Source: Paraburkholderia fungorum (GTDB lineage: Bacteria; Pseudomonadota; Gammaproteobacteria; Burkholderiales; Burkholderiaceae). From it: DNA of 64,000 bases. This document shows, in pieces, positions 1-64,000 of this stretch; the stretch's first letter is position 1, and every line of letters begins with the position of its first letter. The DNA is taken from the NCBI RefSeq assembly GCF_900099835.1, contig NZ_FNKP01000002.1:1240001-1304000 (forward strand). The letters run 5' to 3'. A model generated the notes under the pieces. The model had not been told where the DNA came from. It ran no database searches and was given only the letters and a program-made list of their open reading frames with translations. The position numbers were made by a program, and so were the translations under genes.

Positions 1-114
1 TGGGTGATCGCGATTGCGCCGCTGACTTCGCTGCTGGTGCTGCTCGCGATCCGCTGGGAGCCTTCGGGATACGACATCGACGCAGAGGATTATGCGCAGC
101 CGGCATCGACGTAA
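1..114 (+). CDS. C-terminal end of an integral membrane protein, probably a transporter (5' end outside window)
   Basis: The frame is open from base 1 to a TAA at 112-114 and gives 37 residues. The first part is a hydrophobic stretch rich in Leu, Val and Ala that ends in an Arg-Trp-Glu pair, followed by an acidic, soluble tail. That is how the last helix and cytoplasmic tail of many MFS permeases look, but the fragment is too short to name a family. It lies 23 bp before the ABC ATPase gene on the same strand and may be the upstream member of that operon. Confidence 0.5.
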   Translation, partial: WVIAIAPLTSLLVLLAIRWEPSGYDIDAEDYAQPAST

Positions 115-137
115 CGCTCAGGAAAAAAACTTAAAAA

Positions 138-1685
138 ATGGCGTCCATTCGCGAAGATTGCCCTCGGTGCACTGACGGGTCGAACCATGACGAAGCCGCG
201 CACGAACCGGTATTGACCGCACGCGCGTTGACCAAACATTTCGGCGCGACGCTCGCGTTGTCGAAGTTCGATCTGTCGATCGGGCGCGGCGAAGTCGTCG
301 CGCTGATGGGCGCCAACGGCGCGGGCAAGTCGACCTTCGTCAAGCTATTGAGCGGCGTCTATGCGGCCGATGGCGGTACGCTGACGCTCGCCGGCAAGCC
401 CTATCGGCCGGCCTCGCCGCAGACTGCGCGGCAACTCGGCATAGCGACCGTGCATCAGTCGATAGCGGATGCCGTGGTGCCTACGTTGTCGATCGCGGAC
501 AACCTGCTGCTCGACCGTCTGTGCGATCCCGCATCGCCGTGGCGGGTGCCGCCTGGCGAGCGGCGCGAAGCGGCCGCGCCGCTGGCAGCCAGAGTCGGGC
601 TGGATGTGGATCTGTCCGCGCCGCTCGGTTCGCTGTCGCTCGCGAGTCAGCAGCTGGTGACGCTGGCGCGCGCGCTGGCATCGCAGCCGCGTCTGCTGAT
701 TCTCGACGAACCGACCGCGAGTCTGTCAGCCGCCGAAGCCGGGCGGCTGTTCGCGCGGCTGGAGCCGTTGCGCGACGAGGGCGTGGCGATTCTGCTGGTG
801 TCGCATCGGCTCGGCGATTTGCGGCGCATGGCCGATCGTGTCGCGATCATGCGCGACGGCCATCTGGTTGCCGACCTGCAACCGCCGATCGATTTCGACG
901 CCGCGATAGAAACGATGATCGGCAGGCCCATGCCGCAAAGCCGCACCGTGGATGTCACGCGCGCGGCTTCGCTCGAACCGTGTTTCAGCGCGCGCGATTT
1001 GCAGTTGACGCCCACCAGCGTGCCGTTCGATCTCGACGTGCAGCGCGGCGAAATCGTGGCGATTGCGGGCCCGGTCGGCGGCGGCAAGTCGCGTCTTGCG
1101 CGTGCGATCTTCGGCGCGGCACGCGCGAACGGTGGCGAGATGACGCTCGACGGCAAGCGCTGGCGTCCGCGTTCTCCCGCCGATGCCATTCGCGCCGGTG
1201 TGTTTCTCGCGGGCGAAGATCGCTGGCGCTCGTCGCTATTTCCCGACAGCGTGCCGTTCGCGTCGATTGCGGGCACGCTGAGCTTTCCGTTTCTGTCGCG
1301 CTGGTTCAAACGCGGCACGGTGCGCGGCGCAAGAGAGCGCGAAGCCGCCAGCGACGCGATCAAAACCTTCGGCATCCGCTGCACGGGACCGGACGACCGT
1401 CTCACCCGGTTGTCGGGCGGCAACCAGCAGAAAGTCGTGCTCGCGCGCTGGCATGTCGAACCCGCGCGGCTGTTGCTGCTCGACGAACCTTTTCAGGGTG
1501 TCGACGCCGGAGCGCGCGCCGATATCGTCGATACGTTGCGACGGCATGCGCACAAACGCGCGACGCTGGTGTTCGTCAGCGATCTCGAAGAAGCGCTCGA
1601 AATCGCCGATCGCGTCGTGTGGTTCGATCGCGCGACGCTCGATCGCTCGTCTACCTCCAACCCGAGTTCAGTGGTCCATTCATGA
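138..1685 (+). CDS. CUT2-type (ribose/xylose-like) ABC transporter ATP-binding protein, two ATPase domains
   Basis: A 515-residue tandem ATPase of the RbsA/XylG/MglA type that would energise import by the next gene's permease. Domain 1 has Walker A at residues 58-66 (GANGAGKST), a degenerate signature near 167-172 and Walker B at 186-192. Domain 2 has Walker A 311-318 (GPVGGGKS), signature LSGGNQQ at 425-431 and Walker B 445-450. A weak first signature is normal in this family. The ATG at 138 follows an A-rich leader; an internal ATG near 187 is possible. The stop overlaps the permease start as ATGA. Although the family usually serves sugars, the neighbours are sulfur-type oxidoreductases, so a non-sugar substrate should be considered. 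Confidence 0.93.
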   Translation: MASIREDCPRCTDGSNHDEAAHEPVLTARALTKHFGATLALSKFDLSIGRGEVVALMGANGAGKSTFVKLLSGVYAADGGTLTLAGKPYRPASPQTARQLGIATVHQSIADAVVPTLSIADNLLLDRLCDPASPWRVPPGERREAAAPLAARVGLDVDLSAPLGSLSLASQQLVTLARALASQPRLLILDEPTASLSAAEAGRLFARLEPLRDEGVAILLVSHRLGDLRRMADRVAIMRDGHLVADLQPPIDFDAAIETMIGRPMPQSRTVDVTRAASLEPCFSARDLQLTPTSVPFDLDVQRGEIVAIAGPVGGGKSRLARAIFGAARANGGEMTLDGKRWRPRSPADAIRAGVFLAGEDRWRSSLFPDSVPFASIAGTLSFPFLSRWFKRGTVRGAREREAASDAIKTFGIRCTGPDDRLTRLSGGNQQKVVLARWHVEPARLLLLDEPFQGVDAGARADIVDTLRRHAHKRATLVFVSDLEEALEIADRVVWFDRATLDRSSTSNPSSVVHS

Positions 1686-2737
1686 AACCCGTCACCCCTT
1701 CCATTGCCCGCGACGCGGGTGCCGTGCAACGCGCGCGGCCCACGTTGCGCACTCTGCGCGATCAGCTCGAACGCACCGGCATCCTGCTCGTGCTGGCGAT
1801 ACTGATTGCGGTGTTCGCCACCAAAGAGCCCGCGTTCCTGAATCTCGACAACCTGTTCAGCATTTTGCAGGCGGTATCGATCGTGGCCTTGCTCGGTATC
1901 GGCGTGACGATCACGCTGGCGGCGGGCGGCTTCGATCTGTCGGTGGGCAGCGTGGCTGCGTCGGCGCAGATGGCGGCAAGCTACGTGTTGATCGTATGGC
2001 ACGGCAGCGCGCTCGCGGCGGTGGCGGCCTGTGTGGTGCTCGGTGTCGTCGCCGGATTGTTCAATGGCTTGCTGATTACGCGGTTGCGTGTGCCCGATCA
2101 ACTGGCCACGCTCGGCACGCTGTTTCTGCTCGCCGGTCTGCAACTGATCCCGACCGGCGGACGCTCGCTCGCAACCGGCACGGTGTTGCCCGACGGCACC
2201 GAAGCGAGCGGCGTATTCACCGACGCGTTTCTCGCGTTGGGGCGCTTCCGGCTATTCGATGTCGTGCCGTTGCCGGTGCTGATTCTCGCGGTGCTGACCA
2301 TCGTCGCCATCATCGTGATGGAGACGACCCGTTGGGGCCGCGTGATCTACGCGATCGGCGGCAACGAGACCGCCGCGCGTCTCGCCGGTGCGCCGACCGC
2401 GCGCTATCGGGTAGCGGCTTATGTGGCGTCGGGCGCGATTGCATCGCTGGGCGGCGTGCTGATCGCCGCTCGCGTGGGCCGCGGCGACGTCAGCGCGGGA
2501 CATTCGCTGCTTCTCGATGCGGTGGCCGCCGCGCTGATGGGCTACGCGGTGTGGGGTGCAAAGCGGCCCAATGTGTTCGGCACGGTGGTGGGCGCGGTGT
2601 TCGTCGGCGTATTGCTGAACGGGCTGACGATGCTGAATGCACCGTATTACATGCAGGATTTCATTAAAGGCGTGTTGCTGGTGCTTGCGTTGGCGTTTAC
2701 TTTCAGCGTGGGCCGACGGGTGGATTCGCGCGCCTGA
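1682..2737 (+). CDS. CUT2-type ABC transporter permease (RbsC family)
   Basis: A 351-residue inner-membrane protein with about ten hydrophobic segments. It has the RbsC-family landmark GGFDLSVGS near residue 80, followed by the conserved NGLLITRLRVP region near 122-132 and the IGGNETAARLAG cytoplasmic loop near 228. It begins at the ATG that overlaps the ATPase stop by four bases, so the two are translationally coupled. With the ATPase and the binding protein at 5643 it forms a complete importer whose genes are interrupted by two enzymes. Confidence 0.93.
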   Translation: MKPVTPSIARDAGAVQRARPTLRTLRDQLERTGILLVLAILIAVFATKEPAFLNLDNLFSILQAVSIVALLGIGVTITLAAGGFDLSVGSVAASAQMAASYVLIVWHGSALAAVAACVVLGVVAGLFNGLLITRLRVPDQLATLGTLFLLAGLQLIPTGGRSLATGTVLPDGTEASGVFTDAFLALGRFRLFDVVPLPVLILAVLTIVAIIVMETTRWGRVIYAIGGNETAARLAGAPTARYRVAAYVASGAIASLGGVLIAARVGRGDVSAGHSLLLDAVAAALMGYAVWGAKRPNVFGTVVGAVFVGVLLNGLTMLNAPYYMQDFIKGVLLVLALAFTFSVGRRVDSRA

Positions 2738-2897
2738 TCAGCCCGTTGCAAGCCGCTTTTCGAGCCGGTTCGCGCAGGGAATTTTCACAGCGCAATCCGT
2801 TTGCCATCCGAAGGAATATCGATTGCCGAATCGTTCAGTTTGCGCGCGCGATTCCCGCTGATAGATTGAGCGAACAGTCATTCAAGCGGAGACACTC

Positions 2898-4136
2898 ATG
2901 GCGGAAGTTGACGAAACGGTTTCATCGAATACAGCCGGTACGGATCGGCCTGCGGTACGTGTAATCGCCGACGACGCGCAAGCCATCGCGGTAGCGCACG
3001 AACTGGCGGCCCGCCTTGCGCAGGACGCTGCCACGCGCGACGTGCAACGCCGGTTGCCGCGCGAGGAAATTGAATGGTTCTCGCAATCGGGGTTATGGGC
3101 GATCACAGTGCCGAAGGAATACGGCGGAGCGGGCGTGTCTTTCGTCACGCTGACCGAGGTCGTGAAGATCGTTTCAGCAGCGGATTCGTCGCTCGGACAA
3201 CTGCCGCAAAACCATTTCGGGCTGGTCGACGTGATCGCGCTGACTGGTTCGCCAGAGCAGAAAAAGTACTTCTTCTCGCAAGTGCTGGCAGGCAGGCGCT
3301 TCGGTAATGGTTTTTCAGAAAAGGGCACAAAAAACGTGCTTGATCTGAAAACAACTGTCACGCGCGACGGTGACGATTACGTCGTGAACGGCACCAAATT
3401 CTATGCAACCGGCGCATTGTTCGCCGACTTCGTGCCCGTGCTCGGACTCGACAGCGAACGCAAGGGCTGGCTCGCCTACATCCCGCAAGGCACACAAGGG
3501 CTGACCGTGATCGACGACTGGTCGGGCTTCGGTCAACGCACCACGGCGAGCGGAACCGTTGTGCTGGACAGCGTGCGCGTGCCCGCTTCGCACGTGCTGC
3601 CCGCGCATCGCGTGTCCGATTTTCCGACGCTCAACGGCCCGGTTTCGCAGATCATCCAGGCGGCCATCGACGCGGGTATCGCGAAGGCCGCAATCGACGA
3701 CACGCTTACCTTCGTGCGTTCGCGCTCGCGGCCGTGGATCGACAGCGGCGTCGAACGGGCCAGCGACGATCCGCTGACGGTGCGCGAGATCGGCCATTTG
3801 CACATCCAGTTGCATGCAGCCGAGGCGCTGCTCGAACGGGCCGCGCGCGTGATCGACGACATCGCGGCGAAAGCGGAGCCGACCGAGGACGACATCGCGC
3901 GTGCGTCGGTGGCAGTGGGCGAAGCCAAAGTGTTGACTACCGAAGTCGCGCTGCTCGCGGGCGAAAAGCTGTTCGAACTTTCCGGCACGCAATCGACGCT
4001 CAGCGAACACAACCTCGACCGCCACTGGCGCAATGCGCGCGTGCACACGCTGCATGATCCGGTGCGCTGGAAGTATCACCTCGTGGGCAATTACTACCTG
4101 AACGGCGTCAAACCCGTGCGGCACCCGTGGAATTGA
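2898..4136 (+). CDS. SfnB-family acyl-CoA-dehydrogenase-fold sulfur acquisition oxidoreductase
   Basis: A 412-residue flavin-dependent oxidoreductase with the acyl-CoA dehydrogenase fold. Visible landmarks are the N-terminal helical domain with VPKEYGGAG near residue 73, the middle domain (KGTKNVLDL and VNGTKFYATGA near 140-170) and a C-terminal helical domain ending WKYHLVGNYYLNGVKPVRHPWN. This pattern fits the SfnB/DszC/DmoC-type branch used in sulfone and sulfonate scavenging rather than fatty-acid beta-oxidation. The start follows GGAGACACTC. It is 160 bp behind the permease gene and 77 bp before a flavin monooxygenase. SfnB is known from dimethylsulfone use in Pseudomonas; the actual substrate here is inferred only from family and context. 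Confidence 0.85.
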   Translation: MAEVDETVSSNTAGTDRPAVRVIADDAQAIAVAHELAARLAQDAATRDVQRRLPREEIEWFSQSGLWAITVPKEYGGAGVSFVTLTEVVKIVSAADSSLGQLPQNHFGLVDVIALTGSPEQKKYFFSQVLAGRRFGNGFSEKGTKNVLDLKTTVTRDGDDYVVNGTKFYATGALFADFVPVLGLDSERKGWLAYIPQGTQGLTVIDDWSGFGQRTTASGTVVLDSVRVPASHVLPAHRVSDFPTLNGPVSQIIQAAIDAGIAKAAIDDTLTFVRSRSRPWIDSGVERASDDPLTVREIGHLHIQLHAAEALLERAARVIDDIAAKAEPTEDDIARASVAVGEAKVLTTEVALLAGEKLFELSGTQSTLSEHNLDRHWRNARVHTLHDPVRWKYHLVGNYYLNGVKPVRHPWN

Positions 4137-4213
4137 CGCGACAGACGACGACAGGCGCGCTGGCAAAAATCGCCGTCGCGATGACCACCCGAAATATCTG
4201 ACCGAATCCAATC

Positions 4214-5596
4214 ATGGCAAGAGAAATCCGCCTCAACGCGTTCGACATGAACTGCGTGGGGCATCAGTCGCCGGGCTTATGGGCGCATCCGCGCGATACG
4301 TCGTGGCGTTACAAGCAACTCGACTACTGGACCGATCTCGCGAAGCTGCTCGAACGCGGCAAGTTCGACGGCCTTTTTATCGCGGACGTGCTGGGTACGT
4401 ACGACGTCTACAACGGCAATGCGGAAGCGGCGATTCGCCAGGCCGCGCAGGTACCGGTCAACGACCCGGTGCTGCTGGTGTCGGCGATGGCGCACGTCAC
4501 CGAACATCTCGGCTTCGGCGTGACGTGTTCGCTGTCGTACGAACATCCGTATCCGTTCGCGCGCCGCATGTCGACGCTCGATCATCTGACCAACGGCCGC
4601 ATCGGCTGGAACATCGTCACGTCGTATCTGGACAGTGCGGCGCGCAATGTGGGCTTGCCCGCGCAGGTCAATCACGACGAACGTTATGCGCTCGCCGAGG
4701 AGTATCTGGAAGTCTGCTACAAGCTGTGGGAATCGTCGTGGGAAGACGATGCCGTGGTGCGCGATGCCGCGCGGCATGTGTTCACCGAGCCGTCGAAGGT
4801 GCATCCGATCAATCATCACGGCAAGCACTTCGACGTGCCGGGCATTCACCTGAGCGAGCCGTCGCCGCAGCGCACACCGGTGCTGTATCAGGCGGGCGCG
4901 TCGAAGCGCGGCAAGGATTTCGCCGCCCAGCACGCCGAGTGCATCTTTATCTCGGCACCGTCGCGCACGATTCTGAAGAGCTTTGTCGCCGACATCAGGG
5001 CGCGCGTGAAATCGTTCGGCCGCGATCCGCATGACGTTCTGATCTTTAATCTGCACACGGTCATTACCGGCAAAACGTCAGCTGAAGCGCACGCGAAGCA
5101 CGCCGACTATCGCCGCTATACCAGCGACGAAGGCGCGCTCGCGTTGATGTCGGGATGGACCGGCATCGACCTGTCGAAGTACGACCTCGATGAACCGCTG
5201 CGCTATGTCGAGAGCAATGCGGTGCAATCGGCGGTGGAAGCGTTGTCGAGCGCGGACCCGACGCGCGTGTGGACCGTACGCGAGATTGCGAAGTGGGGCG
5301 GCATTGGCGGACTTGGGCCGCTTTCGGTGGGCTCCCCTGAGGAAATCGCCGATGAGTTGCAGTCATGGGTCGAAGAAACCGACGTCGACGGATTCAATCT
5401 CGCCTATGCGCTGACGCACGAAAGTTTCGTCGATTTCGTCGATCTGGTCGTGCCCGAACTCCAACGTCGCGGCGTCTACAAGACCGATTACACGCAGGGT
5501 TCATTGCGCGAAAAATTGCATGGGCGTGGTGCGCGATTGAGCGACCCTCATCCCGGCGCTGCGTATCGCGCGCACGCGTCGGCTCATGCCGGATAG
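4214..5596 (+). CDS. NtaA/SnaA/DszA-family FMN-dependent monooxygenase (luciferase-like)
   Basis: A 460-residue luciferase-like monooxygenase of the two-component class that uses reduced FMN and oxygen, as in DszA (dibenzothiophene sulfone), NtaA (nitrilotriacetate) and DmoA (dimethylsulfide). Family landmarks are the N-terminal LNAFDMNCVGHQSPG, RMSTLDHLTNGRIGWNIVTSYLDSAARN near 117-144, and YQAGASKRGKDFAAQHAECIF near 226. Length matches the family (about 450). No flavin reductase gene is in the window, so reduced FMN must come from elsewhere. It sits between the SfnB-like gene and the periplasmic binding protein. The ribosome site is weak. Desulfurising activity is an inference from the pairing with SfnB. 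Confidence 0.88.
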   Translation: MAREIRLNAFDMNCVGHQSPGLWAHPRDTSWRYKQLDYWTDLAKLLERGKFDGLFIADVLGTYDVYNGNAEAAIRQAAQVPVNDPVLLVSAMAHVTEHLGFGVTCSLSYEHPYPFARRMSTLDHLTNGRIGWNIVTSYLDSAARNVGLPAQVNHDERYALAEEYLEVCYKLWESSWEDDAVVRDAARHVFTEPSKVHPINHHGKHFDVPGIHLSEPSPQRTPVLYQAGASKRGKDFAAQHAECIFISAPSRTILKSFVADIRARVKSFGRDPHDVLIFNLHTVITGKTSAEAHAKHADYRRYTSDEGALALMSGWTGIDLSKYDLDEPLRYVESNAVQSAVEALSSADPTRVWTVREIAKWGGIGGLGPLSVGSPEEIADELQSWVEETDVDGFNLAYALTHESFVDFVDLVVPELQRRGVYKTDYTQGSLREKLHGRGARLSDPHPGAAYRAHASAHAG

Positions 5597-5642
5597 CACC
5601 GTTTGATTCATAACAACATCAATTACTGGTTGGAGATCAATG

Positions 5643-6725
5643 ATGAAATCGTTTCTTCGTCGCAAGCTGGACCGGCACGTGAATGTGAAGCTCAAGTCGG
5701 GCGTGCTCGCCGTGGCTGCCGCCGCGATGCTTGCGGGCGGCGTCGCGCACGCGGACCCGCTCAAAGGCGCACCGGCTCCGTTCGATAAAGGCGGCGTGAA
5801 AATCGCGCTGGTCAACTATCTGTCGACCGGCGATTTTTTCCAGGCGTATGAAGCCGGCGCGCAGAAGCAGGCGAAGGCGCTCGGCGTCGATCTGCGTATC
5901 TACGAAGGCCGTCAGGACGCGGCCGAACAGCGTGAGCAGATTCAGCAGGCGATCAGCCTCGGCGTGTCGGCGATCATCGTCAATCACGGCTTGCCGGAAT
6001 CGCTGAAGGACGTCGTGCAGCGCGCGTTGGACAAGGGCATCAAGGTCGTCGCGTTCGATGTCGACCTGGGCAATCCCAAGGTGCCGCAAATCGAGCAGAG
6101 CGATCACGATCTGGCCGAGTTGCTGCTGAATCAGGCCGTCAAGGATAACGGCGATACCTTCGACGCCGGCTATGTCTACGTAGCGGGTTTCGCGCCACTC
6201 GACCGGCGCGATGCCGTGTGGCGCGATTTCAAGGCTGCGCATCCGAAGGTGCAGGAGAAGGCGCGCTGGGGCACGGTGGACAATCCGATTGCGCAGTCGG
6301 TGGCGAATCAGGCGTCGGCGGCGTATCGCGCGCACCCGGAGATTCGCGTGGTGTTCGCACCGTATGACGAATTCGCGCGCGGCGCGAAGCTCGCCGCCGA
6401 CGAAGCGAATCTGTCGTCGAAGCTGCGCATTTACAGCGCCGACATTTCGACTTCCGACATCGAAGCGATCCGCGCGCCGAACAGCGCGTGGGTCGCGACG
6501 GCGGCGACGAATCCCGCAGTGGTCGGCGCGGTGTCGGTGCGGACCGCTGCGTTGCTGCTCGCGGGGCAGGAGTCGGAGCATCGCATCGTCGTCAAGCCGA
6601 CGCTGATTACCCGCGACGATCTGGTGAAGAACAACATTAAAACGATTGCCGAACTCGGCGAGAAATTCCCGGCGTTCCGTTCGAGCGATGCTGCGACGGC
6701 GTCGTGGATTCCGACGGCGAACTGA
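5643..6725 (+). CDS. Periplasmic substrate-binding protein of the CUT2-type ABC transporter
   Basis: About 360 residues with an N-terminal signal sequence: basic residues in the first 18, then a hydrophobic core and an AHA-D cleavage site near residue 35. The mature part has the Peripla_BP_4/LacI-like fold pattern (VKIALVNYLSTGDFFQAYEAGAQ, two-domain sugar-binding type) and an internal DGR-like helix rich in Gln (DAAEQREQIQQA). Two ATG codons lie in tandem at 5640 and 5643; the GGAG at about 5631 is better spaced for the second. It completes the importer encoded by the ATPase and permease genes at 138-2737, even though two enzymes lie between. It is followed by a strong hairpin. Confidence 0.88.
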   Translation: MKSFLRRKLDRHVNVKLKSGVLAVAAAAMLAGGVAHADPLKGAPAPFDKGGVKIALVNYLSTGDFFQAYEAGAQKQAKALGVDLRIYEGRQDAAEQREQIQQAISLGVSAIIVNHGLPESLKDVVQRALDKGIKVVAFDVDLGNPKVPQIEQSDHDLAELLLNQAVKDNGDTFDAGYVYVAGFAPLDRRDAVWRDFKAAHPKVQEKARWGTVDNPIAQSVANQASAAYRAHPEIRVVFAPYDEFARGAKLAADEANLSSKLRIYSADISTSDIEAIRAPNSAWVATAATNPAVVGAVSVRTAALLLAGQESEHRIVVKPTLITRDDLVKNNIKTIAELGEKFPAFRSSDAATASWIPTAN

Positions 6726-6744
6726 TTGGAGCGTGCTGTTTGAT

Positions 6745-6779
6745 ACGCGCTGTGCTCTCGACGATAGAGCACAGCGCGT
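6745..6779. terminator. Perfect 14-bp hairpin between convergent genes
   Basis: ACGCGCTGTGCTCT at 6745-6758 pairs without mismatch with AGAGCACAGCGCGT at 6766-6779 around a 7-nt loop. It lies 19 bp after the binding-protein stop and 38 bp after the convergent integrase stop. There is no U-tract on either side, so it may act as a bidirectional 3'-end-protecting hairpin or a non-canonical terminator. Confidence 0.6.
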
Positions 6780-6817
6780 TGTAAAGCGGCGATTGCCAAC
6801 AAACACGACTACCGGAA

Positions 6818-7996
6818 CTACCAGTCGATCCGGTGCTTCTCGCCGGTCTCCCGATGACGCCGGTCGTCGTCCACATGCAGATACTGGCTCGTCGTGGTCA
6901 GCGAGGCATGCCCCAGGTTGTCGCGCACGAGGCGCACGTCCACCTGCTGATCCGCCATGTGCGACCCCGCGCTGTGCCGCAGCCAATGCGCCGAAGCCTG
7001 TTCCAGGTGATTCGCGCGCTGCGCATAGTCGGCACCGCGTTCGCGAAGCGCCGTCGATACGTCTCCGAAAACCTGCTTGACGATGCGGTGCAGTCCGGCA
7101 CGCGTGAGCGGCTTGCGCGATTGACCGATGGGCAGCACGAGCGGCGTGTCTTCATCGGCTGAAGGCAGCGCGGACAACCCCCGTTCGCGCCGATACGCCG
7201 AAAGCTCCGCCATCATTTCGGCGGTAGCTGGCACGAGCCGCTCCTTGCCGCCTTTACCCATCACCTCGAGCCACCAGCGATCTTCGCCATTCGCGTCACG
7301 GCGCGCAAAAAATCCGCCCATGGTGTTTTCGCCGACCTCGGTAATACGCAATCCGCCGAGATAAAGCAGCGTGAACAGCCAGCGCACGCGCGCGTAGTGT
7401 TCGCGCTCGCGACTGGTTTGCTGCGGCATCGCCTGAATGCCCTTTTTTACGTCGAGCCACAATTCCGGCGACAGGTAACGGGTGATGCGCGGCTTCGCGC
7501 GACGCACCCGCTGACGCGCGAGCGACAGCGGATTGCCCGCCAGATAACCCGCCTGCACCAGCCACGCGAACATCACGTTGAGAATCACCATCGCCTGACG
7601 CTGGCTGGACGCGGAGAGCGGGCCGTAGAACGGCCGCCAGCGCGGATCGCCGCGCGGGTGTTTGCGGCCGCCGCTAGCAGTCCACTTCGCGGCGGGCTGC
7701 GGATCGGCGAGGAAGTGTTGATAGACGAGCAGGTCCTCGTGTGTCAGCGACGACAACGGTTTGCCCAGTTGCAGCACCGACCAGAGCAGCAGGCGCTCGG
7801 CTTCCTTGCGGTAGTTGTCGAAGGTGGTTTTCGTATCGACGAAACGGGCGAGCCATGCGCGGATCGCGTCGAGATCGTTGTTGGCGGCGATCTGGGCGAT
7901 GGTTTGTCGCGCGCGGTTGGCGCCGTGGGAGCCGTCGAGTTCGGCTGCGAGAGCCAGAGTTTCGATGGGGCGCGGAGTGGGCGGGAGGAGGGGCAC
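6818..7996 (-). CDS. Tyrosine-type site-specific recombinase (phage integrase family)
   Basis: A 392-residue recombinase with an N-terminal SAM-like core-binding region (about 40-160, TFDNYRKEAERLLLW) and a C-terminal catalytic domain. The full catalytic set is visible: Arg217 (GGLRITEV), Lys248 (MGKGGKERLVP), His337-x-x-Arg340 (HWLRHSAG), His363 (NLGHASL) and nucleophile Tyr372 (SQYLHV). It is therefore likely active. No excisionase, phage or IS genes adjoin it, and it faces the ABC operon. It may be a stand-alone chromosomal recombinase or the survivor of a lost element. A 28-bp palindrome covers its likely transcription start. Confidence 0.93.
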   Translation of the reverse strand: MPLLPPTPRPIETLALAAELDGSHGANRARQTIAQIAANNDLDAIRAWLARFVDTKTTFDNYRKEAERLLLWSVLQLGKPLSSLTHEDLLVYQHFLADPQPAAKWTASGGRKHPRGDPRWRPFYGPLSASSQRQAMVILNVMFAWLVQAGYLAGNPLSLARQRVRRAKPRITRYLSPELWLDVKKGIQAMPQQTSREREHYARVRWLFTLLYLGGLRITEVGENTMGGFFARRDANGEDRWWLEVMGKGGKERLVPATAEMMAELSAYRRERGLSALPSADEDTPLVLPIGQSRKPLTRAGLHRIVKQVFGDVSTALRERGADYAQRANHLEQASAHWLRHSAGSHMADQQVDVRLVRDNLGHASLTTTSQYLHVDDDRRHRETGEKHRIDW

Positions 7997-8030
7997 GGGC
8001 TGGTTTTACGAGGCTTATGAGAGTGCGGGC

Positions 8031-8070
8031 ATTTTCAGAAGTGACGACTTCTGAAAATTTCAACATTATA
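8031..8070 (-). promoter_or_regulatory. Integrase promoter -10 with a perfect 28-bp palindromic operator
   Basis: ATTTTCAGAAGT (8031-8042) and ACTTCTGAAAAT (8047-8058) are perfect 12-bp inverted arms separated by GACG. On the minus strand a TATAAT lies at 8070-8065, which places the transcription start on or beside the palindrome. The palindrome ends 35 bp before the integrase ATG at 7996. This geometry fits a repressor operator or integrase autoregulation. The -35 is not clear (a TTGACA at 8084-8079 is too close). Confidence 0.6.
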
Positions 8071-8699
8071 ACCGTAATGTCAAAACGTTAGTGCTCGTTA
8101 GTTAAATTTATAACGGTTTACGTAATATTATTGATTGTTTTGTGAGCTGAATTCGTCCCGGATTCCGTAGATGGCTAGCCGCATCAAGCAGGAGAGTTTT
8201 TGGCGAGGGGCTGCGAGCAGAGAATGCGCTTCACATGCGGCGCAGATGCACTTTTGTGCTCGGCATGCGAACAGGTTGGATATGTGCTGCCGTACTTGCC
8301 TGCGGGAACCATAGAACGCGCTCTAACGACTTACGGTAAGACAGCCACGGGAGGAAACGCGCGGGTGTAACGGCGTCTGGAAATGCCGTTACGCAAAGAG
8401 TTGCGCCTGTCTCGCGAACAGAAGGCGAGGGCACTTGGCGACGGGATGTAACAGCGTCGCTTACCAGATACAAAGTGAAAGAGTTTGACGGCGCGGGGTG
8501 TGCGAAAATCGCAACTTTCGTTCCTGGGTGTCGATTCGAGCAGGGCTCTGGCTTCCTGTCGCAGCTTTCCTGGCCACTTTGCCGGAACGGGCAAGCGAGG
8601 GAAGCGGCACAACGCTCGAATTCAGGCCCAAGCCAATCCACAGCCCCCAGGAACAAACCCGTTTTCCGGATCATTTATTTTGTAAGGCATGAGGTGAAT
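8071..8699. other. Gene-free region, AT-rich at its left end
   Basis: From about 8060 to 8150 the DNA is strikingly AT-rich compared with the neighbouring genes, with runs such as GTTAAATTTATAACGG. From 8150 to 8700 composition rises again but no open frame with convincing codon use was found. The long frames seen here on either strand lack homology that I recognise and lack ribosome sites. The right end carries the GAGGTG site of the entericidin gene. Confidence 0.5.
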
Positions 8700-8828
8700 A
8701 TGATTGCGCGCTGTGTGGGAATGTTGGTGCTGGCGGGGGCGTTGCTCTCATTGACGGGCTGCAATACCGTGGCCGGCTTCGGTCAGGATATCTCGGGGGC
8801 ATCCCGCTCGGTACAGCGCGCTCTTTGA
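8700..8828 (+). CDS. Entericidin EcnA/EcnB-family small lipoprotein
   Basis: A 42-residue lipoprotein that starts at an ATG with GAGGTG seven bases upstream. It has a short basic start, a hydrophobic core and the lipobox LTGC ending at Cys20, followed by NTVAGFGQDIS, which is the entericidin family signature (Cys-Asn-Thr-x-x-Gly-x-Gly-x-Asp). Mature peptide is about 23 residues. Entericidins are stress-linked envelope lipoproteins of uncertain role, sometimes called an antidote/toxin pair. Only one copy is here. A hairpin followed by six T lies about 100 bp downstream. Confidence 0.85.
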   Translation: MIARCVGMLVLAGALLSLTGCNTVAGFGQDISGASRSVQRAL

Positions 8829-8930
8829 CGCTGAATAGCGACAGCGCGGGTTGAAGGGGCTGGGTAATCGGCGATTGCCTGATACGCCTTGCTGGCGATG
8901 CTGAATTACTGGAAGCCGCCCCCCGCGTGA

Positions 8931-8966
8931 CCGCACTCGTCGCTAGAGTGCGGACCTACGTTTTTT
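8931..8966 (+). terminator. Candidate terminator downstream of the entericidin gene
   Basis: CCGCACTC (8931-8938) pairs perfectly with GAGTGCGG (8946-8953) around a 7-nt loop, and a run of six T lies at 8961-8966. The seven-base gap between stem and T-run is longer than ideal. The rest of 8829-9163 contains no supported gene. Confidence 0.4.
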
Positions 8967-9163
8967 CGCAGTATTGCCGTTCCTTGTCGCGATGTGGCCA
9001 GGTGACGCGTTATCGCTCATTTGAGCTGTCGCCGGTCTTGCCGTTCTCGCCGTTCTCGCGCACCAATTCGCATTCTTCGCTCTGAATCCAGCGCAGCGAT
9101 GATGACAGCGGCTGTACCAGCCGCGAGACGAGAGGCGGCTATTTCAATCACGCGTTCGCGGAT

Positions 9164-9817
9164 TCAGGCCGCTTCAGCTATCGGCGCTTCCAGAAGACAA
9201 CCAAACTCGCGCGCGAAATCCACCGACACTCGCGCATGCACGGCACCTTGCTTGTCGAAGAACCGCTGCGTGCCTTCCAGCGTGAAAACGCCTTCGTGCC
9301 AGATGTCCGGATGAATATAGAGGCCGTGCCGTCCGTCAAACCGGAAGCACACGAATTTCTCCGGCGAGACATCGTCGCCGGGCAATGCCAGCGGAACATA
9401 GAACGGACGATGGTCGAGCGGAAAGAACAGTTGTCCGCCGTCCGGATGGTAGTTCGCGTGCCATAACAACATGCGCTCCGGCGCGCGGGCGTGGTCTTCG
9501 CGCGCTGCGCCGGGCTCCATGGCGTACGCGAGAATATAGTGGCCGCTCACCGCCGCGTTGCGGCCATACAGAATGTCGCCGCGCCACTCGCTGACGAACG
9601 TGCCTTCGGTCGTGCCGGCTTCGTCGCCGGTTCCGGGATCGATGGGCCTCGATCCGGTGGCCGGCCACCGCACGATTTCGATCGCACAGTCGCTCGGGTC
9701 GGCGACAAGGCGGCCATATCCCTCGAGCGTTGCATCGGTCGCGTCGACAACGGGCATCGTCACGCGACGCAGGTCTGCGGGAAGGGCGGGATTGAGATAG
9801 TCGATTTCGTCGGGCAT
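9164..9817 (-). CDS. Ureidoglycolate lyase (AllA)-like protein
   Basis: A 217-residue soluble protein with a cupin-like C-terminal half. The stretch LFFPLDHRPFYVPLALPGDD (about 131-150), FRFDGRHGLYIHPDIWHEGVF (about 158-178) and HARVSVDFAREFG fits the ureidoglycolate lyase family, in which the His-containing IHP-x-IWHEG segment lies in the active site. It is somewhat longer than E. coli AllA (160), with an N-terminal extension. It is the second gene of a minus-strand pair with an alpha/beta hydrolase, 43 bp behind it. No other allantoin genes are nearby, so purine catabolism is not implied; a related lyase or hydrolase for another hydroxy acid is possible. Confidence 0.72.
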   Translation of the reverse strand: MPDEIDYLNPALPADLRRVTMPVVDATDATLEGYGRLVADPSDCAIEIVRWPATGSRPIDPGTGDEAGTTEGTFVSEWRGDILYGRNAAVSGHYILAYAMEPGAAREDHARAPERMLLWHANYHPDGGQLFFPLDHRPFYVPLALPGDDVSPEKFVCFRFDGRHGLYIHPDIWHEGVFTLEGTQRFFDKQGAVHARVSVDFAREFGCLLEAPIAEAA

Positions 9818-9860
9818 CGGCAGACTCTATAACAGTCAGATGACATTTTCAGGCAGGCGA

Positions 9861-10589
9861 TCAGTTCAAAAACCGCCGGATCGCCGCCGAGAATGCAGCG
9901 GGATTTTCGATCATCAGTAAATGGCCGCAGTGATCGAGCGTCTCGCGGCCGGCGCTTTTTTCAAGTGCCCAATGGGGCACATTCCAGCTACTGTGCGAAC
10001 GCTCGCCAGAAAGCAGATACACGGAATGACGCGCGAATACCTGCTTCAAGGTGGAAAGATAGTCGACACTCCCCGTGACCGCCACAACGGATTGCCCCAT
10101 TGCCCGTAATGTCGACGCGGGCTGATAGTCGAGCCAACGCGCGGCCGAGTCTGCCATTGTCGGCGTCGCATCGGGGATCGCGCCGCGCAGCCATTCGAGC
10201 GGATCGGCGCGGAAACTTTCCAGCATCTTCCCGGCTTCGGCGGGTGTCATGCGGCCGACCGAAGCGGACCAGAATGCATCGTCCAGAGTGAAGTTTCCTT
10301 CGACGTTGACGATCCGCCGCACGCGGTCGGGGTAAGCGTGCGCGAACAGCATCGCAATCGCACCGCCCACTGAGTGGCCGACAAGATCGACGCTCGTCGT
10401 GCCGAATTTGGCGTCGACGAACGCGCGAATATGTTCGACCTGTGCGGGCAGCGAAATGCGGTCGAACAAAGTGCCTCGGTACTCGCCATAGCCCAGCAAA
10501 TGTGGCGCGGCGTATTCCGCGTCGAACCCTGCTACGTCAAAGGTACCGATGAAGCCGTGAATAAAAATAACGGGCGGCTTGCCATTCAT
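9861..10589 (-). CDS. Alpha/beta hydrolase
   Basis: About 242 residues. Landmarks are the oxyanion-hole motif IFIHGFIGTFD near residue 6, the nucleophile elbow GHSVGGAIA with the catalytic Ser near residue 72, and a C-terminal DHCGHLLMIENP with the catalytic His. I chose the ATG at 10589 because GAGGAG lies about ten bases before it; a longer frame starts at 10622 but would put that site inside the coding sequence. It leads a two-gene minus-strand unit with the AllA-like gene. The 44-bp element at 10681 lies 92 bp upstream, shared with the catabolic operon beyond the LysR gene. Ester, lactone or C-C bond substrates are all possible. Confidence 0.87.
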   Translation of the reverse strand: MNGKPPVIFIHGFIGTFDVAGFDAEYAAPHLLGYGEYRGTLFDRISLPAQVEHIRAFVDAKFGTTSVDLVGHSVGGAIAMLFAHAYPDRVRRIVNVEGNFTLDDAFWSASVGRMTPAEAGKMLESFRADPLEWLRGAIPDATPTMADSAARWLDYQPASTLRAMGQSVVAVTGSVDYLSTLKQVFARHSVYLLSGERSHSSWNVPHWALEKSAGRETLDHCGHLLMIENPAAFSAAIRRFLN

Positions 10590-10680
10590 ACGACGTTGTC
10601 TCCTCTCATCTCGATGATCCACGGACCTTCGGCATGCCGGTTATCAGGCGCATTTTCCGGTCCGTCCAGCGACTGACGAC

Positions 10681-10724
10681 TTTACCAAACAGATAACGCA
10701 TCGCGGCATTTATTCAATGGACGG
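10681..10724. promoter_or_regulatory. Copy 1 of a 44-bp regulatory element (LysR-type box)
   Basis: It matches the element at 12258-12301 at 33 of 44 positions, including the first ten bases, an internal TAACGCA and the end TCAAT-x-GACGG. Its left part, TTACCAAACAGATAA, has the T-N11-A layout of LysR boxes. It sits between the alpha/beta hydrolase (minus) and the porin remnant and LysR gene (plus). Confidence 0.6.
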
Positions 10725-10733
10725 TGCAAGTGC

Positions 10734-10855
10734 GCCGCTCACGCTCAATCTTCCGTGACGCTATACGGGATTGTCGATGGTGCCGTGAGGTACACGAATA
10801 ATGGGCATGGTTCGGTGACGTCGATGAGCACGAATGGCTGGCTTTCGTCGAATCG
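10734..10855 (+). pseudogene. Remnant of a Gram-negative trimeric porin gene
   Basis: In frame from 10734 the translation gives AAHAQSSVTLYGIVDGAVRY and then TNNGHGSVTSMSTNGWLSSNR. This is the end of a porin signal peptide, its cleavage site and the first beta strand of the Burkholderia porin family (Porin_4: SSVTLYG-I-D). The start codon and first half of the signal peptide are missing, and after about residue 41 the family pattern (normally continuing into FGLRG-TEDLG) stops; the remaining frame to 10943 is unrelated. A full porin has about 360-390 residues, so this is a deletion remnant. It lies directly behind regulatory copy 1, suggesting that the porin was once part of the LysR regulon. 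Confidence 0.75.
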
Positions 10856-11147
10856 CGTCGTCGTTCTCGATCAGGAAGATCTGCCGGACGACGACAACCC
10901 GATTGAAAATCCATCGAAGCCGGTCGTCGAGTTTTCTCATTGAGAGAATCGGCTCCCGCACGTCGCCGCGACTCTTCGGCATTAGTGGAGACACGTCGGA
11001 TAACATGCTGGTCTGCGGTGCCGGGAAATAGGTCATCGGATCGATACGGAAGTGCAGGGTGGTGCGGTGAGAGACAACGCCAGGCCCTACGCCATGGTCT
11101 GCGTGTCACGATCTGCGGCACCCGCGTTTGCTCTATCCGGAGACAGC

Positions 11148-12104
11148 ATGGGGAAACTGGACTGGTATCTGAACGTCAACCTGAAGGTGCGGCATCTGCG
11201 CCTGCTGGTTGCCGTTTACGATTTCCGAAATCTGCGTCAGGTCGCATCCAATTCATACATCACGGTGCCGGCGGTATCGAAGGCACTCGGCGATATCGAG
11301 CGGGCCCTGGGGGTCAAGCTGTTTGAACGCACGGCGAACGGGCTGCGGCCCACCGCGTATGGCGAAAGTGTGGTTCGGCATGCGCGAATCGTGCTCAGCA
11401 CCCTGAACCAGACCGCTGAAGAAATTCGCGCGCTGCAAACGGGGAGCGCCGGCAAAGTGTATGTGGGAACGTCGCCCATCATGGTGTCGACCATCATGCC
11501 GAAAGCACTCACGCTGCTCAAACAGGACACGCCTCACACCAACGTCGAGATCCGCGAAAACCGCATGGGTGCGCTGGTGCAGGAGTTGCAACGGGGCGAT
11601 CTCGACATGATCGTCGGACGATTGCCGAACAAGTCGGATACCGTCGGCCTGCGTGAGCAGGTGTTGCTCGCGCCGCAGACCAAACTCGTGACCGGGCCGC
11701 TTCATCCGCTCGCCGGTAAAACGAAAGTCGAGTGGTCGGATCTCGAAGAATTCCCATGGGTGCTTCCGCCGGTGGGCTCGCTGCTGCGCGAGCCGATTGA
11801 AAACGCGTTTGCGCGTCATGGCCTCGCCATGCCCTCCAATTACATCGAAACACTGTCGAACCATTTGATCCGCGCATATCTGCAGTTCAACGACGCGATT
11901 GCAATCCATACCGGCGACGTGCTGTACCCCTACGCCGATGTGGGTCCGCTCAACGTGTTGCCGATCGATCTGAAGCTCGTGACGCGTCCGCTCGGTGCGC
12001 TCTGGCGTGACGACAAACCTCTCGCGCCTAGCGCCATGTCGTTGCTGCGCTGTCTCGAACAGGTTTGTTCGGCTGACGTCGCCGTCGCCAATCACGCCGA
12101 CTAG
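11148..12104 (+). CDS. LysR-family transcriptional regulator of the catabolic island
   Basis: About 318 residues with an N-terminal winged helix-turn-helix (residues 14-75; VASNSYITVPAVSKALGDIERALGVKLFERT) and a LysR substrate-binding domain from about 105. The ATG at 11148 follows CCGGAGACAGC; upstream in-frame codons lack a site. It stands between the hydrolase/AllA-like pair and the decarboxylase-LigJ operon, and a 44-bp repeat with a T-N11-A box lies on each side (10681 and 12258). It is the natural candidate to control both units in response to a pathway intermediate. The effector cannot be read from the sequence. Confidence 0.92.
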   Translation: MGKLDWYLNVNLKVRHLRLLVAVYDFRNLRQVASNSYITVPAVSKALGDIERALGVKLFERTANGLRPTAYGESVVRHARIVLSTLNQTAEEIRALQTGSAGKVYVGTSPIMVSTIMPKALTLLKQDTPHTNVEIRENRMGALVQELQRGDLDMIVGRLPNKSDTVGLREQVLLAPQTKLVTGPLHPLAGKTKVEWSDLEEFPWVLPPVGSLLREPIENAFARHGLAMPSNYIETLSNHLIRAYLQFNDAIAIHTGDVLYPYADVGPLNVLPIDLKLVTRPLGALWRDDKPLAPSAMSLLRCLEQVCSADVAVANHAD

Positions 12105-12257
12105 GTTTCGACCGAAACTCGCCCCCGCAAGGGCCGACCGATTTGCCGACGCGCCCTGCGTCGGCGTCGGCCCTGCGTTGTCCTGCCGGACACGCATTCC
12201 ACTGCATTCTTCCTTTCTGCTCCCACCTCGGCGCATCGCGTAGTTGCGTGGGGGGGC

Positions 12258-12301
12258 TTTACCAAACGGTTAACGCAACCGCTCTTTATTTCAATAGACG
12301 G
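12258..12301 (+). promoter_or_regulatory. Copy 2 of the 44-bp regulatory element, upstream of the catabolic operon
   Basis: The left part TTACCAAACGGTTAA is a T-N11-A box with partial dyad (TTACC/GGTTAA). It lies 153 bp after the LysR stop and 120 bp before the TTG start of the first structural gene. The surrounding 12105-12420 has no other supported gene. Similarity to copy 1 is described there. Confidence 0.65.
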
Positions 12302-12420
12302 AAATTGCGCACGGCAAGATCATGTCGTCAACGCGATCACCTGCCTGGCCAGGCCGGCTAGCCTCCGCACCAAGCGGCGACGGCGGGGATCCAGTAAGCC
12401 TATTCAAACAGGAGACACCG

Positions 12421-13395
12421 TTGACTAAAAAAGTCCCGCTCAAAATCGCGATTGCCGGTCACCCGCACACGTCGGCCATTCGCGATGGGGCCATCGAAAT
12501 CGAAGGCGTCGACGCCGAATTCGTCAATGTGCAGCCGCAAATCGGCGCGTTTCGCCGGATGGTGCGTGACCTTGAATTCGACGTTTGCGAGTTGGCGCCG
12601 ACCACTTACATCATCGCTCGCGCTCATGGTGCGCCGTTCGTCGGCTTGCCCATTTTCGTCACGCGCCGCTTCCACCACGGCGGCCTGCTGGTTCGTCCGG
12701 ACGCCGGCATCAAGCATCCGAAAGACCTCGAAGGCAAGAAAGTCGGCGTGCGGGCGTACTCGGTCACGACCGGCGTGTGGACCCGTCAGGTGCTGATCGA
12801 CGAGTTCGGTCTGGATTCGTCGAAGGTCACCTGGGTGGTCGATGACGAAGAACATGTGACGCAACTGAAGCTGCCGGAAAACGTGATTCACGCGCCGGAA
12901 GGCAGCTCGCTTGCCGAAATGATGGCGTCGGGCGAGCTGTCGGCAGGTTTCGCCGGTGCTGCCGGTATCGGCCGAACGGGTGCGCCGACGGGCGGCTGGA
13001 AGGAAGTCGAAGCCGACTACCCGGACCTGCTGCCTAACGCCGCGGAACTCGAAGCCGAATACTACGCACGCACCGGCGTTTATCCGATGCACGGCACGAT
13101 CGTCGTGAAGGATTCGGTGCTGGCCGAGCATCCGTGGATCGCGAAGTCGATTTACGACGCGTTCGCGCAAGCGAAGAAGGAATGGCTCGCGCGTCTCGTT
13201 GCAGGCGAAGCCACCACTGCCAGCGACAGGAACTACCTCGAATTACGCAAGATCGTCGGACACGATCCGCTGCCTTATGGTCTGCGGGAAAACCTGAAGA
13301 CGATTCAAACGCTGGAAGCGACCGCGTTCAAGCAGGGGCTCACGCCGCGACGCATGGATATCGATGAGCTGTTCGTCGATCCACTGGCTGGCTAA
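12421..13395 (+). CDS. 4,5-dihydroxyphthalate-decarboxylase-like protein, paralog 1
   Basis: A 324-residue protein with the periplasmic-binding-protein-II (NMT1-like) fold used by Pht5-type 4,5-dihydroxyphthalate decarboxylases. Family marks are the N-terminal KIAIAGHPHTSAIRDG, FRRMVRDLEFDVCELAPTTYIIARAHG, RRFHHGGLL, and KKVGVRAYSVTTGVWTRQVL. It starts at TTG 12421, since AGGAGACACCG lies directly upstream; longer in-frame starts have no such site. There is no signal peptide, which argues for a cytoplasmic enzyme and against an ABC binding protein. A second paralog lies at 17873. Two such genes in one operon suggest two decarboxylations or two substrate specificities, which is inference. Confidence 0.75.
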   Translation: MTKKVPLKIAIAGHPHTSAIRDGAIEIEGVDAEFVNVQPQIGAFRRMVRDLEFDVCELAPTTYIIARAHGAPFVGLPIFVTRRFHHGGLLVRPDAGIKHPKDLEGKKVGVRAYSVTTGVWTRQVLIDEFGLDSSKVTWVVDDEEHVTQLKLPENVIHAPEGSSLAEMMASGELSAGFAGAAGIGRTGAPTGGWKEVEADYPDLLPNAAELEAEYYARTGVYPMHGTIVVKDSVLAEHPWIAKSIYDAFAQAKKEWLARLVAGEATTASDRNYLELRKIVGHDPLPYGLRENLKTIQTLEATAFKQGLTPRRMDIDELFVDPLAG

Positions 13396-13481
13396 GGCGC
13401 TGCGACCGCACGATTACCGCAACAAGCTGGATAGGTCCGGAGTCAGCGCTGAAGCGCTAACACCGGTCGACAGGAGACACC

Positions 13482-14507
13482 ATGATTATCGATTGCCACG
13501 GTCACTTCACGACCGTTCCCGCTTCGTTCCGCGCGTGGCGCGCGAAGCAGGTTGAATTTGCCAACGACCCCGCCAACGCACCGTCGCTCGACGGCGCACG
13601 TGTGAGCGACGACGAAATCCGCGAAGCCATCGGCAACGGTCAACTGAAGCTGCAACGCGAACGCGGCAGCGACCTCACGCTGTTCTCGCCGATCGCTGGC
13701 CTGATGAGCCACCACCTCGGCAACGAACGCACCAGCCTCGAATGGGCCCGCGTATCGAACGACCTCGTGCATCGCGTGACCGAACTGTATCCGGACAACT
13801 TCGCGCCGGTCTGCCAGTTGCCACAATCGCCGGGCGTCGCGCCTGCGAACAGCGTCGCCGAATTGCGCCGTTGCGTCGAGGAACTGGGCTTCGTCGGCTG
13901 CAACCTGAACCCGGACCCGAGCGGCGGCTACTGGACCGGCACGCCGGTGACGGACCGCGAGTGGTATCCGATGTACGAAGCGCTCGTCGACCTCGACGTG
14001 CCCGCGATGATCCACGTCGCTGCATCGTGCAACCCGTGTTTCCACGGTACAGGTGCCCATTATCTGAACGCGGACACGTCGGTGTTCATGCAGATTCTGC
14101 AATCGGATCTGTTCAAGGATTTCCCGACGCTGCGTCTGGTGATTCCGCACGGCGGCGGCGCAGTGCCTTATCACTGGGGCCGTTATCGCGGCATGTCGCT
14201 GGAAATGCGCGACCGTCCGCTCGAAGGTCTGCTGAACAACATCTTCTTCGACTCGTGCGTGTATCACAAGCCGGGTGTGGAACTGCTGACCAAGGTGATT
14301 CCGTCGGACAACGTGCTGTTCGGCTCGGAAATGATCGGCGCGGTTCGCGGCAAGGATCCGGCAACGGGTCAGTACTTCGACGACACGAAGCGTTATATCG
14401 ACGCGTGCGAGGCACTCTCGGAAGAAGATCGCTACAAGATTTTCGAGGGCAATGCACGTCGCGTGTATCCGCGACTCGATGCACGCCTGAAGGCGCAGGG
14501 CAGGTAA
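13482..14507 (+). CDS. ligJ: 4-oxalomesaconate hydratase (LigJ)
   Basis: A 341-residue amidohydrolase-superfamily hydratase, identical in length to Sphingobium LigJ as I recall it. LigJ adds water to 4-oxalomesaconate to give 4-carboxy-4-hydroxy-2-oxoadipate in protocatechuate-4,5-cleavage and gallate breakdown. The zinc ligands known for LigJ are conserved in place: His6 and His8 (DCHGH), His178 (MIHVAASCN) and Glu283 (GSEMIGAVRG), with His223 (IPHGGGAVPYHWGR). Long blocks such as NLNPDPSGGYWT, GAHYLNADTSVFMQ and EGNARRVYPRLDA follow the family. The start has AGGAGACACC. No ring-cleavage dioxygenase gene is nearby, so how its substrate arises is unknown. Confidence 0.92.
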   Translation: MIIDCHGHFTTVPASFRAWRAKQVEFANDPANAPSLDGARVSDDEIREAIGNGQLKLQRERGSDLTLFSPIAGLMSHHLGNERTSLEWARVSNDLVHRVTELYPDNFAPVCQLPQSPGVAPANSVAELRRCVEELGFVGCNLNPDPSGGYWTGTPVTDREWYPMYEALVDLDVPAMIHVAASCNPCFHGTGAHYLNADTSVFMQILQSDLFKDFPTLRLVIPHGGGAVPYHWGRYRGMSLEMRDRPLEGLLNNIFFDSCVYHKPGVELLTKVIPSDNVLFGSEMIGAVRGKDPATGQYFDDTKRYIDACEALSEEDRYKIFEGNARRVYPRLDARLKAQGR

Positions 14508-14551
14508 GCGCGAGCAGCAGCGCCGTGCATCCACAAGAGACAGAGGAACTT

Positions 14552-15439
14552 ATGGCTTCATCAATCGTTGATATTCACCCGCACATCATCTCCGATAACG
14601 AAACGCTGTATCCGCCGGCACCGTTGTTTGGCAAGCGTTCGGACTGGTCGCAGGAGCGTCCGAGCACGGTCGAAACATTGATTGCTTCGATGGATGCGGC
14701 AGGCGTCGCGAAGGCGGCTGTCGTGCATTCGTCGACCACGTATGGCTTCGACAACAGCTATGTGCTGGACGGTTGCGCGAAATACGCGGACCGCCTGGTA
14801 GCCGTAGGTTCGATCGATGTATTGCAGGCGGACGCGCCCAAGCTGATTCGTGACGCGGTCGAACGCGGGCTCGCGGGCCTGCGTCTGTTCACGGGCGGCA
14901 GCACGAAAGACTTCGACCCGAGCGAACTCGACGATCCGCGCTCGTTCGCTGCATGGGAATTGTGCGGCGAACTCGGTCTGCCGATGTGCATCCAGACCGG
15001 CCCGATCGGCTTGCCGCAAGTGACCGCGCTCGCGAAGCGTTTCCCGAACGTCGCGATCATCCTCGATCACCTGGCTCGTCCGGATGTTCTCGATGGCGCA
15101 CCGTATGCAAAAGCGCAAAGCCTGTTCGATCTCGCGCCATTCCACAACATCTATTTCAAGCTCACGCCGCGCATTTTCGGCGATGTGAAGAAGGAAAAGG
15201 CCAGCGCGGAAACGTTTTTCCCGCGCGTGGTTGAGGCTTTTGGCGCGAAGCGGCTGGCGTGGGGCTCGAACTACCCGACGTCGCCGGGAACGCTTGCCGA
15301 AATTCTCGCAACCGCGCAAGCAGGTCTTGCAAGCGTGAGCGAAGAAGATCGCGAATGGATCTTCGGCAAGACAGCATTGCAACTGTATCCGGCTCTGGTT
15401 TCGGATGCACTCAGCACGCAAAACAAGGAACTGGCATGA
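14552..15439 (+). CDS. Amidohydrolase-2 family hydrolase (LigI-like group)
   Basis: A 295-residue TIM-barrel metal-dependent hydrolase. The N-terminal metal motif is D7-I-H9-P-H11; other landmarks are GLAGLRLFTGG near 108, PMCIQTG near 145, VAIILDHLARPD near 167 and LAWGSNYPTSPG near 232, the last providing the C-terminal Asn/Asp region. The group includes 2-pyrone-4,6-dicarboxylate lactonase LigI and related lactonases and decarboxylases. A LigI-like role beside LigJ would be consistent, but LigI itself differs in its N-terminus, so the substrate is not assigned. GAGGAACTT precedes the ATG. Its stop overlaps the aldolase start by ATGA. Confidence 0.85.
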   Translation: MASSIVDIHPHIISDNETLYPPAPLFGKRSDWSQERPSTVETLIASMDAAGVAKAAVVHSSTTYGFDNSYVLDGCAKYADRLVAVGSIDVLQADAPKLIRDAVERGLAGLRLFTGGSTKDFDPSELDDPRSFAAWELCGELGLPMCIQTGPIGLPQVTALAKRFPNVAIILDHLARPDVLDGAPYAKAQSLFDLAPFHNIYFKLTPRIFGDVKKEKASAETFFPRVVEAFGAKRLAWGSNYPTSPGTLAEILATAQAGLASVSEEDREWIFGKTALQLYPALVSDALSTQNKELA

Positions 15440-16293
15440 GCGACACCCGCCTCAACAGCATCATTCGCGCCTTCGAATCGGGCGAGACTGCGTACACCGC
15501 GTTTTCGAAACTGGACAAGCAGAACGCAATCGAAATGAGCGATGCGCCGTACGACGGCATCGTCTTCGAAATGGAGCACAACCCGTACGACGTGTCCGCT
15601 CTCGGCGACGCATTGCAGTACATGCTGAACCGCAAGCAGATCGCCGAGTCCGGTTCGGTGGCTCCGCGTGTGACGCCGATTGCGCGCATCCCCGCGAACG
15701 GTGTCGAGATGAATCAGGCGTTTGCGAAGCAGGTGCTCGATCGCGGTGCTTACGGTGTCGTGTGGCCGCACGTCGCGACCGTCGAGCAGGCATATAACGC
15801 AGTCGCATCGTGCCGCTATGCACGTCCGAAAAATGCGCCGCTGTACGAACCGAAGGGCGCACGCGGCGACGGTCCCGCAACGGCCGCGCGTTACTGGGGC
15901 TTGAGCATGGCCGACTACTACAAGAAGGCCGACGTGTGGCCGCTCGCCCCCGAAGGCGAAATCCTGGTCGGCCTGATGTGCGAGAGCACCGAAGCCATCG
16001 ACAACCTCGACGATATCCTGTCGAACGTGCCGGGCATCGGCTTCATCCTGATCGGCGAGGGCGACCTCAGCCAGCAACTCGGCCTGCCGCGTCAGTACGA
16101 GCATCCCGAAGTGCTCGACGCGATGCGCCAGATCGTCGAGACCTGCCACAAGCACAACGTGGTGGTCGGCAATCCGCACACGACCGCGAAGAATCACGAC
16201 CGTCTGGTCAAGGAAGGCTACCGCTTCCTGATGTCCGCGCCGCAACGCAGCTATGGCGTGGTCGGTGCAGCACGCGAGCTGGCGGGGTATTAA
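15436..16293 (+). CDS. HpcH/HpaI-family class II aldolase
   Basis: A 285-residue pyruvate-type aldolase (HpcH/HpaI/citrate lyase beta fold). Visible are FEMEHNPYD near 47, a VVWPHVATVEQAYNAVASCRYA helix near 110-130, ILVGLMCES with the metal-binding Glu near 180, and ILIGEGDLSQQLG with the metal-binding Asp near 212. Such enzymes cleave 4-hydroxy-2-oxo acids to pyruvate plus an aldehyde or oxo acid. In classical 4,5-cleavage pathways the product of LigJ is cleaved by LigK, which is from another family, so this gene may replace LigK. Coupled with the preceding gene (ATGA) and directly followed by the ThDP enzyme start. Confidence 0.88.
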   Translation: MSDTRLNSIIRAFESGETAYTAFSKLDKQNAIEMSDAPYDGIVFEMEHNPYDVSALGDALQYMLNRKQIAESGSVAPRVTPIARIPANGVEMNQAFAKQVLDRGAYGVVWPHVATVEQAYNAVASCRYARPKNAPLYEPKGARGDGPATAARYWGLSMADYYKKADVWPLAPEGEILVGLMCESTEAIDNLDDILSNVPGIGFILIGEGDLSQQLGLPRQYEHPEVLDAMRQIVETCHKHNVVVGNPHTTAKNHDRLVKEGYRFLMSAPQRSYGVVGAARELAGY

Positions 16294-17844
16294 ATGAACG
16301 GAGCCGAAAGCCTGGTCCAGACGCTGACAGCGCAGGGCGTCGATATCTGTTTCGCGAATCCCGGCACGTCGGAGATGCACTTCCTGAAGGCGCTGGAGAA
16401 TCCGGCGATGCGCAGCGTGCTGTGCCTGTTCGAAGGCGTCTGCACGGGCGCAGCGGACGGCTACTACCGGATGAAGGGCACGCCCGCGTCCACGCTGCTG
16501 CACCTGGGGCCGGGCCTCGCGAACGGGCTGGCCAACATCCACAATGCGAAGCGTGCATCGTCGGGGATGGTCAACATCGTGGGCGAGCATTCGGCTTCGC
16601 ATCTGAAGTACGATCCGCCGCTCACGTCCGATATCGAAGGGCTCGCGCGTCCGTTGAGTCACTGGGTGCGTCGTGTGGAGTCGTCGCATACGGTCGCGTG
16701 GGATGTGGCCGCTGCGGTGTCGAAGGCGAGCGAACACGTCGGCCAGATCGCGACGCTGATCCTGCCGGGCGATGCATCGTGGCAGGAAGCGGGTGAAGCG
16801 GTCGTGCCTTCGCGTTCAATGACGGCACCGAAAGCAAAAGCGCCTGACGTCGCCCGCGTCGAGCACATTGCGAAGGTGCTGCACTCGGGCGAGCCGACGC
16901 TGATCGTGCTCGCCGGTCACTCGACCCAAGGCCGTGCAGTCGAACTCGCGGGCAAGCTCAAGGCGGCCACCGGCTGCCGTATCGCGACGCAGTTCTTCAG
17001 CGCGCGGATCGAGCGCGGTGCAGGGCGCGTGACGCTCGAACGCATTCCGTATGCGGTCAATCAGGCGGTCGACTATCTGAAGGGCTTCAAACACATCATC
17101 ACGGTGGAAACCACCGAGCCGATCGCGTTCTTCAGTTATCCGGACAAACCGAGCCTGCTGAAATCGCCGGGTACCAGCGTGCATGAACTGGTCGAAATCG
17201 GCGAGGACGGTGTTGCAGGACTGGAGATGCTGGTCGAAGCCGTGGGCGCATCGAACGCGAAAGCCGTGCTTCAGCAACGCGCCGATTCCACGCCGCCGAC
17301 CGGCGCACTCGGACCCGCCAGCATCGCGCAGGCACTCGCCGCTGCGCTGCCGGAGAACTGCATCCTCGTCGACGAATCGCTGACCACGGGCCGCGAAACG
17401 ATGGGCCTGACCGTCGGCGCGGCGCCGCACGATCTGATCAACAACATGGGCGGCTCGATCGGCTACGGCACACCGGTTGCCACCGGCGCGGCGCTTGCGT
17501 GTCCGGACCGGCGCGTGTTCTGCATGGTCGGCGACGGCAGCGCGATGTACACGATCCAGTCGCTGTGGACCCAGGCGCGCGAGAACCTGAACATCACGAC
17601 GATCATCTTCGCGAACAACAGCTACGCGATCCTGAAGGCCGAGTACGCGAACATGGGCGCGGGTGCGCCGGGCGAGCGCGCGCTGGCGATGATCGACATC
17701 GACCGTCCGCGCATCGACTGGCTCGCGATGGCGAAAAGCATGGGCGTGCCCGCTGTTTCCGTCGATACCGCCGAAGCATTCCACCAGGCCATGGCGAACT
17801 CGGTGAACGAGTCGGGCCCGTGCCTGATCGAGGTCAGGCTGTAA
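16294..17844 (+). CDS. Thiamine-diphosphate-dependent decarboxylase/synthase (acetolactate synthase-like)
   Basis: A 516-residue member of the ThDP family. The cofactor-activating Glu47 lies in FEGVCTGAADGYYR, and the Mg-ThDP motif runs from Gly413-Asp-Gly415 to Asn441-Asn442 (GDGSAMYTI to FANNSYAI). A FAD-type middle domain is poorly marked. The family includes acetolactate synthase, benzoylformate decarboxylase and phosphonopyruvate decarboxylase. Its ATG abuts the aldolase TAA with no gap, so the two products are likely made together. A role in decarboxylating or condensing the 2-oxo acid released by the aldolase is a reasonable inference; the C-terminal half resembles biosynthetic large subunits but no small subunit gene is present. 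Confidence 0.85.
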   Translation: MNGAESLVQTLTAQGVDICFANPGTSEMHFLKALENPAMRSVLCLFEGVCTGAADGYYRMKGTPASTLLHLGPGLANGLANIHNAKRASSGMVNIVGEHSASHLKYDPPLTSDIEGLARPLSHWVRRVESSHTVAWDVAAAVSKASEHVGQIATLILPGDASWQEAGEAVVPSRSMTAPKAKAPDVARVEHIAKVLHSGEPTLIVLAGHSTQGRAVELAGKLKAATGCRIATQFFSARIERGAGRVTLERIPYAVNQAVDYLKGFKHIITVETTEPIAFFSYPDKPSLLKSPGTSVHELVEIGEDGVAGLEMLVEAVGASNAKAVLQQRADSTPPTGALGPASIAQALAAALPENCILVDESLTTGRETMGLTVGAAPHDLINNMGGSIGYGTPVATGAALACPDRRVFCMVGDGSAMYTIQSLWTQARENLNITTIIFANNSYAILKAEYANMGAGAPGERALAMIDIDRPRIDWLAMAKSMGVPAVSVDTAEAFHQAMANSVNESGPCLIEVRL

Positions 17845-17872
17845 ATCCAATCAAGCTTAAGGACCCCCATCA

Positions 17873-18766
17873 ATGACAACGAACTTCACCGGCGTGCCGA
17901 CGCTGCGCACGAACCTGGCCGACTACGCGGTCACGAAAGCGATGAAAGACGGCCGCGTCAGCTCGGATATCGTCAACCTCGACTTCTGCGGCCCGACGCC
18001 CGCGCACAACGGCTTCAAGGCGATGGTGCGCGAGAATAAATTCGACGCGGGCGAACTCGCGATCGTCACGTTCCTGCAGGCAAAGGCGTACGGCAAGCCG
18101 TACGTGCTGCTGCCGACGCCGATCTCGGGCCGCTTCCAGCATCACTGTGCGGGCTACAACCTCGACTTCGGTCACCTCGATCCGAAAGATATCGAAGGCA
18201 GGAAGGTCGGTGTGCGCACGTACACGCAGACCACGGCGCTGTGGATTCGCGGCATTCTGCGTCACGAATACGGCGTCGATCTCGACAAGGTGCAATGGAT
18301 GACGCTCGGCGACGGTCACCTCGCCGAGTACCGCGATCCGAACAATTGCGAGCGTTTGCCGGCCGGTTCGTCGATCCCGGAGATGATGCTCAAGGGTGAA
18401 CTGGCCGCTGCGCTGCTCGGCGAAGACATGCCGAAGGACGAGCGCGTGCGCACGCTGGTGCCGAACGCGCAGGCGGCGGCGAAGGACTGGTTCGCGCGCG
18501 AAAACGTGGTGCCGATCAATCACATGTTCGTCGTGCACGAAGACGTGTCGAAGCAGCGCCCGGATGTGGTGCGTGAGTTGTACCGGATGGTGGTCGAGAG
18601 CCGCAATCTGGCTGAAGGCGTGCCGGCCGTGTTTCCGCCGATCGGGCTTGAAGCGAACCGCAAGGGATTGCAGCTTGCGATTGACTGGGCGCTGGATCAG
18701 AAGATCATCGATCGTCGCTTGAGCGTCGACGAGTTGTTCGACGATGTAACCGGCAGCCTCGGGTAA
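17873..18766 (+). CDS. 4,5-dihydroxyphthalate-decarboxylase-like protein, paralog 2
   Basis: A 297-residue protein of the same fold as the product at 12421 but clearly diverged. Marks are FKAMVRENKFDAGELAIVTFLQAKAYGKPYVLLP, RFQHHCAGYN, RKVGVRTYTQTTALWIRGILRHEYG and, near the C-terminus, INHMFVVHEDV. The stretch FLQAKAYGKP is more like the characterised phthalate enzymes than paralog 1. No signal peptide is seen. AAGGACCCCC lies ahead of the ATG. It is followed by a 17-bp hairpin before the transporter gene. It probably decarboxylates an aromatic or unsaturated polycarboxylate; a solute-binding role is less likely without an export signal. Confidence 0.78.
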   Translation: MTTNFTGVPTLRTNLADYAVTKAMKDGRVSSDIVNLDFCGPTPAHNGFKAMVRENKFDAGELAIVTFLQAKAYGKPYVLLPTPISGRFQHHCAGYNLDFGHLDPKDIEGRKVGVRTYTQTTALWIRGILRHEYGVDLDKVQWMTLGDGHLAEYRDPNNCERLPAGSSIPEMMLKGELAAALLGEDMPKDERVRTLVPNAQAAAKDWFARENVVPINHMFVVHEDVSKQRPDVVRELYRMVVESRNLAEGVPAVFPPIGLEANRKGLQLAIDWALDQKIIDRRLSVDELFDDVTGSLG

Positions 18767-18804
18767 TCGCCGATGTCGTGTTGGATGCATCTGTGTTGAA
18801 TTGA

Positions 18805-18843
18805 ACCGGCCGGATGGCGACGTCGAGTCGCCATCCGGCCGGT
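18805..18843 (+). terminator. Perfect 17-bp hairpin between the decarboxylase and the MFS gene
   Basis: Bases 18805-18821 pair without mismatch with 18827-18843 around the loop GTCGA; the core is CCGGCCGGATGGCGAC. No U-tract follows. It lies 38 bp after the decarboxylase stop and 73 bp before the transporter start, so it could lower transporter expression, protect the upstream mRNA 3' end or mark an RNA-processing point. Confidence 0.5.
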
Positions 18844-18916
18844 ACGTCGCATTGAACAATGCGTGCGGGCAGCAAGCTGGCGTCAAATATAAAGAAAATC
18901 GACTGGAGATGAAGTA

Positions 18917-20209
18917 ATGGAGACAACGCGACAACAACGGCTGCGCCCCGAGAATCGCTGGGGCATTCTCGTGCTGCTCGCGCTCGGGTTAATGATTTCA
19001 TTCGTGGATCGCACGAGCATGTCGGCTGCGCTCGCGGATCATCATTTCATCAGCGAATTTACGCTGACACACGTGCAGCGCGGATGGCTAGGCTCAGCCG
19101 TGTTCTGGTCGTACGGTTTGCTGCAGCTGCCGATGGGCTGGCTGGTCGATCGCTATGGCGTGAAGTGGCCTTACTCGATCTGTTTCGTGATCTGGTGTCT
19201 CGCGGCGGCCGCCACCGGCATGGTCGCGACACTTTCCGCGCTGATTCTCGTGCGTCTTCTGATCGGCGCAGCTGAAGCCGTGGTCGTTCCTGCCACTTAC
19301 CGTTATCTCGCGAATAATTTCAAGGAGACGCAGAAGGGCACGGCGCTCGGAATCTATTCGATCGGCGGAAAAATGGGACCCGCCCTCGGTGCGCCGATTG
19401 CGGCATGGCTGATCGTGTCGAACTCGTGGAAGGTGATGTTTGTCGTCACTGGTCTGGTCGGGTTGATCTGGCTGTTGCCGTGGTTGCTGATGCTGCGCAA
19501 CGACTTTCCTTCTAAAGCGGAACTGGTAGCGGCGAAACAGCGCGCTGCGTCGGTGCCGCTCGGCAATCTTCTGGCGAGTCCCGTGGTATGGGGCGGCCTT
19601 ATCACTAACTTCTGCTATAGCTATTTCTCTTTCTACTGCATGACGTGGATGCCCGCTTATCTGGTCGAGCAGCGCGGTCTTTCGTTGAGGCAGTCAGGCT
19701 TATATACGTTCTTCAGCTTCATCGGCATCGCAATCGTCGCGGCACTCGCAGGCTTCGCCGCAGACCGGTTGATCGCGCGCGGATACGACGCGGTCGTTGT
19801 GCGCAAGTCGTTTATCGTTGCAGGGTTCATTGGCGGCACGACTGTGCTGCTCGGTGCTTATGCACCGTCGCCGCAACTGGCTTTGTTCTGGAATGTCGTG
19901 TCGCTGTCGCTGCTCGGTCTCGTGACGGCGAACAATCTGGCGCTCGTCAAACTGACGCTGATCCCGAAGCAGGCGGTCGGATTGAACACGGGCTTGCAGC
20001 AGGTGGCGACCAGCCTGGCGGGTGGCGTTTCCGCGAGCCTGTCAGGCTGGCTGCTCCATGTGGGCGGCAGTTACACGTGGCCGATGCTGGCTATTTTCGT
20101 ATTCCTGCTGCTCGGCGCGACCAGTACGGTGGTGCTGTTGCGGCGTAAATGGGCGCCGAAGGTCAATGACGATGGCTTTGAAAAACAGCCGGGCGAGGTG
20201 ACGGTATAA
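18917..20209 (+). CDS. MFS transporter (anion:cation symporter type), likely importer of the pathway substrate
   Basis: A 430-residue major facilitator with 12 hydrophobic segments. Marks are the N-terminal GLMISFVDRTSMSAALADHH region, LGSAVFWSYGLLQLPMGWLVDRYGVKWPYS (motif A after helix 2), and GKMGPALGAPIAAWLI near 155. This is the ACS/phthalate-hexuronate branch, whose members import organic acids such as phthalate, galactonate and tartrate. CTGGAGATGAAGTA precedes the ATG. It ends the catabolic run that begins at 12421, and the presence of phthalate-type decarboxylases fits an aromatic or polycarboxylate substrate, which is inference. Confidence 0.88.
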   Translation: METTRQQRLRPENRWGILVLLALGLMISFVDRTSMSAALADHHFISEFTLTHVQRGWLGSAVFWSYGLLQLPMGWLVDRYGVKWPYSICFVIWCLAAAATGMVATLSALILVRLLIGAAEAVVVPATYRYLANNFKETQKGTALGIYSIGGKMGPALGAPIAAWLIVSNSWKVMFVVTGLVGLIWLLPWLLMLRNDFPSKAELVAAKQRAASVPLGNLLASPVVWGGLITNFCYSYFSFYCMTWMPAYLVEQRGLSLRQSGLYTFFSFIGIAIVAALAGFAADRLIARGYDAVVVRKSFIVAGFIGGTTVLLGAYAPSPQLALFWNVVSLSLLGLVTANNLALVKLTLIPKQAVGLNTGLQQVATSLAGGVSASLSGWLLHVGGSYTWPMLAIFVFLLLGATSTVVLLRRKWAPKVNDDGFEKQPGEVTV

Positions 20210-20249
20210 CGATGCGGGCTGAAAGCCGATAGCGAAGCGTGCGCGGCTC

Positions 20250-20480
20250 TTCGACGAGGAACCTCAACCCGGATCGGTCCGCAAGTGGATGGCCTGCGGG
20301 CGGGACCGCGACCCGGCCGGGATCGAAGAAACTGTCGGTCGGATCGTCGCCCCACGGCGCATCATGCAGCGGCGATAGGCTTCGACCTCCGCCGAGTTCA
20401 ACCTGGACAGGTGCGAGCATCGCGTCGAGCGATTGAATCGTCGCTTCACCGTGCTTCCAACTCAATGTCCAGCGTTGCAT
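20250..20480 (-). other. Possible gene remnant in the gap after the MFS gene
   Basis: On the minus strand a frame starting at ATG 20480 gives MQRWTLSWKHGEATIQSLDA and continues MLAPVQVELGGGRSLSPLHDAPWGDD with Burkholderia-like codon use. This beginning resembles, from memory, conserved hypothetical or mutarotase-like proteins that start MQRW-T-L and have a MLAPV-x-F-LGGGR block, but those are much longer. The pattern is lost after about residue 45 and the frame continues as unrelated sequence. I read it as a truncated remnant; it could also be a short real gene. Nothing else is seen in 20210-20688 apart from the terminator. Confidence 0.3.
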
Positions 20481-20549
20481 CGTATGCATTTAAGTCTTCC
20501 TCTGGCAGCGCATCTGCAACTTCTTTATTCAAAGCGAAACACAAGCGGA

Positions 20550-20577
20550 AAAAGAAAGCCCGCGCGAATGGCGGGCT
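20550..20577 (-). terminator. Rho-independent terminator of the DUF1479-binding protein operon
   Basis: On the minus strand AGCCCGC (20577-20571) pairs with GCGGGCT (20563-20557) around a 7-nt loop and is followed directly by TTTCTTTTT. It lies 111 bp after the stop of the binding-protein gene at 20689. Confidence 0.8.
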
Positions 20578-20688
20578 AAATCCATATCGAGAAGACATGG
20601 AGGAGACGTTCTTTAAACCCTTTCTCATTGCCTGCAAATGTCTTCTTACAGCCATTTAATTTCGTGAGACCGATTCAAAAGATCACAC

Positions 20689-21936
20689 CTATTTGATCTT
20701 CGCCGCAGCGGCAACTTTGCGCATCCCATCTTGCGGATCTTCATTCGAGTTCATGAAGTTGGTCACGACATCGGTAATCGCACCTTCGGTTGCGGACGAC
20801 TGAACATCGCCAAACGCGAACGACGGAAAGAACGAATTGGACTTGATGGTCGCCTGTTCATCTGCGCGTGATTTCTTCGCGCAAGCGTCGAACTTGTCCA
20901 TTGAAACATCCTGCCTGACCGGAATAGAACCTTTGTAAAGACTGAATTGCTCCTGAAAAGCAGGGGACATGATCGTTTTGGCCAGCGCGAGTTGTCCGGG
21001 AGTTGCTTCCTTCTGGCCGTTCTGCTGGAAGAATACGAACGAGTCGACCGTGTACGTAAAGGAGTTCGACGTACCCGGCGCGGCCGCGCACACATAGTCG
21101 ACGTCGGCTTTCTTGTTCGCATTCGCGAACTCGCCTTTCGCCCAGTCGCCCATAAACTGCATTCCGCCCGATCCGTTGATGACCATCGCGGTGGCGAGAT
21201 TCCAGTCGCGACCTGTCGAGCCTTTATCGAAGTAACCCTGAATCTTCCGGACAGTCTGGAACACCTGCAACATCTGCGGCGAAGTGAGGGTTTTCTGGTC
21301 CAGCTCGATCAAGGCCTTGCGATAGAAATCCGGGCCCTGCGAAAGCACTACCGTTTCCCAGATGGTCATGTCCTGCCAGGGCTGCCCGCCACGCGCGACA
21401 GGCGTAATGCCCGCAGCACGGAATTTGTCGGCGAGCGCGAAGAACTCCGGCCACGTGGTGGGCGGTTTGCCGCCGACTTTATCGAGGGCCGCCTTGTTGA
21501 TCCACAGCCAGTTAATCCGGTGTACGGAGAATGGCGCCGCCACGTAATGACCGTGCGACCTCATGGTCTTGTCGATTTGCGCCGGCAGTTGGGCTTTCCA
21601 GTCGGTAGCCGATTTATCTATGTCGACCAGCACACCCTGATCGGCCCAGTCCTGTATCAGCGGCCCCTTGATCTGTGCAGCCGATGGCGCGTTTCCCGAC
21701 ATGACCTGGGTCTTCAGCGCGGTCATCGCAGCCGCGCCCGCGCCTCCGGCCACGGCGAAATCTTTCCACTCGTAGCCCTGTTTATTCATGTCGTCTTTAA
21801 GTACCCTGATCGCCTTCGATTCACCGCCCGAAGTCCACCAGTGCAATACAGAAAGCGACTCGGCAGCCGTTGCAATCTGTGCGCCCGCAGCGAGCGCCAC
21901 AGCGACAATGGCAACTGACATGCGTGTTCTTTTCAT
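20689..21936 (-). CDS. Carbohydrate ABC transporter substrate-binding protein (CUT1 type), orphan
   Basis: A 415-residue exported binding protein. The signal peptide is MKRTRMSVAIVAVALAAGAQ with cleavage after ATA-A near residue 25; the mature protein opens SLSVLHWWTSGGESKAI, typical of glucose/mannose-type family 1 solute-binding proteins (GtsA/GlcV-associated). Other marks are GGQPWQDMTIWE and a Trp-rich sugar-site region. I chose ATG 21936 because GGAGACAGCA lies ahead of it. It is 74 bp behind the DUF1479 gene on the same strand, but no permease or ATPase gene is present in the window, so it must work with a remote transporter or act as a sensor partner. Confidence 0.9.
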   Translation of the reverse strand: MKRTRMSVAIVAVALAAGAQIATAAESLSVLHWWTSGGESKAIRVLKDDMNKQGYEWKDFAVAGGAGAAAMTALKTQVMSGNAPSAAQIKGPLIQDWADQGVLVDIDKSATDWKAQLPAQIDKTMRSHGHYVAAPFSVHRINWLWINKAALDKVGGKPPTTWPEFFALADKFRAAGITPVARGGQPWQDMTIWETVVLSQGPDFYRKALIELDQKTLTSPQMLQVFQTVRKIQGYFDKGSTGRDWNLATAMVINGSGGMQFMGDWAKGEFANANKKADVDYVCAAAPGTSNSFTYTVDSFVFFQQNGQKEATPGQLALAKTIMSPAFQEQFSLYKGSIPVRQDVSMDKFDACAKKSRADEQATIKSNSFFPSFAFGDVQSSATEGAITDVVTNFMNSNEDPQDGMRKVAAAAKIK

Positions 21937-22010
21937 TGCTGTCTCCGTTGATTTTGTTTGTGAATCTTCAGACGGGCGCACGCTGGAATAGCGTGCGCAG
22001 GTAGGGCTTT

Positions 22011-23255
22011 TTACAGATCGAATCCGAGTTGAGCTTTACCGAGAGGCGTCAGATCTTCGGCAGTAGCACGGCCCGCAAAGTCGACTTCGAAATGATCGGT
22101 CGGGAAATCCGGCGGGCTCTTTCCTTCGAGGAAACCCGGCAACTGGCGCTTCAGATATTCGTCGTTCTTGGCGCACGCGGGCGCGGACGCGATGTACATC
22201 ACGTTGCTATAGCCTGCACCTCGGTGCGCGTCTTCCACGGCGTGGATCACGTCGCTGTGCCAGAACACCGTGTCGCCAGCCTGCATGTGTGGAATCGACG
22301 ACAGCGCCTCGAAAAGCGGCGCATGAAACTCCTGCTTGATCGAGAGCGCGCGGCCGGGCATCGCGCCGCACAGGTCGTCGTCGGCGACATCGTCCTGAAG
22401 GGCGCGCAACAGGATATACGCCATCGAATTCGCAATCGGCACGAGTTGCAGCGTGCCGTCGCCGGGGCCTTGCGGCGTCAACGCGGTCCAACCCTGGAAC
22501 GTGCGGAACATCGAGCACACGGCGGGCGACGCAATCTCTTCGACGTCCGGGCGGAACGCGGCATCGAACGGATCGTACTGCCGCCAGTTGCCATCGAACA
22601 CGTGCCGGTAAACCTGGCGGAAGTTGCCCTCGATCCATCGCTCGACCGAGCCGCCGTCGCAATGCGCGGACAGCCCCAGCGACTCGGAACCGGGCGGCCG
22701 CCGACGCATCCGGTCCGCGTAAGCCGGCACGCGCTCCGGGTCGAAATGCACCCGGCCTTCGCTCTCATGACGCCACAACCGGTTCAGAAAGACGCGAGCC
22801 GCCGTCAACGATGGTGCCTGACGTGCGAGCACCTGCGGCTTCGACCAGTACACGCCGTAAATCTGCGGCTTGCTCGATGCAAGCTGGCCGAAGTATTTAT
22901 CTTCGGCGCGGGTTTTCAGGCGCGTATCCAGGTCGTTGCGTTCGACGTACTCCGCGATATCGCGGTCCCATCCTTCCACCAATGAACGGTCGAACACGTT
23001 GCGGATCACACACGCGCCGCGCGTCTTGACGAGTTCGATTTGCGCTGCGGTCACACGCTGCTCCGCGATATCGGAAAACTGGATTTCGGGGATCACGTTT
23101 TCGCCGCGGCTGCGTTGCGCGGCGATTCTGCTGGCTTCGGCGCGGATCGCTTCATCGACTTGCGCGAAAACCTCGCGGTAGTTCGGAAGCCGCTCGCGAA
23201 GTTCCTGTTTGGCCTGCCGGATGGCTGCCGGCAAATCGTCAATTTTGAGTGCCAT
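22011..23255 (-). CDS. DUF1479 (YbiU-like) family protein, putative 2-oxoglutarate/Fe(II)-type oxygenase
   Basis: A 414-residue protein matching the DUF1479/YbiU family length. Visible marks are [18 protein letters not shown] near 135, [19 protein letters not shown] near 190 with a His-x-Asp pair, and [15 protein letters not shown] near 348 with a downstream His. The H-x-D ... H layout and the jelly-roll-like spacing suggest an iron and 2-oxoglutarate dioxygenase fold; the activity is unknown. Start at 23255 after AAAAGGAGACAACC. Divergent from an AraC regulator and cotranscribed with a sugar-binding protein, so a role in modifying or using a sugar-like compound is plausible. Confidence 0.85.
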
Positions 23256-23352
23256 GGTTGTCTCCTTTTGTGGGTTCTGCCATGTCCGCAGCATAGGCTG
23301 GGCGCCTGCACAAAAGTGATACCATCCAGACAATTTCTTTGCGATTCCAGCC

Positions 23353-24309
23353 ATGAAGCCAGCCTACGAACGCGTCGAATTTGGCGACGACTGCTCGGTC
23401 AGGGTTTACCACCGGCGTTTGCCGCGTATTCCGTTCGAATGGCATCACCATCCCGAATACGAATTGACGCTGACTTTGAACAGTCACGGCAAGCGCTATA
23501 TCGGCGATTCGATTGCAGATTATGTCGACGAAGACCTCGTGCTCGTGCCGCCGAATCTTCCGCATACGTGGTCGTCGAACCGCTCGATCGACCCGGCGTC
23601 TTCGCAAGTGGCGATCGTGATCTGGTTCGGTGGCGACTGGGCACGGCGTCTCGCGGATGTCTGTCCGGAATACGCGCCGTTGCGTCACCTGTTGCGCAGG
23701 GCGGCCTGCGGACTGGCGTTCGACCGGCAGGTAGGCGCGGCGATGCACGAGCAGGTCGACAAACTGTTGTCCAGTGCGCCACGAGAGCGCCTTGCCGCTG
23801 CATTGAATGTGCTGTGCATGTTGTCGGATGCACCCGGTGATCCGCTCGCTTCGCCTACCGCGTTCAGCGACCGGAGCGAGGGTCCTTCGGGCCACGAACC
23901 GGAGCGTATCAACCGCGTGCTGTCGATGATCGATTTACGCTTCGCCGAGCCGCTGCGTCTGTCCGATCTTTGCGAGGCGGCGAATGTGTCGGAGCGGTCC
24001 CTGTCGCGCTACTTCGAGCAGCACATTGGAGAGAGCGTGGGGCGATATATCGCGCGGGTCAGGATCGGGCATGCGTGCCGGATGCTTGCGCATACGTCCA
24101 CCCCGATCTCAGTCGTGGCAACACGCTCCGGATTTCCTAACGTGGCTAATTTCAATCGCCAGTTCAAGGCGTTAAAGGAACTGACGCCCGCTGCTTACCG
24201 CAAGCAGTTTGCAGCGGGCGATATGGCGGAGACCGGTGATGGTCCGCGGATCACTGAACGGTCTCCTTCGTTGCAACGAAATCCGCGACTGCCGAAATCC
24301 ATTGCGTGA
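23353..24309 (+). CDS. AraC-family transcriptional regulator with N-terminal cupin sensor
   Basis: A 318-residue regulator. The N-terminal half is a cupin-like sensor ([26 protein letters not shown], then [13 protein letters not shown]). The C-terminal third holds two helix-turn-helix motifs: [24 protein letters not shown] and [36 protein letters not shown], the latter being the AraC signature. It is divergent from the DUF1479 gene with a 97-bp gap and is the obvious local regulator of that operon. The ribosome site is weak, so the exact start is less certain. Confidence 0.9.
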
Positions 24310-24346
24310 TTAAAGTCTGACTGCGTTCAGGTGCTTGCGCGCGTGC

Positions 24347-25891
24347 TCAGCTCTCCAGCCGGAATACGGCCACCGTGGTGCGCAATCTCGCCGCCTGCTC
24401 GTCGAGCGACGCCGCCGCAGCTGCCGCTTCTTCCACCAGCGCCGCGTTCTGTTGCGTCACTTCGTCCATTTGCGACACGGCCCGGTTGACCTGTTCGATG
24501 CCCGTGCTCTGTTCGACGGATGCCGCTGCGATCTCGCCCATGATGTCGCTGACGCGCTTGATCGATTGCACGATCTCGCGCATCCGTTCACCGGCCACTG
24601 CGACCTGCCCGGTACCGTCATCGACGCGCGCGACCGACGAGCCGATCAGTTCCTTGATGTCTTTGGCCGCCGCCGCGCTGCGTTGCGCCAGTGTGCGCAC
24701 TTCGCCCGCGACGACTGCGAAACCGCGTCCTTCTTCACCCGCGCGTGCCGCTTCGACGGCTGCGTTCAACGCAAGAATGTTGGTCTGGAAAGCGATCCCT
24801 TCGATCACGCTGATGATCTGGCCGATCTTGCGGGACTCGTCCGCGATGCCTTGCATCGTGCCGATCACTTCGTCGACCGCGTTACCGCCGCGCTCGGTCG
24901 CGTCCGACGCGAGTACGGCCAGCTGGCTCGCCTGACGCGCGTTTTCGGCGTTCTGCTTCACCGTCGCGGTCAACTGTTCCATGCTCGCCGCCGTTTCTTC
25001 GAGCGACGCCGCCTGCTCTTCGGTTCGTTGCGACAGGTCGGTGTTGCCCTGCGCGATTTCGCCGGAGCCGGTTGCGATCGAATCGCTCGAACGCTGGATG
25101 CTGTGCACCAGTTCACGTAGCTTCACACGCATCTCGCCGAGCGCATACAGCAAGCTCGAACGGTCCGACGGCGCGAGTTTGATATCGGCGGACAGATTGC
25201 CCGCCGCGATCTGCGCGGCAAATGCGGCTGCGTCGGCCGGTTCGCCGCCGAGCGCGCGGGTCACGCTGCGCGTCATGAACCAGGCCATCGCGCCGACCGC
25301 AGCGAAAATCGCGATCGCGATCGAGACCAGGGTTTTCGCGAGCTTCCAGTAGGCGGTGTTGATGTCGTCGTAGAAGAAGCCTGTGCCGATCCACCAGCCC
25401 CATCCCGGAATCGCCACGACGCCTTGCAACTTGGCTTCGAAAGGGCCGTTCTGAGTGCGTTGGATCAGCACGTCGACCAGCGCGATATGGTTGTTCGCGA
25501 GGCCTTGCGTGTAGGCCTGGGTATCGGTCAGATTGCCGTTGGTGGTTTTGTTGCCGCCCGTCTTGGTGCCGATCAGCGCCGGGTTCGGATGGACGAGGTT
25601 GATGCTGTCCGTGCTGGTCACCCAGAAGTAGCTCTTGGCACCGGGGACGTTCAGTTCGCTGAGCGCGCTTTTCGCGGCGGCTTGCGCATCGGCGCGGCTC
25701 ATCTTGCCGCTGGTTTCGAGCGACTGGTAATACAGCGTCAGATGCTCTGCCTTGGTAAGCAGCGTCTGCACCTGACCCTGGCGACTCTCGATCAGAGCAC
25801 TGTTGAGTTGCGACAACGCGATCGCGGCGATGCAGATCACGCCGGCCAGCGCGGTACTGACGAGAAGAATGAGCTTTGTCGAGACTTTCAT
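24347..25891 (-). CDS. Methyl-accepting chemotaxis protein with a single Cache sensor domain
   Basis: A 514-residue chemoreceptor. Order: N-terminal transmembrane helix (8-29), a periplasmic sCache_2-type domain (about 35-185; [30 protein letters not shown] and [15 protein letters not shown]), second transmembrane helix (about 188-210), HAMP ([20 protein letters not shown]), and the long cytoplasmic signalling coiled coil. The highly conserved hairpin tip reads [36 protein letters not shown]. Methylation-type Glu/Gln sites flank it. Cache domains of this class often bind small organic acids or amino acids. No che genes adjoin. No C-terminal CheR-docking pentapeptide is seen. Confidence 0.95.
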
Positions 25892-26191
25892 TGGGTTCTA
25901 GCGCACACGGCGCACGGTTGAAATTTGAACTGTTCGGTACATATATCGGCTCGTTCGACCTGACCTTTAGCGCTCTCTTTTGTATGAGGAAACGGACGGT
26001 AAGAATGATTCCCACGGCCATGCATCGTGTGCGTGATCGCGCGACGATCGGACCGCCTGATACGGCGTGAAAAAATCACCGGTACTCGCGCCGACAGCAG
26101 AACGCCGCGGCAACAAAAATCTTCGTTCGACCCGTCAACGCGAAATTTTGCTGCTTCATACTTGCGCGAGGACGACCATCGGAGCAACAGA

Positions 26192-26632
26192 ATGCGACGC
26201 GTCATCGTGCGGAGATCGCCGGTTCACGGCAAGGGTGTATTTGCAATGCGTCCTCTCGAGGCGGGCGAGCGCGTGTTCGAATACAAAGGGGAAATCACGA
26301 CGTGGAGAAACGCGGTGCGTCGACACCGGCGCGAGGGCGTCGCCGGCCACACGTTCCTGTTTGGGCTGTCGGATGGACGCGTGATCGACGGTAGCCGCAG
26401 TGGCAACAGTGCGCGCTGGCTGAATCACGCGTGTACGCCGAACTGCGAAACCATCGAGGATCGCGGCCGCATTTTCATTCACGCGATCCGGCCGATCGTC
26501 GTGGGCGAAGAGTTGTTCATCGACTATCTGCTGGCCATCGACGAAACGGAAGACGAAGAGGCTCGCGCGCAATATGCGTGCGCCTGTGCGTCCGCCCGAT
26601 GCCGCCGGTCGATGCTGGCGGCTAGCGTGTGA
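26192..26632 (+). CDS. SET-domain protein-lysine methyltransferase-like protein
   Basis: A 146-residue compact SET protein. Visible are the opening RRSPVHGKGVFA (7-18), NHACTPNC at 78-85 and GEELFIDY at 105-112, which together form the SAM and lysine site, plus a post-SET-like CAC-x4-C cluster at residues 130-137. All key SET motifs are intact, so activity is plausible. The start at 26192 follows GGAGCAACAG; a longer in-frame extension has no site. SET genes of this size are recurrent in Burkholderiales and their targets are not known to me. The 300 bp upstream (25892-26191) hold no other supported gene. Confidence 0.85.
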   Translation: MRRVIVRRSPVHGKGVFAMRPLEAGERVFEYKGEITTWRNAVRRHRREGVAGHTFLFGLSDGRVIDGSRSGNSARWLNHACTPNCETIEDRGRIFIHAIRPIVVGEELFIDYLLAIDETEDEEARAQYACACASARCRRSMLAASV

Positions 26633-26732
26633 GAGGAACGGGGAAGGGCGGATGCAGCACGCGCATGAGCATGCGAGAACTCGCGTGCATGGCCGCTTGC
26701 CCACCAAGCCGCCATGCACGTCTTTCAGTTAC

Positions 26733-29006
26733 TCACTGATAGAAGTTCATCGTGAGCATCGCCGAGCGGCCCGGCGCCCAGGTTGCATAGATCGGATACG
26801 CGGTCTGGTAATACTTCCTGTCGAAGATATTGTTCACGTTGAGTTGCAAGTCGATCTTCTTCGACACGCGCCACGTGGCCGATGCGTCGAAACGCGCGTA
26901 TCCCGGAATCCATTTGCGCGAGGTCGCGGCCACCGATGCGTAAGTCAGGCTCGACACCGTCGCGCCCGCGCCCAACGTGAGTTTGGGCAACACGTCATAG
27001 CTGGTCCACAGCGTGAAGTTGTGCTTCGGCACCATGACCATCGGCAAGCCTGATAGAGCCGGGCTCGTCGGGCCCGCATCGGTCGTGATCGCGTCGAGGT
27101 ACGAGTAGCCGCCGAACACGGCCCACTTGCTGGTCACGTTGCCTGCAAAGCCGAACTCGAAGCCGCGTACGCGCTGCGAGCCCGCATTGATCGTGCCGCC
27201 CAAACCGTCGCTCACGCGAGCGTTGGTCTTCTCTGTCTGGAACAGCGCGGTCGTGAGCGACAGACGCTGATCCAGCACATCCCATTTCGCGCCCACTTCG
27301 ATGTTGTTCGAGCGTTCCGGCGCGAGATCCTTGTTGGTCGTGGTGATCTGGTCGGTTCCGCCGCCGAGGCCCGAGTTCGAGCCGGGCGGATTCGACGATG
27401 TGCCATATGACGCATACAGGCTGACCGTGCGGATCGGCTTGAACACCAGGCCGAATTGATAGCTGAACAGGTTCGACGAATTGCTCAGATTGGCGACGCC
27501 CGCCTGCTCGGCGGTCACGTCGTAGCGGTCGAAGCGCATGCCCGCGTTGAAGATCCAGCGCTCGGAAAGCTGAACGCTGTCGAACAGGTAGGCGGATGCG
27601 ATGTTCGTCTGCGTGTGCGTTGCCGGACCCGGGAAGCTTTTGTCGCCGTTCAGCGCGATGCTGCCCGTCCACGGATTGTCCGGATTCCAGCCGCCGAAGA
27701 GCGACGTGCAGTTGTAGGCGACCGAGCACGGTCCGCCCGAACGGATGTTGTTGCCCGCCGAATCGCTGACGAGATAGCCCTCGTAGAGATCCTGTTCGTG
27801 GCTGAATTCCACGCCGGCTGTCACGGTATGACGCATGCCGTAGAGGTCGAACTTGCCGCTCGCCTCGGTCTGGTTCGCCACGCTATTGGTCGCGTATTTG
27901 CCGCTCTTTGCCTGCAGACTCAGGATGTTCGAGGTCGCGCTCGTGAGTTGCGGATTGGTCGCGATGTAGTCGAGCGTTGAGCGGCCGAATACGGTCGTGT
28001 TCTTCACCTTCCATGCGTCGTTGATGCGATGTTCGACCTTCACTTCACCCGTGTCGGTCTGGCCGCGCCGGTAATCGCGCGAGTTGAGTCCGAAGAACTG
28101 GCCGCGGTCTGTCGCCACCGGCGTGCCGCCCGTCGAGCGGAATGGCGAGCTGAAATCCGGCATGTCATAGGTGTTCAGATGGTAGTAGCTCACCGTGACC
28201 GTGGTCGGCGAGTTCAGGCCGAACGCGATCGACGGCGCGACGCCCCAGCGCTTGCTATAGATGTCGGTGCGGCCAGCCTGATCGGCATCGTGGCCCATGA
28301 CGTTCAGGCGGATCGCGGTGGTGTCGTTGAGTTTCTGATTCCAGTCGACGGTCGCGCGTCGGTAACTATCCGTACCCAGCCCGACGCTGCCGTTGATGAA
28401 ATTGTCGGCTTGCGGCGCCTTGGTGGTGATGTCGATGCTGCCGCCCACCGAGCCGCGTCCCGCGTACACCGAGTCGGGACCTTTGACGACGCTGATGTTT
28501 TCGACGTCGAAGGTCTCGCGGTTTTGCACGCCCGAATCCCGCATGCCGTCGACGAAAATTGAGTTGCGCGATTCGAAGCCGCGGATCACCGGACGATCCG
28601 CCGAAGGATTCGCCGCCGCATCGCCGCCGAGGAAGGTGATGCCCGGCACGGTGCGCAGCGCGTCGGTGAAGGTCGAGACGTTCTTTTCCTTGAGCACCTC
28701 CTGCGGGATGACCGTGATCGAGCGCGGCGTGTCGATGAGCGGCGAGGTGAATTTGTACGAAGACAGCGATTTCGTCTGCAGGTCCGACGGGGCCGACGAA
28801 GTCACTTTCACTGCGGGGAGCGTGGCGTCGGTGGCGGTGCTGCCTGCGTTGCTGGAGGGGGGCGAAGCCGCCGTTGTGGAAGCCGGGGAGGGCGGCGTGG
28901 CGGGCGTCGCCTGCGCGTGGACGGCGGTGGTCGCGAAAAATCCGGAGCAATACAAGGCTGTAACGGACGCGATCGTGCGCATCCTGAACTGGGCGGAAGA
29001 TGTCAT
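26733..29006 (-). CDS. TonB-dependent siderophore receptor
   Basis: A 757-residue outer-membrane receptor. A signal peptide ends near AVHAQA (residue 32), then a low-complexity Thr/Ala/Ser linker, then the plug domain with SYKFTSPLIDTPRSITVIPQEVLKEKNV (about 83-110), VPGITFLGG and IRGFESRNSIFVDGMRDSG, all typical of the FhuA/FpvA/FhuE siderophore class. The barrel ends in ...ARFDASATWRVSKKIDLQLNVNNIFDRKYYQT and the C-terminal Phe-Tyr-Gln expected of beta-barrel insertion. A Fur-like box lies 86 bp upstream. No siderophore synthesis genes are nearby, so it may take up a foreign siderophore. Confidence 0.94.
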   Translation of the reverse strand: MTSSAQFRMRTIASVTALYCSGFFATTAVHAQATPATPPSPASTTAASPPSSNAGSTATDATLPAVKVTSSAPSDLQTKSLSSYKFTSPLIDTPRSITVIPQEVLKEKNVSTFTDALRTVPGITFLGGDAAANPSADRPVIRGFESRNSIFVDGMRDSGVQNRETFDVENISVVKGPDSVYAGRGSVGGSIDITTKAPQADNFINGSVGLGTDSYRRATVDWNQKLNDTTAIRLNVMGHDADQAGRTDIYSKRWGVAPSIAFGLNSPTTVTVSYYHLNTYDMPDFSSPFRSTGGTPVATDRGQFFGLNSRDYRRGQTDTGEVKVEHRINDAWKVKNTTVFGRSTLDYIATNPQLTSATSNILSLQAKSGKYATNSVANQTEASGKFDLYGMRHTVTAGVEFSHEQDLYEGYLVSDSAGNNIRSGGPCSVAYNCTSLFGGWNPDNPWTGSIALNGDKSFPGPATHTQTNIASAYLFDSVQLSERWIFNAGMRFDRYDVTAEQAGVANLSNSSNLFSYQFGLVFKPIRTVSLYASYGTSSNPPGSNSGLGGGTDQITTTNKDLAPERSNNIEVGAKWDVLDQRLSLTTALFQTEKTNARVSDGLGGTINAGSQRVRGFEFGFAGNVTSKWAVFGGYSYLDAITTDAGPTSPALSGLPMVMVPKHNFTLWTSYDVLPKLTLGAGATVSSLTYASVAATSRKWIPGYARFDASATWRVSKKIDLQLNVNNIFDRKYYQTAYPIYATWAPGRSAMLTMNFYQ

Positions 29007-29091
29007 GGCGTGTAGTCAGTTTTCGACGGTCCACTGCCTGACAACTCATGACCGTTCGTTAGAGGCGCCAGGCGTGGATTCGGTAATTGCA

Positions 29092-29110
29092 AATAGTCAT
29101 GATTCGCATT
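29092..29110 (-). promoter_or_regulatory. Fur-like box upstream of the siderophore receptor
   Basis: On the minus strand the 19-mer AATGCGAATCATGACTATT matches 14 of 19 positions of the classical Fur consensus AATGATAATCATTATCATT. It ends 86 bp before the receptor start, in AT-rich DNA, which is where iron repression of such a gene is expected. Confidence 0.6.
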
Positions 29111-29266
29111 TGCGGTTATGGATTGTAAAAATCAGAAAGCATGTTGTAAATGCGTGCTGGGGAAACGCAAACAAATTGTTGGAATTTGGTAAACGGGTGG
29201 ATTGTTAAGGGAACGTTAAGGTTGGGTGTGGTTGTGGATGGTTGCCTGCCTGGGTGGGTTGGCGCG

Positions 29267-29599
29267 CTAGTCGGCCGTCTGGTGTTGGTCAAAATGGGCA
29301 TAGCGGTCGCGCACCAGCGCCGGGCCAAAATCCGGGTAGCGCTCGCGAATGATCGTCAGCGCGCGTACTGACAGGCCGTCGTCGAGCTTGCGGTTGCCCG
29401 GGCGGCCACGCCTGCCAGATACCACACCAGAGGGGCCATGTTCGCGATACCGGATCACCAGCCGCTCGATCTGGCGAACACTCAGTCCAAGGCGCTCGGC
29501 CGCACGGCCGGGCTTCAGCCCCATCTCCACGATCGCCTGAACCATCTTTAGCCGGTCGAATTCGCGCATGTTCAGTGTCACCAGTTCGGTTTGACGCAT
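29267..29599 (-). pseudogene. Truncated ISNCY-family transposase (N-terminal DNA-binding part only)
   Basis: The frame from ATG 29599 gives 110 residues. It opens MRQTELVTLNMREFDRLKMV and has a helix-turn-helix (GLKPGRAAERLGLSVRQIERLVIRYREHG) and SGRRGRPGNRKL, which is the N-terminus of ISNCY-type transposases. After IRERYPDFGPALVRDRYAHF it ends in a stop, whereas full-length proteins continue into a DDE catalytic domain of 300 or more residues. The catalytic part is absent from the downstream DNA, so this is an element remnant. It lies between the siderophore receptor and the surface-adhesin-E-like gene. Confidence 0.82.
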
Positions 29600-29754
29600 G
29601 CTGGACTCCCGCAGTCTGAGCGCGAGTGTCCAGCATGATGCCAGGTTGCAAAACCCGACATCTGTAAATAGCCAGAACACGACATTAGGGTATAGCCCTT
29701 ACAGCCTTTATGTTGATAATTTATATTATGTCAAATTAAGACGCAGCCCTGCAG

Positions 29755-29895
29755 CCCGTCCAGTAATCCCACACCACCTTCAAACTACAATAATCCCAAA
29801 CCCTCCTTTTCCCATTGCCGATCAACCACTTACCCCAATCCACCACCCACTAGCAGAAACCCCAGACAAACCCGCTAATCCTCCACGCCCCAAGT
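29755..29895 (+). other. C/A-rich, G-poor tract next to the transposase remnant
   Basis: Over about 140 bases the plus strand has very few G residues and many CCA, CCC and CAA triplets. On the other side of the remnant, 29190-29262 shows the mirror composition (G/T-rich on plus, so C/A-rich on minus). C-rich, G-poor RNA is the hallmark of Rho loading sites. No open frame is supported in 29600-29937 apart from the following gene's ribosome site. Confidence 0.35.
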
Positions 29896-29937
29896 GCCGT
29901 TATCATGCTGGCCAAACCAATACGAAGGAGACAAACG

Positions 29938-30327
29938 ATGCTGAAAAAATGGGCCATTTGCGCCGCGCTTTTTGCCACTGCAGCCGTCGCCTACGCGGAC
30001 GCAAAATGGGAGGTCGTCAGCCAGAATCCCACCGCGACGTTTTATGTCGACACGGAATCCATCACGCGCACCGGCCAGACGGTGAACGTCTGGACTAAGG
30101 CTGTCAACAGCACGCCGCGGATTCAATCCGGTGACCAGATCGCCACTGCCTACGGGCTGGATCACTTCGTCTTCAACTGCGCGGATAAATCCGGCGCGCT
30201 CGTGAGTTTCGCCCGGTTCGATCAGACCGGCGCGACCATTCAGTCGCTCGCACGCAAAAAATACGAGATGGAAGCCGTCGCTCCCGACACGCCCATGGCG
30301 ATCCTCCTGCATCGCGTTTGCCAGTAG
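29938..30327 (+). CDS. Exported surface-adhesin-E-like protein
   Basis: A 129-residue exported protein. The signal peptide MLKKWAICAALFATAAVAYA is cleaved before DAKWEVV. The mature part WEVVSQNPTATFYVDTESI, VNVWTKAVNSTP and a two-Cys pattern (FNCADK and a terminal HRVCQ) fit the small Gram-negative adhesin E-like family, which in Burkholderiaceae is usually annotated as hypothetical. AAGGAGACAAACG lies ahead of ATG 29938. The Cys pair could form a disulfide in the periplasm. Function is unknown. Confidence 0.8.
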   Translation: MLKKWAICAALFATAAVAYADAKWEVVSQNPTATFYVDTESITRTGQTVNVWTKAVNSTPRIQSGDQIATAYGLDHFVFNCADKSGALVSFARFDQTGATIQSLARKKYEMEAVAPDTPMAILLHRVCQ

Positions 30328-30416
30328 CTGCAAAAGTAACGCAGCCAGCCGTTTCGTGAATCGCCAACGCGTTGCTTGCTAAATGCTTTCATCGAAGACG
30401 GTTTGTCTGAATCGCC

Positions 30417-30446
30417 TTGCCTGGGGCGCTGTCAGACCGCTATAAT
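30417..30446 (+). promoter_or_regulatory. Sigma-70-type promoter of the manganese riboswitch transcript
   Basis: TTGCCT at 30417-30422, an 18-bp spacer and a consensus TATAAT at 30441-30446. The predicted start lies near 30453, directly at the 5' edge of the riboswitch. Confidence 0.75.
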
Positions 30447-30454
30447 CGGCGCCT

Positions 30455-30610
30455 CTTCGGGGAGTAGCCGCCTTGGACGAAATGTTCAGGGGCTCGCGTC
30501 AACATACTTGGAGCGGTCGTCAGACCGTCCATGGCGCGCGCAGCAATCGCCTGGCAAGACCGATGACTCACACTCCCACCAGCCGGGTCGCGGGAGTGCG
30601 TGTCATCGTG
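30455..30610 (+). ncRNA. yybP-ykoY (manganese) riboswitch
   Basis: All the hallmark blocks occur in order: GGGGAGTAGCC at 30459-30469, GCGTCAACATACTTGG around 30496-30511, and TGGCAAGACC at 30552-30561, as in the E. coli mntP and alx leaders. The 3' part forms a long hairpin (GATGAC...CACTCCC, 30562-30577, with GGGAGTG...GTCATC, 30592-30607). It sits between a consensus promoter and an UPF0016/GDT1 gene, whose family is a known partner of this riboswitch in proteobacteria. Binding of Mn2+ is expected to switch the manganese exporter on, either at termination or at translation; the hairpin lies 37 bp before the ATG and has no U-tract, so translational control is a fair guess. Confidence 0.93.
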
Positions 30611-30643
30611 ATTTGACCGTGCGGCCCGGTTATAACAAACCCC

Positions 30644-31234
30644 ATGCAATCATTCCTCGTATCCACAAGCGTTGTCGGTCTCGCTGAGATCGGCGACAAG
30701 ACCCAGTTGCTGTCTCTGGTTCTTGCGGCGCGCTATCGCAAACCTATCCCTATCGTGCTCGGCGTGTTCGTCGCGACGCTGATCAATCACGGCTTCTCGG
30801 GTGCGCTCGGCGCGTGGCTTGCCAGCATCATCAGGCCGGAAATCATGAACTGGGCCGTGGTGGCGTCTTTCGCGGTCATGGCCGTGTGGATCCTGATTCC
30901 GGACAAGCTCGATGATGCCGACGCTCTACCCGTCAAAGATTCAATGGGCGTGTTCGGAACAACGGCAATCACGTTCTTCATCGCGGAAATGGGTGACAAG
31001 ACCCAGATCGTGACGGTGGCGCTTGCGGCGCGATTCCACGAATTCTTCGGCGTCGTGGCGGGCACGACGCTCGGCATGATGCTGGCGAACGTCCCGGTTA
31101 TCTATCTTGGCCACAAGTTTGCCGACCGCTTGCCGACCAAAGCGGTTCATATCCTGGCGGCGCTTATTTTCGTGGTACTCGGCGGGCTCGCACTGCGCAC
31201 GGCGCTGTATCCGGAAACTCACTCGATGTTCTGA
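30644..31234 (+). CDS. UPF0016/GDT1 (TMEM165-like) manganese exporter
   Basis: A 196-residue inner-membrane protein with six hydrophobic segments in two repeats. Each repeat carries the family signature: EIGDKT at residues 15-20 and EMGDKT at 115-120. Bacterial members (MneA in Vibrio, MntX in Neisseria) export Mn2+ and protect against manganese toxicity. The length of about 190 is right. Its leader is the manganese riboswitch at 30455, so substrate and regulation agree. A convergent DUF5666-like gene follows after a hairpin. Confidence 0.94.
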   Translation: MQSFLVSTSVVGLAEIGDKTQLLSLVLAARYRKPIPIVLGVFVATLINHGFSGALGAWLASIIRPEIMNWAVVASFAVMAVWILIPDKLDDADALPVKDSMGVFGTTAITFFIAEMGDKTQIVTVALAARFHEFFGVVAGTTLGMMLANVPVIYLGHKFADRLPTKAVHILAALIFVVLGGLALRTALYPETHSMF

Positions 31235-31247
31235 TCTTCCGGCGTGA

Positions 31248-31283
31248 CGTGACGGCTCCCGTGGATTAGCGGAAGCCGTCACG
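31248..31283. terminator. Hairpin between convergent genes
   Basis: CGTGACGGCT (31248-31257) pairs with AGCCGTCACG (31274-31283) around a 16-nt loop, between the manganese exporter stop and the convergent stop at 31310. No U-tract is present in either direction. Confidence 0.4.
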
Positions 31284-31309
31284 CAGAACTTGCAGCGCGA
31301 GAAAACCGT

Positions 31310-31924
31310 TTACATCGGCGGAGCGACGCCGTCCTTTTCCACGACCACGCGTTGCGCGACGAAGGTGCCTTGCGACGCGGGCGTGGCGACCACAAACACT
31401 TTCTTGCCGGCGGTCAGGTCGGTGCGCGCGGCCGACGTGAACGTGACGATGGGCACATTCGCGGGGACCGTCACCGTGTTGTTGCCGCCCTTGTACGACA
31501 GCTTCAGATCGCGGCCGCTGGTGCCCTGAACGACCGTGTCGACGTTCGCGTTGGTCATCGAGCTATTCGGGCCGAGATCCCAGTCATAGTGCCCTTCCCC
31601 CGTGCCGCGCGCGGATTCCGGGAACACCACCACTTCGGTCGCCGTCAGCTTGCCGTCAGTGCCAGTCGTCGCGGCCGTGCCGACGAAAGAGCCCTGTTTA
31701 ATATCGGACAGTTGCATGGCCTTGACGGCGGACACGGTGACCGTCGGCTTGAGGTCGATCGACACGGTGTCGCCGCTGCGGCGGTGCACCTTCAGCACGT
31801 CGCCGTCAAGCGAAACGATATCGCCGCGAATGCGCGATGGTTTGACCGCCGGGGTCTGCGCGAGCGCGACGCCGCTAATAGCCAGCGTTACGAGAGTAAC
31901 GCCGAGATTCAGACGAATAGACAT
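31310..31924 (-). CDS. Exported DUF5666-like (OB-fold type) protein
   Basis: A 204-residue exported protein. The signal peptide MSIRLNLGVTLVTLAISGVA is cleaved after ALA-Q (residue 23). The mature part consists of short beta strands, with IRGDIVSLDGDVLKVHRRSGDTVSIDL near 31-57 and KLTATEVVVFPE near 92, a pattern seen in DUF5666 and other OB-like periplasmic domains that recur in metal and stress contexts. No cysteines are visible. It is convergent with the manganese exporter and 67 bp downstream of the start of the molybdoenzyme unit's stop region on the same strand. Function unknown. Confidence 0.7.
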   Translation of the reverse strand: MSIRLNLGVTLVTLAISGVALAQTPAVKPSRIRGDIVSLDGDVLKVHRRSGDTVSIDLKPTVTVSAVKAMQLSDIKQGSFVGTAATTGTDGKLTATEVVVFPESARGTGEGHYDWDLGPNSSMTNANVDTVVQGTSGRDLKLSYKGGNNTVTVPANVPIVTFTSAARTDLTAGKKVFVVATPASQGTFVAQRVVVEKDGVAPPM

Positions 31925-31991
31925 GGATGCTCCGTAAAAAACCGTTGGTTTGACCTGCGACTAAAGAAAAAAGACTGAAGACCGGTGAACC

Positions 31992-32783
31992 TCAGGAACC
32001 GCCGAACCAGTTGTAGCCCTGGTTCTCCCAGTAGCCACCGGGGTATTCGTTCGTCACGCTGATCGCGACGATATGTTTCGGATTCTTGTAGCCGAGTTTC
32101 GTCGGCATGCGCAGCTTCATCGGAAAGCCGTACTTCGGTGGCAAAACCTGGCCGTCGTAGGTCAGGGTCAGAAGCGTCTGCGCGTGTAGCGCGGTCGGCA
32201 TGTCGATACTGGTCGAGTAGTTATCGGCGCAATGAAACGCGACGTAGCGGGCCGTGGTATCGGCGCCAGAGCGTCTGAGAAAATCGGCGAAACGCACGCC
32301 TCCCCATTTGCCGATCGCGCTCCACCCTTCTATGCAGATGTGCCGCGTAATCTGACTTTCCTGCGGCAACGCGCGCAATTCTTCGAGCGTCCACACACGC
32401 TTTCCATGCGCGAGGCCGTTCACCTCGAGCCGGTATGTCGCGGGATCGACCTCGGGTACATCGTCGATGTCGTAGAACGCGTTGAACGGAAACGGCCGCG
32501 TGATCATCGACTCCGGATAGGTCGGCGCCATTTCGTTCGGGTTGAACAGCAGAGCCTGCACGTCGTCATTGAAGAACGACATTTTGCGCAGCATCGTGTT
32601 CACCGATTTGTCATTGGACAGGTCGCAACCCGACAGCATCGCAATGCCGCCGAGCGTGAGAATCCGTTTTCCGAGCAGCCTGCGAGCGGGATCTTTCAGT
32701 TCGCGGCTCGCATCCTTGATGATGGCTTCGGCGTGAGATGAAAAAATCGCGGCCGGCTTTTTAGCCTGTTTTCTGAACGTCAT
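31992..32783 (-). CDS. Sulfite-oxidase-fold molybdopterin oxidoreductase (YedY/MsrP-like), Tat/lipobox N-terminus
   Basis: A 263-residue oxidoreductase with the molybdopterin-binding fold of sulfite oxidase. The molybdenum ligand is Cys150 in TRHICIEGWSAIGKWGG; GYKNPKHIVAISV and EYPGGYWENQGYNWFGGS close the domain. The N-terminus has an Arg pair (PARRLLGKR, 32-40), a hydrophobic stretch and the lipobox LSGC at Cys53, suggesting Tat export and lipid anchoring. Start at 32783, only two bases after the stop of the cytochrome b gene, so the pair is an operon: molybdoenzyme plus membrane cytochrome for electron transfer from or to the quinone pool. Possible substrates are sulfite, methionine sulfoxide or another small oxide. 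Confidence 0.87.
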   Translation of the reverse strand: MTFRKQAKKPAAIFSSHAEAIIKDASRELKDPARRLLGKRILTLGGIAMLSGCDLSNDKSVNTMLRKMSFFNDDVQALLFNPNEMAPTYPESMITRPFPFNAFYDIDDVPEVDPATYRLEVNGLAHGKRVWTLEELRALPQESQITRHICIEGWSAIGKWGGVRFADFLRRSGADTTARYVAFHCADNYSTSIDMPTALHAQTLLTLTYDGQVLPPKYGFPMKLRMPTKLGYKNPKHIVAISVTNEYPGGYWENQGYNWFGGS

Positions 32784-32785
32784 GG

Positions 32786-33466
32786 TTACCGTCCGCGAAT
32801 CATCAGAAGCAGCGAGCGCGGCACCAGCGCGACCATCACGACGTGCAACACGAAGAACGCAACCAGTACGCTCATCGCGACGAAGTGCACGACGCGCGCG
32901 TTGTCGTACCCGCCCATCAGCGTGCGCAGCAGCGGGAATTGCACTGACTTCCATACGGCCAGGCCCGACACGATCAGAAGCGCGATATCGACGATCACAA
33001 CGAGGTAGGCAAACTTCTGCACGGCGTTGTAGCGCGAGAGATCCTGGTGACCGAGCTTGCCGCGCAATGCGGCCAGCAGGTCCGTTACAAGCGACCTGGG
33101 ACTGACCGGCAGGAGCTTTTTCCGCAGACGCCCGGAGGCGATATTCACGCCGACATAGACGAGGAAATTCGCGACGAGCACCCACATCACCGCGAAATGC
33201 CAGAGCAATGCGCCACCGAGCCAGCCTCCGAGCGTGATCGCGGGAGGGAACTGAATGGCCCGGAAGATCGGCGACGCGTTATAAATCTGCCAGCCGCTCG
33301 TGACCATCAGCACGACCGCGAGCGCGTTGACCCAGTGCGTGATGCGCACCCAGGCGGGTTGAATCGTTGCGTGACTCAAAGTTGTCTCGTCATGGATGAT
33401 GTTGCCGGTTGTTTGCACGGCTGTCGTGCTGGATGCCTGATCGGCGAGCGCCGGCTCACCTTGCAA
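32786..33466 (-). CDS. Cytochrome b561-type membrane subunit for the molybdoenzyme
   Basis: A protein of up to 226 residues with four hydrophobic helices. Likely haem ligands are the His residues in ITHWVNALAVV, GGALLWHFAVMW and VVHFVAMSVLVAFFVLHVVMV. It precedes and nearly touches the molybdoenzyme gene, in the arrangement known for YedZ-like electron donors. No ATG gives a full-length product: the furthest start is TTG at 33466 (codons TTG CAA GGT GAG), with a GTG about 16 codons further in. The true start is therefore uncertain within the first 30 residues, which are not part of the membrane core. Confidence 0.85.
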   Translation of the reverse strand: MQGEPALADQASSTTAVQTTGNIIHDETTLSHATIQPAWVRITHWVNALAVVLMVTSGWQIYNASPIFRAIQFPPAITLGGWLGGALLWHFAVMWVLVANFLVYVGVNIASGRLRKKLLPVSPRSLVTDLLAALRGKLGHQDLSRYNAVQKFAYLVVIVDIALLIVSGLAVWKSVQFPLLRTLMGGYDNARVVHFVAMSVLVAFFVLHVVMVALVPRSLLLMIRGR

Positions 33467-33789
33467 TCCAGCCTGTGCCTTATCGACGTAAACACCACCT
33501 GGGAGGGATTATTCCGCGACAGATACAGAAATTTTTCTTACGGAACGGTAAGACGTCATGGACGCGTGGGAGATGTGCAGGAGCGTTCGAGCGACGCGCC
33601 GAAGGAGATGTAATTCGCGTGGCCGGAAGCGTGGGTGTGGATGGCGAGCAGCCGTGCCGAGCCGATTCAAGGATCGAGCCTTGAGCATCGAGCGCGGCAA
33701 ATGAATCCAACCTTGCCGTCTCAGTAACGATTGAAGCGGCAACCGCAACCGGGTGCGGGAGCTCCCCCTCAATTCAAATCGGTACCTGC
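33467..33789. other. Gene-free region upstream of the cytochrome b gene
   Basis: No frame here has convincing codon use or recognisable similarity. The short palindrome CTTACGGAACGGTAAG lies near 33537. Promoter signals for the cytochrome-molybdoenzyme operon would be expected here on the minus strand, but I see no strong -35/-10 pair. Confidence 0.4.
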
Positions 33790-34113
33790 CTACATCGCAC
33801 CGGCAGCGCCGGCATGTCGGTCCCACGTATCGCGTGACTTGCCGGACGAAATGAAATCGGAGGACTGAAGCGCAACCGTATCGCGACTCGCAGTCGAACG
33901 CTTCGCGGCGGCTTTAGCCAGAATGCGACTGACGCATGAATAGAACAATTCGAGTTGTCGTGCGTCTGAGGTGTTTCGCTCCAGCTCGAACACATCTTCG
34001 AGCACGCGACGCGAAATATGGAAGCGTTGTAGTCCGCGGGCAATACGAACCGAGAAAACGACGCCATCACTGTTATGTGGCACCGCAGCCCAAATGAGCG
34101 CATGGTTACTCAT
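33790..34113 (-). CDS. Small conserved-type protein, DUF1488-like pattern
   Basis: A 107-residue soluble protein. The pattern VVFSVRIARGLQRFHISRRVLEDVFEL followed by a C-terminal helix with LELFYSCVSRILAKAAAKR is reminiscent of the DUF1488 group, in which a short beta hairpin precedes a helix; the match is from memory and weak. The start ATG at 34113 has a GGGGGC purine stretch ahead. A second overlapping frame (to 33774) exists but has poorer codon use. It is divergent from a 71-residue gene at 34323. Function unknown. Confidence 0.55.
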   Translation of the reverse strand: MSNHALIWAAVPHNSDGVVFSVRIARGLQRFHISRRVLEDVFELERNTSDARQLELFYSCVSRILAKAAAKRSTASRDTVALQSSDFISSGKSRDTWDRHAGAAGAM

Positions 34114-34322
34114 GAAGCCCCCGTGAATCCAGTTCTTCAGATCTAAACCGGTTAATCGATGGTGGCACAGCTCAAAATGGGTGAATACGTTTCAAAATTA
34201 TGACTTGCCATTTATGCGACATTTTTACAACGGGTTATATTGCGGCGCAGCAAAAATGTTTTAGACTGGAGAACGGGCGCGGTCTGAAGCGCCCCCATGG
34301 AAAAAGGACGGGAGAACGGACC

Positions 34323-34538
34323 ATGATCTCTCATGCATCAACGAGCCGGACCGAACCGGAGTTGCATATTTTCGAGCAGGCCGGAGGCTGGCACTGGGGA
34401 ATCACTGTCCCGCGCGCAATGGGCAGCGGATTCAAGGTGATTGCATACAGCGAACAAACCTTCCCGGCAGAGGACATTGCCCGCATCGACGGAAGTCATG
34501 CGCTGGAATCTCTGCAGGTGGCGGCACATACGAACTGA
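34323..34538 (+). CDS. Small hypothetical protein
   Basis: A 71-residue soluble protein starting at ATG 34323 behind GGGAGAACGGACC. It reads as a small alpha/beta domain: HIFEQAGGWHWGITVPRAMGSGFKVIAYSEQTFP, then a short acidic helix. Codon use has the G/C third position of real genes in this window. I do not recognise the family. The preceding 34114-34322 is AT-richer and probably holds its promoter. Confidence 0.55.
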   Translation: MISHASTSRTEPELHIFEQAGGWHWGITVPRAMGSGFKVIAYSEQTFPAEDIARIDGSHALESLQVAAHTN

Positions 34539-34632
34539 CGCGCCGCCCTCGCCTCGACGCTTTAGTCGTCACTCTATCCGCGCCTCAATTCTTGACTTGA
34601 GGTGCCCTCACCCACGTTGCGATTGTCGGCCG

Positions 34633-35538
34633 CTATTCGAATACCGGTTCCGGGCGCAGTTCACGCGTGGCGATCCAGCAAAGGATCGATCCTGTGCAAA
34701 CCATGATTGCGCCCTTCCAGAAAGCAAATGGGAGCGGCGCATTCAGCAGTTTCGCCGCGAGCACGGACGACAAAACCGGAATCAGATAAGACGCGCCCGC
34801 GAGCACTGTCACGTTCCCATGCAGAATTCCGACATTCCACGCGGCGTAACCGAATCCGATCGCTGAGGCCGCAAGGAACAGGTAGATGACCGTGTGTGGA
34901 CTGAAGTCCATCGCGCCGCCGCCATTGATCGCGTACTTGATCCACAGCGCGGCGGCCGTCAGCATGAAAAACAGCGTCACGCCGTTGCTTCCCTTTGCAT
35001 GTCGCGCTGTGACGGTGCAATACCCCGCCCAGATTAAAGCGCCGGTAAAGGCCAAGCCGAAGCTCAGCGGATTCGCTTTGACGTTCGCCAGCATTTCCGC
35101 AACATCGAAGCCCTGGTCGCCTCCGAGAACCCAGCCAATTCCGATTAAGGAAAGGACAAATCCCGGAAAGATCAAAAGATTCGATCTCTGGCCGTTAAAG
35201 AGAATGGCGGCGATCAGCGTGAAAGTCGGCCAGAGATAATTGACCATACCGACTTCGACGGCCTGACGGCCGCTGTCGGCATAGCCGATCGAAAGCGACA
35301 GGCAAAGCTCGTACGTGACGAACAGCAGGCTGCCCCAGATCAGATAGGGACGCGGAAATTTTCTCAGATCGGGAAATCCGACCGTAAAGAACAGCATGAC
35401 GGACGCCACCGTGTAAATCATTGCGGCGCCCGCGGTCGCGCCGAGTCCTTCGCTGACACCGCGCATCAGACCGACGATAGAACTCCATAGGAGCACCGCA
35501 ACCAGGCCTATCAGCGTGGCCTTTTTTCCTTGGTCCAT
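34633..35538 (-). CDS. EamA/DMT-family exporter, YddG-like aromatic amino acid exporter
   Basis: A 301-residue inner-membrane protein with ten hydrophobic helices in two EamA repeats. Marks are KKATLIGLVAVLLWSSIVGLMRGVSEGLGATAGAA at the start, EVGMVNYLWPTFTLIAAILF near 95 and LAGASYLIPVLSSVLAAKLL near 247. Length and the NYLWPTFT block fit YddG, which exports aromatic amino acids and related drugs in enterobacteria. It stands alone. The ATG at 35538 follows a long run on the minus strand without a strong ribosome site. Confidence 0.85.
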   Translation of the reverse strand: MDQGKKATLIGLVAVLLWSSIVGLMRGVSEGLGATAGAAMIYTVASVMLFFTVGFPDLRKFPRPYLIWGSLLFVTYELCLSLSIGYADSGRQAVEVGMVNYLWPTFTLIAAILFNGQRSNLLIFPGFVLSLIGIGWVLGGDQGFDVAEMLANVKANPLSFGLAFTGALIWAGYCTVTARHAKGSNGVTLFFMLTAAALWIKYAINGGGAMDFSPHTVIYLFLAASAIGFGYAAWNVGILHGNVTVLAGASYLIPVLSSVLAAKLLNAPLPFAFWKGAIMVCTGSILCWIATRELRPEPVFE

Positions 35539-35760
35539 GGATATTGAAGATATTGAGTTAGTTGTTACGCGTGGCCGGACATGGGGTGTCGGCGATGCTG
35601 CGAGATGGAGTGAAAATGAAACGCCGGATTATCCCGCAATCCCGATCGTTTTGACTTCGAGATGTTGGTCGTGCGCGCAGACCGGCGCGTTGCGACTGCC
35701 AGCGCACACCGCGCGTTCACACGCATCAGCATCCGCATCCGCACAACTGCCACATTTCTG

Positions 35761-35783
35761 TATAATTGCGAACGATTCTCAAT
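35761..35783 (+). promoter_or_regulatory. TATAAT with overlapping Fur-like box
   Basis: A consensus TATAAT at 35761-35766 overlaps the 19-mer ATTGCGAACGATTCTCAAT at 35765-35783. Its inner 15-mer TGCGAACGATTCTCA matches 10 of 14 informative positions of the 7-1-7 Fur motif. This is where an iron repressor would block transcription of the small gene at 35822. The -35 is weak. Confidence 0.6.
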
Positions 35784-35821
35784 TGCGTTTGACCCGGCCA
35801 CGAGTCTCGGACCTCTGAACT

Positions 35822-36025
35822 ATGAAAACCTTTCTGTCCAACGATCTTATCGAGCGCTTCGGCTACGGCATGGCCGTCTACATCTCGGCGAAAATGTCGT
35901 CGATGCAGCGAAGCATCGACGCAATCAATGTCGAACGGAACGCGGCCGGTACGTCGCCGCTGAAGAGCATCCATATCGACGAGGTCGTCGGCGTGCTCCG
36001 CAGAAAGGGCAAATTGCCGGCCTGA
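35822..36025 (+). CDS. Small hypothetical protein behind a Fur-like box
   Basis: A 67-residue soluble protein with coding-type third-position G/C bias. It reads MKTFLSNDLIERFGYGMAVY, then a helical middle (SAKMSSMQRSIDAINVERN) and SIHIDEVVGVLRRKGKLPA. No cysteines or metal motifs; it is not Bfd or HemP, the usual small Fur-regulated proteins. Its promoter carries a Fur-like box and it lies 75 bp before nnrU on the same strand. The ribosome site is weak. I do not recognise the family; iron-dependent expression is an inference from the box. Confidence 0.6.
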   Translation: MKTFLSNDLIERFGYGMAVYISAKMSSMQRSIDAINVERNAAGTSPLKSIHIDEVVGVLRRKGKLPA

Positions 36026-36100
36026 GCCTGGACGGCGCACGGGGCACGTCACACGGGATTATCATGACTCTCCGTCGACGTTTGTCGCGAGGAGTCCACC

Positions 36101-36679
36101 GTGCCGGTACTGATTCTGGGGCTGCTGATATTCCTTGGCTTGCATTCGATCCGTATCTTCGCGGACGAGTGGCGTAAGGCGCTAATCGCGCGGATCGGAG
36201 ACAACGGCTGGAAATCGGCCTATTCGGTTCTGTCCATCATCGGCCTCGCGCTGGTCGTGTGGGGATACGGAATGGCGCGGCGCGAACCGGTCGTTCTGTG
36301 GACACCGCCGGCCTGGGCACCACACGTCGCAGCAGTCCTCACTCTCGCGGCATTTATTCTCTTTCCGGCTGCCTACGTGCCGGGGAATCACTTCAAGGCG
36401 ATATTCCGGCATCCGATGGTAGTCAGCGTGATGCCGTGGGCCGTCGCTCATCTGCTCGCGAACGGCACGCTGAACGCCGTCGTGCTGTTCGGCGCGTTTC
36501 TCGTTTGGGCGCTGGTCGATTACGCCGCCGCGCGACGGCGCGATCGCGTCGAACATATCGTTTATGCCGCCGGGACTCTCTCACGCGACGTGATTCCGGT
36601 GGTAATCGGCGTTGTCGCGTGGTTCGTGTTCGCGTTTTACATCCACGGATGGATGACCGGCGTGAAGCCGCTGGGGTGA
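36101..36679 (+). CDS. nnrU: NnrU family membrane protein
   Basis: A 192-residue membrane protein with six hydrophobic segments. It starts at GTG 36101, behind GAGGAGTCCACC. Family marks are GLHSIRIFADEWR near 13-25 (a His-Ser-x-Arg motif), GNHFKAIFRHPMVVSVMPWAVAHLLANG near 96-122, and DYAAARRRDRVEHIV. NnrU was named for nitric-oxide-linked denitrification genes, and related proteins are haem-O/NnrU-like isomerases; no nitrite or NO reductase genes are here, so its job in this strain is not clear. Confidence 0.88.
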   Translation: MPVLILGLLIFLGLHSIRIFADEWRKALIARIGDNGWKSAYSVLSIIGLALVVWGYGMARREPVVLWTPPAWAPHVAAVLTLAAFILFPAAYVPGNHFKAIFRHPMVVSVMPWAVAHLLANGTLNAVVLFGAFLVWALVDYAAARRRDRVEHIVYAAGTLSRDVIPVVIGVVAWFVFAFYIHGWMTGVKPLG

Positions 36680-36752
36680 AACGCAGCTCATCCATCGCGA
36701 CGCGCCGCCCTCCCCGTCAACGCGCCGCCGCGACCTGGCCGCCGCCCTACGC

Positions 36753-37919
36753 TTACGCCGACAACTTCTGCATCTCCGCAAACAGATCGGCCTTCCCTTC
36801 AAAGCCGATGCCGGGCAGATCGGGCATCGTGATATAGCCGTTTTCGACCTTCACGCCGTCGGGGAATCCGCCATACGGCTGGAACAGATCGGGATAGGAT
36901 TCGTTGCCGCCCAGTCCCAGACCCGCCGCGATATTCAGCGACATCTGGTGTCCGCCGTGCGGAATGCAACGGCTCGGCGACCACCCATGCTGACGCAACA
37001 TGTCGAGCGTCCGCAGATATTCGACCAGACCGTAGCTCAGCGCGCAGTCGAACTGCAGCCAGTCGCGATCCGCGCGCATGCCGCCGTAACGGATCAGATT
37101 GCGGGCGTCCTGCATCGAGAACAGGTTTTCGCCGGTTGCCATCGGCTTGTCGTAGTAATTGCGCAGCGTGGCCTGCAATTCGTAGTCGAGCGGATCGCCG
37201 GCCTCTTCGTACCAGAACAGATCGTATTGCGAGAGCGCCTTCGCATATTGAATCGCCGTGTCGAGATCGAAGCGGCCGTTCGCATCGACGGCCAGCTTCT
37301 GACCGTCGCCGAGCACGCTGAGGATCGAGTCGATGCGGCGCAGATCTTCGTCGAGCGACGCGCCGCCGATCTTCTTCTTCACGACCGTATAGCCGCGATC
37401 GATATAGCTGCGCATTTCGTCTTTCAGCTTGCCGTGGTCCTGGCCCGGATAGTAGTAGCCGCCCGCCGCGTACACGAAAATCTTGCGATCGGGCTCGCCG
37501 TTGCCATAACGGTCAGCGAGCAGCTGGAACAGCGGCTTGCCTTCGATCTTGGCAACCGCGTCCCACACGGCCATGTCGATCGTGCCGATGGCGACCGAGC
37601 GCTCTCCATGACCGCCGGGCTTCTCGTTCGTGAACATGGTCGCCCAGATCTTGTGCGGATCGAGGTTATCGCCTGCGTCGTTGACGAGGCTGGCAGGATC
37701 GGCTTCGAGAAGGCGCGGAATGAAGCGCTCGCGCATCAGCTTGCCCTGGCCGTAGCGGCCGTTGGAATTGAAGCCGTAACCGACCACCGGCTTGCCGTCG
37801 CGGATCACATCCGTCACCACGGCGACGAGACTCAGCGTCATCTTGCTGAAGTCGATATAGGCATTGCGGATCGGCGAGCTGATCGGAACGGTCTTTTCGC
37901 GGATTTCGACGATTCTCAT
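36753..37919 (-). CDS. tarD: D(-)-tartrate dehydratase (enolase superfamily)
   Basis: A 388-residue mandelate-racemase-fold dehydratase that converts D-tartrate to oxaloacetate. It follows the Bradyrhizobium japonicum TarD sequence along its full length as I recall it (one residue shorter), with catalytic Lys in VVKKKIGG (181-183), metal ligands Asp212 (VDANGR), Glu238 (WYEE) and Glu264 (TGEN), and catalytic His321 in CIPHGGHQMSLN. Blocks SSPIRNAYIDF and GYGFNSNGRYGQG are diagnostic. It is divergent from a LysR gene with an inverted repeat between them, which probably makes it tartrate-inducible. No tartrate transporter adjoins. Confidence 0.9.
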   Translation of the reverse strand: MRIVEIREKTVPISSPIRNAYIDFSKMTLSLVAVVTDVIRDGKPVVGYGFNSNGRYGQGKLMRERFIPRLLEADPASLVNDAGDNLDPHKIWATMFTNEKPGGHGERSVAIGTIDMAVWDAVAKIEGKPLFQLLADRYGNGEPDRKIFVYAAGGYYYPGQDHGKLKDEMRSYIDRGYTVVKKKIGGASLDEDLRRIDSILSVLGDGQKLAVDANGRFDLDTAIQYAKALSQYDLFWYEEAGDPLDYELQATLRNYYDKPMATGENLFSMQDARNLIRYGGMRADRDWLQFDCALSYGLVEYLRTLDMLRQHGWSPSRCIPHGGHQMSLNIAAGLGLGGNESYPDLFQPYGGFPDGVKVENGYITMPDLPGIGFEGKADLFAEMQKLSA

Positions 37920-38000
37920 GACGGTGTCTCCTGAGTGTTGAGCACGTTTTGCAGACTTGGGGCTGCGATGGACCGTAGCTTATCCGCGAAATGGCGGCCT

Positions 38001-38045
38001 ATAATTCGCCTCAATTCATATCACTTTTTACCTTTGGCGAATAAT
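38001..38045. promoter_or_regulatory. Inverted repeat in the tarD-lysR intergenic region
   Basis: ATAATTCGCC (38001-38010) and GGCGAATAAT (38036-38045) are inverted with one mismatch and a 25-bp spacer. The left arm overlaps a TATAAT (38000-38005). The right arm ends four bases before the LysR start. This fits an autoregulatory LysR site covering both promoters. Confidence 0.45.
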
Positions 38046-38048
38046 CGA

Positions 38049-39008
38049 ATGACTCTCGACGCCGGATCGGATTTCGAATTTTTCATTCTCCTCGCCCGGC
38101 TCAAGAGCATGTCGGGCGCGGCGCGCGCGCTTGATCTCACGCCGCCTGCGGCGACCAAGCGTCTGGGCCTGATCGAGCAGAAACTGGGTGTGCGCCTCGT
38201 CAACCGGACTACCCGCAGTGTCAGCCTGACGCCCGAGGGCGAGACCTATCTGCGCTACGCGACGCAAATCGTCGGTCAGGTCAGGCAGATGGAAGAAGAG
38301 ATATCTGGAGCACGGCCCGATCCCCAAGGGCTGTTGCGCGTCAATGCAACGCTCGGCTTCGGACGCACGACCATCGCGCCGCTGGTGTCGGAGTTCGCGA
38401 AGCGCTTTCCTCAAGTGGAAATCCAGTTCGAAGTGACCGATCGGCCCATCGATCTGGTCGCGGATGCGTTCGATCTGGCGATCCGTTTCGGCGAGCTTCC
38501 CGACAGCCGTCTGAGTGCGCGGCGGATCATGAGCAACCGGCGTTTCTTCTGCGCGTCGCCCCGATACCTGGAGCGGTTCGGCGTGCCGGAGCGCGTCGAG
38601 GATCTGGCGCGCCACCGTTGCATCGTGCATCGTCAGAACGATGAAGCGTATGGCGTATGGAGGTATCTGCAAGGCGACCGGATCGAGGCGCTGAAAGTCA
38701 AAGGCGCGCTGTCGAGCAACGATGGCGATATCGTGCTGCGCTGGGCGCTCGACGGACACGGCATCCTGATCCGCTCAGAATGGGATCTCGCGAAATATGT
38801 TCAGAGCGGCCGCTTGAAACTGGTGCTGCCGGAGACGCCGCTGCCGTCCGCCGATCTCTTTGTCTACTATCCGAGCCAGCGCAACCAGACCGCGCGTGCG
38901 CGGGCCTTCATCGACTTTCTGATCGACCACTTTCAGGCGCCGTTCGTGCCGGTCGAAACGGGCGCTCTGATCTACGCGCAGAAAAAGAAAGCGGCGAAGA
39001 AGACCTGA
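38049..39008 (+). CDS. LysR-family regulator, likely of the tartrate dehydratase gene
   Basis: A 319-residue LysR protein starting at ATG 38049. The helix-turn-helix covers 10-65 (SMSGAARALDLTPPAATKRLGLIEQKLGVRLVNRTTR), and the effector domain runs to the end (GLLRVNATLGFGRTTIAPLVSEFAKRFPQVEI at 96-127). The C-terminus is Lys-rich (QKKKAAKKT). A longer frame from 37935 has no site and would overlap the inverted repeat. Divergent from tarD, so its effector is presumably tartrate or a relative. Confidence 0.9.
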   Translation: MTLDAGSDFEFFILLARLKSMSGAARALDLTPPAATKRLGLIEQKLGVRLVNRTTRSVSLTPEGETYLRYATQIVGQVRQMEEEISGARPDPQGLLRVNATLGFGRTTIAPLVSEFAKRFPQVEIQFEVTDRPIDLVADAFDLAIRFGELPDSRLSARRIMSNRRFFCASPRYLERFGVPERVEDLARHRCIVHRQNDEAYGVWRYLQGDRIEALKVKGALSSNDGDIVLRWALDGHGILIRSEWDLAKYVQSGRLKLVLPETPLPSADLFVYYPSQRNQTARARAFIDFLIDHFQAPFVPVETGALIYAQKKKAAKKT

Positions 39009-39059
39009 GTTTGTTAAGCCCCTCAGGTCAGCTTCACCGCTCTGCCCGCTTTATCGAAC

Positions 39060-40067
39060 TTATCGAACCAGAAATCCGTAAGTCAAAGGGTCTCTGGAAT
39101 CGATGATCCAGTTGGCAAACCCGCAGACGAAAGCGTTGCCCTCCACCTCTGGAATGACCGCCTTGAATTCGCCGACGGTCGTCTCGCTCAGCACACGTCC
39201 CTTGAACACCGTGCCGATAATCGACTCGTTCACCAGCGTTTCGTCCTTCCCCAACTCCCCGCGCAGATAGAGTTGCGCGACGCGGCCGCCGGTGCCTGAA
39301 CCGGTCGGCGAACGATCCACCTCGCGGTCCGCGAAAACGCAGCAGTTGGCCTGCGTTGAACCCGCGTGCCGCGGCGCGTTCGCGATGATGGTGCCGTAAA
39401 TGTGGTTGATCTCAGGAATGTGCGGATGCTCGACCGGAAACGCCAGATTGGCCGCCGCCTTCACCTCCGCCCCAAAGCGGATCAGTTCCTCCACCGACGA
39501 CTCGCGCACTTCGAGCCCGTGCGGCTCGCCATCGGTATAGAAGTAGAACGCGCCGCCGAACGCGATGTCGCCGGTTACCTTGCCGAACGACGGCGTGTCG
39601 ACGGTCACGTCCCGCTTCCAGATGAACGACGGAACGTTGACGAAGCGCACGTTGCCGGCGTGCTCGCCGTCCCACTGCACGAACGCTTCGATGAACCCGC
39701 ACGGCGCGTCGATCCCGATGCGCGTCTCGGGAACCTCGCGCTGCACCCATCCCAACTCGACGGCCGCAGTCGACAGCGCGATCACACCGTGGCCGCAGTG
39801 ATCGCTATAGCCCTCGTTATGCAGAAAGATGATGCCGAAATCGGCGTTCGGGCTGACCGGCTCGGTCAGATAGCCGCCGTACATGTCCGCGTGGCCGCGC
39901 GGTTCGAACATCAGCGCGCGGCGGATGTCGTCGGCGTTCTCTCTCAGCCACGCGCGCCGCTTGACGATCGTGTCGCCCGGCAGCCTCGGCAAACCGCTCG
40001 TGACGATGCGGAACGCTTCGCCGCCGGTGTGAACTTCAACAGTCGAGATGGTGCGGGTAATTTTCAT
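39060..40067 (-). CDS. Trans-3-hydroxy-L-proline dehydratase (proline racemase family)
   Basis: A 335-residue proline-racemase-fold enzyme. The first catalytic position is Cys91 (SDHCGHGVIAL), but the second is Thr255 (RSPTGSGTGG), where racemases and epimerases have Cys. Cys/Thr is the pattern of trans-3-hydroxy-L-proline dehydratases, which give pyrroline-2-carboxylate. The next genes fit: a binding protein and an ornithine-cyclodeaminase-type pyrroline-2-carboxylate reductase. The order matches the Azospirillum LhpH-LhpI type of pathway. The start at 40067 is conventional. The alternative, a 4-hydroxyproline epimerase, is unlikely without the second Cys. Confidence 0.88.
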   Translation of the reverse strand: MKITRTISTVEVHTGGEAFRIVTSGLPRLPGDTIVKRRAWLRENADDIRRALMFEPRGHADMYGGYLTEPVSPNADFGIIFLHNEGYSDHCGHGVIALSTAAVELGWVQREVPETRIGIDAPCGFIEAFVQWDGEHAGNVRFVNVPSFIWKRDVTVDTPSFGKVTGDIAFGGAFYFYTDGEPHGLEVRESSVEELIRFGAEVKAAANLAFPVEHPHIPEINHIYGTIIANAPRHAGSTQANCCVFADREVDRSPTGSGTGGRVAQLYLRGELGKDETLVNESIIGTVFKGRVLSETTVGEFKAVIPEVEGNAFVCGFANWIIDSRDPLTYGFLVR

Positions 40068-40121
40068 GTTTGCTTCGGGAAGTCGAAGGACGGCTGCATC
40101 GAATGTGCGCTCCGTGGTCGC

Positions 40122-41243
40122 TTATTGGCCGTACGGAACCGGCAGGCCGCTTTTGATCACGTAGACCGTGGTCGGTGCGCCTTTCAGGTCGCCGTACTCG
40201 TCGAACGAATAGGTGCCGGCCACGCCCTTGTAGTTTTCCTTCGCCAGTTGGCCCATGAGTTTGGCTTTGTCGGTCGTCGTGCCCGCCTTCACCATCGCAT
40301 CGGCCAGCATCTTCACGCCGTCGTAATAGCTGACGGCGTAGACCTGCGTATCGGTGTTGTACGCGGCCTTGTATTTCTGCAGGAACTCGCGACCCGCCGC
40401 CGTTTTGTCGAGCGAGATGCCGCCTTGCGCGCAATACACGATGGACGCGGCATCGCCCGCCACCTTGCCCATGTCGGCCGAGCAGATGCCGTCGCCGCCG
40501 AGCAGCTTCGCGCGCAGGCCGCGCTGACGCATCTGTTTAGCCATCGGTGCGCCCTGTGCGGCGTAGCCACCGAAGAAAATCACGTCCGGGTTCTTCGCCT
40601 TGATCGTCGTCAGAATGCCGAGGAAATCGGTTGCCGACGAACTGGTGAATTCCTGATCGACGATCTGGATGCCGTTCGCCTTGGCTTCCTTGATGAACTG
40701 CTCGGCGACGCCTTGACCGTACGCCGTGCGGTCGTCGATCACCGCGGCCGTTTTGGCTTTCAGCGTCTTCGCCGCGAATTGACCCATCGTGCCGCCGAGC
40801 TGCTCGTCGCTCGCGCCGATCCGGAAAATGTTCTTGAAGCCCTGCTTGGTCAGCGCCGGATTGGATGCGACCGGCAGCATCGGCACGCCGCCGGTGCTGT
40901 ACACGCGCGACGCCGGAATCGCCACGCCCGAGTTATACGGCCCGACCACGGCGATCACGCCGCTGTCCACCAGCTTCTGCGCGACCTGCACGCCGACTTT
41001 CGGATCGGCCTGATCGTCCTGCGAATCGAGTTTGAAGGTGACTTTCTGACCCGCGACGCTCACGCCGGATTTATTCAGCTCGTCGATGGCGAGCCGCGCG
41101 CCGTTTTCGTTGTCTTTGCCATTGGGCGCCTGCGGGCCGGTGAGCGGCGCCGAGTGACCGATCGTGACGACGACCTGTGCATGGGCGGACAGGGTGAATC
41201 CGGTGGCCACCACGGCAGCCATGATTGTTGTGAGACGGCGCAT
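40122..41243 (-). CDS. Branched-chain amino acid-type ABC binding protein (LivJ/LivK family), orphan
   Basis: A 373-residue exported binding protein. The signal peptide MRRLTTIMAAVVATGFTLSA is cleaved after AHA; the mature protein opens QVVVTIGHSAPLTGPQAPNGKDNENGARLAIDELNKSG, the Peripla_BP_6 pattern. GGAG-TTCGT precedes ATG 41243. It lies between the hydroxyproline dehydratase and the reductase genes on the same strand, so it most likely binds a proline derivative. Neither permease nor ATPase genes are present in the window. Confidence 0.9.
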   Translation of the reverse strand: MRRLTTIMAAVVATGFTLSAHAQVVVTIGHSAPLTGPQAPNGKDNENGARLAIDELNKSGVSVAGQKVTFKLDSQDDQADPKVGVQVAQKLVDSGVIAVVGPYNSGVAIPASRVYSTGGVPMLPVASNPALTKQGFKNIFRIGASDEQLGGTMGQFAAKTLKAKTAAVIDDRTAYGQGVAEQFIKEAKANGIQIVDQEFTSSSATDFLGILTTIKAKNPDVIFFGGYAAQGAPMAKQMRQRGLRAKLLGGDGICSADMGKVAGDAASIVYCAQGGISLDKTAAGREFLQKYKAAYNTDTQVYAVSYYDGVKMLADAMVKAGTTTDKAKLMGQLAKENYKGVAGTYSFDEYGDLKGAPTTVYVIKSGLPVPYGQ

Positions 41244-41359
41244 ACGAACTCCAGGTAGACCAGGAAGGAACCCGACCATTGGGGTCGGGCCGGTGCACGG
41301 CATGACTTCGGTAAAGCAGACCACTGACTACTGACACTTCACGACCCACGGACCCACGA

Positions 41360-42283
41360 CTATCGACCGGCCAGGCCCTCGCGCGCGACGCGGCATGCAG
41401 CCAGATCCCACGCGGCGCAGCCGACGCTCTTGAAGAAAACCGGCGCATCGATTTCAAGCTCACCGGCGATGGCGTCGGCGAGCGCGGCAACGCTCTTCCA
41501 GTCGACGTTCGCCTGAATCAGGTCGCCCGCTTCATGCTTGGCGCCGACGGGGTCGTCCACGATCAGGAAGCTGCCGTCGATCGTCGTCTGAGCGACTTCG
41601 GCCGCGTCCGGCGTGAACGCGCCGACGCCGACCACCAGCCGTCCCGCGCGTGCAGGCTCCGAATAGACCGGTGATTTACTCGTCGTCAACGTGATGACGA
41701 CCTCGACGCTGGCGGGAATCGCGTCGCTGTCCAGCACGGCGAGATTCGGCGCGGTGGGCTGCATCCGCTCGACAAATGCCGCCGCCGCTTCGCGCGACCG
41801 GCTTTTCACGTACAGACGCGCGTCGGGAAAAATCGCCGCCAGTGCTTCGGCGTGATTGGCCGCCTGTTTGCCGGTGCCGATCAGGAGCACTTCGCGCGGA
41901 GCCGAGCCGTGCAGCGTCTGGATGCCGAGCACGGTGACGGCGGCGGTGCGGCATCCGGTGACCGTCGGGCCGTCCAGAACGAAGAGCATTTCACCTGTGT
42001 GCGCATCGCACGCAACGACCTGACCGTGAATGGTCGGCAGCCCGATTTTTCCGTTCGACCGGCATACGTTGACGAGTTTGTGGATGGCGATATCCGCTGC
42101 GCTCGCGGGCATCGACAGCATGAGGCCGCCCTCCTGCAGCGGGATCACCATGCGCTCCGGGCTGACGATTTTTCCCGCGCCATACTCGACGATGGTTTGC
42201 CGCAAACCCGCCACGAGCGACGGATAGTCCAGCAGATCGGCGGTCGCCTGGGCGTCGAAATTCCGGGTGATAACGGCAGTCAT
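41360..42283 (-). CDS. Ornithine cyclodeaminase-family delta-1-pyrroline-2-carboxylate reductase
   Basis: About 307 residues from ATG 42283 (a GTG at 42292 is also possible). It has the ornithine cyclodeaminase/mu-crystallin Rossmann pattern: PTIHGQVVACDAHTGEMLFVLDGPTVTGCRTAAVTVLGIQTL (about 82-125), LLIGTGKQAANHAEALAAI, and VITLTTSKSPVY with the GAFTPDAAE block. Proteins in this branch reduce pyrroline-2-carboxylate to L-proline. Beside a trans-3-hydroxyproline dehydratase, that assignment is strong: dehydratase gives pyrroline-2-carboxylate, this enzyme reduces it. Divergent from a GntR regulator. Confidence 0.86.
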   Translation of the reverse strand: MTAVITRNFDAQATADLLDYPSLVAGLRQTIVEYGAGKIVSPERMVIPLQEGGLMLSMPASAADIAIHKLVNVCRSNGKIGLPTIHGQVVACDAHTGEMLFVLDGPTVTGCRTAAVTVLGIQTLHGSAPREVLLIGTGKQAANHAEALAAIFPDARLYVKSRSREAAAAFVERMQPTAPNLAVLDSDAIPASVEVVITLTTSKSPVYSEPARAGRLVVGVGAFTPDAAEVAQTTIDGSFLIVDDPVGAKHEAGDLIQANVDWKSVAALADAIAGELEIDAPVFFKSVGCAAWDLAACRVAREGLAGR

Positions 42284-42459
42284 TCGGCTCACTTATAAAA
42301 AGGACGCTCACGACGTCGAGCAGGCACAACTGGAAAGAATTACGGCCAATCTACGAGGATGGCCGTTTGCTGTTTCAGACCACTCATCTCAAATTCTGGG
42401 CAAAATCTAAGCCAAAAAAATTCGATAAACAAGCCATTTTCAAAAATGTCTGCGTTATT

Positions 42460-42477
42460 TGGTTTAAAAAAGAACCA
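42460..42477. promoter_or_regulatory. Operator copy 1, TGGT-N10-ACCA, in the GntR-reductase intergenic region
   Basis: TGGTTTAAAAAAGAACCA. The 21-base context matches copy 2 at 16 positions, including TTTGGT and AAGAACCA. FadR-type GntR proteins bind TGGT/ACCA half-sites, usually with a shorter gap. Confidence 0.55.
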
Positions 42478-42581
42478 GTTTTGCATGTTAAGCGTACCGA
42501 TGCAGGCTACTATAGGACCAATTTTGTCGTTCCGGTTTCGTGACAAACCCTCGGTTGCGCGTCGTGACGACAGTCCGACTT

Positions 42582-42599
42582 TGGTATATTCAAGAACCA
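42582..42599. promoter_or_regulatory. Operator copy 2, TGGT-N10-ACCA, beside the GntR start
   Basis: TGGTATATTCAAGAACCA, 122 bp from copy 1 and ending 23 bp before the GntR ATG. The spacing is close to a whole number of helical turns (about 11.6), which would allow looping. The stretch 42293-42622 contains no gene. Confidence 0.55.
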
Positions 42600-42622
42600 C
42601 ATCCGACCTGCAGAAAGCGAAA

Positions 42623-43363
42623 ATGGCCTCCCCCCTCGGCGAATTCGAGAGCAACTTCCGTCCGTTGCAGATTTACGAGCAGGTCTCGGAGAAGATTCGC
42701 GCGGCAATCCGCGCCGGCGTATTTTTGCCGGATGCGCGTCTGCCGTCCGAACGGGAGCTGGCGGCGCGCTTCGGCGTCGGCAGACCGGCGGTGCGCGAAG
42801 CAATCGGCGCGCTGCAGAATGAAGGACTGGTCGTCACGCGGCGCAACTCGGGCACCTATGTCGCCGCCACGGCGGGGCAAATTCTCGCGTCCGCCGCGAC
42901 GGCGAACGTGGCCGAATCGGATGCATTCGACTTCAGCCCGTCAGCCACGTTAGACGTTCGGCTGATCCTCGAACCGGCGATTGCGCGACGGGCGGCGGCG
43001 CATAAAAAACGCGACCGCCTCGCCGAGCACTACCTCGCGCAAATGGAAACGCTGACCGATGTCGCCGATGCCGAGCAGCGGGCGTTGTGGAATAACAGCG
43101 ACCGGCTTTTTCATCGGCAGCTTGCGGTCATGACCGGCGACGCATTGCTCGCCAAGCTGGCTGAAGAGATTGCCGCGACGATGGACCAGTCGCTGTGGAA
43201 GCGACTCAAAGACGACGGCATTTACGACCCGACGCGAATCCGGCTGTATGTCGCGGAACATCGGCTGATCTACGAGGCGATCGTGACGGGCAATGCTGAC
43301 GCGGCGGCGTTCTATGTGGAGCAGCACATCCACCGGGTGCAGCGGGATATCGCGCCGCAATAG
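42623..43363 (+). CDS. GntR-family (FadR/FCD subfamily) regulator of the hydroxyproline genes
   Basis: A 246-residue regulator from ATG 42623. The winged helix (13-80) reads LQIYEQVSEKIRAAIRAGVF, then LPSERELAARFGVGRPAVREAIGALQNEGLVVTRR. An all-helical FCD domain follows, with the metal-site pattern ASP-R-L (LDVRLILEPAIARRAA) and His residues in LFHRQLA, AEHRLIYEAI and EQHIHRV. Divergent from the reductase gene with two matching operator copies between. Probably a repressor released by hydroxyproline or pyrroline-2-carboxylate. Confidence 0.9.
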   Translation: MASPLGEFESNFRPLQIYEQVSEKIRAAIRAGVFLPDARLPSERELAARFGVGRPAVREAIGALQNEGLVVTRRNSGTYVAATAGQILASAATANVAESDAFDFSPSATLDVRLILEPAIARRAAAHKKRDRLAEHYLAQMETLTDVADAEQRALWNNSDRLFHRQLAVMTGDALLAKLAEEIAATMDQSLWKRLKDDGIYDPTRIRLYVAEHRLIYEAIVTGNADAAAFYVEQHIHRVQRDIAPQ

Positions 43364-43411
43364 GCGCGGGAACAGGCATAAGAGCGCGCACGGGAGCAGG
43401 CACGGCGAACG

Positions 43412-43681
43412 GTGTTCAAGCGCACCGAAGATGGCTCCCACGCGTGGCATCGTGTCGAAAAACCAGCGCCGGAGACCATCTTGTCACGCACGTTGTCACC
43501 CCTTTTCGACGCAATTGCGTGGACCCCGAGGCTCCTTTGGGTCTGGCTTCTGCTGTGCTTTATCCGCGATGAACAAACAGTCGCGCCGCGCCGCCCTGCC
43601 GATTACCGCGCCGGACGCGCCAACCCCGCTGCGCCGATCCGACCTGATCTGACCGCAGGCGAGCGCATAACACTGCAATAA
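43412..43681 (+). CDS. Possible small single-pass membrane protein
   Basis: A frame from GTG 43412 gives 89 residues with a G/C third-position bias. One hydrophobic helix (PRLLWVWLLLCFIRDEQ, about 38-54) is flanked by a basic and a Pro/Arg-rich tail. No ribosome site is evident and I do not recognise the protein. It lies between the GntR gene and the convergent GH3 gene; without it, 43364-43738 is a 375-bp gap. Confidence 0.35.
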   Translation: MFKRTEDGSHAWHRVEKPAPETILSRTLSPLFDAIAWTPRLLWVWLLLCFIRDEQTVAPRRPADYRAGRANPAAPIRPDLTAGERITLQ

Positions 43682-43738
43682 CGAATTTGGCGCACCCGGA
43701 GCAACCGCTTCCAGGTGCGCGTCACGCTTCGCCCGGTC

Positions 43739-45757
43739 TTAGTACGACAGCCCGTACCCGTACGGATATAACGGATGCGCAGTGTCGTGCGGCACGTCTT
43801 CGAGTTGCGCGGTGACTTCGGCCATCGACGACGGCAGTTCGAACGGCAGCTTGCCCTCGGGCTTGCCCTTGCCGGTCAGCACGTCGAACAGCGCGGTGTC
43901 GCTCGCACCGAAGTTGGCGAGAATGGCGGTTGCCTTGTCCTGCACGTTGGTCAGAATGGCCGGCCGGTCCATGTAGACAGAGACAATCGACTGCGGCGCC
44001 GCAGCCGCCTGCTTGATGGCCTCATAGTCCGCACTGCCGTCGACGAACGCGAGACTGCCTTCATGCTGCATCGAGCCGAACACATAGTTCGGATGCAGCG
44101 TTTCATAAGGCGTACTCACACGCAGAATCGCCACGTCCGCGTCCTGCGGTTGCGCGACCACCGTCAAACCGTACTGCTGCGCGACCGTCGGGTCGATGCC
44201 ATACAGCCAGACCTTCTTACCCGTCGCCGCCAGCGGCAACACCTTGCCGTTGTTCTGCAGCAGCACCATCGAGCGACGCTGTGCATCGAGCGCCTGCGCC
44301 TTGAAATCCGCATTGCCGACGACCGCGTTGGCTGCGCTGGCATCGACATACGGATGATCGAACAGGCCTTGCTGGAATTTTTGCAGCAGCACGCGATAAG
44401 CCGAGTCGGCCAGCCGTGCTTCACTCAGCAAGCCCTGATTGACGGCCTGAACGAGAAACGAAGGATCGTCTTCGCCGCCGAACTGGTCGACGCCCGCCGT
44501 GACCGCTTTCACGAAACGTTGCAGACGCGTGGCGCTTTCCATGCCCCACGGCATGCCCAGTCCGACGAACGACGGCGTGCCGGACGACACGCCGTTCATG
44601 CAGTCGGCGTTGCAATCGGACGCGATCAGCCAGTCGGAGACGACCAGCCCCTTGAAGCCATACTTGCCGCGCAGCAGATCGGTGATCAGCGCCTTGTCGT
44701 ACGCCGCGCCCACCTGTTCGAGCGAAATACCATCGATGGTCACCGGCGTATCCGACTCGGAGTAGGTCGGCATGACCGAGCCGACGTTCGCGGCGAACGC
44801 ACCCTCGAATGGCTTGAGGTGATACGCGAAGTTATTGCCGGGATACGTGGCCCAGCGGCCGTAGTAGTTGTGGCTGTCGAAGCCCGACTTTTGTGCGCCG
44901 TAAGCGGCCCAATGCTTGACCACCGCGATCACGCTCGTGTCGTTGATGCCGGTACTGCCGCCCTGAAACCCTTCGATATAAGCCTGAACCTGCGCGCGGG
45001 CGACATCCGCGTCTTCACCGAACGTACCGTTGATGCGCGACCAGCGAGGTTCGGTCGCGAGATCCGCCTGCGGCGATAGTGCCTCGGTAATGCCGACCGC
45101 GCGATATTCCTGGCGCGCGATGTCGCCGAACTTGCGCGTCAGCGCCGCGTCGCCGATCGCCGCGAATCCGAGTGTCTCAGGCCATTGCGAAAATCCGCTG
45201 CTGCCCGCGCTCGCGCCCAGCACATACTGGAAATGATTGCGCGGATCGGAACTGATCGACACCGGAATGCCGAGCCGCGACTGTTCTGCGAGCGTCTGGA
45301 TCTGGTTGTATTGCGACGCCATCGAGTTCGCGTCGCCGCTCATCCGCGTGATGTACGTGCTGATGTCGAGATCGTTGATCTGCTTCTTCAATGTATCGAG
45401 GTCGTAGGCCGTGCCGGTTCCCGCACCCGTCGTATCGTTGAGCACAGGCGCTGTGCCGTGCATCATCAAGCCCGCTTTTTCGGCCAGCGTGAGCCGGTTG
45501 GTCAGATCGCGCGCGCGAACCTCGGCGGACAGACGCCAGTCTTCGTAGGGATCGAGTTGACCATTGCGGTTCATGTCCTTGAACTTGAGATTGCCCTGCG
45601 AGATCACCGGCAACGTGGTGTATCCCAGGTCGCGCTGGGTGACCGTTTTCGAATTACTGTCGATGTCGCTGCCGCAGGCAAACAGGCCGACCGCCAACGC
45701 CGCGCTGGCCGCCGCGATGGCCGTGACCCGGCAGGCAGGCTGGGAAAAAAGGTGCAT
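43739..45757 (-). CDS. Glycoside hydrolase family 3 lipoprotein (beta-glucosidase-like)
   Basis: A 672-residue exported GH3 enzyme. The signal ends in a lipobox-like LFAC at Cys28. Residues 61-73 (DMNRNGQLDPYED) form an EF-hand-type calcium loop. The GH3 N-terminal barrel contains the KHWAAYG block (281-287) and the nucleophile Asp375 in GLVVSDWLIASD. The C-terminal sandwich (MVLLQNNGKVLPL, about 500) ends PLYPYGYGLSY, as in GH3 beta-glucosidases. GGAGACACAG precedes ATG 45757. It probably cleaves oligosaccharides at the cell surface or in the periplasm. Divergent from an AraC regulator. Confidence 0.9.
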   Translation of the reverse strand: MHLFSQPACRVTAIAAASAALAVGLFACGSDIDSNSKTVTQRDLGYTTLPVISQGNLKFKDMNRNGQLDPYEDWRLSAEVRARDLTNRLTLAEKAGLMMHGTAPVLNDTTGAGTGTAYDLDTLKKQINDLDISTYITRMSGDANSMASQYNQIQTLAEQSRLGIPVSISSDPRNHFQYVLGASAGSSGFSQWPETLGFAAIGDAALTRKFGDIARQEYRAVGITEALSPQADLATEPRWSRINGTFGEDADVARAQVQAYIEGFQGGSTGINDTSVIAVVKHWAAYGAQKSGFDSHNYYGRWATYPGNNFAYHLKPFEGAFAANVGSVMPTYSESDTPVTIDGISLEQVGAAYDKALITDLLRGKYGFKGLVVSDWLIASDCNADCMNGVSSGTPSFVGLGMPWGMESATRLQRFVKAVTAGVDQFGGEDDPSFLVQAVNQGLLSEARLADSAYRVLLQKFQQGLFDHPYVDASAANAVVGNADFKAQALDAQRRSMVLLQNNGKVLPLAATGKKVWLYGIDPTVAQQYGLTVVAQPQDADVAILRVSTPYETLHPNYVFGSMQHEGSLAFVDGSADYEAIKQAAAAPQSIVSVYMDRPAILTNVQDKATAILANFGASDTALFDVLTGKGKPEGKLPFELPSSMAEVTAQLEDVPHDTAHPLYPYGYGLSY

Positions 45758-45986
45758 CTGTGTCTCCGGATTCGGTGGATTTTTAGAGTTTGGACAAGCG
45801 GGTATGACCTTATCCTTACCGTTCCCTACCGGTTTGACTCTCAGGAGCACGGTTTATCTTCGCGGAGCAGCCCGCATAAAAACGAAGATGAAAGCACGGG
45901 AAGGCAAAATGTAATGGCAATTCCTGGTAGCTTTGATTTTGCGGTGCGCAGCATGATCGGTGGATTCCGTACTGCCTTTGGGTCAC

Positions 45987-47084
45987 ATGCCGACATTCAT
46001 GCCCGACATTCCGCTGCCGCGCGTCGGCCGACGCCTTCGCACCGTCTCGAATCGAATCGCCTGCGCCGCGCAGCAGGTCGCGCAATCGGCGGGGATGTCG
46101 CCGGATATTTTTGTGGCGCGCACCGGCATTGCGGCGCAGGACCTGGCTGACGCCGATGGCCGTATCGACGGCGCGCGGCATCGACGGCTGGTGGAATTGA
46201 TGGTGTCGGTCGGGCCGGCCATCGAGCCGCTTCTGGATGACCGTTGCAGTCTCTTTCCCGATTTCCCCGTGCTCGGCAACTTGTGTCTGAACGCGCGCAC
46301 CTTGCGTGAAGCGATCAATGCGTTCATCACGTTTCGCCCCATCATTGGCGAGTTCGATTTTCTTTTCTACAAGGAAACAGCGGACGCCGTGCAGTTCGAG
46401 TACATCGCGGAATTCGCGCCCGATAGCAGCTTCCAGGCAATCGCGAATTTCCGCGTGCTGGCCACGCTAATCCGCGCTTACGACATCGATCATCGAACGG
46501 TATTTCGGGTTGCGTTGTCGGGCAGCGAACCCGCCCGCTCCCGCTCGTTCGACGAGTTTTTCGGCGACTCCGTGCAGTACCGCGCGTCTGCGAACCGGAT
46601 GCAGTTTGCGTCGGCCGCGCTTGAACGGCCTTTCCCGCAATACAACGCGGTGCTCGCGCCGTTTCTGCTGCAACAGACGCAGCAGCAGATGTTGCGCATC
46701 CAGCAGCACAGTCTGTTTTCCGCGAGCGTGGCCGCTCTGATCAAGGAAGTCATTGCCGAACAAACCGGCGACGCCTGCACGTCGTCTTCGTTGCTGGCGC
46801 AGATTTGCGCACGGCTGAACATATCGCGCTGGACCTTGCGGCGTCAGTTGCAGGCCGAAGGCGTTCATTTCAGCGAACTGGAAGCGCGAGTCAGACTGAC
46901 GGAAGCGCGCAGGCTGCTGGCCGAAACGCGCCTGAGCGTCGCGCAGATCAGCGAGCAACTGGGCTTTTCATCGCAAAGCGCGTTCACGCGTTTTTTTCGC
47001 AGCCGGCACGAGACGCCCCCCGTCGCGTTCCGTCAATGGGCGCAGCGACAAAAGTCGCAGCAGGGTGCGTTGGTGTCCGGCTAG
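45987..47084 (+). CDS. AraC-family regulator with the arabinose-binding-domain type N-terminus
   Basis: About 365 residues. The N-terminal two-thirds fit the AraC-binding type of PF12625 (QSAGMSPDIFVARTGIAAQDLADADGRIDGARHRRLVELM; later FPDFPVLGNLCLNARTLREAI). The C-terminus has the double helix-turn-helix: NISRWTLRRQLQAEGVHFSELEARVRLTEARRLL and LSVAQISEQLGFSSQSAFTRFFRSRHETPPVAFRQW. The start is not certain: GTG 45960, ATG 45987 and ATG 45999 are all in frame with no strong site. Divergent from the GH3 gene, which it may control. Confidence 0.87.
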   Translation: MPTFMPDIPLPRVGRRLRTVSNRIACAAQQVAQSAGMSPDIFVARTGIAAQDLADADGRIDGARHRRLVELMVSVGPAIEPLLDDRCSLFPDFPVLGNLCLNARTLREAINAFITFRPIIGEFDFLFYKETADAVQFEYIAEFAPDSSFQAIANFRVLATLIRAYDIDHRTVFRVALSGSEPARSRSFDEFFGDSVQYRASANRMQFASAALERPFPQYNAVLAPFLLQQTQQQMLRIQQHSLFSASVAALIKEVIAEQTGDACTSSSLLAQICARLNISRWTLRRQLQAEGVHFSELEARVRLTEARRLLAETRLSVAQISEQLGFSSQSAFTRFFRSRHETPPVAFRQWAQRQKSQQGALVSG

Positions 47085-47136
47085 CGTCATGACCAGCGAA
47101 GCATTGCGCTGACGACGGCTTCGATGTTGACGCCGG

Positions 47137-47592
47137 TCAGCGGTTGCTGGTGCTCTCTGCCGCCGGCTGCTGCTCGCATACGATCGCCGTGAGCACCATG
47201 GGGATGACCGGATGCACGACGGCGGAACTTCCCGCGTCGGTGAGACGCCGCTTGACAGCATCTGCGGAACCCAGCACGACCACACCGTAGACCGGACCCG
47301 ACGGTGTTTCATTGCCGCCCGCCTTGAACAGCGGATCGCCCGGCTGGTATCCGAACACAGCGTGAACGCGCAGACCGAACGCGGTCAGCGGGTTGTTTTT
47401 TGTGGGGCGAAACGCGTTGACCGAATTCGGTTCGACACGCATCGGCGTGACTTCGATCGATTGTGTTCCGACGAGATCGGCGACGAAATCGTGGGCGGTT
47501 TCCGCGCACGACAAATCGTGATCCAGCGTCTGGCTGAAGGCCGATGCTGGAACAATTGCAAGGAAAGCCAGTAACGCAACATTCAGACGCAT
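47137..47592 (-). CDS. Exported hypothetical protein
   Basis: A 151-residue secreted protein from ATG 47592 with AAGGAAATTTGTGCC upstream. The signal peptide MRLNVALLAFLAIVPASAFS is cleaved before QTLDHDLSC. Two Cys (LSCAET and IVCEQ) may form a disulfide. The rest is beta-rich with SGPVYGVVVLGSADAVKRRLTDAG. The family is not recognised. It stands alone between the AraC and GlxA regulators, on the minus strand. Confidence 0.65.
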   Translation of the reverse strand: MRLNVALLAFLAIVPASAFSQTLDHDLSCAETAHDFVADLVGTQSIEVTPMRVEPNSVNAFRPTKNNPLTAFGLRVHAVFGYQPGDPLFKAGGNETPSGPVYGVVVLGSADAVKRRLTDAGSSAVVHPVIPMVLTAIVCEQQPAAESTSNR

Positions 47593-47785
47593 GGCACAAA
47601 TTTCCTTCAACGTCGCCCCAAAATTGGTCACCGGGTGACCGCCTGGTGATGTCTGGACCGCGCAGTGCTGACATTGCGCGTGGCCACAGGGTTTGAAGCA
47701 TGTGTTGTACCAGGCTCTTGTGGCCCGGAGTTCATCTCCAACTCATCGTCGCCCTCGCAGCAGTGGCCAGCCCAGGCGGGTCGCG

Positions 47786-48775
47786 CTACGCAAGCTCCGC
47801 CCCCGCTTCCCGCTTGCCGCCGCGCAACTCGCGCACCCCTTTGCCCAGGCGCCGGCGCAATAACGTACGCAGCGTCGCGCCATCCACATAACCGACCTCG
47901 GCGGCGATTTTCTCGATATCGAGTCGGCTCGTACGCAACAGATGGACCGCGCGCTCGACCCGAAGATCCTGAAAATACGACAGCGGTGATTTTCCCAGCA
48001 CGGCCTCGATGCGACGTTGCAACGTACGCGTGCTGGTCGCCAGCGAAGCGGCGGCGGCGTCGAGTGAAAAGCCCTCTGCCAGCCGCGCTCGCGCCCATCG
48101 CTCGAAACGTTCGACCAGCGGATCGGCGCGCGCCAGATGATCTGGAATCATATAAGCCGCTTGTGAAGGTCGTGAGTCCAGCAGCAGATAACGTGCGACC
48201 ACCGCAGCGACGTCGGGGCTCGCCTGGTTCAGCAGCCACAGCGCGAGATCGAGATGCCCCAGCGCCGCGCCCGCCGTGCAGAAATCGCCGGACGGCACCA
48301 CCATCCTCGAACTGTCCAGACGCACTTCAGGATAACGCTGCCGGAAAAGCGGGGCGAGCCACCAGGTCGTGGTGGCTTCCTGCCCGCTCAGCAAGCCCGA
48401 CTCCGCCAGCACGAACGTGCCGATGCAGGCTGCGGCGACCTTTACACCGTCCGCGTGACTGTCGCGCAGCAGTGCCATGGCGTCGGCGACATCGCGCCTG
48501 GCCAGCGCCGGCAGCAACTGCTCGGGCATCTTGGTGCCGGGTGCGGGCACGACGATCCAGTCCGGCCGGTCCATCGTACTGGCGGACTTGACCGGCACAC
48601 GCATGCCGAAACCGGTGCGCACGTCGCGCCTCATACCGATCACGCTGACGTCGAAATGCGGACCCACGCCGGGTTGCTGGCGGGCCGACAGATCGTTGGC
48701 GGTTTTGAACGCGTCGACCAGCGCGGCGAGGCCGGTATCGAACAGTCCATCGAGCGCGAGGATCGCAATCTTCAT
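47786..48775 (-). CDS. GlxA-family regulator (DJ-1/PfpI-like domain plus AraC helix-turn-helix)
   Basis: A 329-residue regulator. N-terminal DJ-1/PfpI-like domain: KIAILALDGLFDTGLAALVDAFKTANDL, DWIVVPAPG and VAAACIGTFVLAESGLLSGQEATTTWWLAP, where the nucleophile-elbow position is Cys in AACIGTF. C-terminal AraC domain: FSLDAAAASLATSTRTLQRRIEAVLGKSPLSYFQDLRVERA and EKIAAEVGYVDGATLRTLLRRRLGKG. Divergent from a muconolactone-isomerase-like gene at 48923, with a palindrome directly before its own start. Confidence 0.92.
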   Translation of the reverse strand: MKIAILALDGLFDTGLAALVDAFKTANDLSARQQPGVGPHFDVSVIGMRRDVRTGFGMRVPVKSASTMDRPDWIVVPAPGTKMPEQLLPALARRDVADAMALLRDSHADGVKVAAACIGTFVLAESGLLSGQEATTTWWLAPLFRQRYPEVRLDSSRMVVPSGDFCTAGAALGHLDLALWLLNQASPDVAAVVARYLLLDSRPSQAAYMIPDHLARADPLVERFERWARARLAEGFSLDAAAASLATSTRTLQRRIEAVLGKSPLSYFQDLRVERAVHLLRTSRLDIEKIAAEVGYVDGATLRTLLRRRLGKGVRELRGGKREAGAELA

Positions 48776-48780
48776 GGCGC

Positions 48781-48803
48781 AAATGACTCCAAAAATGTCA
48801 TTT
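48781..48803. promoter_or_regulatory. Palindrome next to the GlxA-type regulator start
   Basis: AAATGAC (48781-48787) and GTCATTT (48797-48803) are perfect 7-bp inverted arms with a 9-bp A-rich spacer, five bases before the regulator ATG at 48775. It probably serves autoregulation or control of the divergent gene. Confidence 0.45.
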
Positions 48804-48922
48804 ACGACAATAGTACGGATGCTGTCCGGTGTCTACAGTGGACCCCAATCCGGAGCGCGACAACGAACATTCCGGACCACTTCCCAACGACACACAACGA
48901 TGTTTTTCTTCTGGAGCAAATC

Positions 48923-49213
48923 ATGAAAGTGATGGCAATCGGCACCCTCAAACCCCTCAGCCCCGAACAGCAGCAGACCTATATGCCGTCGGAAGTCCCG
49001 GCGACGCTGCAGCTTTACCTCGAAGGAAAAATGGAACAATTCTGGTTGCAGGACCAGAAGAAAGGCGTCATTTTCCTGATGAATGTCAATTCGGTCGACG
49101 AAGCCGACCAGCTTCTTAAAAACCTGCCGCTGGGGCGCGCTAACCTGCTGACCTTCGACCTGCTGCCGATCGGCCCGCTTCTGCCGCTAGGCCTGCTGAT
49201 GAAAGCCGCCTGA
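48923..49213 (+). CDS. Muconolactone-isomerase-like (YciI-type) small protein
   Basis: A 96-residue ferredoxin-fold-like protein from ATG 48923 with CTGGAG upstream. It has the MKVMAIGTLKPLSPEQQQTYMPSEVPATLQLYLEGKMEQFW and VIFLMNVNSVDEADQLLKNLPLG pattern seen in muconolactone isomerase-like proteins used in stress or catabolic operons. The catalytic residues of true muconolactone isomerases are not all apparent. It lies 47 bp before the GNAT gene on the same strand and is divergent from the GlxA regulator, which likely controls it. Confidence 0.78.
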   Translation: MKVMAIGTLKPLSPEQQQTYMPSEVPATLQLYLEGKMEQFWLQDQKKGVIFLMNVNSVDEADQLLKNLPLGRANLLTFDLLPIGPLLPLGLLMKAA

Positions 49214-49260
49214 CAACACCACACGAAAGTAGCGCAAGCAAAAAGGCAAAAGGAACCGCA

Positions 49261-49971
49261 ATGAATGATTCTGCACACCACCCGCTCGATCGCCCGATCT
49301 GGTCGGCGCTTACGACCCGTCAGGCGCATCTGCGGCAAGGCGACCGGCTTGCTTGCCGCTACTTTCCCGATGTGGCGCCGTTTGCCGCGATGTCGCCGGA
49401 CCCGGCGCAGGCCGCAGACGCGTGGCAGGCTCTGCACGAGCTTCTGCAATCCGACGAACAGGTCGCGATGTTGTCGCTCGACGCGCTCAGTCCGATCGAA
49501 ACACTGCACGAGGAGCGCATCGGCCGGCTTCATCAGATGATCGCGCCGCACCCGGTCGATCAAGCCGCCGACGACCCGGACATTGTCCGTCTGACCGAAC
49601 GCGACGCGCCCGAGATGTTCGATCTCGCGCAAAAAGCCAAACCGGGCCCGTTCGGCAAACGCACGCACCAGATGGGTAACTACATCGGCATTCGCGATGA
49701 AGGGCGTCTCATCGCGATGGCTGGCGAGCGGATGCAACTCGACGGATTCGTCGAAATAAGTGCGGTGTGCGTGGACGCCGATTATCGCGGCAAAGGTCTC
49801 GCGGGACGGCTCGTGAACGCGCTGCGCCAGCAGATCGGACTGCGCGGCGACACGCCTTTCCTGCATGTCCTCAGCGACAACCGCGCCGCCATCGCGCTGT
49901 ACGAACGGCTCGGCTTCGAACAGCGTCAAACGTTCTTTCTCTCGCGGATCAAACTCGCAAACGCCGCCTGA
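49261..49971 (+). CDS. GNAT-family acetyltransferase (FR47-like)
   Basis: A 236-residue acyltransferase. The C-terminal half holds the acetyl-CoA-binding pattern: ISAVCVDADYRGKGLAGRLVNALRQQIGLRGDTPFLHVLSDNRAAIALYERLGFEQRQ, with the R-x-G-x-G/A turn in RGKGLAG near residue 181. The N-terminal half is a degenerate GNAT-like region as in FR47 proteins. AAAAGGAACCGCA precedes the ATG. Probably cotranscribed with the muconolactone-isomerase-like gene. Confidence 0.9.
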   Translation: MNDSAHHPLDRPIWSALTTRQAHLRQGDRLACRYFPDVAPFAAMSPDPAQAADAWQALHELLQSDEQVAMLSLDALSPIETLHEERIGRLHQMIAPHPVDQAADDPDIVRLTERDAPEMFDLAQKAKPGPFGKRTHQMGNYIGIRDEGRLIAMAGERMQLDGFVEISAVCVDADYRGKGLAGRLVNALRQQIGLRGDTPFLHVLSDNRAAIALYERLGFEQRQTFFLSRIKLANAA

Positions 49972-50030
49972 ACGCGACCCCATGTCCGGAAACTGAACAC
50001 TTTCAGGCCGCCCTGCCGCCCGCCGCAATG

Positions 50031-50047
50031 CTTCCAGCCGGTGGAAG
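50031..50047. promoter_or_regulatory. Palindrome upstream of the aldehyde dehydrogenase operon
   Basis: CTTCCA-GCCGG-TGGAAG is a perfect 6-bp inverted repeat centred about 107 bp before the aldehyde dehydrogenase start. It is a candidate site for the GAF-Fis regulator encoded at 52900. No sigma-54 -24/-12 motif was seen in 49972-50145. Confidence 0.35.
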
Positions 50048-50145
50048 AAATACCGATAGCCGCCCAGTCGTCGACCCCCTATCTTCAACGACCGGCGGCC
50101 CCTTCGCGGCGGGCCTTGGCGATACTGAACCGTTCAGGAGAAAGC

Positions 50146-51618
50146 ATGAGCGTGGACCTTCCGTCGACACTACTCGACAGCGATATCTGGCAAGCACGTC
50201 TTTACACCGGCGACTGGCGCACCGGCAGCGGTGAGGCCGACGTTGTCGAGCCGGCCACTGGCCAGCGCCTCGGCCGAATCGGCATGGCCGACGCGGCGCT
50301 CGTCGCGGAATCGGCCGCGAGCGCGTCGCGTGCGCAGCTTGCGTGGGCGGCGACGCCTTACGACGAACGCGCGGCCGTGTTGCGCCGCGCCGCGCAAATC
50401 GCCGAAACGCATTTCAAGGAAATCGCCGAATGGATCGTTCGTGAAAGCGGCTCGACCCAGATCAAGGCGGGTTTCGAGACCTCGGTGACCATCAAGGCGC
50501 TTCACGAAGCGAGCGGCCTGCCGTCGCGCTCGGCGGGCGAAGTGCTGCCGTCGTCGCCCGGACGACTGTCGCTCGCACGCCGGCGGCCGCTTGGCGTAAT
50601 CGGCGTGATCTCGCCGTTCAACTTCCCGCTTTATCTGGCGATGCGCGCCGTCGCGCCCGCGCTGGCGCTCGGCAACTCGGTCGTGCTGAAGCCGGACCCG
50701 CGCACGGCAGTGTGCGGCGGCTTTGCGATTGCGCGTCTGTTCGAACTGGCCGGTTTGCCCAAGGGCGTGCTGCATGTGCTGCCGGGCGACGGCGGCGCGG
50801 GTGCGGCGCTGACCAGCGATCCGCATGTGGCGATGATCCAGTTCACTGGTTCGACGGCGGCGGGCCGCAAAGTCGGCGAGGCGGCGGGACGGCATCTGAA
50901 GAAGGTGTCGCTCGAGTTGGGCGGCAAGAATTCGCTGATCGTTCTCGACGACGCCGACCTCGATCTCGCGATTGCGAACACCGCGTGGGGCGTCTATCTG
51001 CATCAGGGACAAATCTGCATGGCGACCGGCCGCGTGCTGGTGCAACGCAAGATCTACGACACGTTCGTCACGAAACTGGTGGCGAAGGCGGCCAGCCTGA
51101 AAGTCGGCAACCCCGCTTCCGGCGATGTCGCGCTCGGCCCGCTGATCAACGCGACGCAACGCGACCACGTCGCGCGCGTGATCGCGGCTGCGCAGCAAGC
51201 GGGCGCGAAACTCGAGACCGGCGGCAAGAGTCAGGACCTGTACTTCGAGCCGACCGTGCTGAGCGGCGTCACGCCCGACAACCCCGCGTTCCACGAAGAG
51301 ATTTTCGGACCGGTCGCGGTCTTGGTCCCGTTCGACACGGACGACGAAGCCATCGCGCTCGCCAACAACACCGAGTACGGGCTTTCCACCGCCATCGTCA
51401 CGGCCAACGTGGGCCGCGCGTTGCAGATGGGCGAGCGTCTGCGCACGGGCCTGCTGCATATCAATGATCAGACCGTCAACGACGAGGTGATCAACCCGTT
51501 CGGCGGGGTCGGCGCGTCGGGTAACGGCACCAGCATCGGCGGACCGGCGAACTGGGAAGAGTTCACGCAGTGGCAATGGCTCACCGTGAAGGGCGAAGCG
51601 CCGCTCTATCCGATCTGA
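50146..51618 (+). CDS. Aldehyde dehydrogenase (benzaldehyde dehydrogenase-like)
   Basis: A 490-residue NAD(P)-dependent aldehyde dehydrogenase from ATG 50146 behind TTCAGGAGAAAGC. Catalytic Glu lies in LELGGKNSLIVL (near 258) and catalytic Cys in HQGQICMATGR (near 292); the NAD-binding FTGSTAAGRKVGE lies near 231. The NPFNFPLY-type oxyanion block reads ISPFNFPLYLAMR near 156. The QGQICMATGR pattern resembles XylC-type benzaldehyde and vanillin dehydrogenases. It is 16 bp ahead of a zinc alcohol dehydrogenase, so the pair would turn an alcohol into an acid. Confidence 0.9.
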   Translation: MSVDLPSTLLDSDIWQARLYTGDWRTGSGEADVVEPATGQRLGRIGMADAALVAESAASASRAQLAWAATPYDERAAVLRRAAQIAETHFKEIAEWIVRESGSTQIKAGFETSVTIKALHEASGLPSRSAGEVLPSSPGRLSLARRRPLGVIGVISPFNFPLYLAMRAVAPALALGNSVVLKPDPRTAVCGGFAIARLFELAGLPKGVLHVLPGDGGAGAALTSDPHVAMIQFTGSTAAGRKVGEAAGRHLKKVSLELGGKNSLIVLDDADLDLAIANTAWGVYLHQGQICMATGRVLVQRKIYDTFVTKLVAKAASLKVGNPASGDVALGPLINATQRDHVARVIAAAQQAGAKLETGGKSQDLYFEPTVLSGVTPDNPAFHEEIFGPVAVLVPFDTDDEAIALANNTEYGLSTAIVTANVGRALQMGERLRTGLLHINDQTVNDEVINPFGGVGASGNGTSIGGPANWEEFTQWQWLTVKGEAPLYPI

Positions 51619-51634
51619 CAACAGGGAGACACAC

Positions 51635-52762
51635 ATGACAACAACAACGGGATTTCGCACGATTACCGCCGCCGTCGCCCGCGCAAAGGGCGAGCCGTTC
51701 TCGATCCAGCAGGCGCGCATTCGCGGCCCGAAAGCCGACGAGGTGCTGGTGCGCGTGGTGGCGACCGGCCTCTGCCACACCGATCTGATCGTGCGCGATC
51801 AGTACTATCCGGTGCCGCTGCCTTCGGTGCTCGGTCACGAGGGCGCGGGCATCGTCGAGGAAGTCGGCCCGGCGGTGAAGGACCTCAAGCCAGGCGATCA
51901 CGTCGTGCTGACCTATGGCGCGTGCGGCCACTGCAACGCATGCAACGGCGGCCACGGCGCGTACTGCAAACAGTTCTTCGGGCTGAACTTCGGCGGCGGC
52001 GATCTGGAAGGCCGTACCGCGATCGAAGACGAAGAAGGACAGCCGCTGCACGATCACTTCTTCGCGCAGTCGTCGTTCGGCAGCTTTGCGCTGGCTCGTG
52101 AGAACAACGCGATCAAGGTGCCGCACGACGCGCCGCTCGAATTGCTCGGGCCGCTCGGTTGCGGTATCCAGACCGGCGCCGGCGCGGTGATCAACTCGCT
52201 GAAGGTGCGCCCCGGCAGCAGTTTCGCGAGCCTCGGCGCGGGCGCGGTCGGCCTGAGCGCGGTGATGGCGGCGCGGGTCGCGGGTGCCACCACCATCATC
52301 GCCGTCGATGTCGTGCCGTCCCGTCTCGCGCTCGCCAAAGAACTCGGCGCGACGCACACGGTGAATAGCCGCGAAGTCGACATGATCGAGGCGATCCGTC
52401 AGATCACCGACGGCGGCGTCGATTTCGCGCTGGAATCGACCGGACGGGCGGAAGTGCTGTCGCAAGGCATCGACGCGCTCGGCAGTCTCGGCGCGATGGG
52501 CGTGGTCGGCGCGCCGCCGCTCGGCACGAAGGCCGAGTTCGACATCAACAGCCTGTTGCTCGGCGGGCGCACGATTCGCGGGATTGTCGAAGGCGACAGC
52601 GTGCCGCAAGTGTTCATTCCGCAGCTTGTGCAGTTGTATCAGCAGGGTCGTTTTCCGTTCGACAGGCTGGTCAGGTTCTATTCGATCGACCAGATCAACG
52701 AAGCCGCCGACGACAGCACGAGCGGCGTCACGCTGAAGCCGATTCTCCGGTTCGCGCATTGA
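51635..52762 (+). CDS. Zinc-dependent MDR alcohol dehydrogenase (aryl-alcohol type)
   Basis: A 375-residue medium-chain dehydrogenase. Catalytic zinc ligands: Cys in GLCHTDLIV (near 46), His-Glu in LGHEGAGIVEE (near 69) and a third Cys in LLGPLGCGIQTGAGAV. The structural zinc loop is CGHCNACNGGHGAYC (near 97-111). The Rossmann motif reads GAGAVGLSAVMAAR near 202. It is of the XylB/benzyl-alcohol or class III-like group. ACAGGGAGACACAC precedes the ATG. With the upstream aldehyde dehydrogenase and the downstream regulator it forms an alcohol-aldehyde oxidation unit. Confidence 0.92.
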   Translation: MTTTTGFRTITAAVARAKGEPFSIQQARIRGPKADEVLVRVVATGLCHTDLIVRDQYYPVPLPSVLGHEGAGIVEEVGPAVKDLKPGDHVVLTYGACGHCNACNGGHGAYCKQFFGLNFGGGDLEGRTAIEDEEGQPLHDHFFAQSSFGSFALARENNAIKVPHDAPLELLGPLGCGIQTGAGAVINSLKVRPGSSFASLGAGAVGLSAVMAARVAGATTIIAVDVVPSRLALAKELGATHTVNSREVDMIEAIRQITDGGVDFALESTGRAEVLSQGIDALGSLGAMGVVGAPPLGTKAEFDINSLLLGGRTIRGIVEGDSVPQVFIPQLVQLYQQGRFPFDRLVRFYSIDQINEAADDSTSGVTLKPILRFAH

Positions 52763-52899
52763 GACGATTGATGTGCGTTGAGGTGCATTCACGCGAGCCG
52801 GGCCGCCGACGGTGCGCGCAATTGCTGACGGATTCTGTGCACGAACAAACGCGGCGCATGCCGGGCAACCTGGCCGCGCCGCGTTGACAGGAGACTCGT

Positions 52900-54087
52900 G
52901 TGGCAAAAATCTCATCGGCGGATTCAGCGGATTCCCGGCAGGCACGTCTGAACGCGGCTCGCGCGCAGTTCATCGGCGGCGAGCAGTTGCCCTCCACTCT
53001 TCTATCAGCGCCGGTCGCGCGCTCGTGGGAGCGTTCGCGCGGCGCGGGTCTTCTGCCTTCGAGCGCGCCGCAATACGAGTTGCTCGACAAATCCCGCACG
53101 GTGCCCGACTCGAAGGCCGACCGTCGTCTCTACAGCTGCGTCGTCGATGAAATCGAGCAGTTGTGGAGTGCATTCGGCGGCAACGACTGGACGATTTTCT
53201 GCGTCAATACCGAAGGCACGGTGATCCACGCGCGGCACAGTCCCGCTTGCGACGACGACCTGTTGCTGCCCATCACCTGTGGCCGGCGCATCGTCGAATC
53301 CAACATTGGCACGACCGCGCCGAGCTGCGTGATCCACGAGGGCATCGAAGCGATCGTGACGGGCGGCGAGCATTATCTCGACGAGTTCGAACGGGCCTTC
53401 TGCGTCGCCGTGCCGCTGTTCGGATTTCACGGCGAGGTGATCGGTGCGCTGGATATCACGGGGACGGGAGAGCGCGACGTATCGCAGGTTCAGGAGCAGT
53501 TCCGGCTTGCCGCGCTGGCCGCCGAACAACGTCTGTTCGCGACGCTGCGCGGTTGTCATCTATTGCGCTTGCAACATGATCCGCGCTGGCTGGGCACACC
53601 GCTCGCGGGCGTCATCGCCATCGAGGACGACGGCCAGGTGCGCGCCGTCAGCCGGGTGGCGCGGCGCATGCTGTCGTTGCCTGCCAGCGGCCCGCTGCCC
53701 TCGCTCGATCTGCGGCGGATTTTCGACGACGCGTCTCCAGCGCTACTTGGCCGGCTGCTTCAGCGGGGCCGTGGCGTGCAACGGGTAGCACGCGCGGACG
53801 GCAGTCATGTGTGGATCGAATATACGCGCGGACCGCTGAACCGGAGCACGGCGCGCCGGACGAATCAGACCGTCACGGCACGCTTCGATGATCCCGCACC
53901 GGCTGCGACGGCCGCCAGCGCAAGCGGCAGTCTGAAGGAACAGACGCTCAGCGCGATCCAGAGCGCGCTACAGGAGCACAACGGAAACATCGCGGCGGCG
54001 GCGCGGCAACTCGGCTTGTCGCGGACCACGCTCTACACGAAGCTGCGCCAGCTTCGCGACACGGGGATGGTCGGCGCGGCGGATTAG
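52900..54087 (+). CDS. AcoR-like regulator with GAF-type sensor and Fis helix-turn-helix but no AAA+ domain
   Basis: A 395-residue protein from GTG 52900, behind ACAGGAGACTC. The N-terminal part follows AcoR-type activators: RSWERSRGAGLLP (41-53), a GAF-like sensor with PITCGRRIVESNIGTTAPSCVIHEG and FCVAVPLFGFHGEVIGALDITGTGERD, then a PAS-like segment near 230-300. The C-terminus is a Fis-type helix-turn-helix: SAIQSALQEHNGNIAAAARQLGLSRTTLYTKLRQL. The sigma-54-interacting ATPase (GAFTGA, Walker motifs) of about 240 residues, normally between these parts, is absent. It must act as a sigma-54-independent activator or repressor. Confidence 0.87.
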   Translation: MAKISSADSADSRQARLNAARAQFIGGEQLPSTLLSAPVARSWERSRGAGLLPSSAPQYELLDKSRTVPDSKADRRLYSCVVDEIEQLWSAFGGNDWTIFCVNTEGTVIHARHSPACDDDLLLPITCGRRIVESNIGTTAPSCVIHEGIEAIVTGGEHYLDEFERAFCVAVPLFGFHGEVIGALDITGTGERDVSQVQEQFRLAALAAEQRLFATLRGCHLLRLQHDPRWLGTPLAGVIAIEDDGQVRAVSRVARRMLSLPASGPLPSLDLRRIFDDASPALLGRLLQRGRGVQRVARADGSHVWIEYTRGPLNRSTARRTNQTVTARFDDPAPAATAASASGSLKEQTLSAIQSALQEHNGNIAAAARQLGLSRTTLYTKLRQLRDTGMVGAAD

Positions 54088-54120
54088 CGCCACGCTTCGT
54101 CTGGTGAGTTGCTCTCGCCG

Positions 54121-54142
54121 CTTGCCGGCTTGGCGCGGCAAG
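54121..54142. terminator. Hairpin between convergent regulator and KfrA-like gene
   Basis: CTTGCCG (54121-54127) pairs with CGGCAAG (54136-54142) around an 8-nt loop, 33 bp after the regulator stop and 41 bp after the convergent KfrA-like stop. No clear U-tract. Confidence 0.35.
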
Positions 54143-54183
54143 TCTGTTGCTCGCCGCGCGACCGGCGCTTTGTCGAGTCAGCC

Positions 54184-57100
54184 CTACTTCTTCGAAATCG
54201 CCGCCGTAGCCGGGTCGTACTGAAAACCCTTCTGCGCGAGCCGCTCGCCCATCGTCGAACTGATGAGCTTTTGCTGCGCGTCGCGCGATATCAATTCGTG
54301 ATCGGGCTTGAAGCGTTCGAGTTCGGTCGCGAGCCGGCGGATCAGCGCGACTTCGCCCATGCTGCGGGCGTCGATGAACACGATTCTTTCGTTCGATACG
54401 CTAAGGCGCTGCTTCAGATCTTTCGCGTGCGCGACCCATTGTTCGGCCAGAGCATGAAGTTCATTGAAGGCTTTTTCGTGCGCTTTGGCCTGGGCCGTCA
54501 GTTGACGTTGCAGCGACGCATATTCGTCCGGTTTCGACGAGTCGCCCCGTTGGGTTTCCTCCTGATGTGCGGCGCTGAGTTCGGCGAGACGCTGCTTCAG
54601 TTCGGCGACCTGCTGTTCGGCGGCCTGGGTCCGCTGCAGCGCGGCGGACAGATGTTGCGCGGCCTCGGCAGCTTCGCCGCTGGTCGCCGCGTGGGTGGTC
54701 TCGACGGCGGCGAGTTGCTGCTCGGCGGCCTCGGCACGCTGTATTGCTGCTGACAGTTGCTGCGCGGCCTGGGCCTTTTCATCGCTGGCGGCGGCTTTCG
54801 CGTCTTCCAGCGCGGCGATTTGATGTTCGGCGGACTCAGCGCGCTGAAGGGCGGCGGATAGCTGCTGCGTGGCTTGAGCTGCGTCGTCGCTGGTGGCGGC
54901 TTTGGCGTTTTCCAGCGCGGTGATCTGCTGCTCGGCAGCTTGCGCGCGATGCATCGCAGCGGACACCTGTTGCGAAGCCTGGGTTACTTCGTCGCTCATT
55001 GCGGCTTTGGTGTTTTCCAGCGCCGCGACCTGCTGTTCCGCAGCTTCCGCACGGTGTAGTGCGGCGGATAGCTGTTGCGCCGCTTGTGCGATTTCGTCGT
55101 TCGCGGCAGCTTTGGCGTTCTCCAGTTCCATGACTTGCAGCTCGGCGGATTCGGCGCGTTGGGTCGCGGCGGACGCTTGTTGCGCAGCCTGAGCCACTTC
55201 ATCGCTCATCGCTGCCTTTGCACTTTCCAGAGCCGAGACCTGCTGTTCAGCAACTTCTGCACGTTGGATTGCAGCCGATAGCTGTTGTGCAGCCTGAGCA
55301 ACTTCATCGCTCGAAGCGGCTTTGGCGTCTTCCAACTCCATGACTCGCAGCTCGGCGTTTTCGGCGCGTTGCGTCGCCGCCGACACCTCTTGTGCCGCTT
55401 GAGCCACTTCGTCGCTCAGCGACGCCTTTGTGGCTTCCAATGCGGCGTTTTGTTGCTCAGCCGCTTCCGCGCGCTGCATCGCGGCGGATAGCTGTTGCGC
55501 GGCTTGTGCGATTTCGTCGCTCGCTGCAGCTTTGGCGTCTTCCAACTCCATCGCTTGCAATTCGGCCGTTTCTGCGCGTTGCGTCGCGGTCGACACCTGT
55601 TGCGCAGCTTGAGCCACTTCCTCGCTCAGCGCTGTCTTTGCGCTTTCCAAAGCCGAGACCTGCTGTTCAGCAGTTTCCGCGCGTTGGATCGCGGCGGATA
55701 GCTGTTGCGCCGCTTGAGCAACTTCATCGCTCGCTGCGGCTTTGGCGTCTTCCAACGCCATCACTTGCAGTTCGGCAGTTTCAGCGCGCTGTGTCGCTGC
55801 CGACACCTGTTGCGCAGCCTGAGCCACTTCATCGCTCATCGCCGCTTTTGCATCTTCCAGAGCCGACACCTGCTGTTCAGCAGCCTCTGCACGTTGGATC
55901 GCGGCGGATAGCTGTTGCGCGGCTTGAGCCACTTCATCGCTCGCTGCGGCTTTGGCGTCTTCCAGCTCCATCACCTGCAACTCGGCAGATTCAGCGCGTT
56001 GGGTCGCTGCCGACACCTGTTGCGCAGCCTGAGCCACTTCCTCGCTCATCGCCGCTTTTGCATCTTCCAGAGCGGCGACCTGCTGTTCCGCCGCTTCCGC
56101 CCGCTGTGTCGCGTCGGAAATCTGCTGCGCAGCCTGTGCCACCGCGTCGCTCGCGGCGGCCTTCGCCCCCTGTAGCGCCGCTATCTCCTGCTGTGCTTTT
56201 TCGAGCGCTTCGACCAGCCGCTGCAACTCCTCCAGATGAATCGACGCCTCTTCCATCCGCGCCGCCGACGTATGCTGTTCCGCCGTGAGCGCAGTGCGAG
56301 CTTCATCGAGATCGGCTTCGCGCGCGGCGATCTGCGCGAGATGCTCGTTCGCCTGCGCCGTCGCGGCGTCAGCGCGCGCCGAAGCCTCACCGGCCTCGGC
56401 GGTCAAGCGCATCAGTTCCGCCGACGCCGCCTGGCCCGCCTCGCTCAGCGTGGCCGCTTCGTGGCGCGCATCGTCGCGCTCGCGGGTGATCTGCGCAATC
56501 GCTTCGTCCTTGCCCGCAGCAGCCGACTCAGCCGAGGTCAACTTCTCGCGCGTTTCATCGAGTGCCGATTGAGTGGCTTCGAGCCGCGCATCGTTTTCCG
56601 ATGCCCGCTGCACCAGTTCGCCGACCCGCGCCTCGGCCGCTTCGGCGCGGCTGATTGCGCTCGCGAGTTCCGCCGTTAGAAGCGAGGCCGCCTGGTCCGA
56701 TGCATCGCGCTCGTGGTTGATCCGCGCGATCTCCTCGTCCTTGCTCGATACGACCGATCCTAAGGTCGCGCGCGCGTCGTCGAGCGCCGACTCGAGATAG
56801 TCGATCCGGCTGTCGTCCTGCGCGGCCCGCTGCACGAGTTCTTCGACCCGCGTTTCGGCCACGCCGGCACGGCTGGTCACATCGGCGAGTTCCGCCGACA
56901 GACGCGCGGCCGCCTGCTCCGACGCAGTGTGCGCGTCGGTCAGCGCGGCGAGCCGTTCGCGCTCGATCCTCACCTGCTCGACCGTTTTCTGATACTCGGC
57001 CAGCGCTTCACTGCGCTCGGTCAGCGTGACGTCGAGATGGCGATTCACTGCCTCCACGCGCTGGGTCGCGACTCGCTGCGCCTCGTCGTGCGCGGTGGAC

Positions 57101-57351
57101 CAGATTCGCGATGCCGCGCCGATCAGCGTTTCGGCAAGATTCTCCGGCAACGCAACCGCAGCCTGAGCGGGCGGCGATTGCGATTCGCGCGTGTCGCGCC
57201 AGCGGTCGAGCGCCGCGGCAACCGCGACGATCGATTCGCCCTGAACCTCTGACCAGACGGCCACAGGAGACACCTTCCGACCTTCCTGAATCAGGCGATC
57301 GGCCGCTCCTGCGACCAGTTCATCCGTGATTGCGTTTGCGTCCGTCGACAT
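54184..57351 (-). CDS. KfrA-like DNA-binding protein with a giant repeated alanine-rich coiled coil
   Basis: A 1055-residue protein from ATG 57351. Residues 1-110 are the KfrA N-terminal DNA-binding domain (ITDELVAGAADRLIQEGRKVSPVAVWSEVQGESIVAVAAALDRWRD). Residues about 110-980 are predicted coiled coil, rich in Ala, Glu and Gln, containing fifteen near-identical 35-residue units (five heptads each) between about 390 and 914. The C-terminal 140 residues are different: a helix and a soluble end with VSNERIVFIDARSMGEVALIRRLATEL. Plasmid KfrA proteins have about 300-350 residues, bind their own promoter and help partition; this chromosomal one is three times longer, so a structural or nucleoid role is possible. 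It stands alone, convergent with the GAF-Fis regulator. Confidence 0.88.
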   Translation of the reverse strand: MSTDANAITDELVAGAADRLIQEGRKVSPVAVWSEVQGESIVAVAAALDRWRDTRESQSPPAQAAVALPENLAETLIGAASRIWSTAHDEAQRVATQRVEAVNRHLDVTLTERSEALAEYQKTVEQVRIERERLAALTDAHTASEQAAARLSAELADVTSRAGVAETRVEELVQRAAQDDSRIDYLESALDDARATLGSVVSSKDEEIARINHERDASDQAASLLTAELASAISRAEAAEARVGELVQRASENDARLEATQSALDETREKLTSAESAAAGKDEAIAQITRERDDARHEAATLSEAGQAASAELMRLTAEAGEASARADAATAQANEHLAQIAAREADLDEARTALTAEQHTSAARMEEASIHLEELQRLVEALEKAQQEIAALQGAKAAASDAVAQAAQQISDATQRAEAAEQQVAALEDAKAAMSEEVAQAAQQVSAATQRAESAELQVMELEDAKAAASDEVAQAAQQLSAAIQRAEAAEQQVSALEDAKAAMSDEVAQAAQQVSAATQRAETAELQVMALEDAKAAASDEVAQAAQQLSAAIQRAETAEQQVSALESAKTALSEEVAQAAQQVSTATQRAETAELQAMELEDAKAAASDEIAQAAQQLSAAMQRAEAAEQQNAALEATKASLSDEVAQAAQEVSAATQRAENAELRVMELEDAKAASSDEVAQAAQQLSAAIQRAEVAEQQVSALESAKAAMSDEVAQAAQQASAATQRAESAELQVMELENAKAAANDEIAQAAQQLSAALHRAEAAEQQVAALENTKAAMSDEVTQASQQVSAAMHRAQAAEQQITALENAKAATSDDAAQATQQLSAALQRAESAEHQIAALEDAKAAASDEKAQAAQQLSAAIQRAEAAEQQLAAVETTHAATSGEAAEAAQHLSAALQRTQAAEQQVAELKQRLAELSAAHQEETQRGDSSKPDEYASLQRQLTAQAKAHEKAFNELHALAEQWVAHAKDLKQRLSVSNERIVFIDARSMGEVALIRRLATELERFKPDHELISRDAQQKLISSTMGERLAQKGFQYDPATAAISKK
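54610..56184 (-). repeat. Fifteen tandem 105-bp repeats inside the KfrA-like gene
   Basis: Reading on the minus strand from 56184, fifteen contiguous units of 105 bp each encode 35 residues that follow a pattern x-x-ALE-x-AKAA-x-S-D/E-E-VAQAAQQ-x-SAA-x-QRAE-x-AEQQ. Units 2 to 11 alternate between a form ending in ELQ, starting VSALE or VAALE, and a form ending in EQQ, starting VMELE, giving a 70-residue higher-order repeat. Unit boundaries fit exactly (15 x 105 = 1575 bp). The high identity makes expansion, contraction or gene conversion likely. Confidence 0.92.
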
Positions 57352-57647
57352 AAATCGCCTCGAAAACCTGCATGATCCAAGGGTGTTTAAAGCTTTCAAT
57401 ACACTTTTTCCACCCGTAACCTCTTAATGATAATGGATGACACCCCTCCTTCGCTTCGTCGAAATGACGGGACAACCGCCGCCAATTCTGCGCATTGACG
57501 CTCGCGCACGGATAACGCACAGCCCACCGGCAAGCCATTCCGGCCACCAATTTTTAACTATCCAGTTAATATTTTTGTAAATCAGAGGCTGCATCCGGCC
57601 CGAGGCCGATAAGCGTCGATCGACGGCATAGCCACTGAGATTGCACA

Positions 57648-57677
57648 AAAAGCCGGAGTGGCGACACGCCGGCTTTT
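57648..57677 (+). terminator. Rho-independent terminator with no upstream gene: possible sRNA or leader
   Basis: AAAAGCCGG (57648-57656) pairs with CCGGCTTTT (57669-57677) around a 12-nt loop. It can work in either direction. On the plus strand no gene lies before it after 57352, and on the minus strand it precedes, not follows, the KfrA-like gene. It could end a small RNA transcribed from an AT-rich segment near 57553-57580, or be an attenuator. Rest of 57352-57736 shows no open frame of note. Confidence 0.6.
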
Positions 57678-57736
57678 CGCATTCCTGGCGACGACGTACT
57701 ACGTCGAAATTATGCGTATCAGTAATTTCCCCAGGA

Positions 57737-57766
57737 TTGACCTCGGCTGTCGGGCCTCCCGATAAT
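57737..57766 (+). promoter_or_regulatory. Promoter of the cupin-SDR-MFS operon
   Basis: TTGACC at 57737-57742, an 18-bp spacer and GATAAT at 57761-57766, a good sigma-70 pair. The expected start lies near 57773, inside the palindrome below and about 50 bp before the cupin ATG. Confidence 0.7.
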
Positions 57767-57770
57767 AGCC

Positions 57771-57797
57771 ATATCGTGGACTACACGTCCACAATAT
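57771..57797. promoter_or_regulatory. 27-bp palindromic operator over the cupin operon start site
   Basis: ATATCGTGGAC (57771-57781) and GTCCACAATAT (57787-57797) are inverted arms around TACAC with one G:T-type mismatch. A smaller nested repeat GTCCA-CAATA-TGGAC follows at 57787-57801. Position on the start site suits a repressor; the IclR-type protein at 61349 is the nearest candidate. Confidence 0.6.
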
Positions 57798-57822
57798 GGA
57801 CATTCTAAGAAAGGATCCCCTT

Positions 57823-58344
57823 ATGTCTGAGGCTGCTTACTCCCCGATGACGCCGTACCAGCTGCCGTTCCCGAAGGAAGCGCAGCAGGAAATCGTGGTC
57901 CCCTTCGCGATTCCGACCGATGAGCGCGTGTGGGTCCCGCAGGCGGAAAACGTGTCGTTCCGCCCGCTCTGCCTGAACGCGTCGCAGGGCTACTGGATGA
58001 ACCTGCTGCGTGTGCGCAAGTCGGGCGTGCTGAGTCGTCACCGTCATCCGCAAAGCGTGCACGGGATGGTGCTCAAGGGCCGCTGGCGCTATCTCGAACA
58101 CGACTGGGAAGCGACCGAAGGCAGCTACGTCTACGAACCGCCGGGCGAAACGCACACGCTGTACGTGCCGGAAGACGTCGAGGAAATGATCACGTACTTC
58201 CAGGTGAACGGCGTGATGTTCTACTGCGACCCGTACGGCAACTACACCGGCTACGAAGACGTGTTCACGAAGATCGACATGTGCCGCAAGCACTACGCGG
58301 CAGTGGGCCTCGGCGAAGACTACGTGGACCAGTTCATCCGATGA
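57823..58344 (+). CDS. Cupin protein of the 2,4'-dihydroxyacetophenone dioxygenase family
   Basis: A 173-residue single-domain cupin from ATG 57823 (AAAGGATCCCCTT upstream). The metal motif 1 reads SGVLSRHRHPQSVHGMVLKG with His73 and His75, and motif 2 has EPPGETHTLYVP with His111. The N-terminal VPFAIPTDERVWVPQAENVSFRPL and C-terminal QVNGVMFYCDPYGNYTGYEDVF fit the family whose characterised member cleaves 2,4'-dihydroxyacetophenone. Many homologs lie in unrelated clusters, so dioxygenase activity on that substrate is not assured. First gene of the operon, overlapping the next by ATGA. Confidence 0.82.
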   Translation: MSEAAYSPMTPYQLPFPKEAQQEIVVPFAIPTDERVWVPQAENVSFRPLCLNASQGYWMNLLRVRKSGVLSRHRHPQSVHGMVLKGRWRYLEHDWEATEGSYVYEPPGETHTLYVPEDVEEMITYFQVNGVMFYCDPYGNYTGYEDVFTKIDMCRKHYAAVGLGEDYVDQFIR

Positions 58345-59090
58345 GCACGCCCGCCGGTTTCGCCAGCTACGATTTTTCCGGGCGGGTCGCGGTCGTGACG
58401 GGCGCGGCCACGGGCATCGGCCGCGCAATCTGCGACGCGTTCGCGCAGAACGGCGCGTCGGCGGTCAACTGGGACCGCGTGCCGGGCGATCTCGACACGC
58501 CGCACGCGCCGCGCCATTTCGCGGTGGACATCACGCGGCCCGAGTCGATCGAAGCCGCCGTTGCGGCCACGCTCGACGCCTATGGTCGCATCGATTACCT
58601 CGTGAACAACGCGGGTTTCGCCGGTCCGACGATGCCGCTCGACGAATACGATCCACTCGAATGGCAACGCGTTATCGACGTGAATCTGCTCGGCACCTAT
58701 CACGTGAGCCGCTTCGTCGTGCCGGTGATGCGGCGTGCGAATAGCGGGCGCATCGTCAACGTGGCGTCGCTGGCGGGCAAGGAAGGCACGCCGAACGCGT
58801 CCGCCTACAGCGCGGCGAAAGCCGGCGTGATCGCGATGACGAAGTCGCTCGGCAAGGAACTGGCGCAAACCGGCATCCTCGTGAACGGCATTGCGCCGGC
58901 TGCCGTCGAAACCTCGTTGCTCGCGCAGATGTCGCCGGCCCACGTGCAAACGATGATCGACAAAAGCCCGCTGCGGCGTCTCGGCACCACGCAGGAGGTC
59001 GCGCAACTCGCACTGTGGCTCTGCTCGGATTCGTGCTCGTTCAGCACTGGCGCGATTTTCGATCTGTCTGGCGGACGGGCCACTTACTGA
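58341..59090 (+). CDS. SDR-family oxidoreductase 1
   Basis: A 249-residue short-chain dehydrogenase. Cofactor motif TGAATGIG (near 20), NNAG near 91, and the catalytic Ser-Tyr-Lys set with VASLAGKEGTPNASAYSAAKAG near 145-167. The acidic position after beta strand 2 (VNWDRVPGD) is Asp, favouring NAD over NADP. The C-terminal GIAPAAVETSLLAQMS block is as in 3-oxoacyl reductase and sugar-type SDRs. Its ATG overlaps the cupin TGA, so the two are made together. Confidence 0.9.
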   Translation: MSTPAGFASYDFSGRVAVVTGAATGIGRAICDAFAQNGASAVNWDRVPGDLDTPHAPRHFAVDITRPESIEAAVAATLDAYGRIDYLVNNAGFAGPTMPLDEYDPLEWQRVIDVNLLGTYHVSRFVVPVMRRANSGRIVNVASLAGKEGTPNASAYSAAKAGVIAMTKSLGKELAQTGILVNGIAPAAVETSLLAQMSPAHVQTMIDKSPLRRLGTTQEVAQLALWLCSDSCSFSTGAIFDLSGGRATY

Positions 59091-59153
59091 TAGCGGCGCC
59101 CTGAATCACCACTACTAAAGCCACCGAAAACCACATTGGGCAGGAGACAAAAC

Positions 59154-60461
59154 ATGCTTCAGAAGTCACCGCGTCTGAAACGCATCCAGGTCGTCGCAGT
59201 CGTCTTTCTGACGATTGCGGGCGTGGTCAATTATCTCGACCGCAGCACGCTGTCGATTGCGAATCATCTGGTCAGTCAGGAGCTTCATCTGTCCGCTTCG
59301 CAGATGGGCTTGCTGCTGTCCGCGTTTTCCCTGTCGTATGCGTTTGCGCAGTTGCCCGTGGGCGCGCTGCTCGACCGTTTCGGCTCGCGCGTGATGCTCG
59401 GGCTCGGCATGCTGGTGTGGTCGATCGCGCAGGTGGCGGGCGGCTTCATCCAGACGCTGAACCACTTTCTGATCGCGCGGGTCGTGCTCGGCGTCGCCGA
59501 AGCGCCGCTCTTTCCGGCAGGCGCGAAAGTGGTCAACGAATGGTTCGCGGTGCGTGAGCGCGGCGGCCCGACCGGTACCTTCATCTCGTCGTCGACGATT
59601 GCGCCGATGCTCGCGCCGCCGATCCTGACCGTGCTGATGCTTTCATTCGGATGGCGAACCATGTTCATCATCATGGGCGTGCTCGGCATTCTGGTCGCGC
59701 TCGGCTGGTACATGGTCTATCGCAACCGCGACGAGATCGCGCTGACCGAAGCTGAAACCGCGCACCTGAACGAAGGCTCGGTGCAGACCGAGGCGCGCGC
59801 GAGGAAGGGCCTGAGCTTTGCCGAATGGGGCGCGCTGTTCAAGCTGCGCAACACGTGGGGCATGATTTTCGGCTTCATGGGCGTGATCTACATGGTCTGG
59901 CTGTATCTCACGTGGCTGCCGGGCTATCTGGAGAACGAGCGTCATCTGAGCATTGCGCATACCGGCTGGCTCGTGTCGATTCCGTATATCTTCGGCACGA
60001 TCGGCATGGTGAGCAGCGGCTATGTCGCCGACTTTCTGCTCCGCCGCGGCATGGCGCCGATCCGCAGCCGCAAGTGGCCGGTCTGCGTCGGCCTGATCGG
60101 CGCGGCGGCGTTCACGGTGCCCGCTGCCTACACGCCAAGCACGGCGCTCGCGATCACCTACGTGTCGCTCGCGATGTTCTTCGTGAATCTTTCCAGCGGC
60201 AGTGCGTGGGCGCTGGTGACGGTTGCCGCGCCCCGCCATCTGGTGGCGTCGCTCGGCAGCATGCAGAACTTCGGCGGCTATCTGGGCGGATCGTTTGCGC
60301 CGGTGATCACGGGCATCGTCGTCGATCAGACGCATTCGTTCGTCAACGCGCTGCTGATCAGCGCAGGGGTCGCGTTTGCCGCCGCCTTCGTTTATCTGTT
60401 CGTGGTGAAGGAAGTGGCGCCCGCGCCGCTGCCCAACGCCGCCACGACTCAACCTACCTGA
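59154..60461 (+). CDS. MFS transporter (anion:cation symporter family)
   Basis: A 435-residue permease from ATG 59154 behind CAGGAGACAAAAC. Twelve hydrophobic segments; family marks are VVNYLDRSTLSIANHLVSQELHLSASQMGLLLSAFSLSYAFAQLPVGALLDRFGSR and VNEWFAVRERGGPTGTFISSSTIAPMLAPPIL. This is the galactonate/glucarate/tartrate-type branch that brings in sugar acids and aromatic acids. It lies between the two SDR genes of the operon and probably imports the substrate. Confidence 0.9.
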   Translation: MLQKSPRLKRIQVVAVVFLTIAGVVNYLDRSTLSIANHLVSQELHLSASQMGLLLSAFSLSYAFAQLPVGALLDRFGSRVMLGLGMLVWSIAQVAGGFIQTLNHFLIARVVLGVAEAPLFPAGAKVVNEWFAVRERGGPTGTFISSSTIAPMLAPPILTVLMLSFGWRTMFIIMGVLGILVALGWYMVYRNRDEIALTEAETAHLNEGSVQTEARARKGLSFAEWGALFKLRNTWGMIFGFMGVIYMVWLYLTWLPGYLENERHLSIAHTGWLVSIPYIFGTIGMVSSGYVADFLLRRGMAPIRSRKWPVCVGLIGAAAFTVPAAYTPSTALAITYVSLAMFFVNLSSGSAWALVTVAAPRHLVASLGSMQNFGGYLGGSFAPVITGIVVDQTHSFVNALLISAGVAFAAAFVYLFVVKEVAPAPLPNAATTQPT

Positions 60462-60491
60462 CCTCAACCTGAGCATTCGTTGCCGACTCTT

Positions 60492-61220
60492 ATGACATTC
60501 CAGAACAATCTCCTCGAAGGCAAGGTCGCATTCGTCACGGGCGGCTTGTCCGGCATCGGCGCGGCCATCGCCAACGGACTCGCGCAACTCGGCGCAAAAA
60601 CGGTCGCGGCCGGGTTGCCGCTGCCACAAGGCGCACCCGATACGCTGAACCGCGATGTCGAGCGCGCCACGCTCGACGTCCGCTCGACCGACGACGTCGC
60701 CGCCGCGCTCAAAGCGTTCGACCGGCTCGATATCGTGGTCAATTGCGCGGGCGTGATCAGCCGCATCGAAGAACATCGGATCGACGTGTTCGAGCGCGTG
60801 ATGGACATCAACCTGAATGGCACGATGCGGGTGTGCTCGGCGGCGCGCGAATTGCTGAAGGCGTCGTCGGGGTGCATCGTCAATACCGCTTCGATGCTGA
60901 GCTTTTTCGGTGGCGGACTCGTGCCCGCGTACAGCGCGAGCAAGGGCGCGGTCGCGCAGTTGACCAAGTCGCTCGCGCTCGCTTATGCGGCCGACGGCAT
61001 CCGCGTGAACGCGATTGCGCCCGGCTGGATCGCCACGCCGCTGACGCAGGCGTTGCAGGACGACGACGGCCGCTCGCAGGCGATTCTCGACCGCACGCCG
61101 ATGCACCGCTGGGGCACGCCCGACGAAGTCGCTCAAGTGGCGGCGTTCCTCTGCACGCCGGCCGCGTCGTTCATGACGGGCGCGATCGTGCCGGTGGATG
61201 GCGGCTATCTGGTCGCATAA
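60492..61220 (+). CDS. SDR-family oxidoreductase 2
   Basis: A 242-residue short-chain dehydrogenase from ATG 60492 (an upstream TTG at 60480 is in frame). Cofactor motif TGGLSGIG near 20; NCAG near 85; catalytic TASMLSFFGGGLVPAYSASKGA with Tyr-x-x-x-Lys; C-terminal AIAPGWIATPLTQAL. It is diverged from SDR 1, with a shorter N-terminal loop. Last gene of the operon, 30 bp behind the MFS gene. Two different SDRs in one operon suggest sequential oxidations or an epimerisation through a keto intermediate. Confidence 0.9.
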   Translation: MTFQNNLLEGKVAFVTGGLSGIGAAIANGLAQLGAKTVAAGLPLPQGAPDTLNRDVERATLDVRSTDDVAAALKAFDRLDIVVNCAGVISRIEEHRIDVFERVMDINLNGTMRVCSAARELLKASSGCIVNTASMLSFFGGGLVPAYSASKGAVAQLTKSLALAYAADGIRVNAIAPGWIATPLTQALQDDDGRSQAILDRTPMHRWGTPDEVAQVAAFLCTPAASFMTGAIVPVDGGYLVA

Positions 61221-61348
61221 CGGCTGACCGTGCGACGGTCCCGACAATGGTCCCGTCGCCGGTCCCGATGAGCAGGCCACGGTGGATCGACACCATCCGG
61301 GCCTGTGATTGAAGGCATAATCTTTCAACCGTGCCTGACTACTGCCTG

Positions 61349-62188
61349 ATGTCGACCCTAGATTCCAAGCCCTCTTCGAAAGAATCCACCGCCGGTGCGA
61401 CCAGCACCGCCGATGCGAAAACCGTGGCCGGCGCTGCCGCGTTCTCCAAATTCATTGCCGTGCTGCAACTGGTCGCCGATGCCGAGACGCCGCCCAATGT
61501 CGCGAAGCTGAGCGCGGCGAGTGGCTATCCGCGTCCCACTGTCCACCGGATCGTGGCCGCGTTGCAGGCCGAGGGGTTGATCGTCGCGGCGGCCAACGGC
61601 ACGACCTTCGGCCTCGGCCCGCGCCTCGTGAATCTGGCGAGCCGTAGCTGGGAACGCTCGGATTTGCGCCTCGCCGCCGTCGATGCGCTGATGGAATTGC
61701 GCAACGTCACATCGGAGACGATTCACCTGGCGGTGCCGAGTCAGGGCGAGATGGTGTACATCGAAAAGCTGGAAAGCCCGCACGCGGTGCGCATGGCATC
61801 GCGCGTCGGCACACGGGTGTCGCTCACGTCGAGTTCGGTGGGCAAGGCGTATCTCGCGACACTCGGTGTGGCCGAGCGCGAAGCGTTGCTGAAAGACGCG
61901 CCGCTGGAGCGCTTCACGGAACGCACGCTGGTCAGTCTCGACGACGTGCGCAACGAAGTCGCCGCCACCGAACAACGTGGCTACGCCGAAGATCGCGAAG
62001 AAAACGAAATCGCGATTTCCTGCTTCGGTGCGGCGATTCGCGGAACCGATGGGCGTGCGGTCGGCTGCATCAGTATCAGCATGCCGACTTATCGGTTGAA
62101 GGCGGACGCGCAAGCGTCCTATATCGAGCCGTTGCTGGCGGCGTGCAGGACGATTGCCGCGCGACTCGGGCCGACTAGCGGCCGGTAG
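61349..62188 (+). CDS. IclR-family transcriptional regulator
   Basis: About 279 residues from ATG 61349 (GTG 61331 also possible). N-terminal winged helix: FSKFIAVLQLVADAETPPNVAKLSAASGYPRPTVHRIVAALQAEGLIVAA (about 32-81). C-terminal effector domain: HLAVPSQGEMVYIEKLESPHAVRMASRVGTRVSLTSSSVGKAYLA and the IclR signature EENEIAISCFGAAIRGTDGRAVGCISISMP. It follows the cupin operon on the same strand after 128 bp and probably represses it through the palindrome at 57771. Confidence 0.92.
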   Translation: MSTLDSKPSSKESTAGATSTADAKTVAGAAAFSKFIAVLQLVADAETPPNVAKLSAASGYPRPTVHRIVAALQAEGLIVAAANGTTFGLGPRLVNLASRSWERSDLRLAAVDALMELRNVTSETIHLAVPSQGEMVYIEKLESPHAVRMASRVGTRVSLTSSSVGKAYLATLGVAEREALLKDAPLERFTERTLVSLDDVRNEVAATEQRGYAEDREENEIAISCFGAAIRGTDGRAVGCISISMPTYRLKADAQASYIEPLLAACRTIAARLGPTSGR

Positions 62189-62236
62189 TTTTGCCGAAGC
62201 CGCTTCATCCGCTTCGTCCATAACAGACAACGTAGA

Positions 62237-62279
62237 CACGCCCGGCGCGACAGATAAAGATCGGCAAGCGCCGGGCGTG
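62237..62279. terminator. Hairpin between convergent IclR and xenA genes
   Basis: CACGCCCGGCGC (62237-62248) pairs perfectly over 12 bases with GCGCCGGGCGTG (62268-62279), with a 19-nt AT-richer loop. It is placed to end both converging transcripts; no U-tract is seen. Confidence 0.5.
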
Positions 62280-62329
62280 CGTCAATCCCGATCCGGCGTT
62301 AAATACTTACACCGGATCCGCAACACACA

Positions 62330-63430
62330 TCACTCCGCCACCGCGTACCGCTCCAGCCAGTGCGCGTATGGCGCGGGCAACACCCACGACGGCTTCTCGG
62401 CCTTCAGCGCCAGCGCCGCGTAATACGGCCAGTGCGGATCGGCCAGATGCGCGCGGCCGACCATCACCAGATCCAGTTGCTCCTGCGCGATCACGCGCTC
62501 GCAGTTCTCCGGCGAGTCGATGCCCCACGCCGACGACACCGGCAAGCCCCCTTCACGCCGCACGCGCTCGGCAATCGGCGCGAGGAACGCAGGTCCCCAG
62601 GGGATTTTCGCCTTCGGCGTCGAAAAGCCGACGCTCACGCTCAGCATGTCCAGACCGCCGGCGCGCATCGCCTTCGTCAGTTCGATCGATTCGTCGAGCG
62701 TCTCTTCATCGCGTCCGTCGTATTCGATCACGCCGAAACGCGCGGTCAGCGGCAGGTTGTCCGGCCACACTTCGCGCACGGCAGCGAGCGTTTCCAGCAG
62801 GAACCGGCTGCGGCCCGCGAGGTCACCGCCGTACTGATCGTCGCGCTGGTTCGCGTGCACCGAGAAAAAGCTCTGCGCGAGATAGCCATGCGCGAAGTGC
62901 AGTTCGAGCCATTCGAAACCGGCGTCGCGGGCACGGCGGGCGGCGGCCACGAAGTCGGCCTTCACGCGCGCGATGTCGTCGAGCGTCATCGCTTTCGGCA
63001 CTTTGGGCAGGTTCGCGCCGAACGCGATCGCCGACGGCGACAACGTGTCCCAGCCGCGCGGATCGCCTTCGGGAATGTGGTCGTCGCCTTCCCACGGACG
63101 GTTCGCGCTCGCCTTGCGTCCCGCATGCGCGATCTGGATGCCGGGCACCGAGCCCGCCGCCTTGATCGACGCCGCGATCTGCGCCATGCCTTCGGCCTGC
63201 GCGTCGTTCCACAAACCCGTGCAGGCCGGCGTGATGCGTCCTTCCGGCGACACCGCCGTCGCCTCGACGATCACCAGCGCCGCGCCGCCGCGCGCGAGAC
63301 TTGCGTAGTGCGTCTGATGCCACGCGTTGGTGAAGCCGTCGACGGCGCTGTACTGGCACATCGGCGGAACGGCGATGCGGTTGCGCAGTGAAACGTCCTT
63401 GAGTTGAAACGGAGTGAAGAGTGCTGACAT
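62330..63430 (-). CDS. xenA: XenA-type old yellow enzyme (xenobiotic/ene-reductase)
   Basis: A 366-residue FMN enzyme of the XenA/YqjM class, close to Pseudomonas putida XenA as I recall it. Marks are the N-terminal LKDVSLRNRIAVPPMCQYSAVDG with the redox-tuning Cys, IQIAHAGRKASANRPWEGDDHIPEGD near 115, the FMN and substrate region ELHFAHGYLAQSFFS, SRFLLETLAAVREVWP, and PAPYAHWLERY at the end. It reduces activated double bonds and nitro groups with NAD(P)H. It lies 55 bp behind a zinc-type dehydrogenase on the minus strand and converges on the IclR gene. Confidence 0.94.
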   Translation of the reverse strand: MSALFTPFQLKDVSLRNRIAVPPMCQYSAVDGFTNAWHQTHYASLARGGAALVIVEATAVSPEGRITPACTGLWNDAQAEGMAQIAASIKAAGSVPGIQIAHAGRKASANRPWEGDDHIPEGDPRGWDTLSPSAIAFGANLPKVPKAMTLDDIARVKADFVAAARRARDAGFEWLELHFAHGYLAQSFFSVHANQRDDQYGGDLAGRSRFLLETLAAVREVWPDNLPLTARFGVIEYDGRDEETLDESIELTKAMRAGGLDMLSVSVGFSTPKAKIPWGPAFLAPIAERVRREGGLPVSSAWGIDSPENCERVIAQEQLDLVMVGRAHLADPHWPYYAALALKAEKPSWVLPAPYAHWLERYAVAE

Positions 63431-63485
63431 GCTTATTCCTCGGTGTGTCCCGATGTTGCCGGGAGAAATCGGTTGTTCAGGCTGG

Positions 63486-64000
63486 CTAGACCGGCCCGGT
63501 GTGTCGGATCGGCTCGACGGCGACCAGCGGCTTGCCGGAGAAACGGCGCTGTCTCAGCGCATCCAGTTGTTCGGCCAGTCCCTCGAAATCGCCGACGATA
63601 CCCGGTTCCGCTTGCAGTTGCCCTGCCGCGATCTCGCCGAGCATCTGCTCGCCGGCCTGCGTGAGCGCGTTCCATGCGGCGCTGTCGCCATAAACGTGCA
63701 ACGCGCCCAGCGCGACCTCGTGCATCGACAATGCGCGGCCAAACGGCGCGCACGGCCATTGCGCGACACGCCCCTGGATGCAGACCAGGTGGCCGTTCGC
63801 CAGCAACGCGGGTGCAAGGCGCGCGGCGTGATCGGCGTCGACGCTGTCGATGATCGCGAAGAAGCGTTTCGGATCGTTGACAGGCCACGCCTGTCCGTCG
63901 CCCAGCGGACCTTCGATACATTCATCGACGCCGAGCGCCAGCAGGCGTTCCCAATGTCGCCGGTTGCACATGGCTGTGACGGCAAAGCCGCGCGCCACCG
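63486..64000 (-). CDS. C-terminal part of a zinc-binding-type (MDR) dehydrogenase (5' end outside window)
   Basis: The frame is open from the window edge to the stop at 63486, giving about 170 residues. VARGFAVTAMCNRRHWERLLALGVDECI is the second half of a Rossmann domain, FFAIIDSVDADHAARLAPALLANGHLVCIQGR the coenzyme-side continuation, and MLGEIAAGQLQAEPGI with a final RQRRFSGKPLVAVE the usual end of quinone-oxidoreductase-like MDR proteins. The N-terminal catalytic domain lies outside, so zinc content cannot be judged. It is upstream of and likely cotranscribed with xenA. Confidence 0.8.
   Translation of the reverse strand, partial: VARGFAVTAMCNRRHWERLLALGVDECIEGPLGDGQAWPVNDPKRFFAIIDSVDADHAARLAPALLANGHLVCIQGRVAQWPCAPFGRALSMHEVALGALHVYGDSAAWNALTQAGEQMLGEIAAGQLQAEPGIVGDFEGLAEQLDALRQRRFSGKPLVAVEPIRHTGPV

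Follow-up and report, generated by a model that had tools for sequence, protein, structure and literature searches.

An operon combining a LigJ-like hydratase with an HpcH-family aldolase in Paraburkholderia fungorum, and its likely relation to an extradiol cleavage pathway

We analysed a stretch of 64,000 nucleotides of the Paraburkholderia fungorum genome (contig NZ_FNKP01000002.1, positions 1,240,001 to 1,304,000), hereafter the window. Window positions 11148-20209 contain a LysR gene followed by seven genes in the same direction:

11148..12104, + strand: LysR-type regulator; nearest model PcaQ (TIGR02424, 200.5 bits, below its cut-off of 303.8)
12421..13395, + strand: S1, first Pht5-like (4,5-dihydroxyphthalate decarboxylase-like) protein; 9jp7, E 3.9e-45; PF09084 (NMT1) and PF12974 (Phosphonate-bd) over cut-off
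13482..14507, + strand: LigJ-like amidohydrolase (4-oxalomesaconate hydratase family), diverged subgroup; 2gwg, 500.7 bits; LigY 5vn5, 194.3 bits
14552..15439, + strand: AH2, second amidohydrolase, distantly LigI-like, with Asn240 instead of Asp; PF04909, 114 bits; 2ffi, E 1.5e-5
15436..16293, + strand: HpcH/HpaI-family aldolase (HpcH); PF03328, 83 bits; HpaI model TIGR02311, 81.2 bits against a curated cut-off of 368.8
16294..17844, + strand: ThDP-dependent enzyme, benzoylformate decarboxylase/acetolactate synthase-like; NF005760, 735.4 bits, cut-off 363
17873..18766, + strand: S2, second Pht5-like protein; 9jp7, E 1.5e-18; profile E 2.8e-20
18917..20209, + strand: MFS transporter of the galactonate-transporter type, a probable importer; PF07690, 178.9 bits; TIGR00893, 179.4 bits, below its cut-off of 395

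The first-pass annotation of this DNA had described seven tightly spaced genes with an unusual combination of enzymes, and both points are borne out: the seven frames follow one another from S1 to MFS at 86, 44, an overlap, 0, 28 and 150 bases, with an ATGA overlap between AH2 and HpcH and a zero-gap junction between HpcH and ThDP, and together they form an uncommon set of catabolic enzymes. S1 probably starts at the TTG behind AGGAG at 12421, its longest open reading frame beginning at 12322. The LigJ-like protein matches 2gwg over its full length (residues 1-341), and H6, H8, H178, H223 and E283, which we take to be its metal-site residues, are kept in nearly all operon copies, in agreement with the earlier reading of intact zinc ligands. 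The proposal that an HpcH-type aldolase stands in the place of LigK also holds. The protein belongs to the HpcH/HpaI fold family and scores far under the HpaI cut-off. The solved structures nearest to the ThDP enzyme are benzoylformate decarboxylases (E 1e-36).

The window contains no match to PF02900 (LigB family) or PF00903 (glyoxalase family) in a model-based screen, against 6 and 30 matches in the whole genome, and the remaining window frames, judged by eye, agree with the first-pass statement that no dioxygenase is present. The nearest PF00903 match starts 619 bases past the window end, in a frame of 188 aa. The accompanying suggestion that the oxygenase may lie elsewhere proved apt. A second copy of the operon lies on contig 2 of the same genome at about 2.687-2.696 Mb, in the order S1, LigJ, AH2, MFS, class III extradiol dioxygenase, HpcH, ThDP and S2, and its proteins are 94-100% identical to those of the window, except AH2 (89%) and MFS (64%). 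The sister dioxygenase belongs to the LigB family (PF02900, 46.7 bits, cut-off 26.3; hhalign probability against LigB 99.4) and, among the class III models, reaches 56.4 bits with NF009901, under its cut-off of 290. LigB-like proteins of this type keep H12 and E282 and carry Gln98 in 173/173 cases where LigB and gallate dioxygenase have His; we assume that these three positions are the iron-ligand sites (two His and one Glu). The L130 protein's best-listed relatives likewise have Gln, in 120/120, and iron binding by the Gln98-bearing protein is putative. Distant relatives (33-39% identity) adjoin LigJ-family amidohydrolases and LigK-like/RraA aldolases.

A search for the same gene order in other genomes, as had been proposed, found that the set recurs. 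One-per-species genomes yielded 218 relatives, and the best of these give the 80 named loci considered here. In these loci, the aldolase is joined by S1 in 72 cases, LigJ in 74, AH2 in 75 and S2 in 76, at >58% identity; with companions kept this often, the association is not due to chance. A LigB-like dioxygenase lies directly before HpcH in 48/80 loci (type A). In 26/80 it is absent and AH2 directly precedes HpcH (type B), and most of these loci also have LysR and genes like TctA/TctC. The window LysR protein is 48-49% identical to those encoded before type-B operons of relatives. In Sphingomonas sp. OK281 (1/80), an unrelated HpaD-type extradiol dioxygenase (1f1r, E 1.7e-42) occupies the dioxygenase slot. 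HpaG-like and HpaH genes are additionally present at two loci, termed type C, with HpaH above the cut-off of its model (407.9 bits).

Because the sister copy and 48/80 loci carry a dioxygenase before the aldolase, half of an extradiol pathway is the best reading of the operon. We consider it somewhat probable (about 55%) that the window genes are a paralogue, without the dioxygenase, of a conserved extradiol (meta-cleavage) operon whose complete form resides in the same genome. The unrelated extradiol dioxygenase in the same position in one relative and the few nonsynonymous differences between the two copies also favour this reading. The dioxygenase would open the ring of an aromatic acid of the catechol or pyrogallol type, the ring-fission product may be isomerised and/or decarboxylated by AH2 and the Pht5-like proteins, and the LigJ-type hydratase would add water to give a 4-hydroxy-2-oxo acid, which HpcH would split into pyruvate and a second oxo compound. 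The ThDP enzyme, where kept, could decarboxylate a 2-oxo acid, and the resulting aldehyde would pass to an aldehyde dehydrogenase. The first-pass annotation gave weight to this last step; the position of the gene after the aldolase stands, and the enzyme itself is dispensable in some relatives. The window copy may take the same or a related intermediate, supplied by the dioxygenase of the sister operon or imported ring-opened. Against the extradiol reading stand the Gln98 of the LigB-like protein, the AH2 family without its usual Asp, the other gallate- and protocatechuate-type sets of the genome, and the 19 genomes picked for type-B operons, of which 10 have a LigB-like dioxygenase and nine, three of them metagenome-assembled, lack one; type B can therefore stand without the dioxygenase.

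The substrate is probably neither gallate nor protocatechuate. We further propose, tentatively and at somewhat less than even odds, an undescribed extradiol pathway for another aromatic acid. Its lower part would consist of a LigJ that has diverged, two decarboxylases of the Pht5 type, an Asp-less amidohydrolase and HpcH, and a sister form with no dioxygenase would serve ring-opened polycarboxylates. In the boldest, hypothetical form of this proposal, the ThDP enzyme might decarboxylate a 4-carboxy-4-hydroxy-2-oxoadipate-type LigJ product, and a linked aldehyde dehydrogenase would then yield citrate, either in place of aldol cleavage or alongside it.

Alternatively, and in line with the first-pass suggestion of a non-aromatic polycarboxylate as substrate, the type-B form, including the window copy, may be a pathway in its own right for an imported polycarboxylate, ring-opened or never aromatic, that needs no dioxygenase. 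The recurrence of the type-B layout and the nine type-B genomes without a LigB-like gene favour this idea, as does the placement of 22/26 type-B HpcH proteins in two supported clades. TctA-like genes adjoin 18/26 type-B loci versus 2/48 type-A loci, and TctC-like genes 17/26 versus 0/48, an association; on an Acidovorax plasmid, a type-A operon has a TctC gene in the place of MFS. However, Tct transporters also import aromatic acids, no Tct gene was seen in the window, where an MFS gene is present instead, and the window HpcH pairs in the tree with that of its own type-A copy (support 100/90). With 10/19 type-B genomes carrying the dioxygenase as well, we regard this alternative as rather unlikely.

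Less likely still is an ordinary gallate/3-O-methylgallate (oxalomesaconate) pathway with a non-orthologous aldolase and accessory genes, in which the LigB-like enzyme would open gallate or 3-O-methylgallate, AH2 the pyrone, LigJ would hydrate and HpcH would release pyruvate and oxaloacetate. The operon LigJ is indeed closest to oxalomesaconate hydratases, AH2 is distantly LigI-like, and the dioxygenase branch includes proteins named 3-O-methylgallate 3,4-dioxygenase: according to one source, a 38%-identical relative of the sister dioxygenase has kin bearing this name or that of OH-DDVA oxygenase. However, AH2 has Asn240 in 76/76 operon copies at the barrel-end position of the catalytic Asp, where 2ffi and the LigI-like protein of locus L075 have Asp; the LigI chain 4dia also shows Asn there and is presumably an engineered mutant. 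The operon LigJ set (75 rows, one of which, from L068, is itself gallate-type and was admitted by the identity floor) departs from four gallate/protocatechuate-type LigJ rows at 32 alignment columns where those four agree; one column is a gap, and R71I, S180A and T181A are examples of the changes. The genome, moreover, already has gallate dioxygenase, LigJ and LigK-like genes (L004) and LigA- and LigB-like genes (L124). At first pass, a complete set of this kind that makes the operon redundant had been named as counting against the reading. The point applies in part, since such genes exist, but redundancy does not follow: the window LigJ shares 62% identity with its L004 counterpart and differs from the four gallate/protocatechuate-type proteins at the 32 columns.

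The oxalomesaconate pathway, with names as in PMC12314914, comprises GalA/DesB or LigAB, LigI, LigU/GalD, LigJ/GalB and LigK/GalC. Like gallate/protocatechuate 4,5-cleavage, the operon has a hydratase of the LigJ family, an aldolase of class II type and a distantly LigI-like amidohydrolase, and its complete copy includes a LigB-family dioxygenase. It differs in having an HpcH-fold aldolase for LigK, no recognised LigU/GalD, an AH2 lacking the catalytic Asp, a diverged LigJ, and a ThDP enzyme and a pair of Pht5-like proteins for which the gallate route offers no role. Homoprotocatechuate (hpa) meta-cleavage, for which we read L123 as a separate operon in the same genome, likewise uses extradiol cleavage, a hydratase and an HpcH/HpaI-family aldolase, and the relatives with HpaD-type or HpaG-like and HpaH genes recall it; the operon differs in its LigJ-type hydratase and its distance from the HpaI model. 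The OH-DDVA (LigZ-LigY) route, a branch of lignin biphenyl catabolism, also pairs a LigZ-branch dioxygenase with an adjoining LigJ/LigY-family amidohydrolase, but the operon protein is LigJ-like rather than LigY-like, and LigX and LigW were not recognised. S1 and S2 resemble the decarboxylase of phthalate 4,5-dihydroxylation (Pht5), although two such proteins are present rather than one, and phthalate dioxygenase and dihydrodiol dehydrogenase were not recognised in the operon.

It is improbable that the window operon arose as a recent duplicate of the complete one, lost the dioxygenase and is now redundant, with no separate function. The HpcH-ThDP-S2 block is 97.3% identical in DNA over 3.35 kb between the copies and, together with the pairing of the two HpcH proteins, suits a duplicate, but S1, AH2 and MFS have diverged (89.3, 85.5 and 66.8% DNA identity), every window frame is open, and the window copy has its own LysR gene and the type-B layout found in 26 other loci. 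Synonymous versus nonsynonymous codon differences between the copies number 25/1 in LigJ, 19/1 in HpcH, 27/5 in ThDP, 23/3 in S2 and 67/20 in S1. Because nonsynonymous changes are few and the window LigJ is diverged, the operon is probably not redundant with the LigAB-like and gallate-type sets elsewhere in the genome. As to its origin, a mosaic held alike by gene conversion suits it better than a recent duplicate.

That S1 and S2 are substrate-binding proteins in a partly transport-related cluster is very improbable: S1 does match NMT1 and Phosphonate-bd families, and two plasmid records name S1/S2 ABC and phosphate ABC transporter substrate-binding proteins, but for each of them the one solved structure with significant similarity is the 4,5-dihydroxyphthalate decarboxylase 9jp7, and an ABC-ATPase motif was found by motif scan in 1/80 loci. 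At E 0.001, neither Pfam nor NCBIfam yields a family for S2. By hydropathy comparison, neither window protein has a signal-like N-terminus (0.87 for S1 and 0.79 for S2 versus 1.34-2.10 in 8 secreted controls), although 17 TctC controls (0.37-2.44) overlap their range. Enzymes are thus more likely than ABC binding proteins on these comparisons, and the first-pass view of Pht5-like enzymes without signal peptides is upheld, qualified by the S1 family matches and the record names.

The window genes are a version, minus the ring-opening enzyme, of an operon that occurs in many soil bacteria and appears to break down an aromatic acid with an enzyme set unlike textbook pathways; searches of an open-access paper library turned up no account of such a combination of genes. 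If our reading is correct, a common aromatic-acid route of soil Burkholderiales and sphingomonads has gone unnoticed, and operons alike in all but the dioxygenase are a natural means of separating the steps before and after ring opening. The same two plasmid records name other operon parts 'protocatechuate 3,4-dioxygenase' and 'acetolactate synthase large subunit', and such names would mislead pathway reconstruction. Within the genus, the operon's aldolase occurs in 39/144 genomes searched, the source genome included.

The operon consists of a LysR gene and seven further genes in one direction (11148-20209): S1, LigJ, the second amidohydrolase AH2, the HpcH/HpaI-family aldolase HpcH, a ThDP-dependent enzyme, S2 and, last, an MFS carrier. 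An ATGA overlap joins AH2 to HpcH, and the ThDP gene abuts HpcH. The first-pass annotation had described an unusual catabolic gene set without a ring-cleavage dioxygenase, and our analysis agrees on both counts: the operon is real and unusual, and the PF02900 and PF00903 models gave zero matches inside the 64-kb window. LigJ scores 500.7 bits against PDB 2gwg, the ThDP enzyme matches NF005760 at 735.4 bits, and AH2 belongs to PF04909, with a distant likeness to LigI. The solved 4,5-dihydroxyphthalate decarboxylase 9jp7 is nearest to both S1 (E 3.9e-45) and S2 (E 1.5e-18). No description of this gene set was recognised in searches of an open-access paper library, most subscription journals lying outside that coverage.

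A search of the organism's own 8.58-Mb genome for amidohydrolases yielded a second operon copy on contig 2, the sister operon L001, whose proteins are 94% (S1), 99.7% (LigJ), 89% (AH2), 99.6% (HpcH), 99% (ThDP enzyme), 99% (S2) and 64% (MFS carrier) identical to those of the window. L001 has one extra gene (6164-7150 in that locus), between those for the MFS carrier and HpcH, encoding a LigB-family protein. The annotation had allowed that the oxygenase may be elsewhere, and this LigB-like dioxygenase gene in the same genome bears that out. The best reading of the window operon makes it one half of an extradiol pathway, with its dioxygenase encoded in the sister operon.

The LigB-like protein of L001 matches PF02900 at 46.7 bits and LigB with an hhalign probability of 99.4, and it matches class III extradiol models with scores under their cut-offs. 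Its best database relatives that bear names are called protocatechuate 3,4-dioxygenase or DODA-type extradiol dioxygenase. A Polymorphobacter plasmid protein is 38% identical to it and has kin named, in a single source, OH-DDVA oxygenase or OH-DDVA oxygenase/3-O-methylgallate 3,4-dioxygenase. Gln98 occupies a LigB His position in 173/173 LigB-like proteins and likewise in 120/120 best-listed relatives of the Polymorphobacter protein (P0121-P0240), so the change marks the branch rather than the operon; given this residue, the metal site is putative. Glutamine at this LigB iron-ligand His extends to a whole LigB-family branch, some members of which are named OH-DDVA oxygenase or 3-O-methylgallate dioxygenase. 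Distant LigB-like proteins (33-39%) on Polymorphobacter and Aminobacter plasmids are flanked by a LigJ-family amidohydrolase and RraA/LigK-like aldolases.

Two HpcH peptide patterns, scanned over one-per-species genomes, gave 218 relatives, and the best 80 were taken with their flanks. Operon type was assigned from the gene immediately before HpcH, type A having the LigB-like gene there and type B having AH2 in that position. These best 80 of 218 loci comprised 48 of type A, 26 of type B, two of type C and one with an HpaD-type gene; two more were cut at a contig end, and one (L094, with poor gene calls) had no HpcH called. S1 was present in 72, LigJ in 74, AH2 in 75 and S2 in 76 of these best 80, at an identity floor of 58% (40% for LysR), although several genomes contribute two or more loci, which are thus not independent, and the gene caller, trained on the window operon, may overlook genes elsewhere. 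The presence of HpcH and the conservation of VFEMEHN (Glu45, 80/80) are partly by construction, because the loci were found by HpcH patterns.

Type-A loci are neighboured by a TolB-like propeller (29/48), an AraC regulator (28/48) and a PF10282 lactonase (22/48), which occur in 1, 1 and 3 of the 26 type-B loci. Conversely, LysR (19/26), TctA-like (18/26) and TctC-like (17/26) genes accompany type B and are found in 1, 2 and 0 of the 48 type-A loci. The TctA and TctC names were assigned by reading: the TctC example reached 23.2 bits where Pfam requires 27, and the TctA example received no name from the NCBIfam models. A 176-aa neighbour protein in 15 type-B loci matched no Pfam family. Type-A and type-B loci occur together in five of the genomes, on a single contig in three of these (P. 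guartelaensis, P. nodosa and P. tropica). A LigB-like gene also lies inside the downstream flank of another four type-B loci. Among the nearest genomes (a ThDP search with flanks), 4 of 39 others carry the operon, one as type A and three as type B, and HpcH occurs in 39 of 144 genus genomes, our own counted. The operon of L051, whose record carries the label Pantoea sp. 18069, has an HpcH that groups among Burkholderiales rows and may reflect transfer or a mislabelled assembly.

Of 24 genomes that contain such operons, 13 have the LigB-like gene, including 10 of the 19 picked for type B. It was not found in the other nine of these 19 (three of them MAGs), which would need another dioxygenase or another substrate; eight of the nine hold another LigB-family gene, and one (G050) holds none. 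A class-wide search, with thin sampling, found the gene in 1 of 369 genomes, namely our own.

Other loci give hints on how the ring is opened. In Sphingomonas sp. OK281, an HpaD-type extradiol dioxygenase from an unrelated family occupies the slot of the LigB-like gene (TIGR02295, 246.4 bits against a cut-off of 321.4; 1f1r, E 1.7e-42), and its alignment retains two His and one Glu, presumably the iron ligands. Since two unrelated extradiol enzymes share one slot, these loci point to extradiol cleavage as the operon's ring-opening step. Both type-C loci include an HpaG-like and an HpaH gene (HpaH model 407.9 bits, above its cut-off of 351.5) as well as a LigI-like protein with the Asp retained. 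In AH2 this Asp is replaced by Asn (76/76), as also in AH2 paralogues, which argues against LigI function for AH2; an HpaI identity for HpcH was likewise rejected, its score being far under the HpaI cut-off.

The window copy appears to have a mixed history. The HpcH tree (81 rows) places 18 type-B rows in one supported clade, four in another and four outside both, and it pairs the window HpcH with the type-A copy of its own genome (support 100/90). DNA identity between the window and L001 is high for LigJ (97.4%), HpcH (97.7%), ThDP (97.7%) and S2 (96.5%) and lower for S1 (89.3%), AH2 (85.5%) and MFS (66.8%), a mosaic that gene conversion between type-B and type-A operons would explain. Synonymous/nonsynonymous codon differences, as raw counts, are 25/1 for LigJ, 19/1 for HpcH, 27/5 for ThDP, 23/3 for S2, 67/20 for S1 and 71/31 for AH2.

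Redundancy with other gene sets of the genome had been raised as an objection. Such sets exist, which bears the objection out in part: L004 holds gallate dioxygenase, LigJ and LigK-like genes, and L124 holds LigB with a LigA-like gene. L123 appears to be an hpa operon, and L002 and L003 contain another LigJ-LigK-like pair, accompanied by Pht5-like and AH2-like genes (LigA, LigK and hpa names by reading). However, compared with four gallate/PCA-type LigJ proteins, the operon LigJ differs at 32 alignment columns, including R71I, H150Y, S180A and T181A, and this divergence, together with the codon counts, argues for a role of its own for the window operon. A third S1, 87% identical to that of the window, lies on contig 3 (L003 12305-13276), near LysR, TctC-like, AH2-like and TctA-like genes (L003 3464-9152) as beside type-B operons elsewhere; the remainder of the operon is absent from this stretch.

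S1 and S2 are named ABC and phosphate ABC substrate-binding proteins in public records, and S1 also matches NMT1 and Phosphonate-bd. Nevertheless, 9jp7 is the sole significant solved relative of each, the window proteins lack a signal-like N-terminus, and the best 80 of 218 loci show an ABC-ATPase motif in one case, which together argue against a role as binding proteins.

In 13 loci, HpcH and S2 are 0-131 bases apart, and no ThDP gene above 60% identity was called in that gap. Among 11 searched genomes of such loci (that of L047 being outside), five yielded no ThDP relative at E <= 1e-100, including SG-MS1, which has an 88-aa remnant on three contigs; four have only 48-52% relatives, elsewhere, a fifth has one at 49%, and the remaining genome has a copy at 75%. 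These absences argue against the ThDP enzyme as a needed step; it is an accessory step, probably a late one. The ThDP count of 64 among the best 80 of 218 loci includes three 88-aa remnants. These are all that is left of the gene in L027, L028 and L029, three operon copies of Paraburkholderia sp. SG-MS1 whose HpcH rows in the tree are identical. Of the same best 80 loci, 29 have an aldehyde dehydrogenase gene nearby; the single one scanned had 2,5-dioxovalerate and HpaE-type top models, far under their cut-offs.

Beyond the operon, the window contains the following features:
20550-20608, minus strand, Betaproteobacteria toxic small RNA RF02278 (57.2 bits, gathering score 50)
22011-23255, PF07350 (Gig2-like) protein (479.5 bits)
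30452-31234, yybP-ykoY manganese riboswitch RF00080 with a GDT1-family transporter gene (PF01169) directly after
36753-42283, MR_MLE enolase-family, proline racemase and ornithine cyclodeaminase-family genes, close together

The small RNA lies about 340 bases past the MFS gene. The riboswitch and GDT1-family gene represent ordinary manganese exporter control. By reading, a sugar-binding-protein-like gene adjoins that of PF07350 (formerly DUF1479), and a binding-protein-like gene lies between those of 36753-42283.
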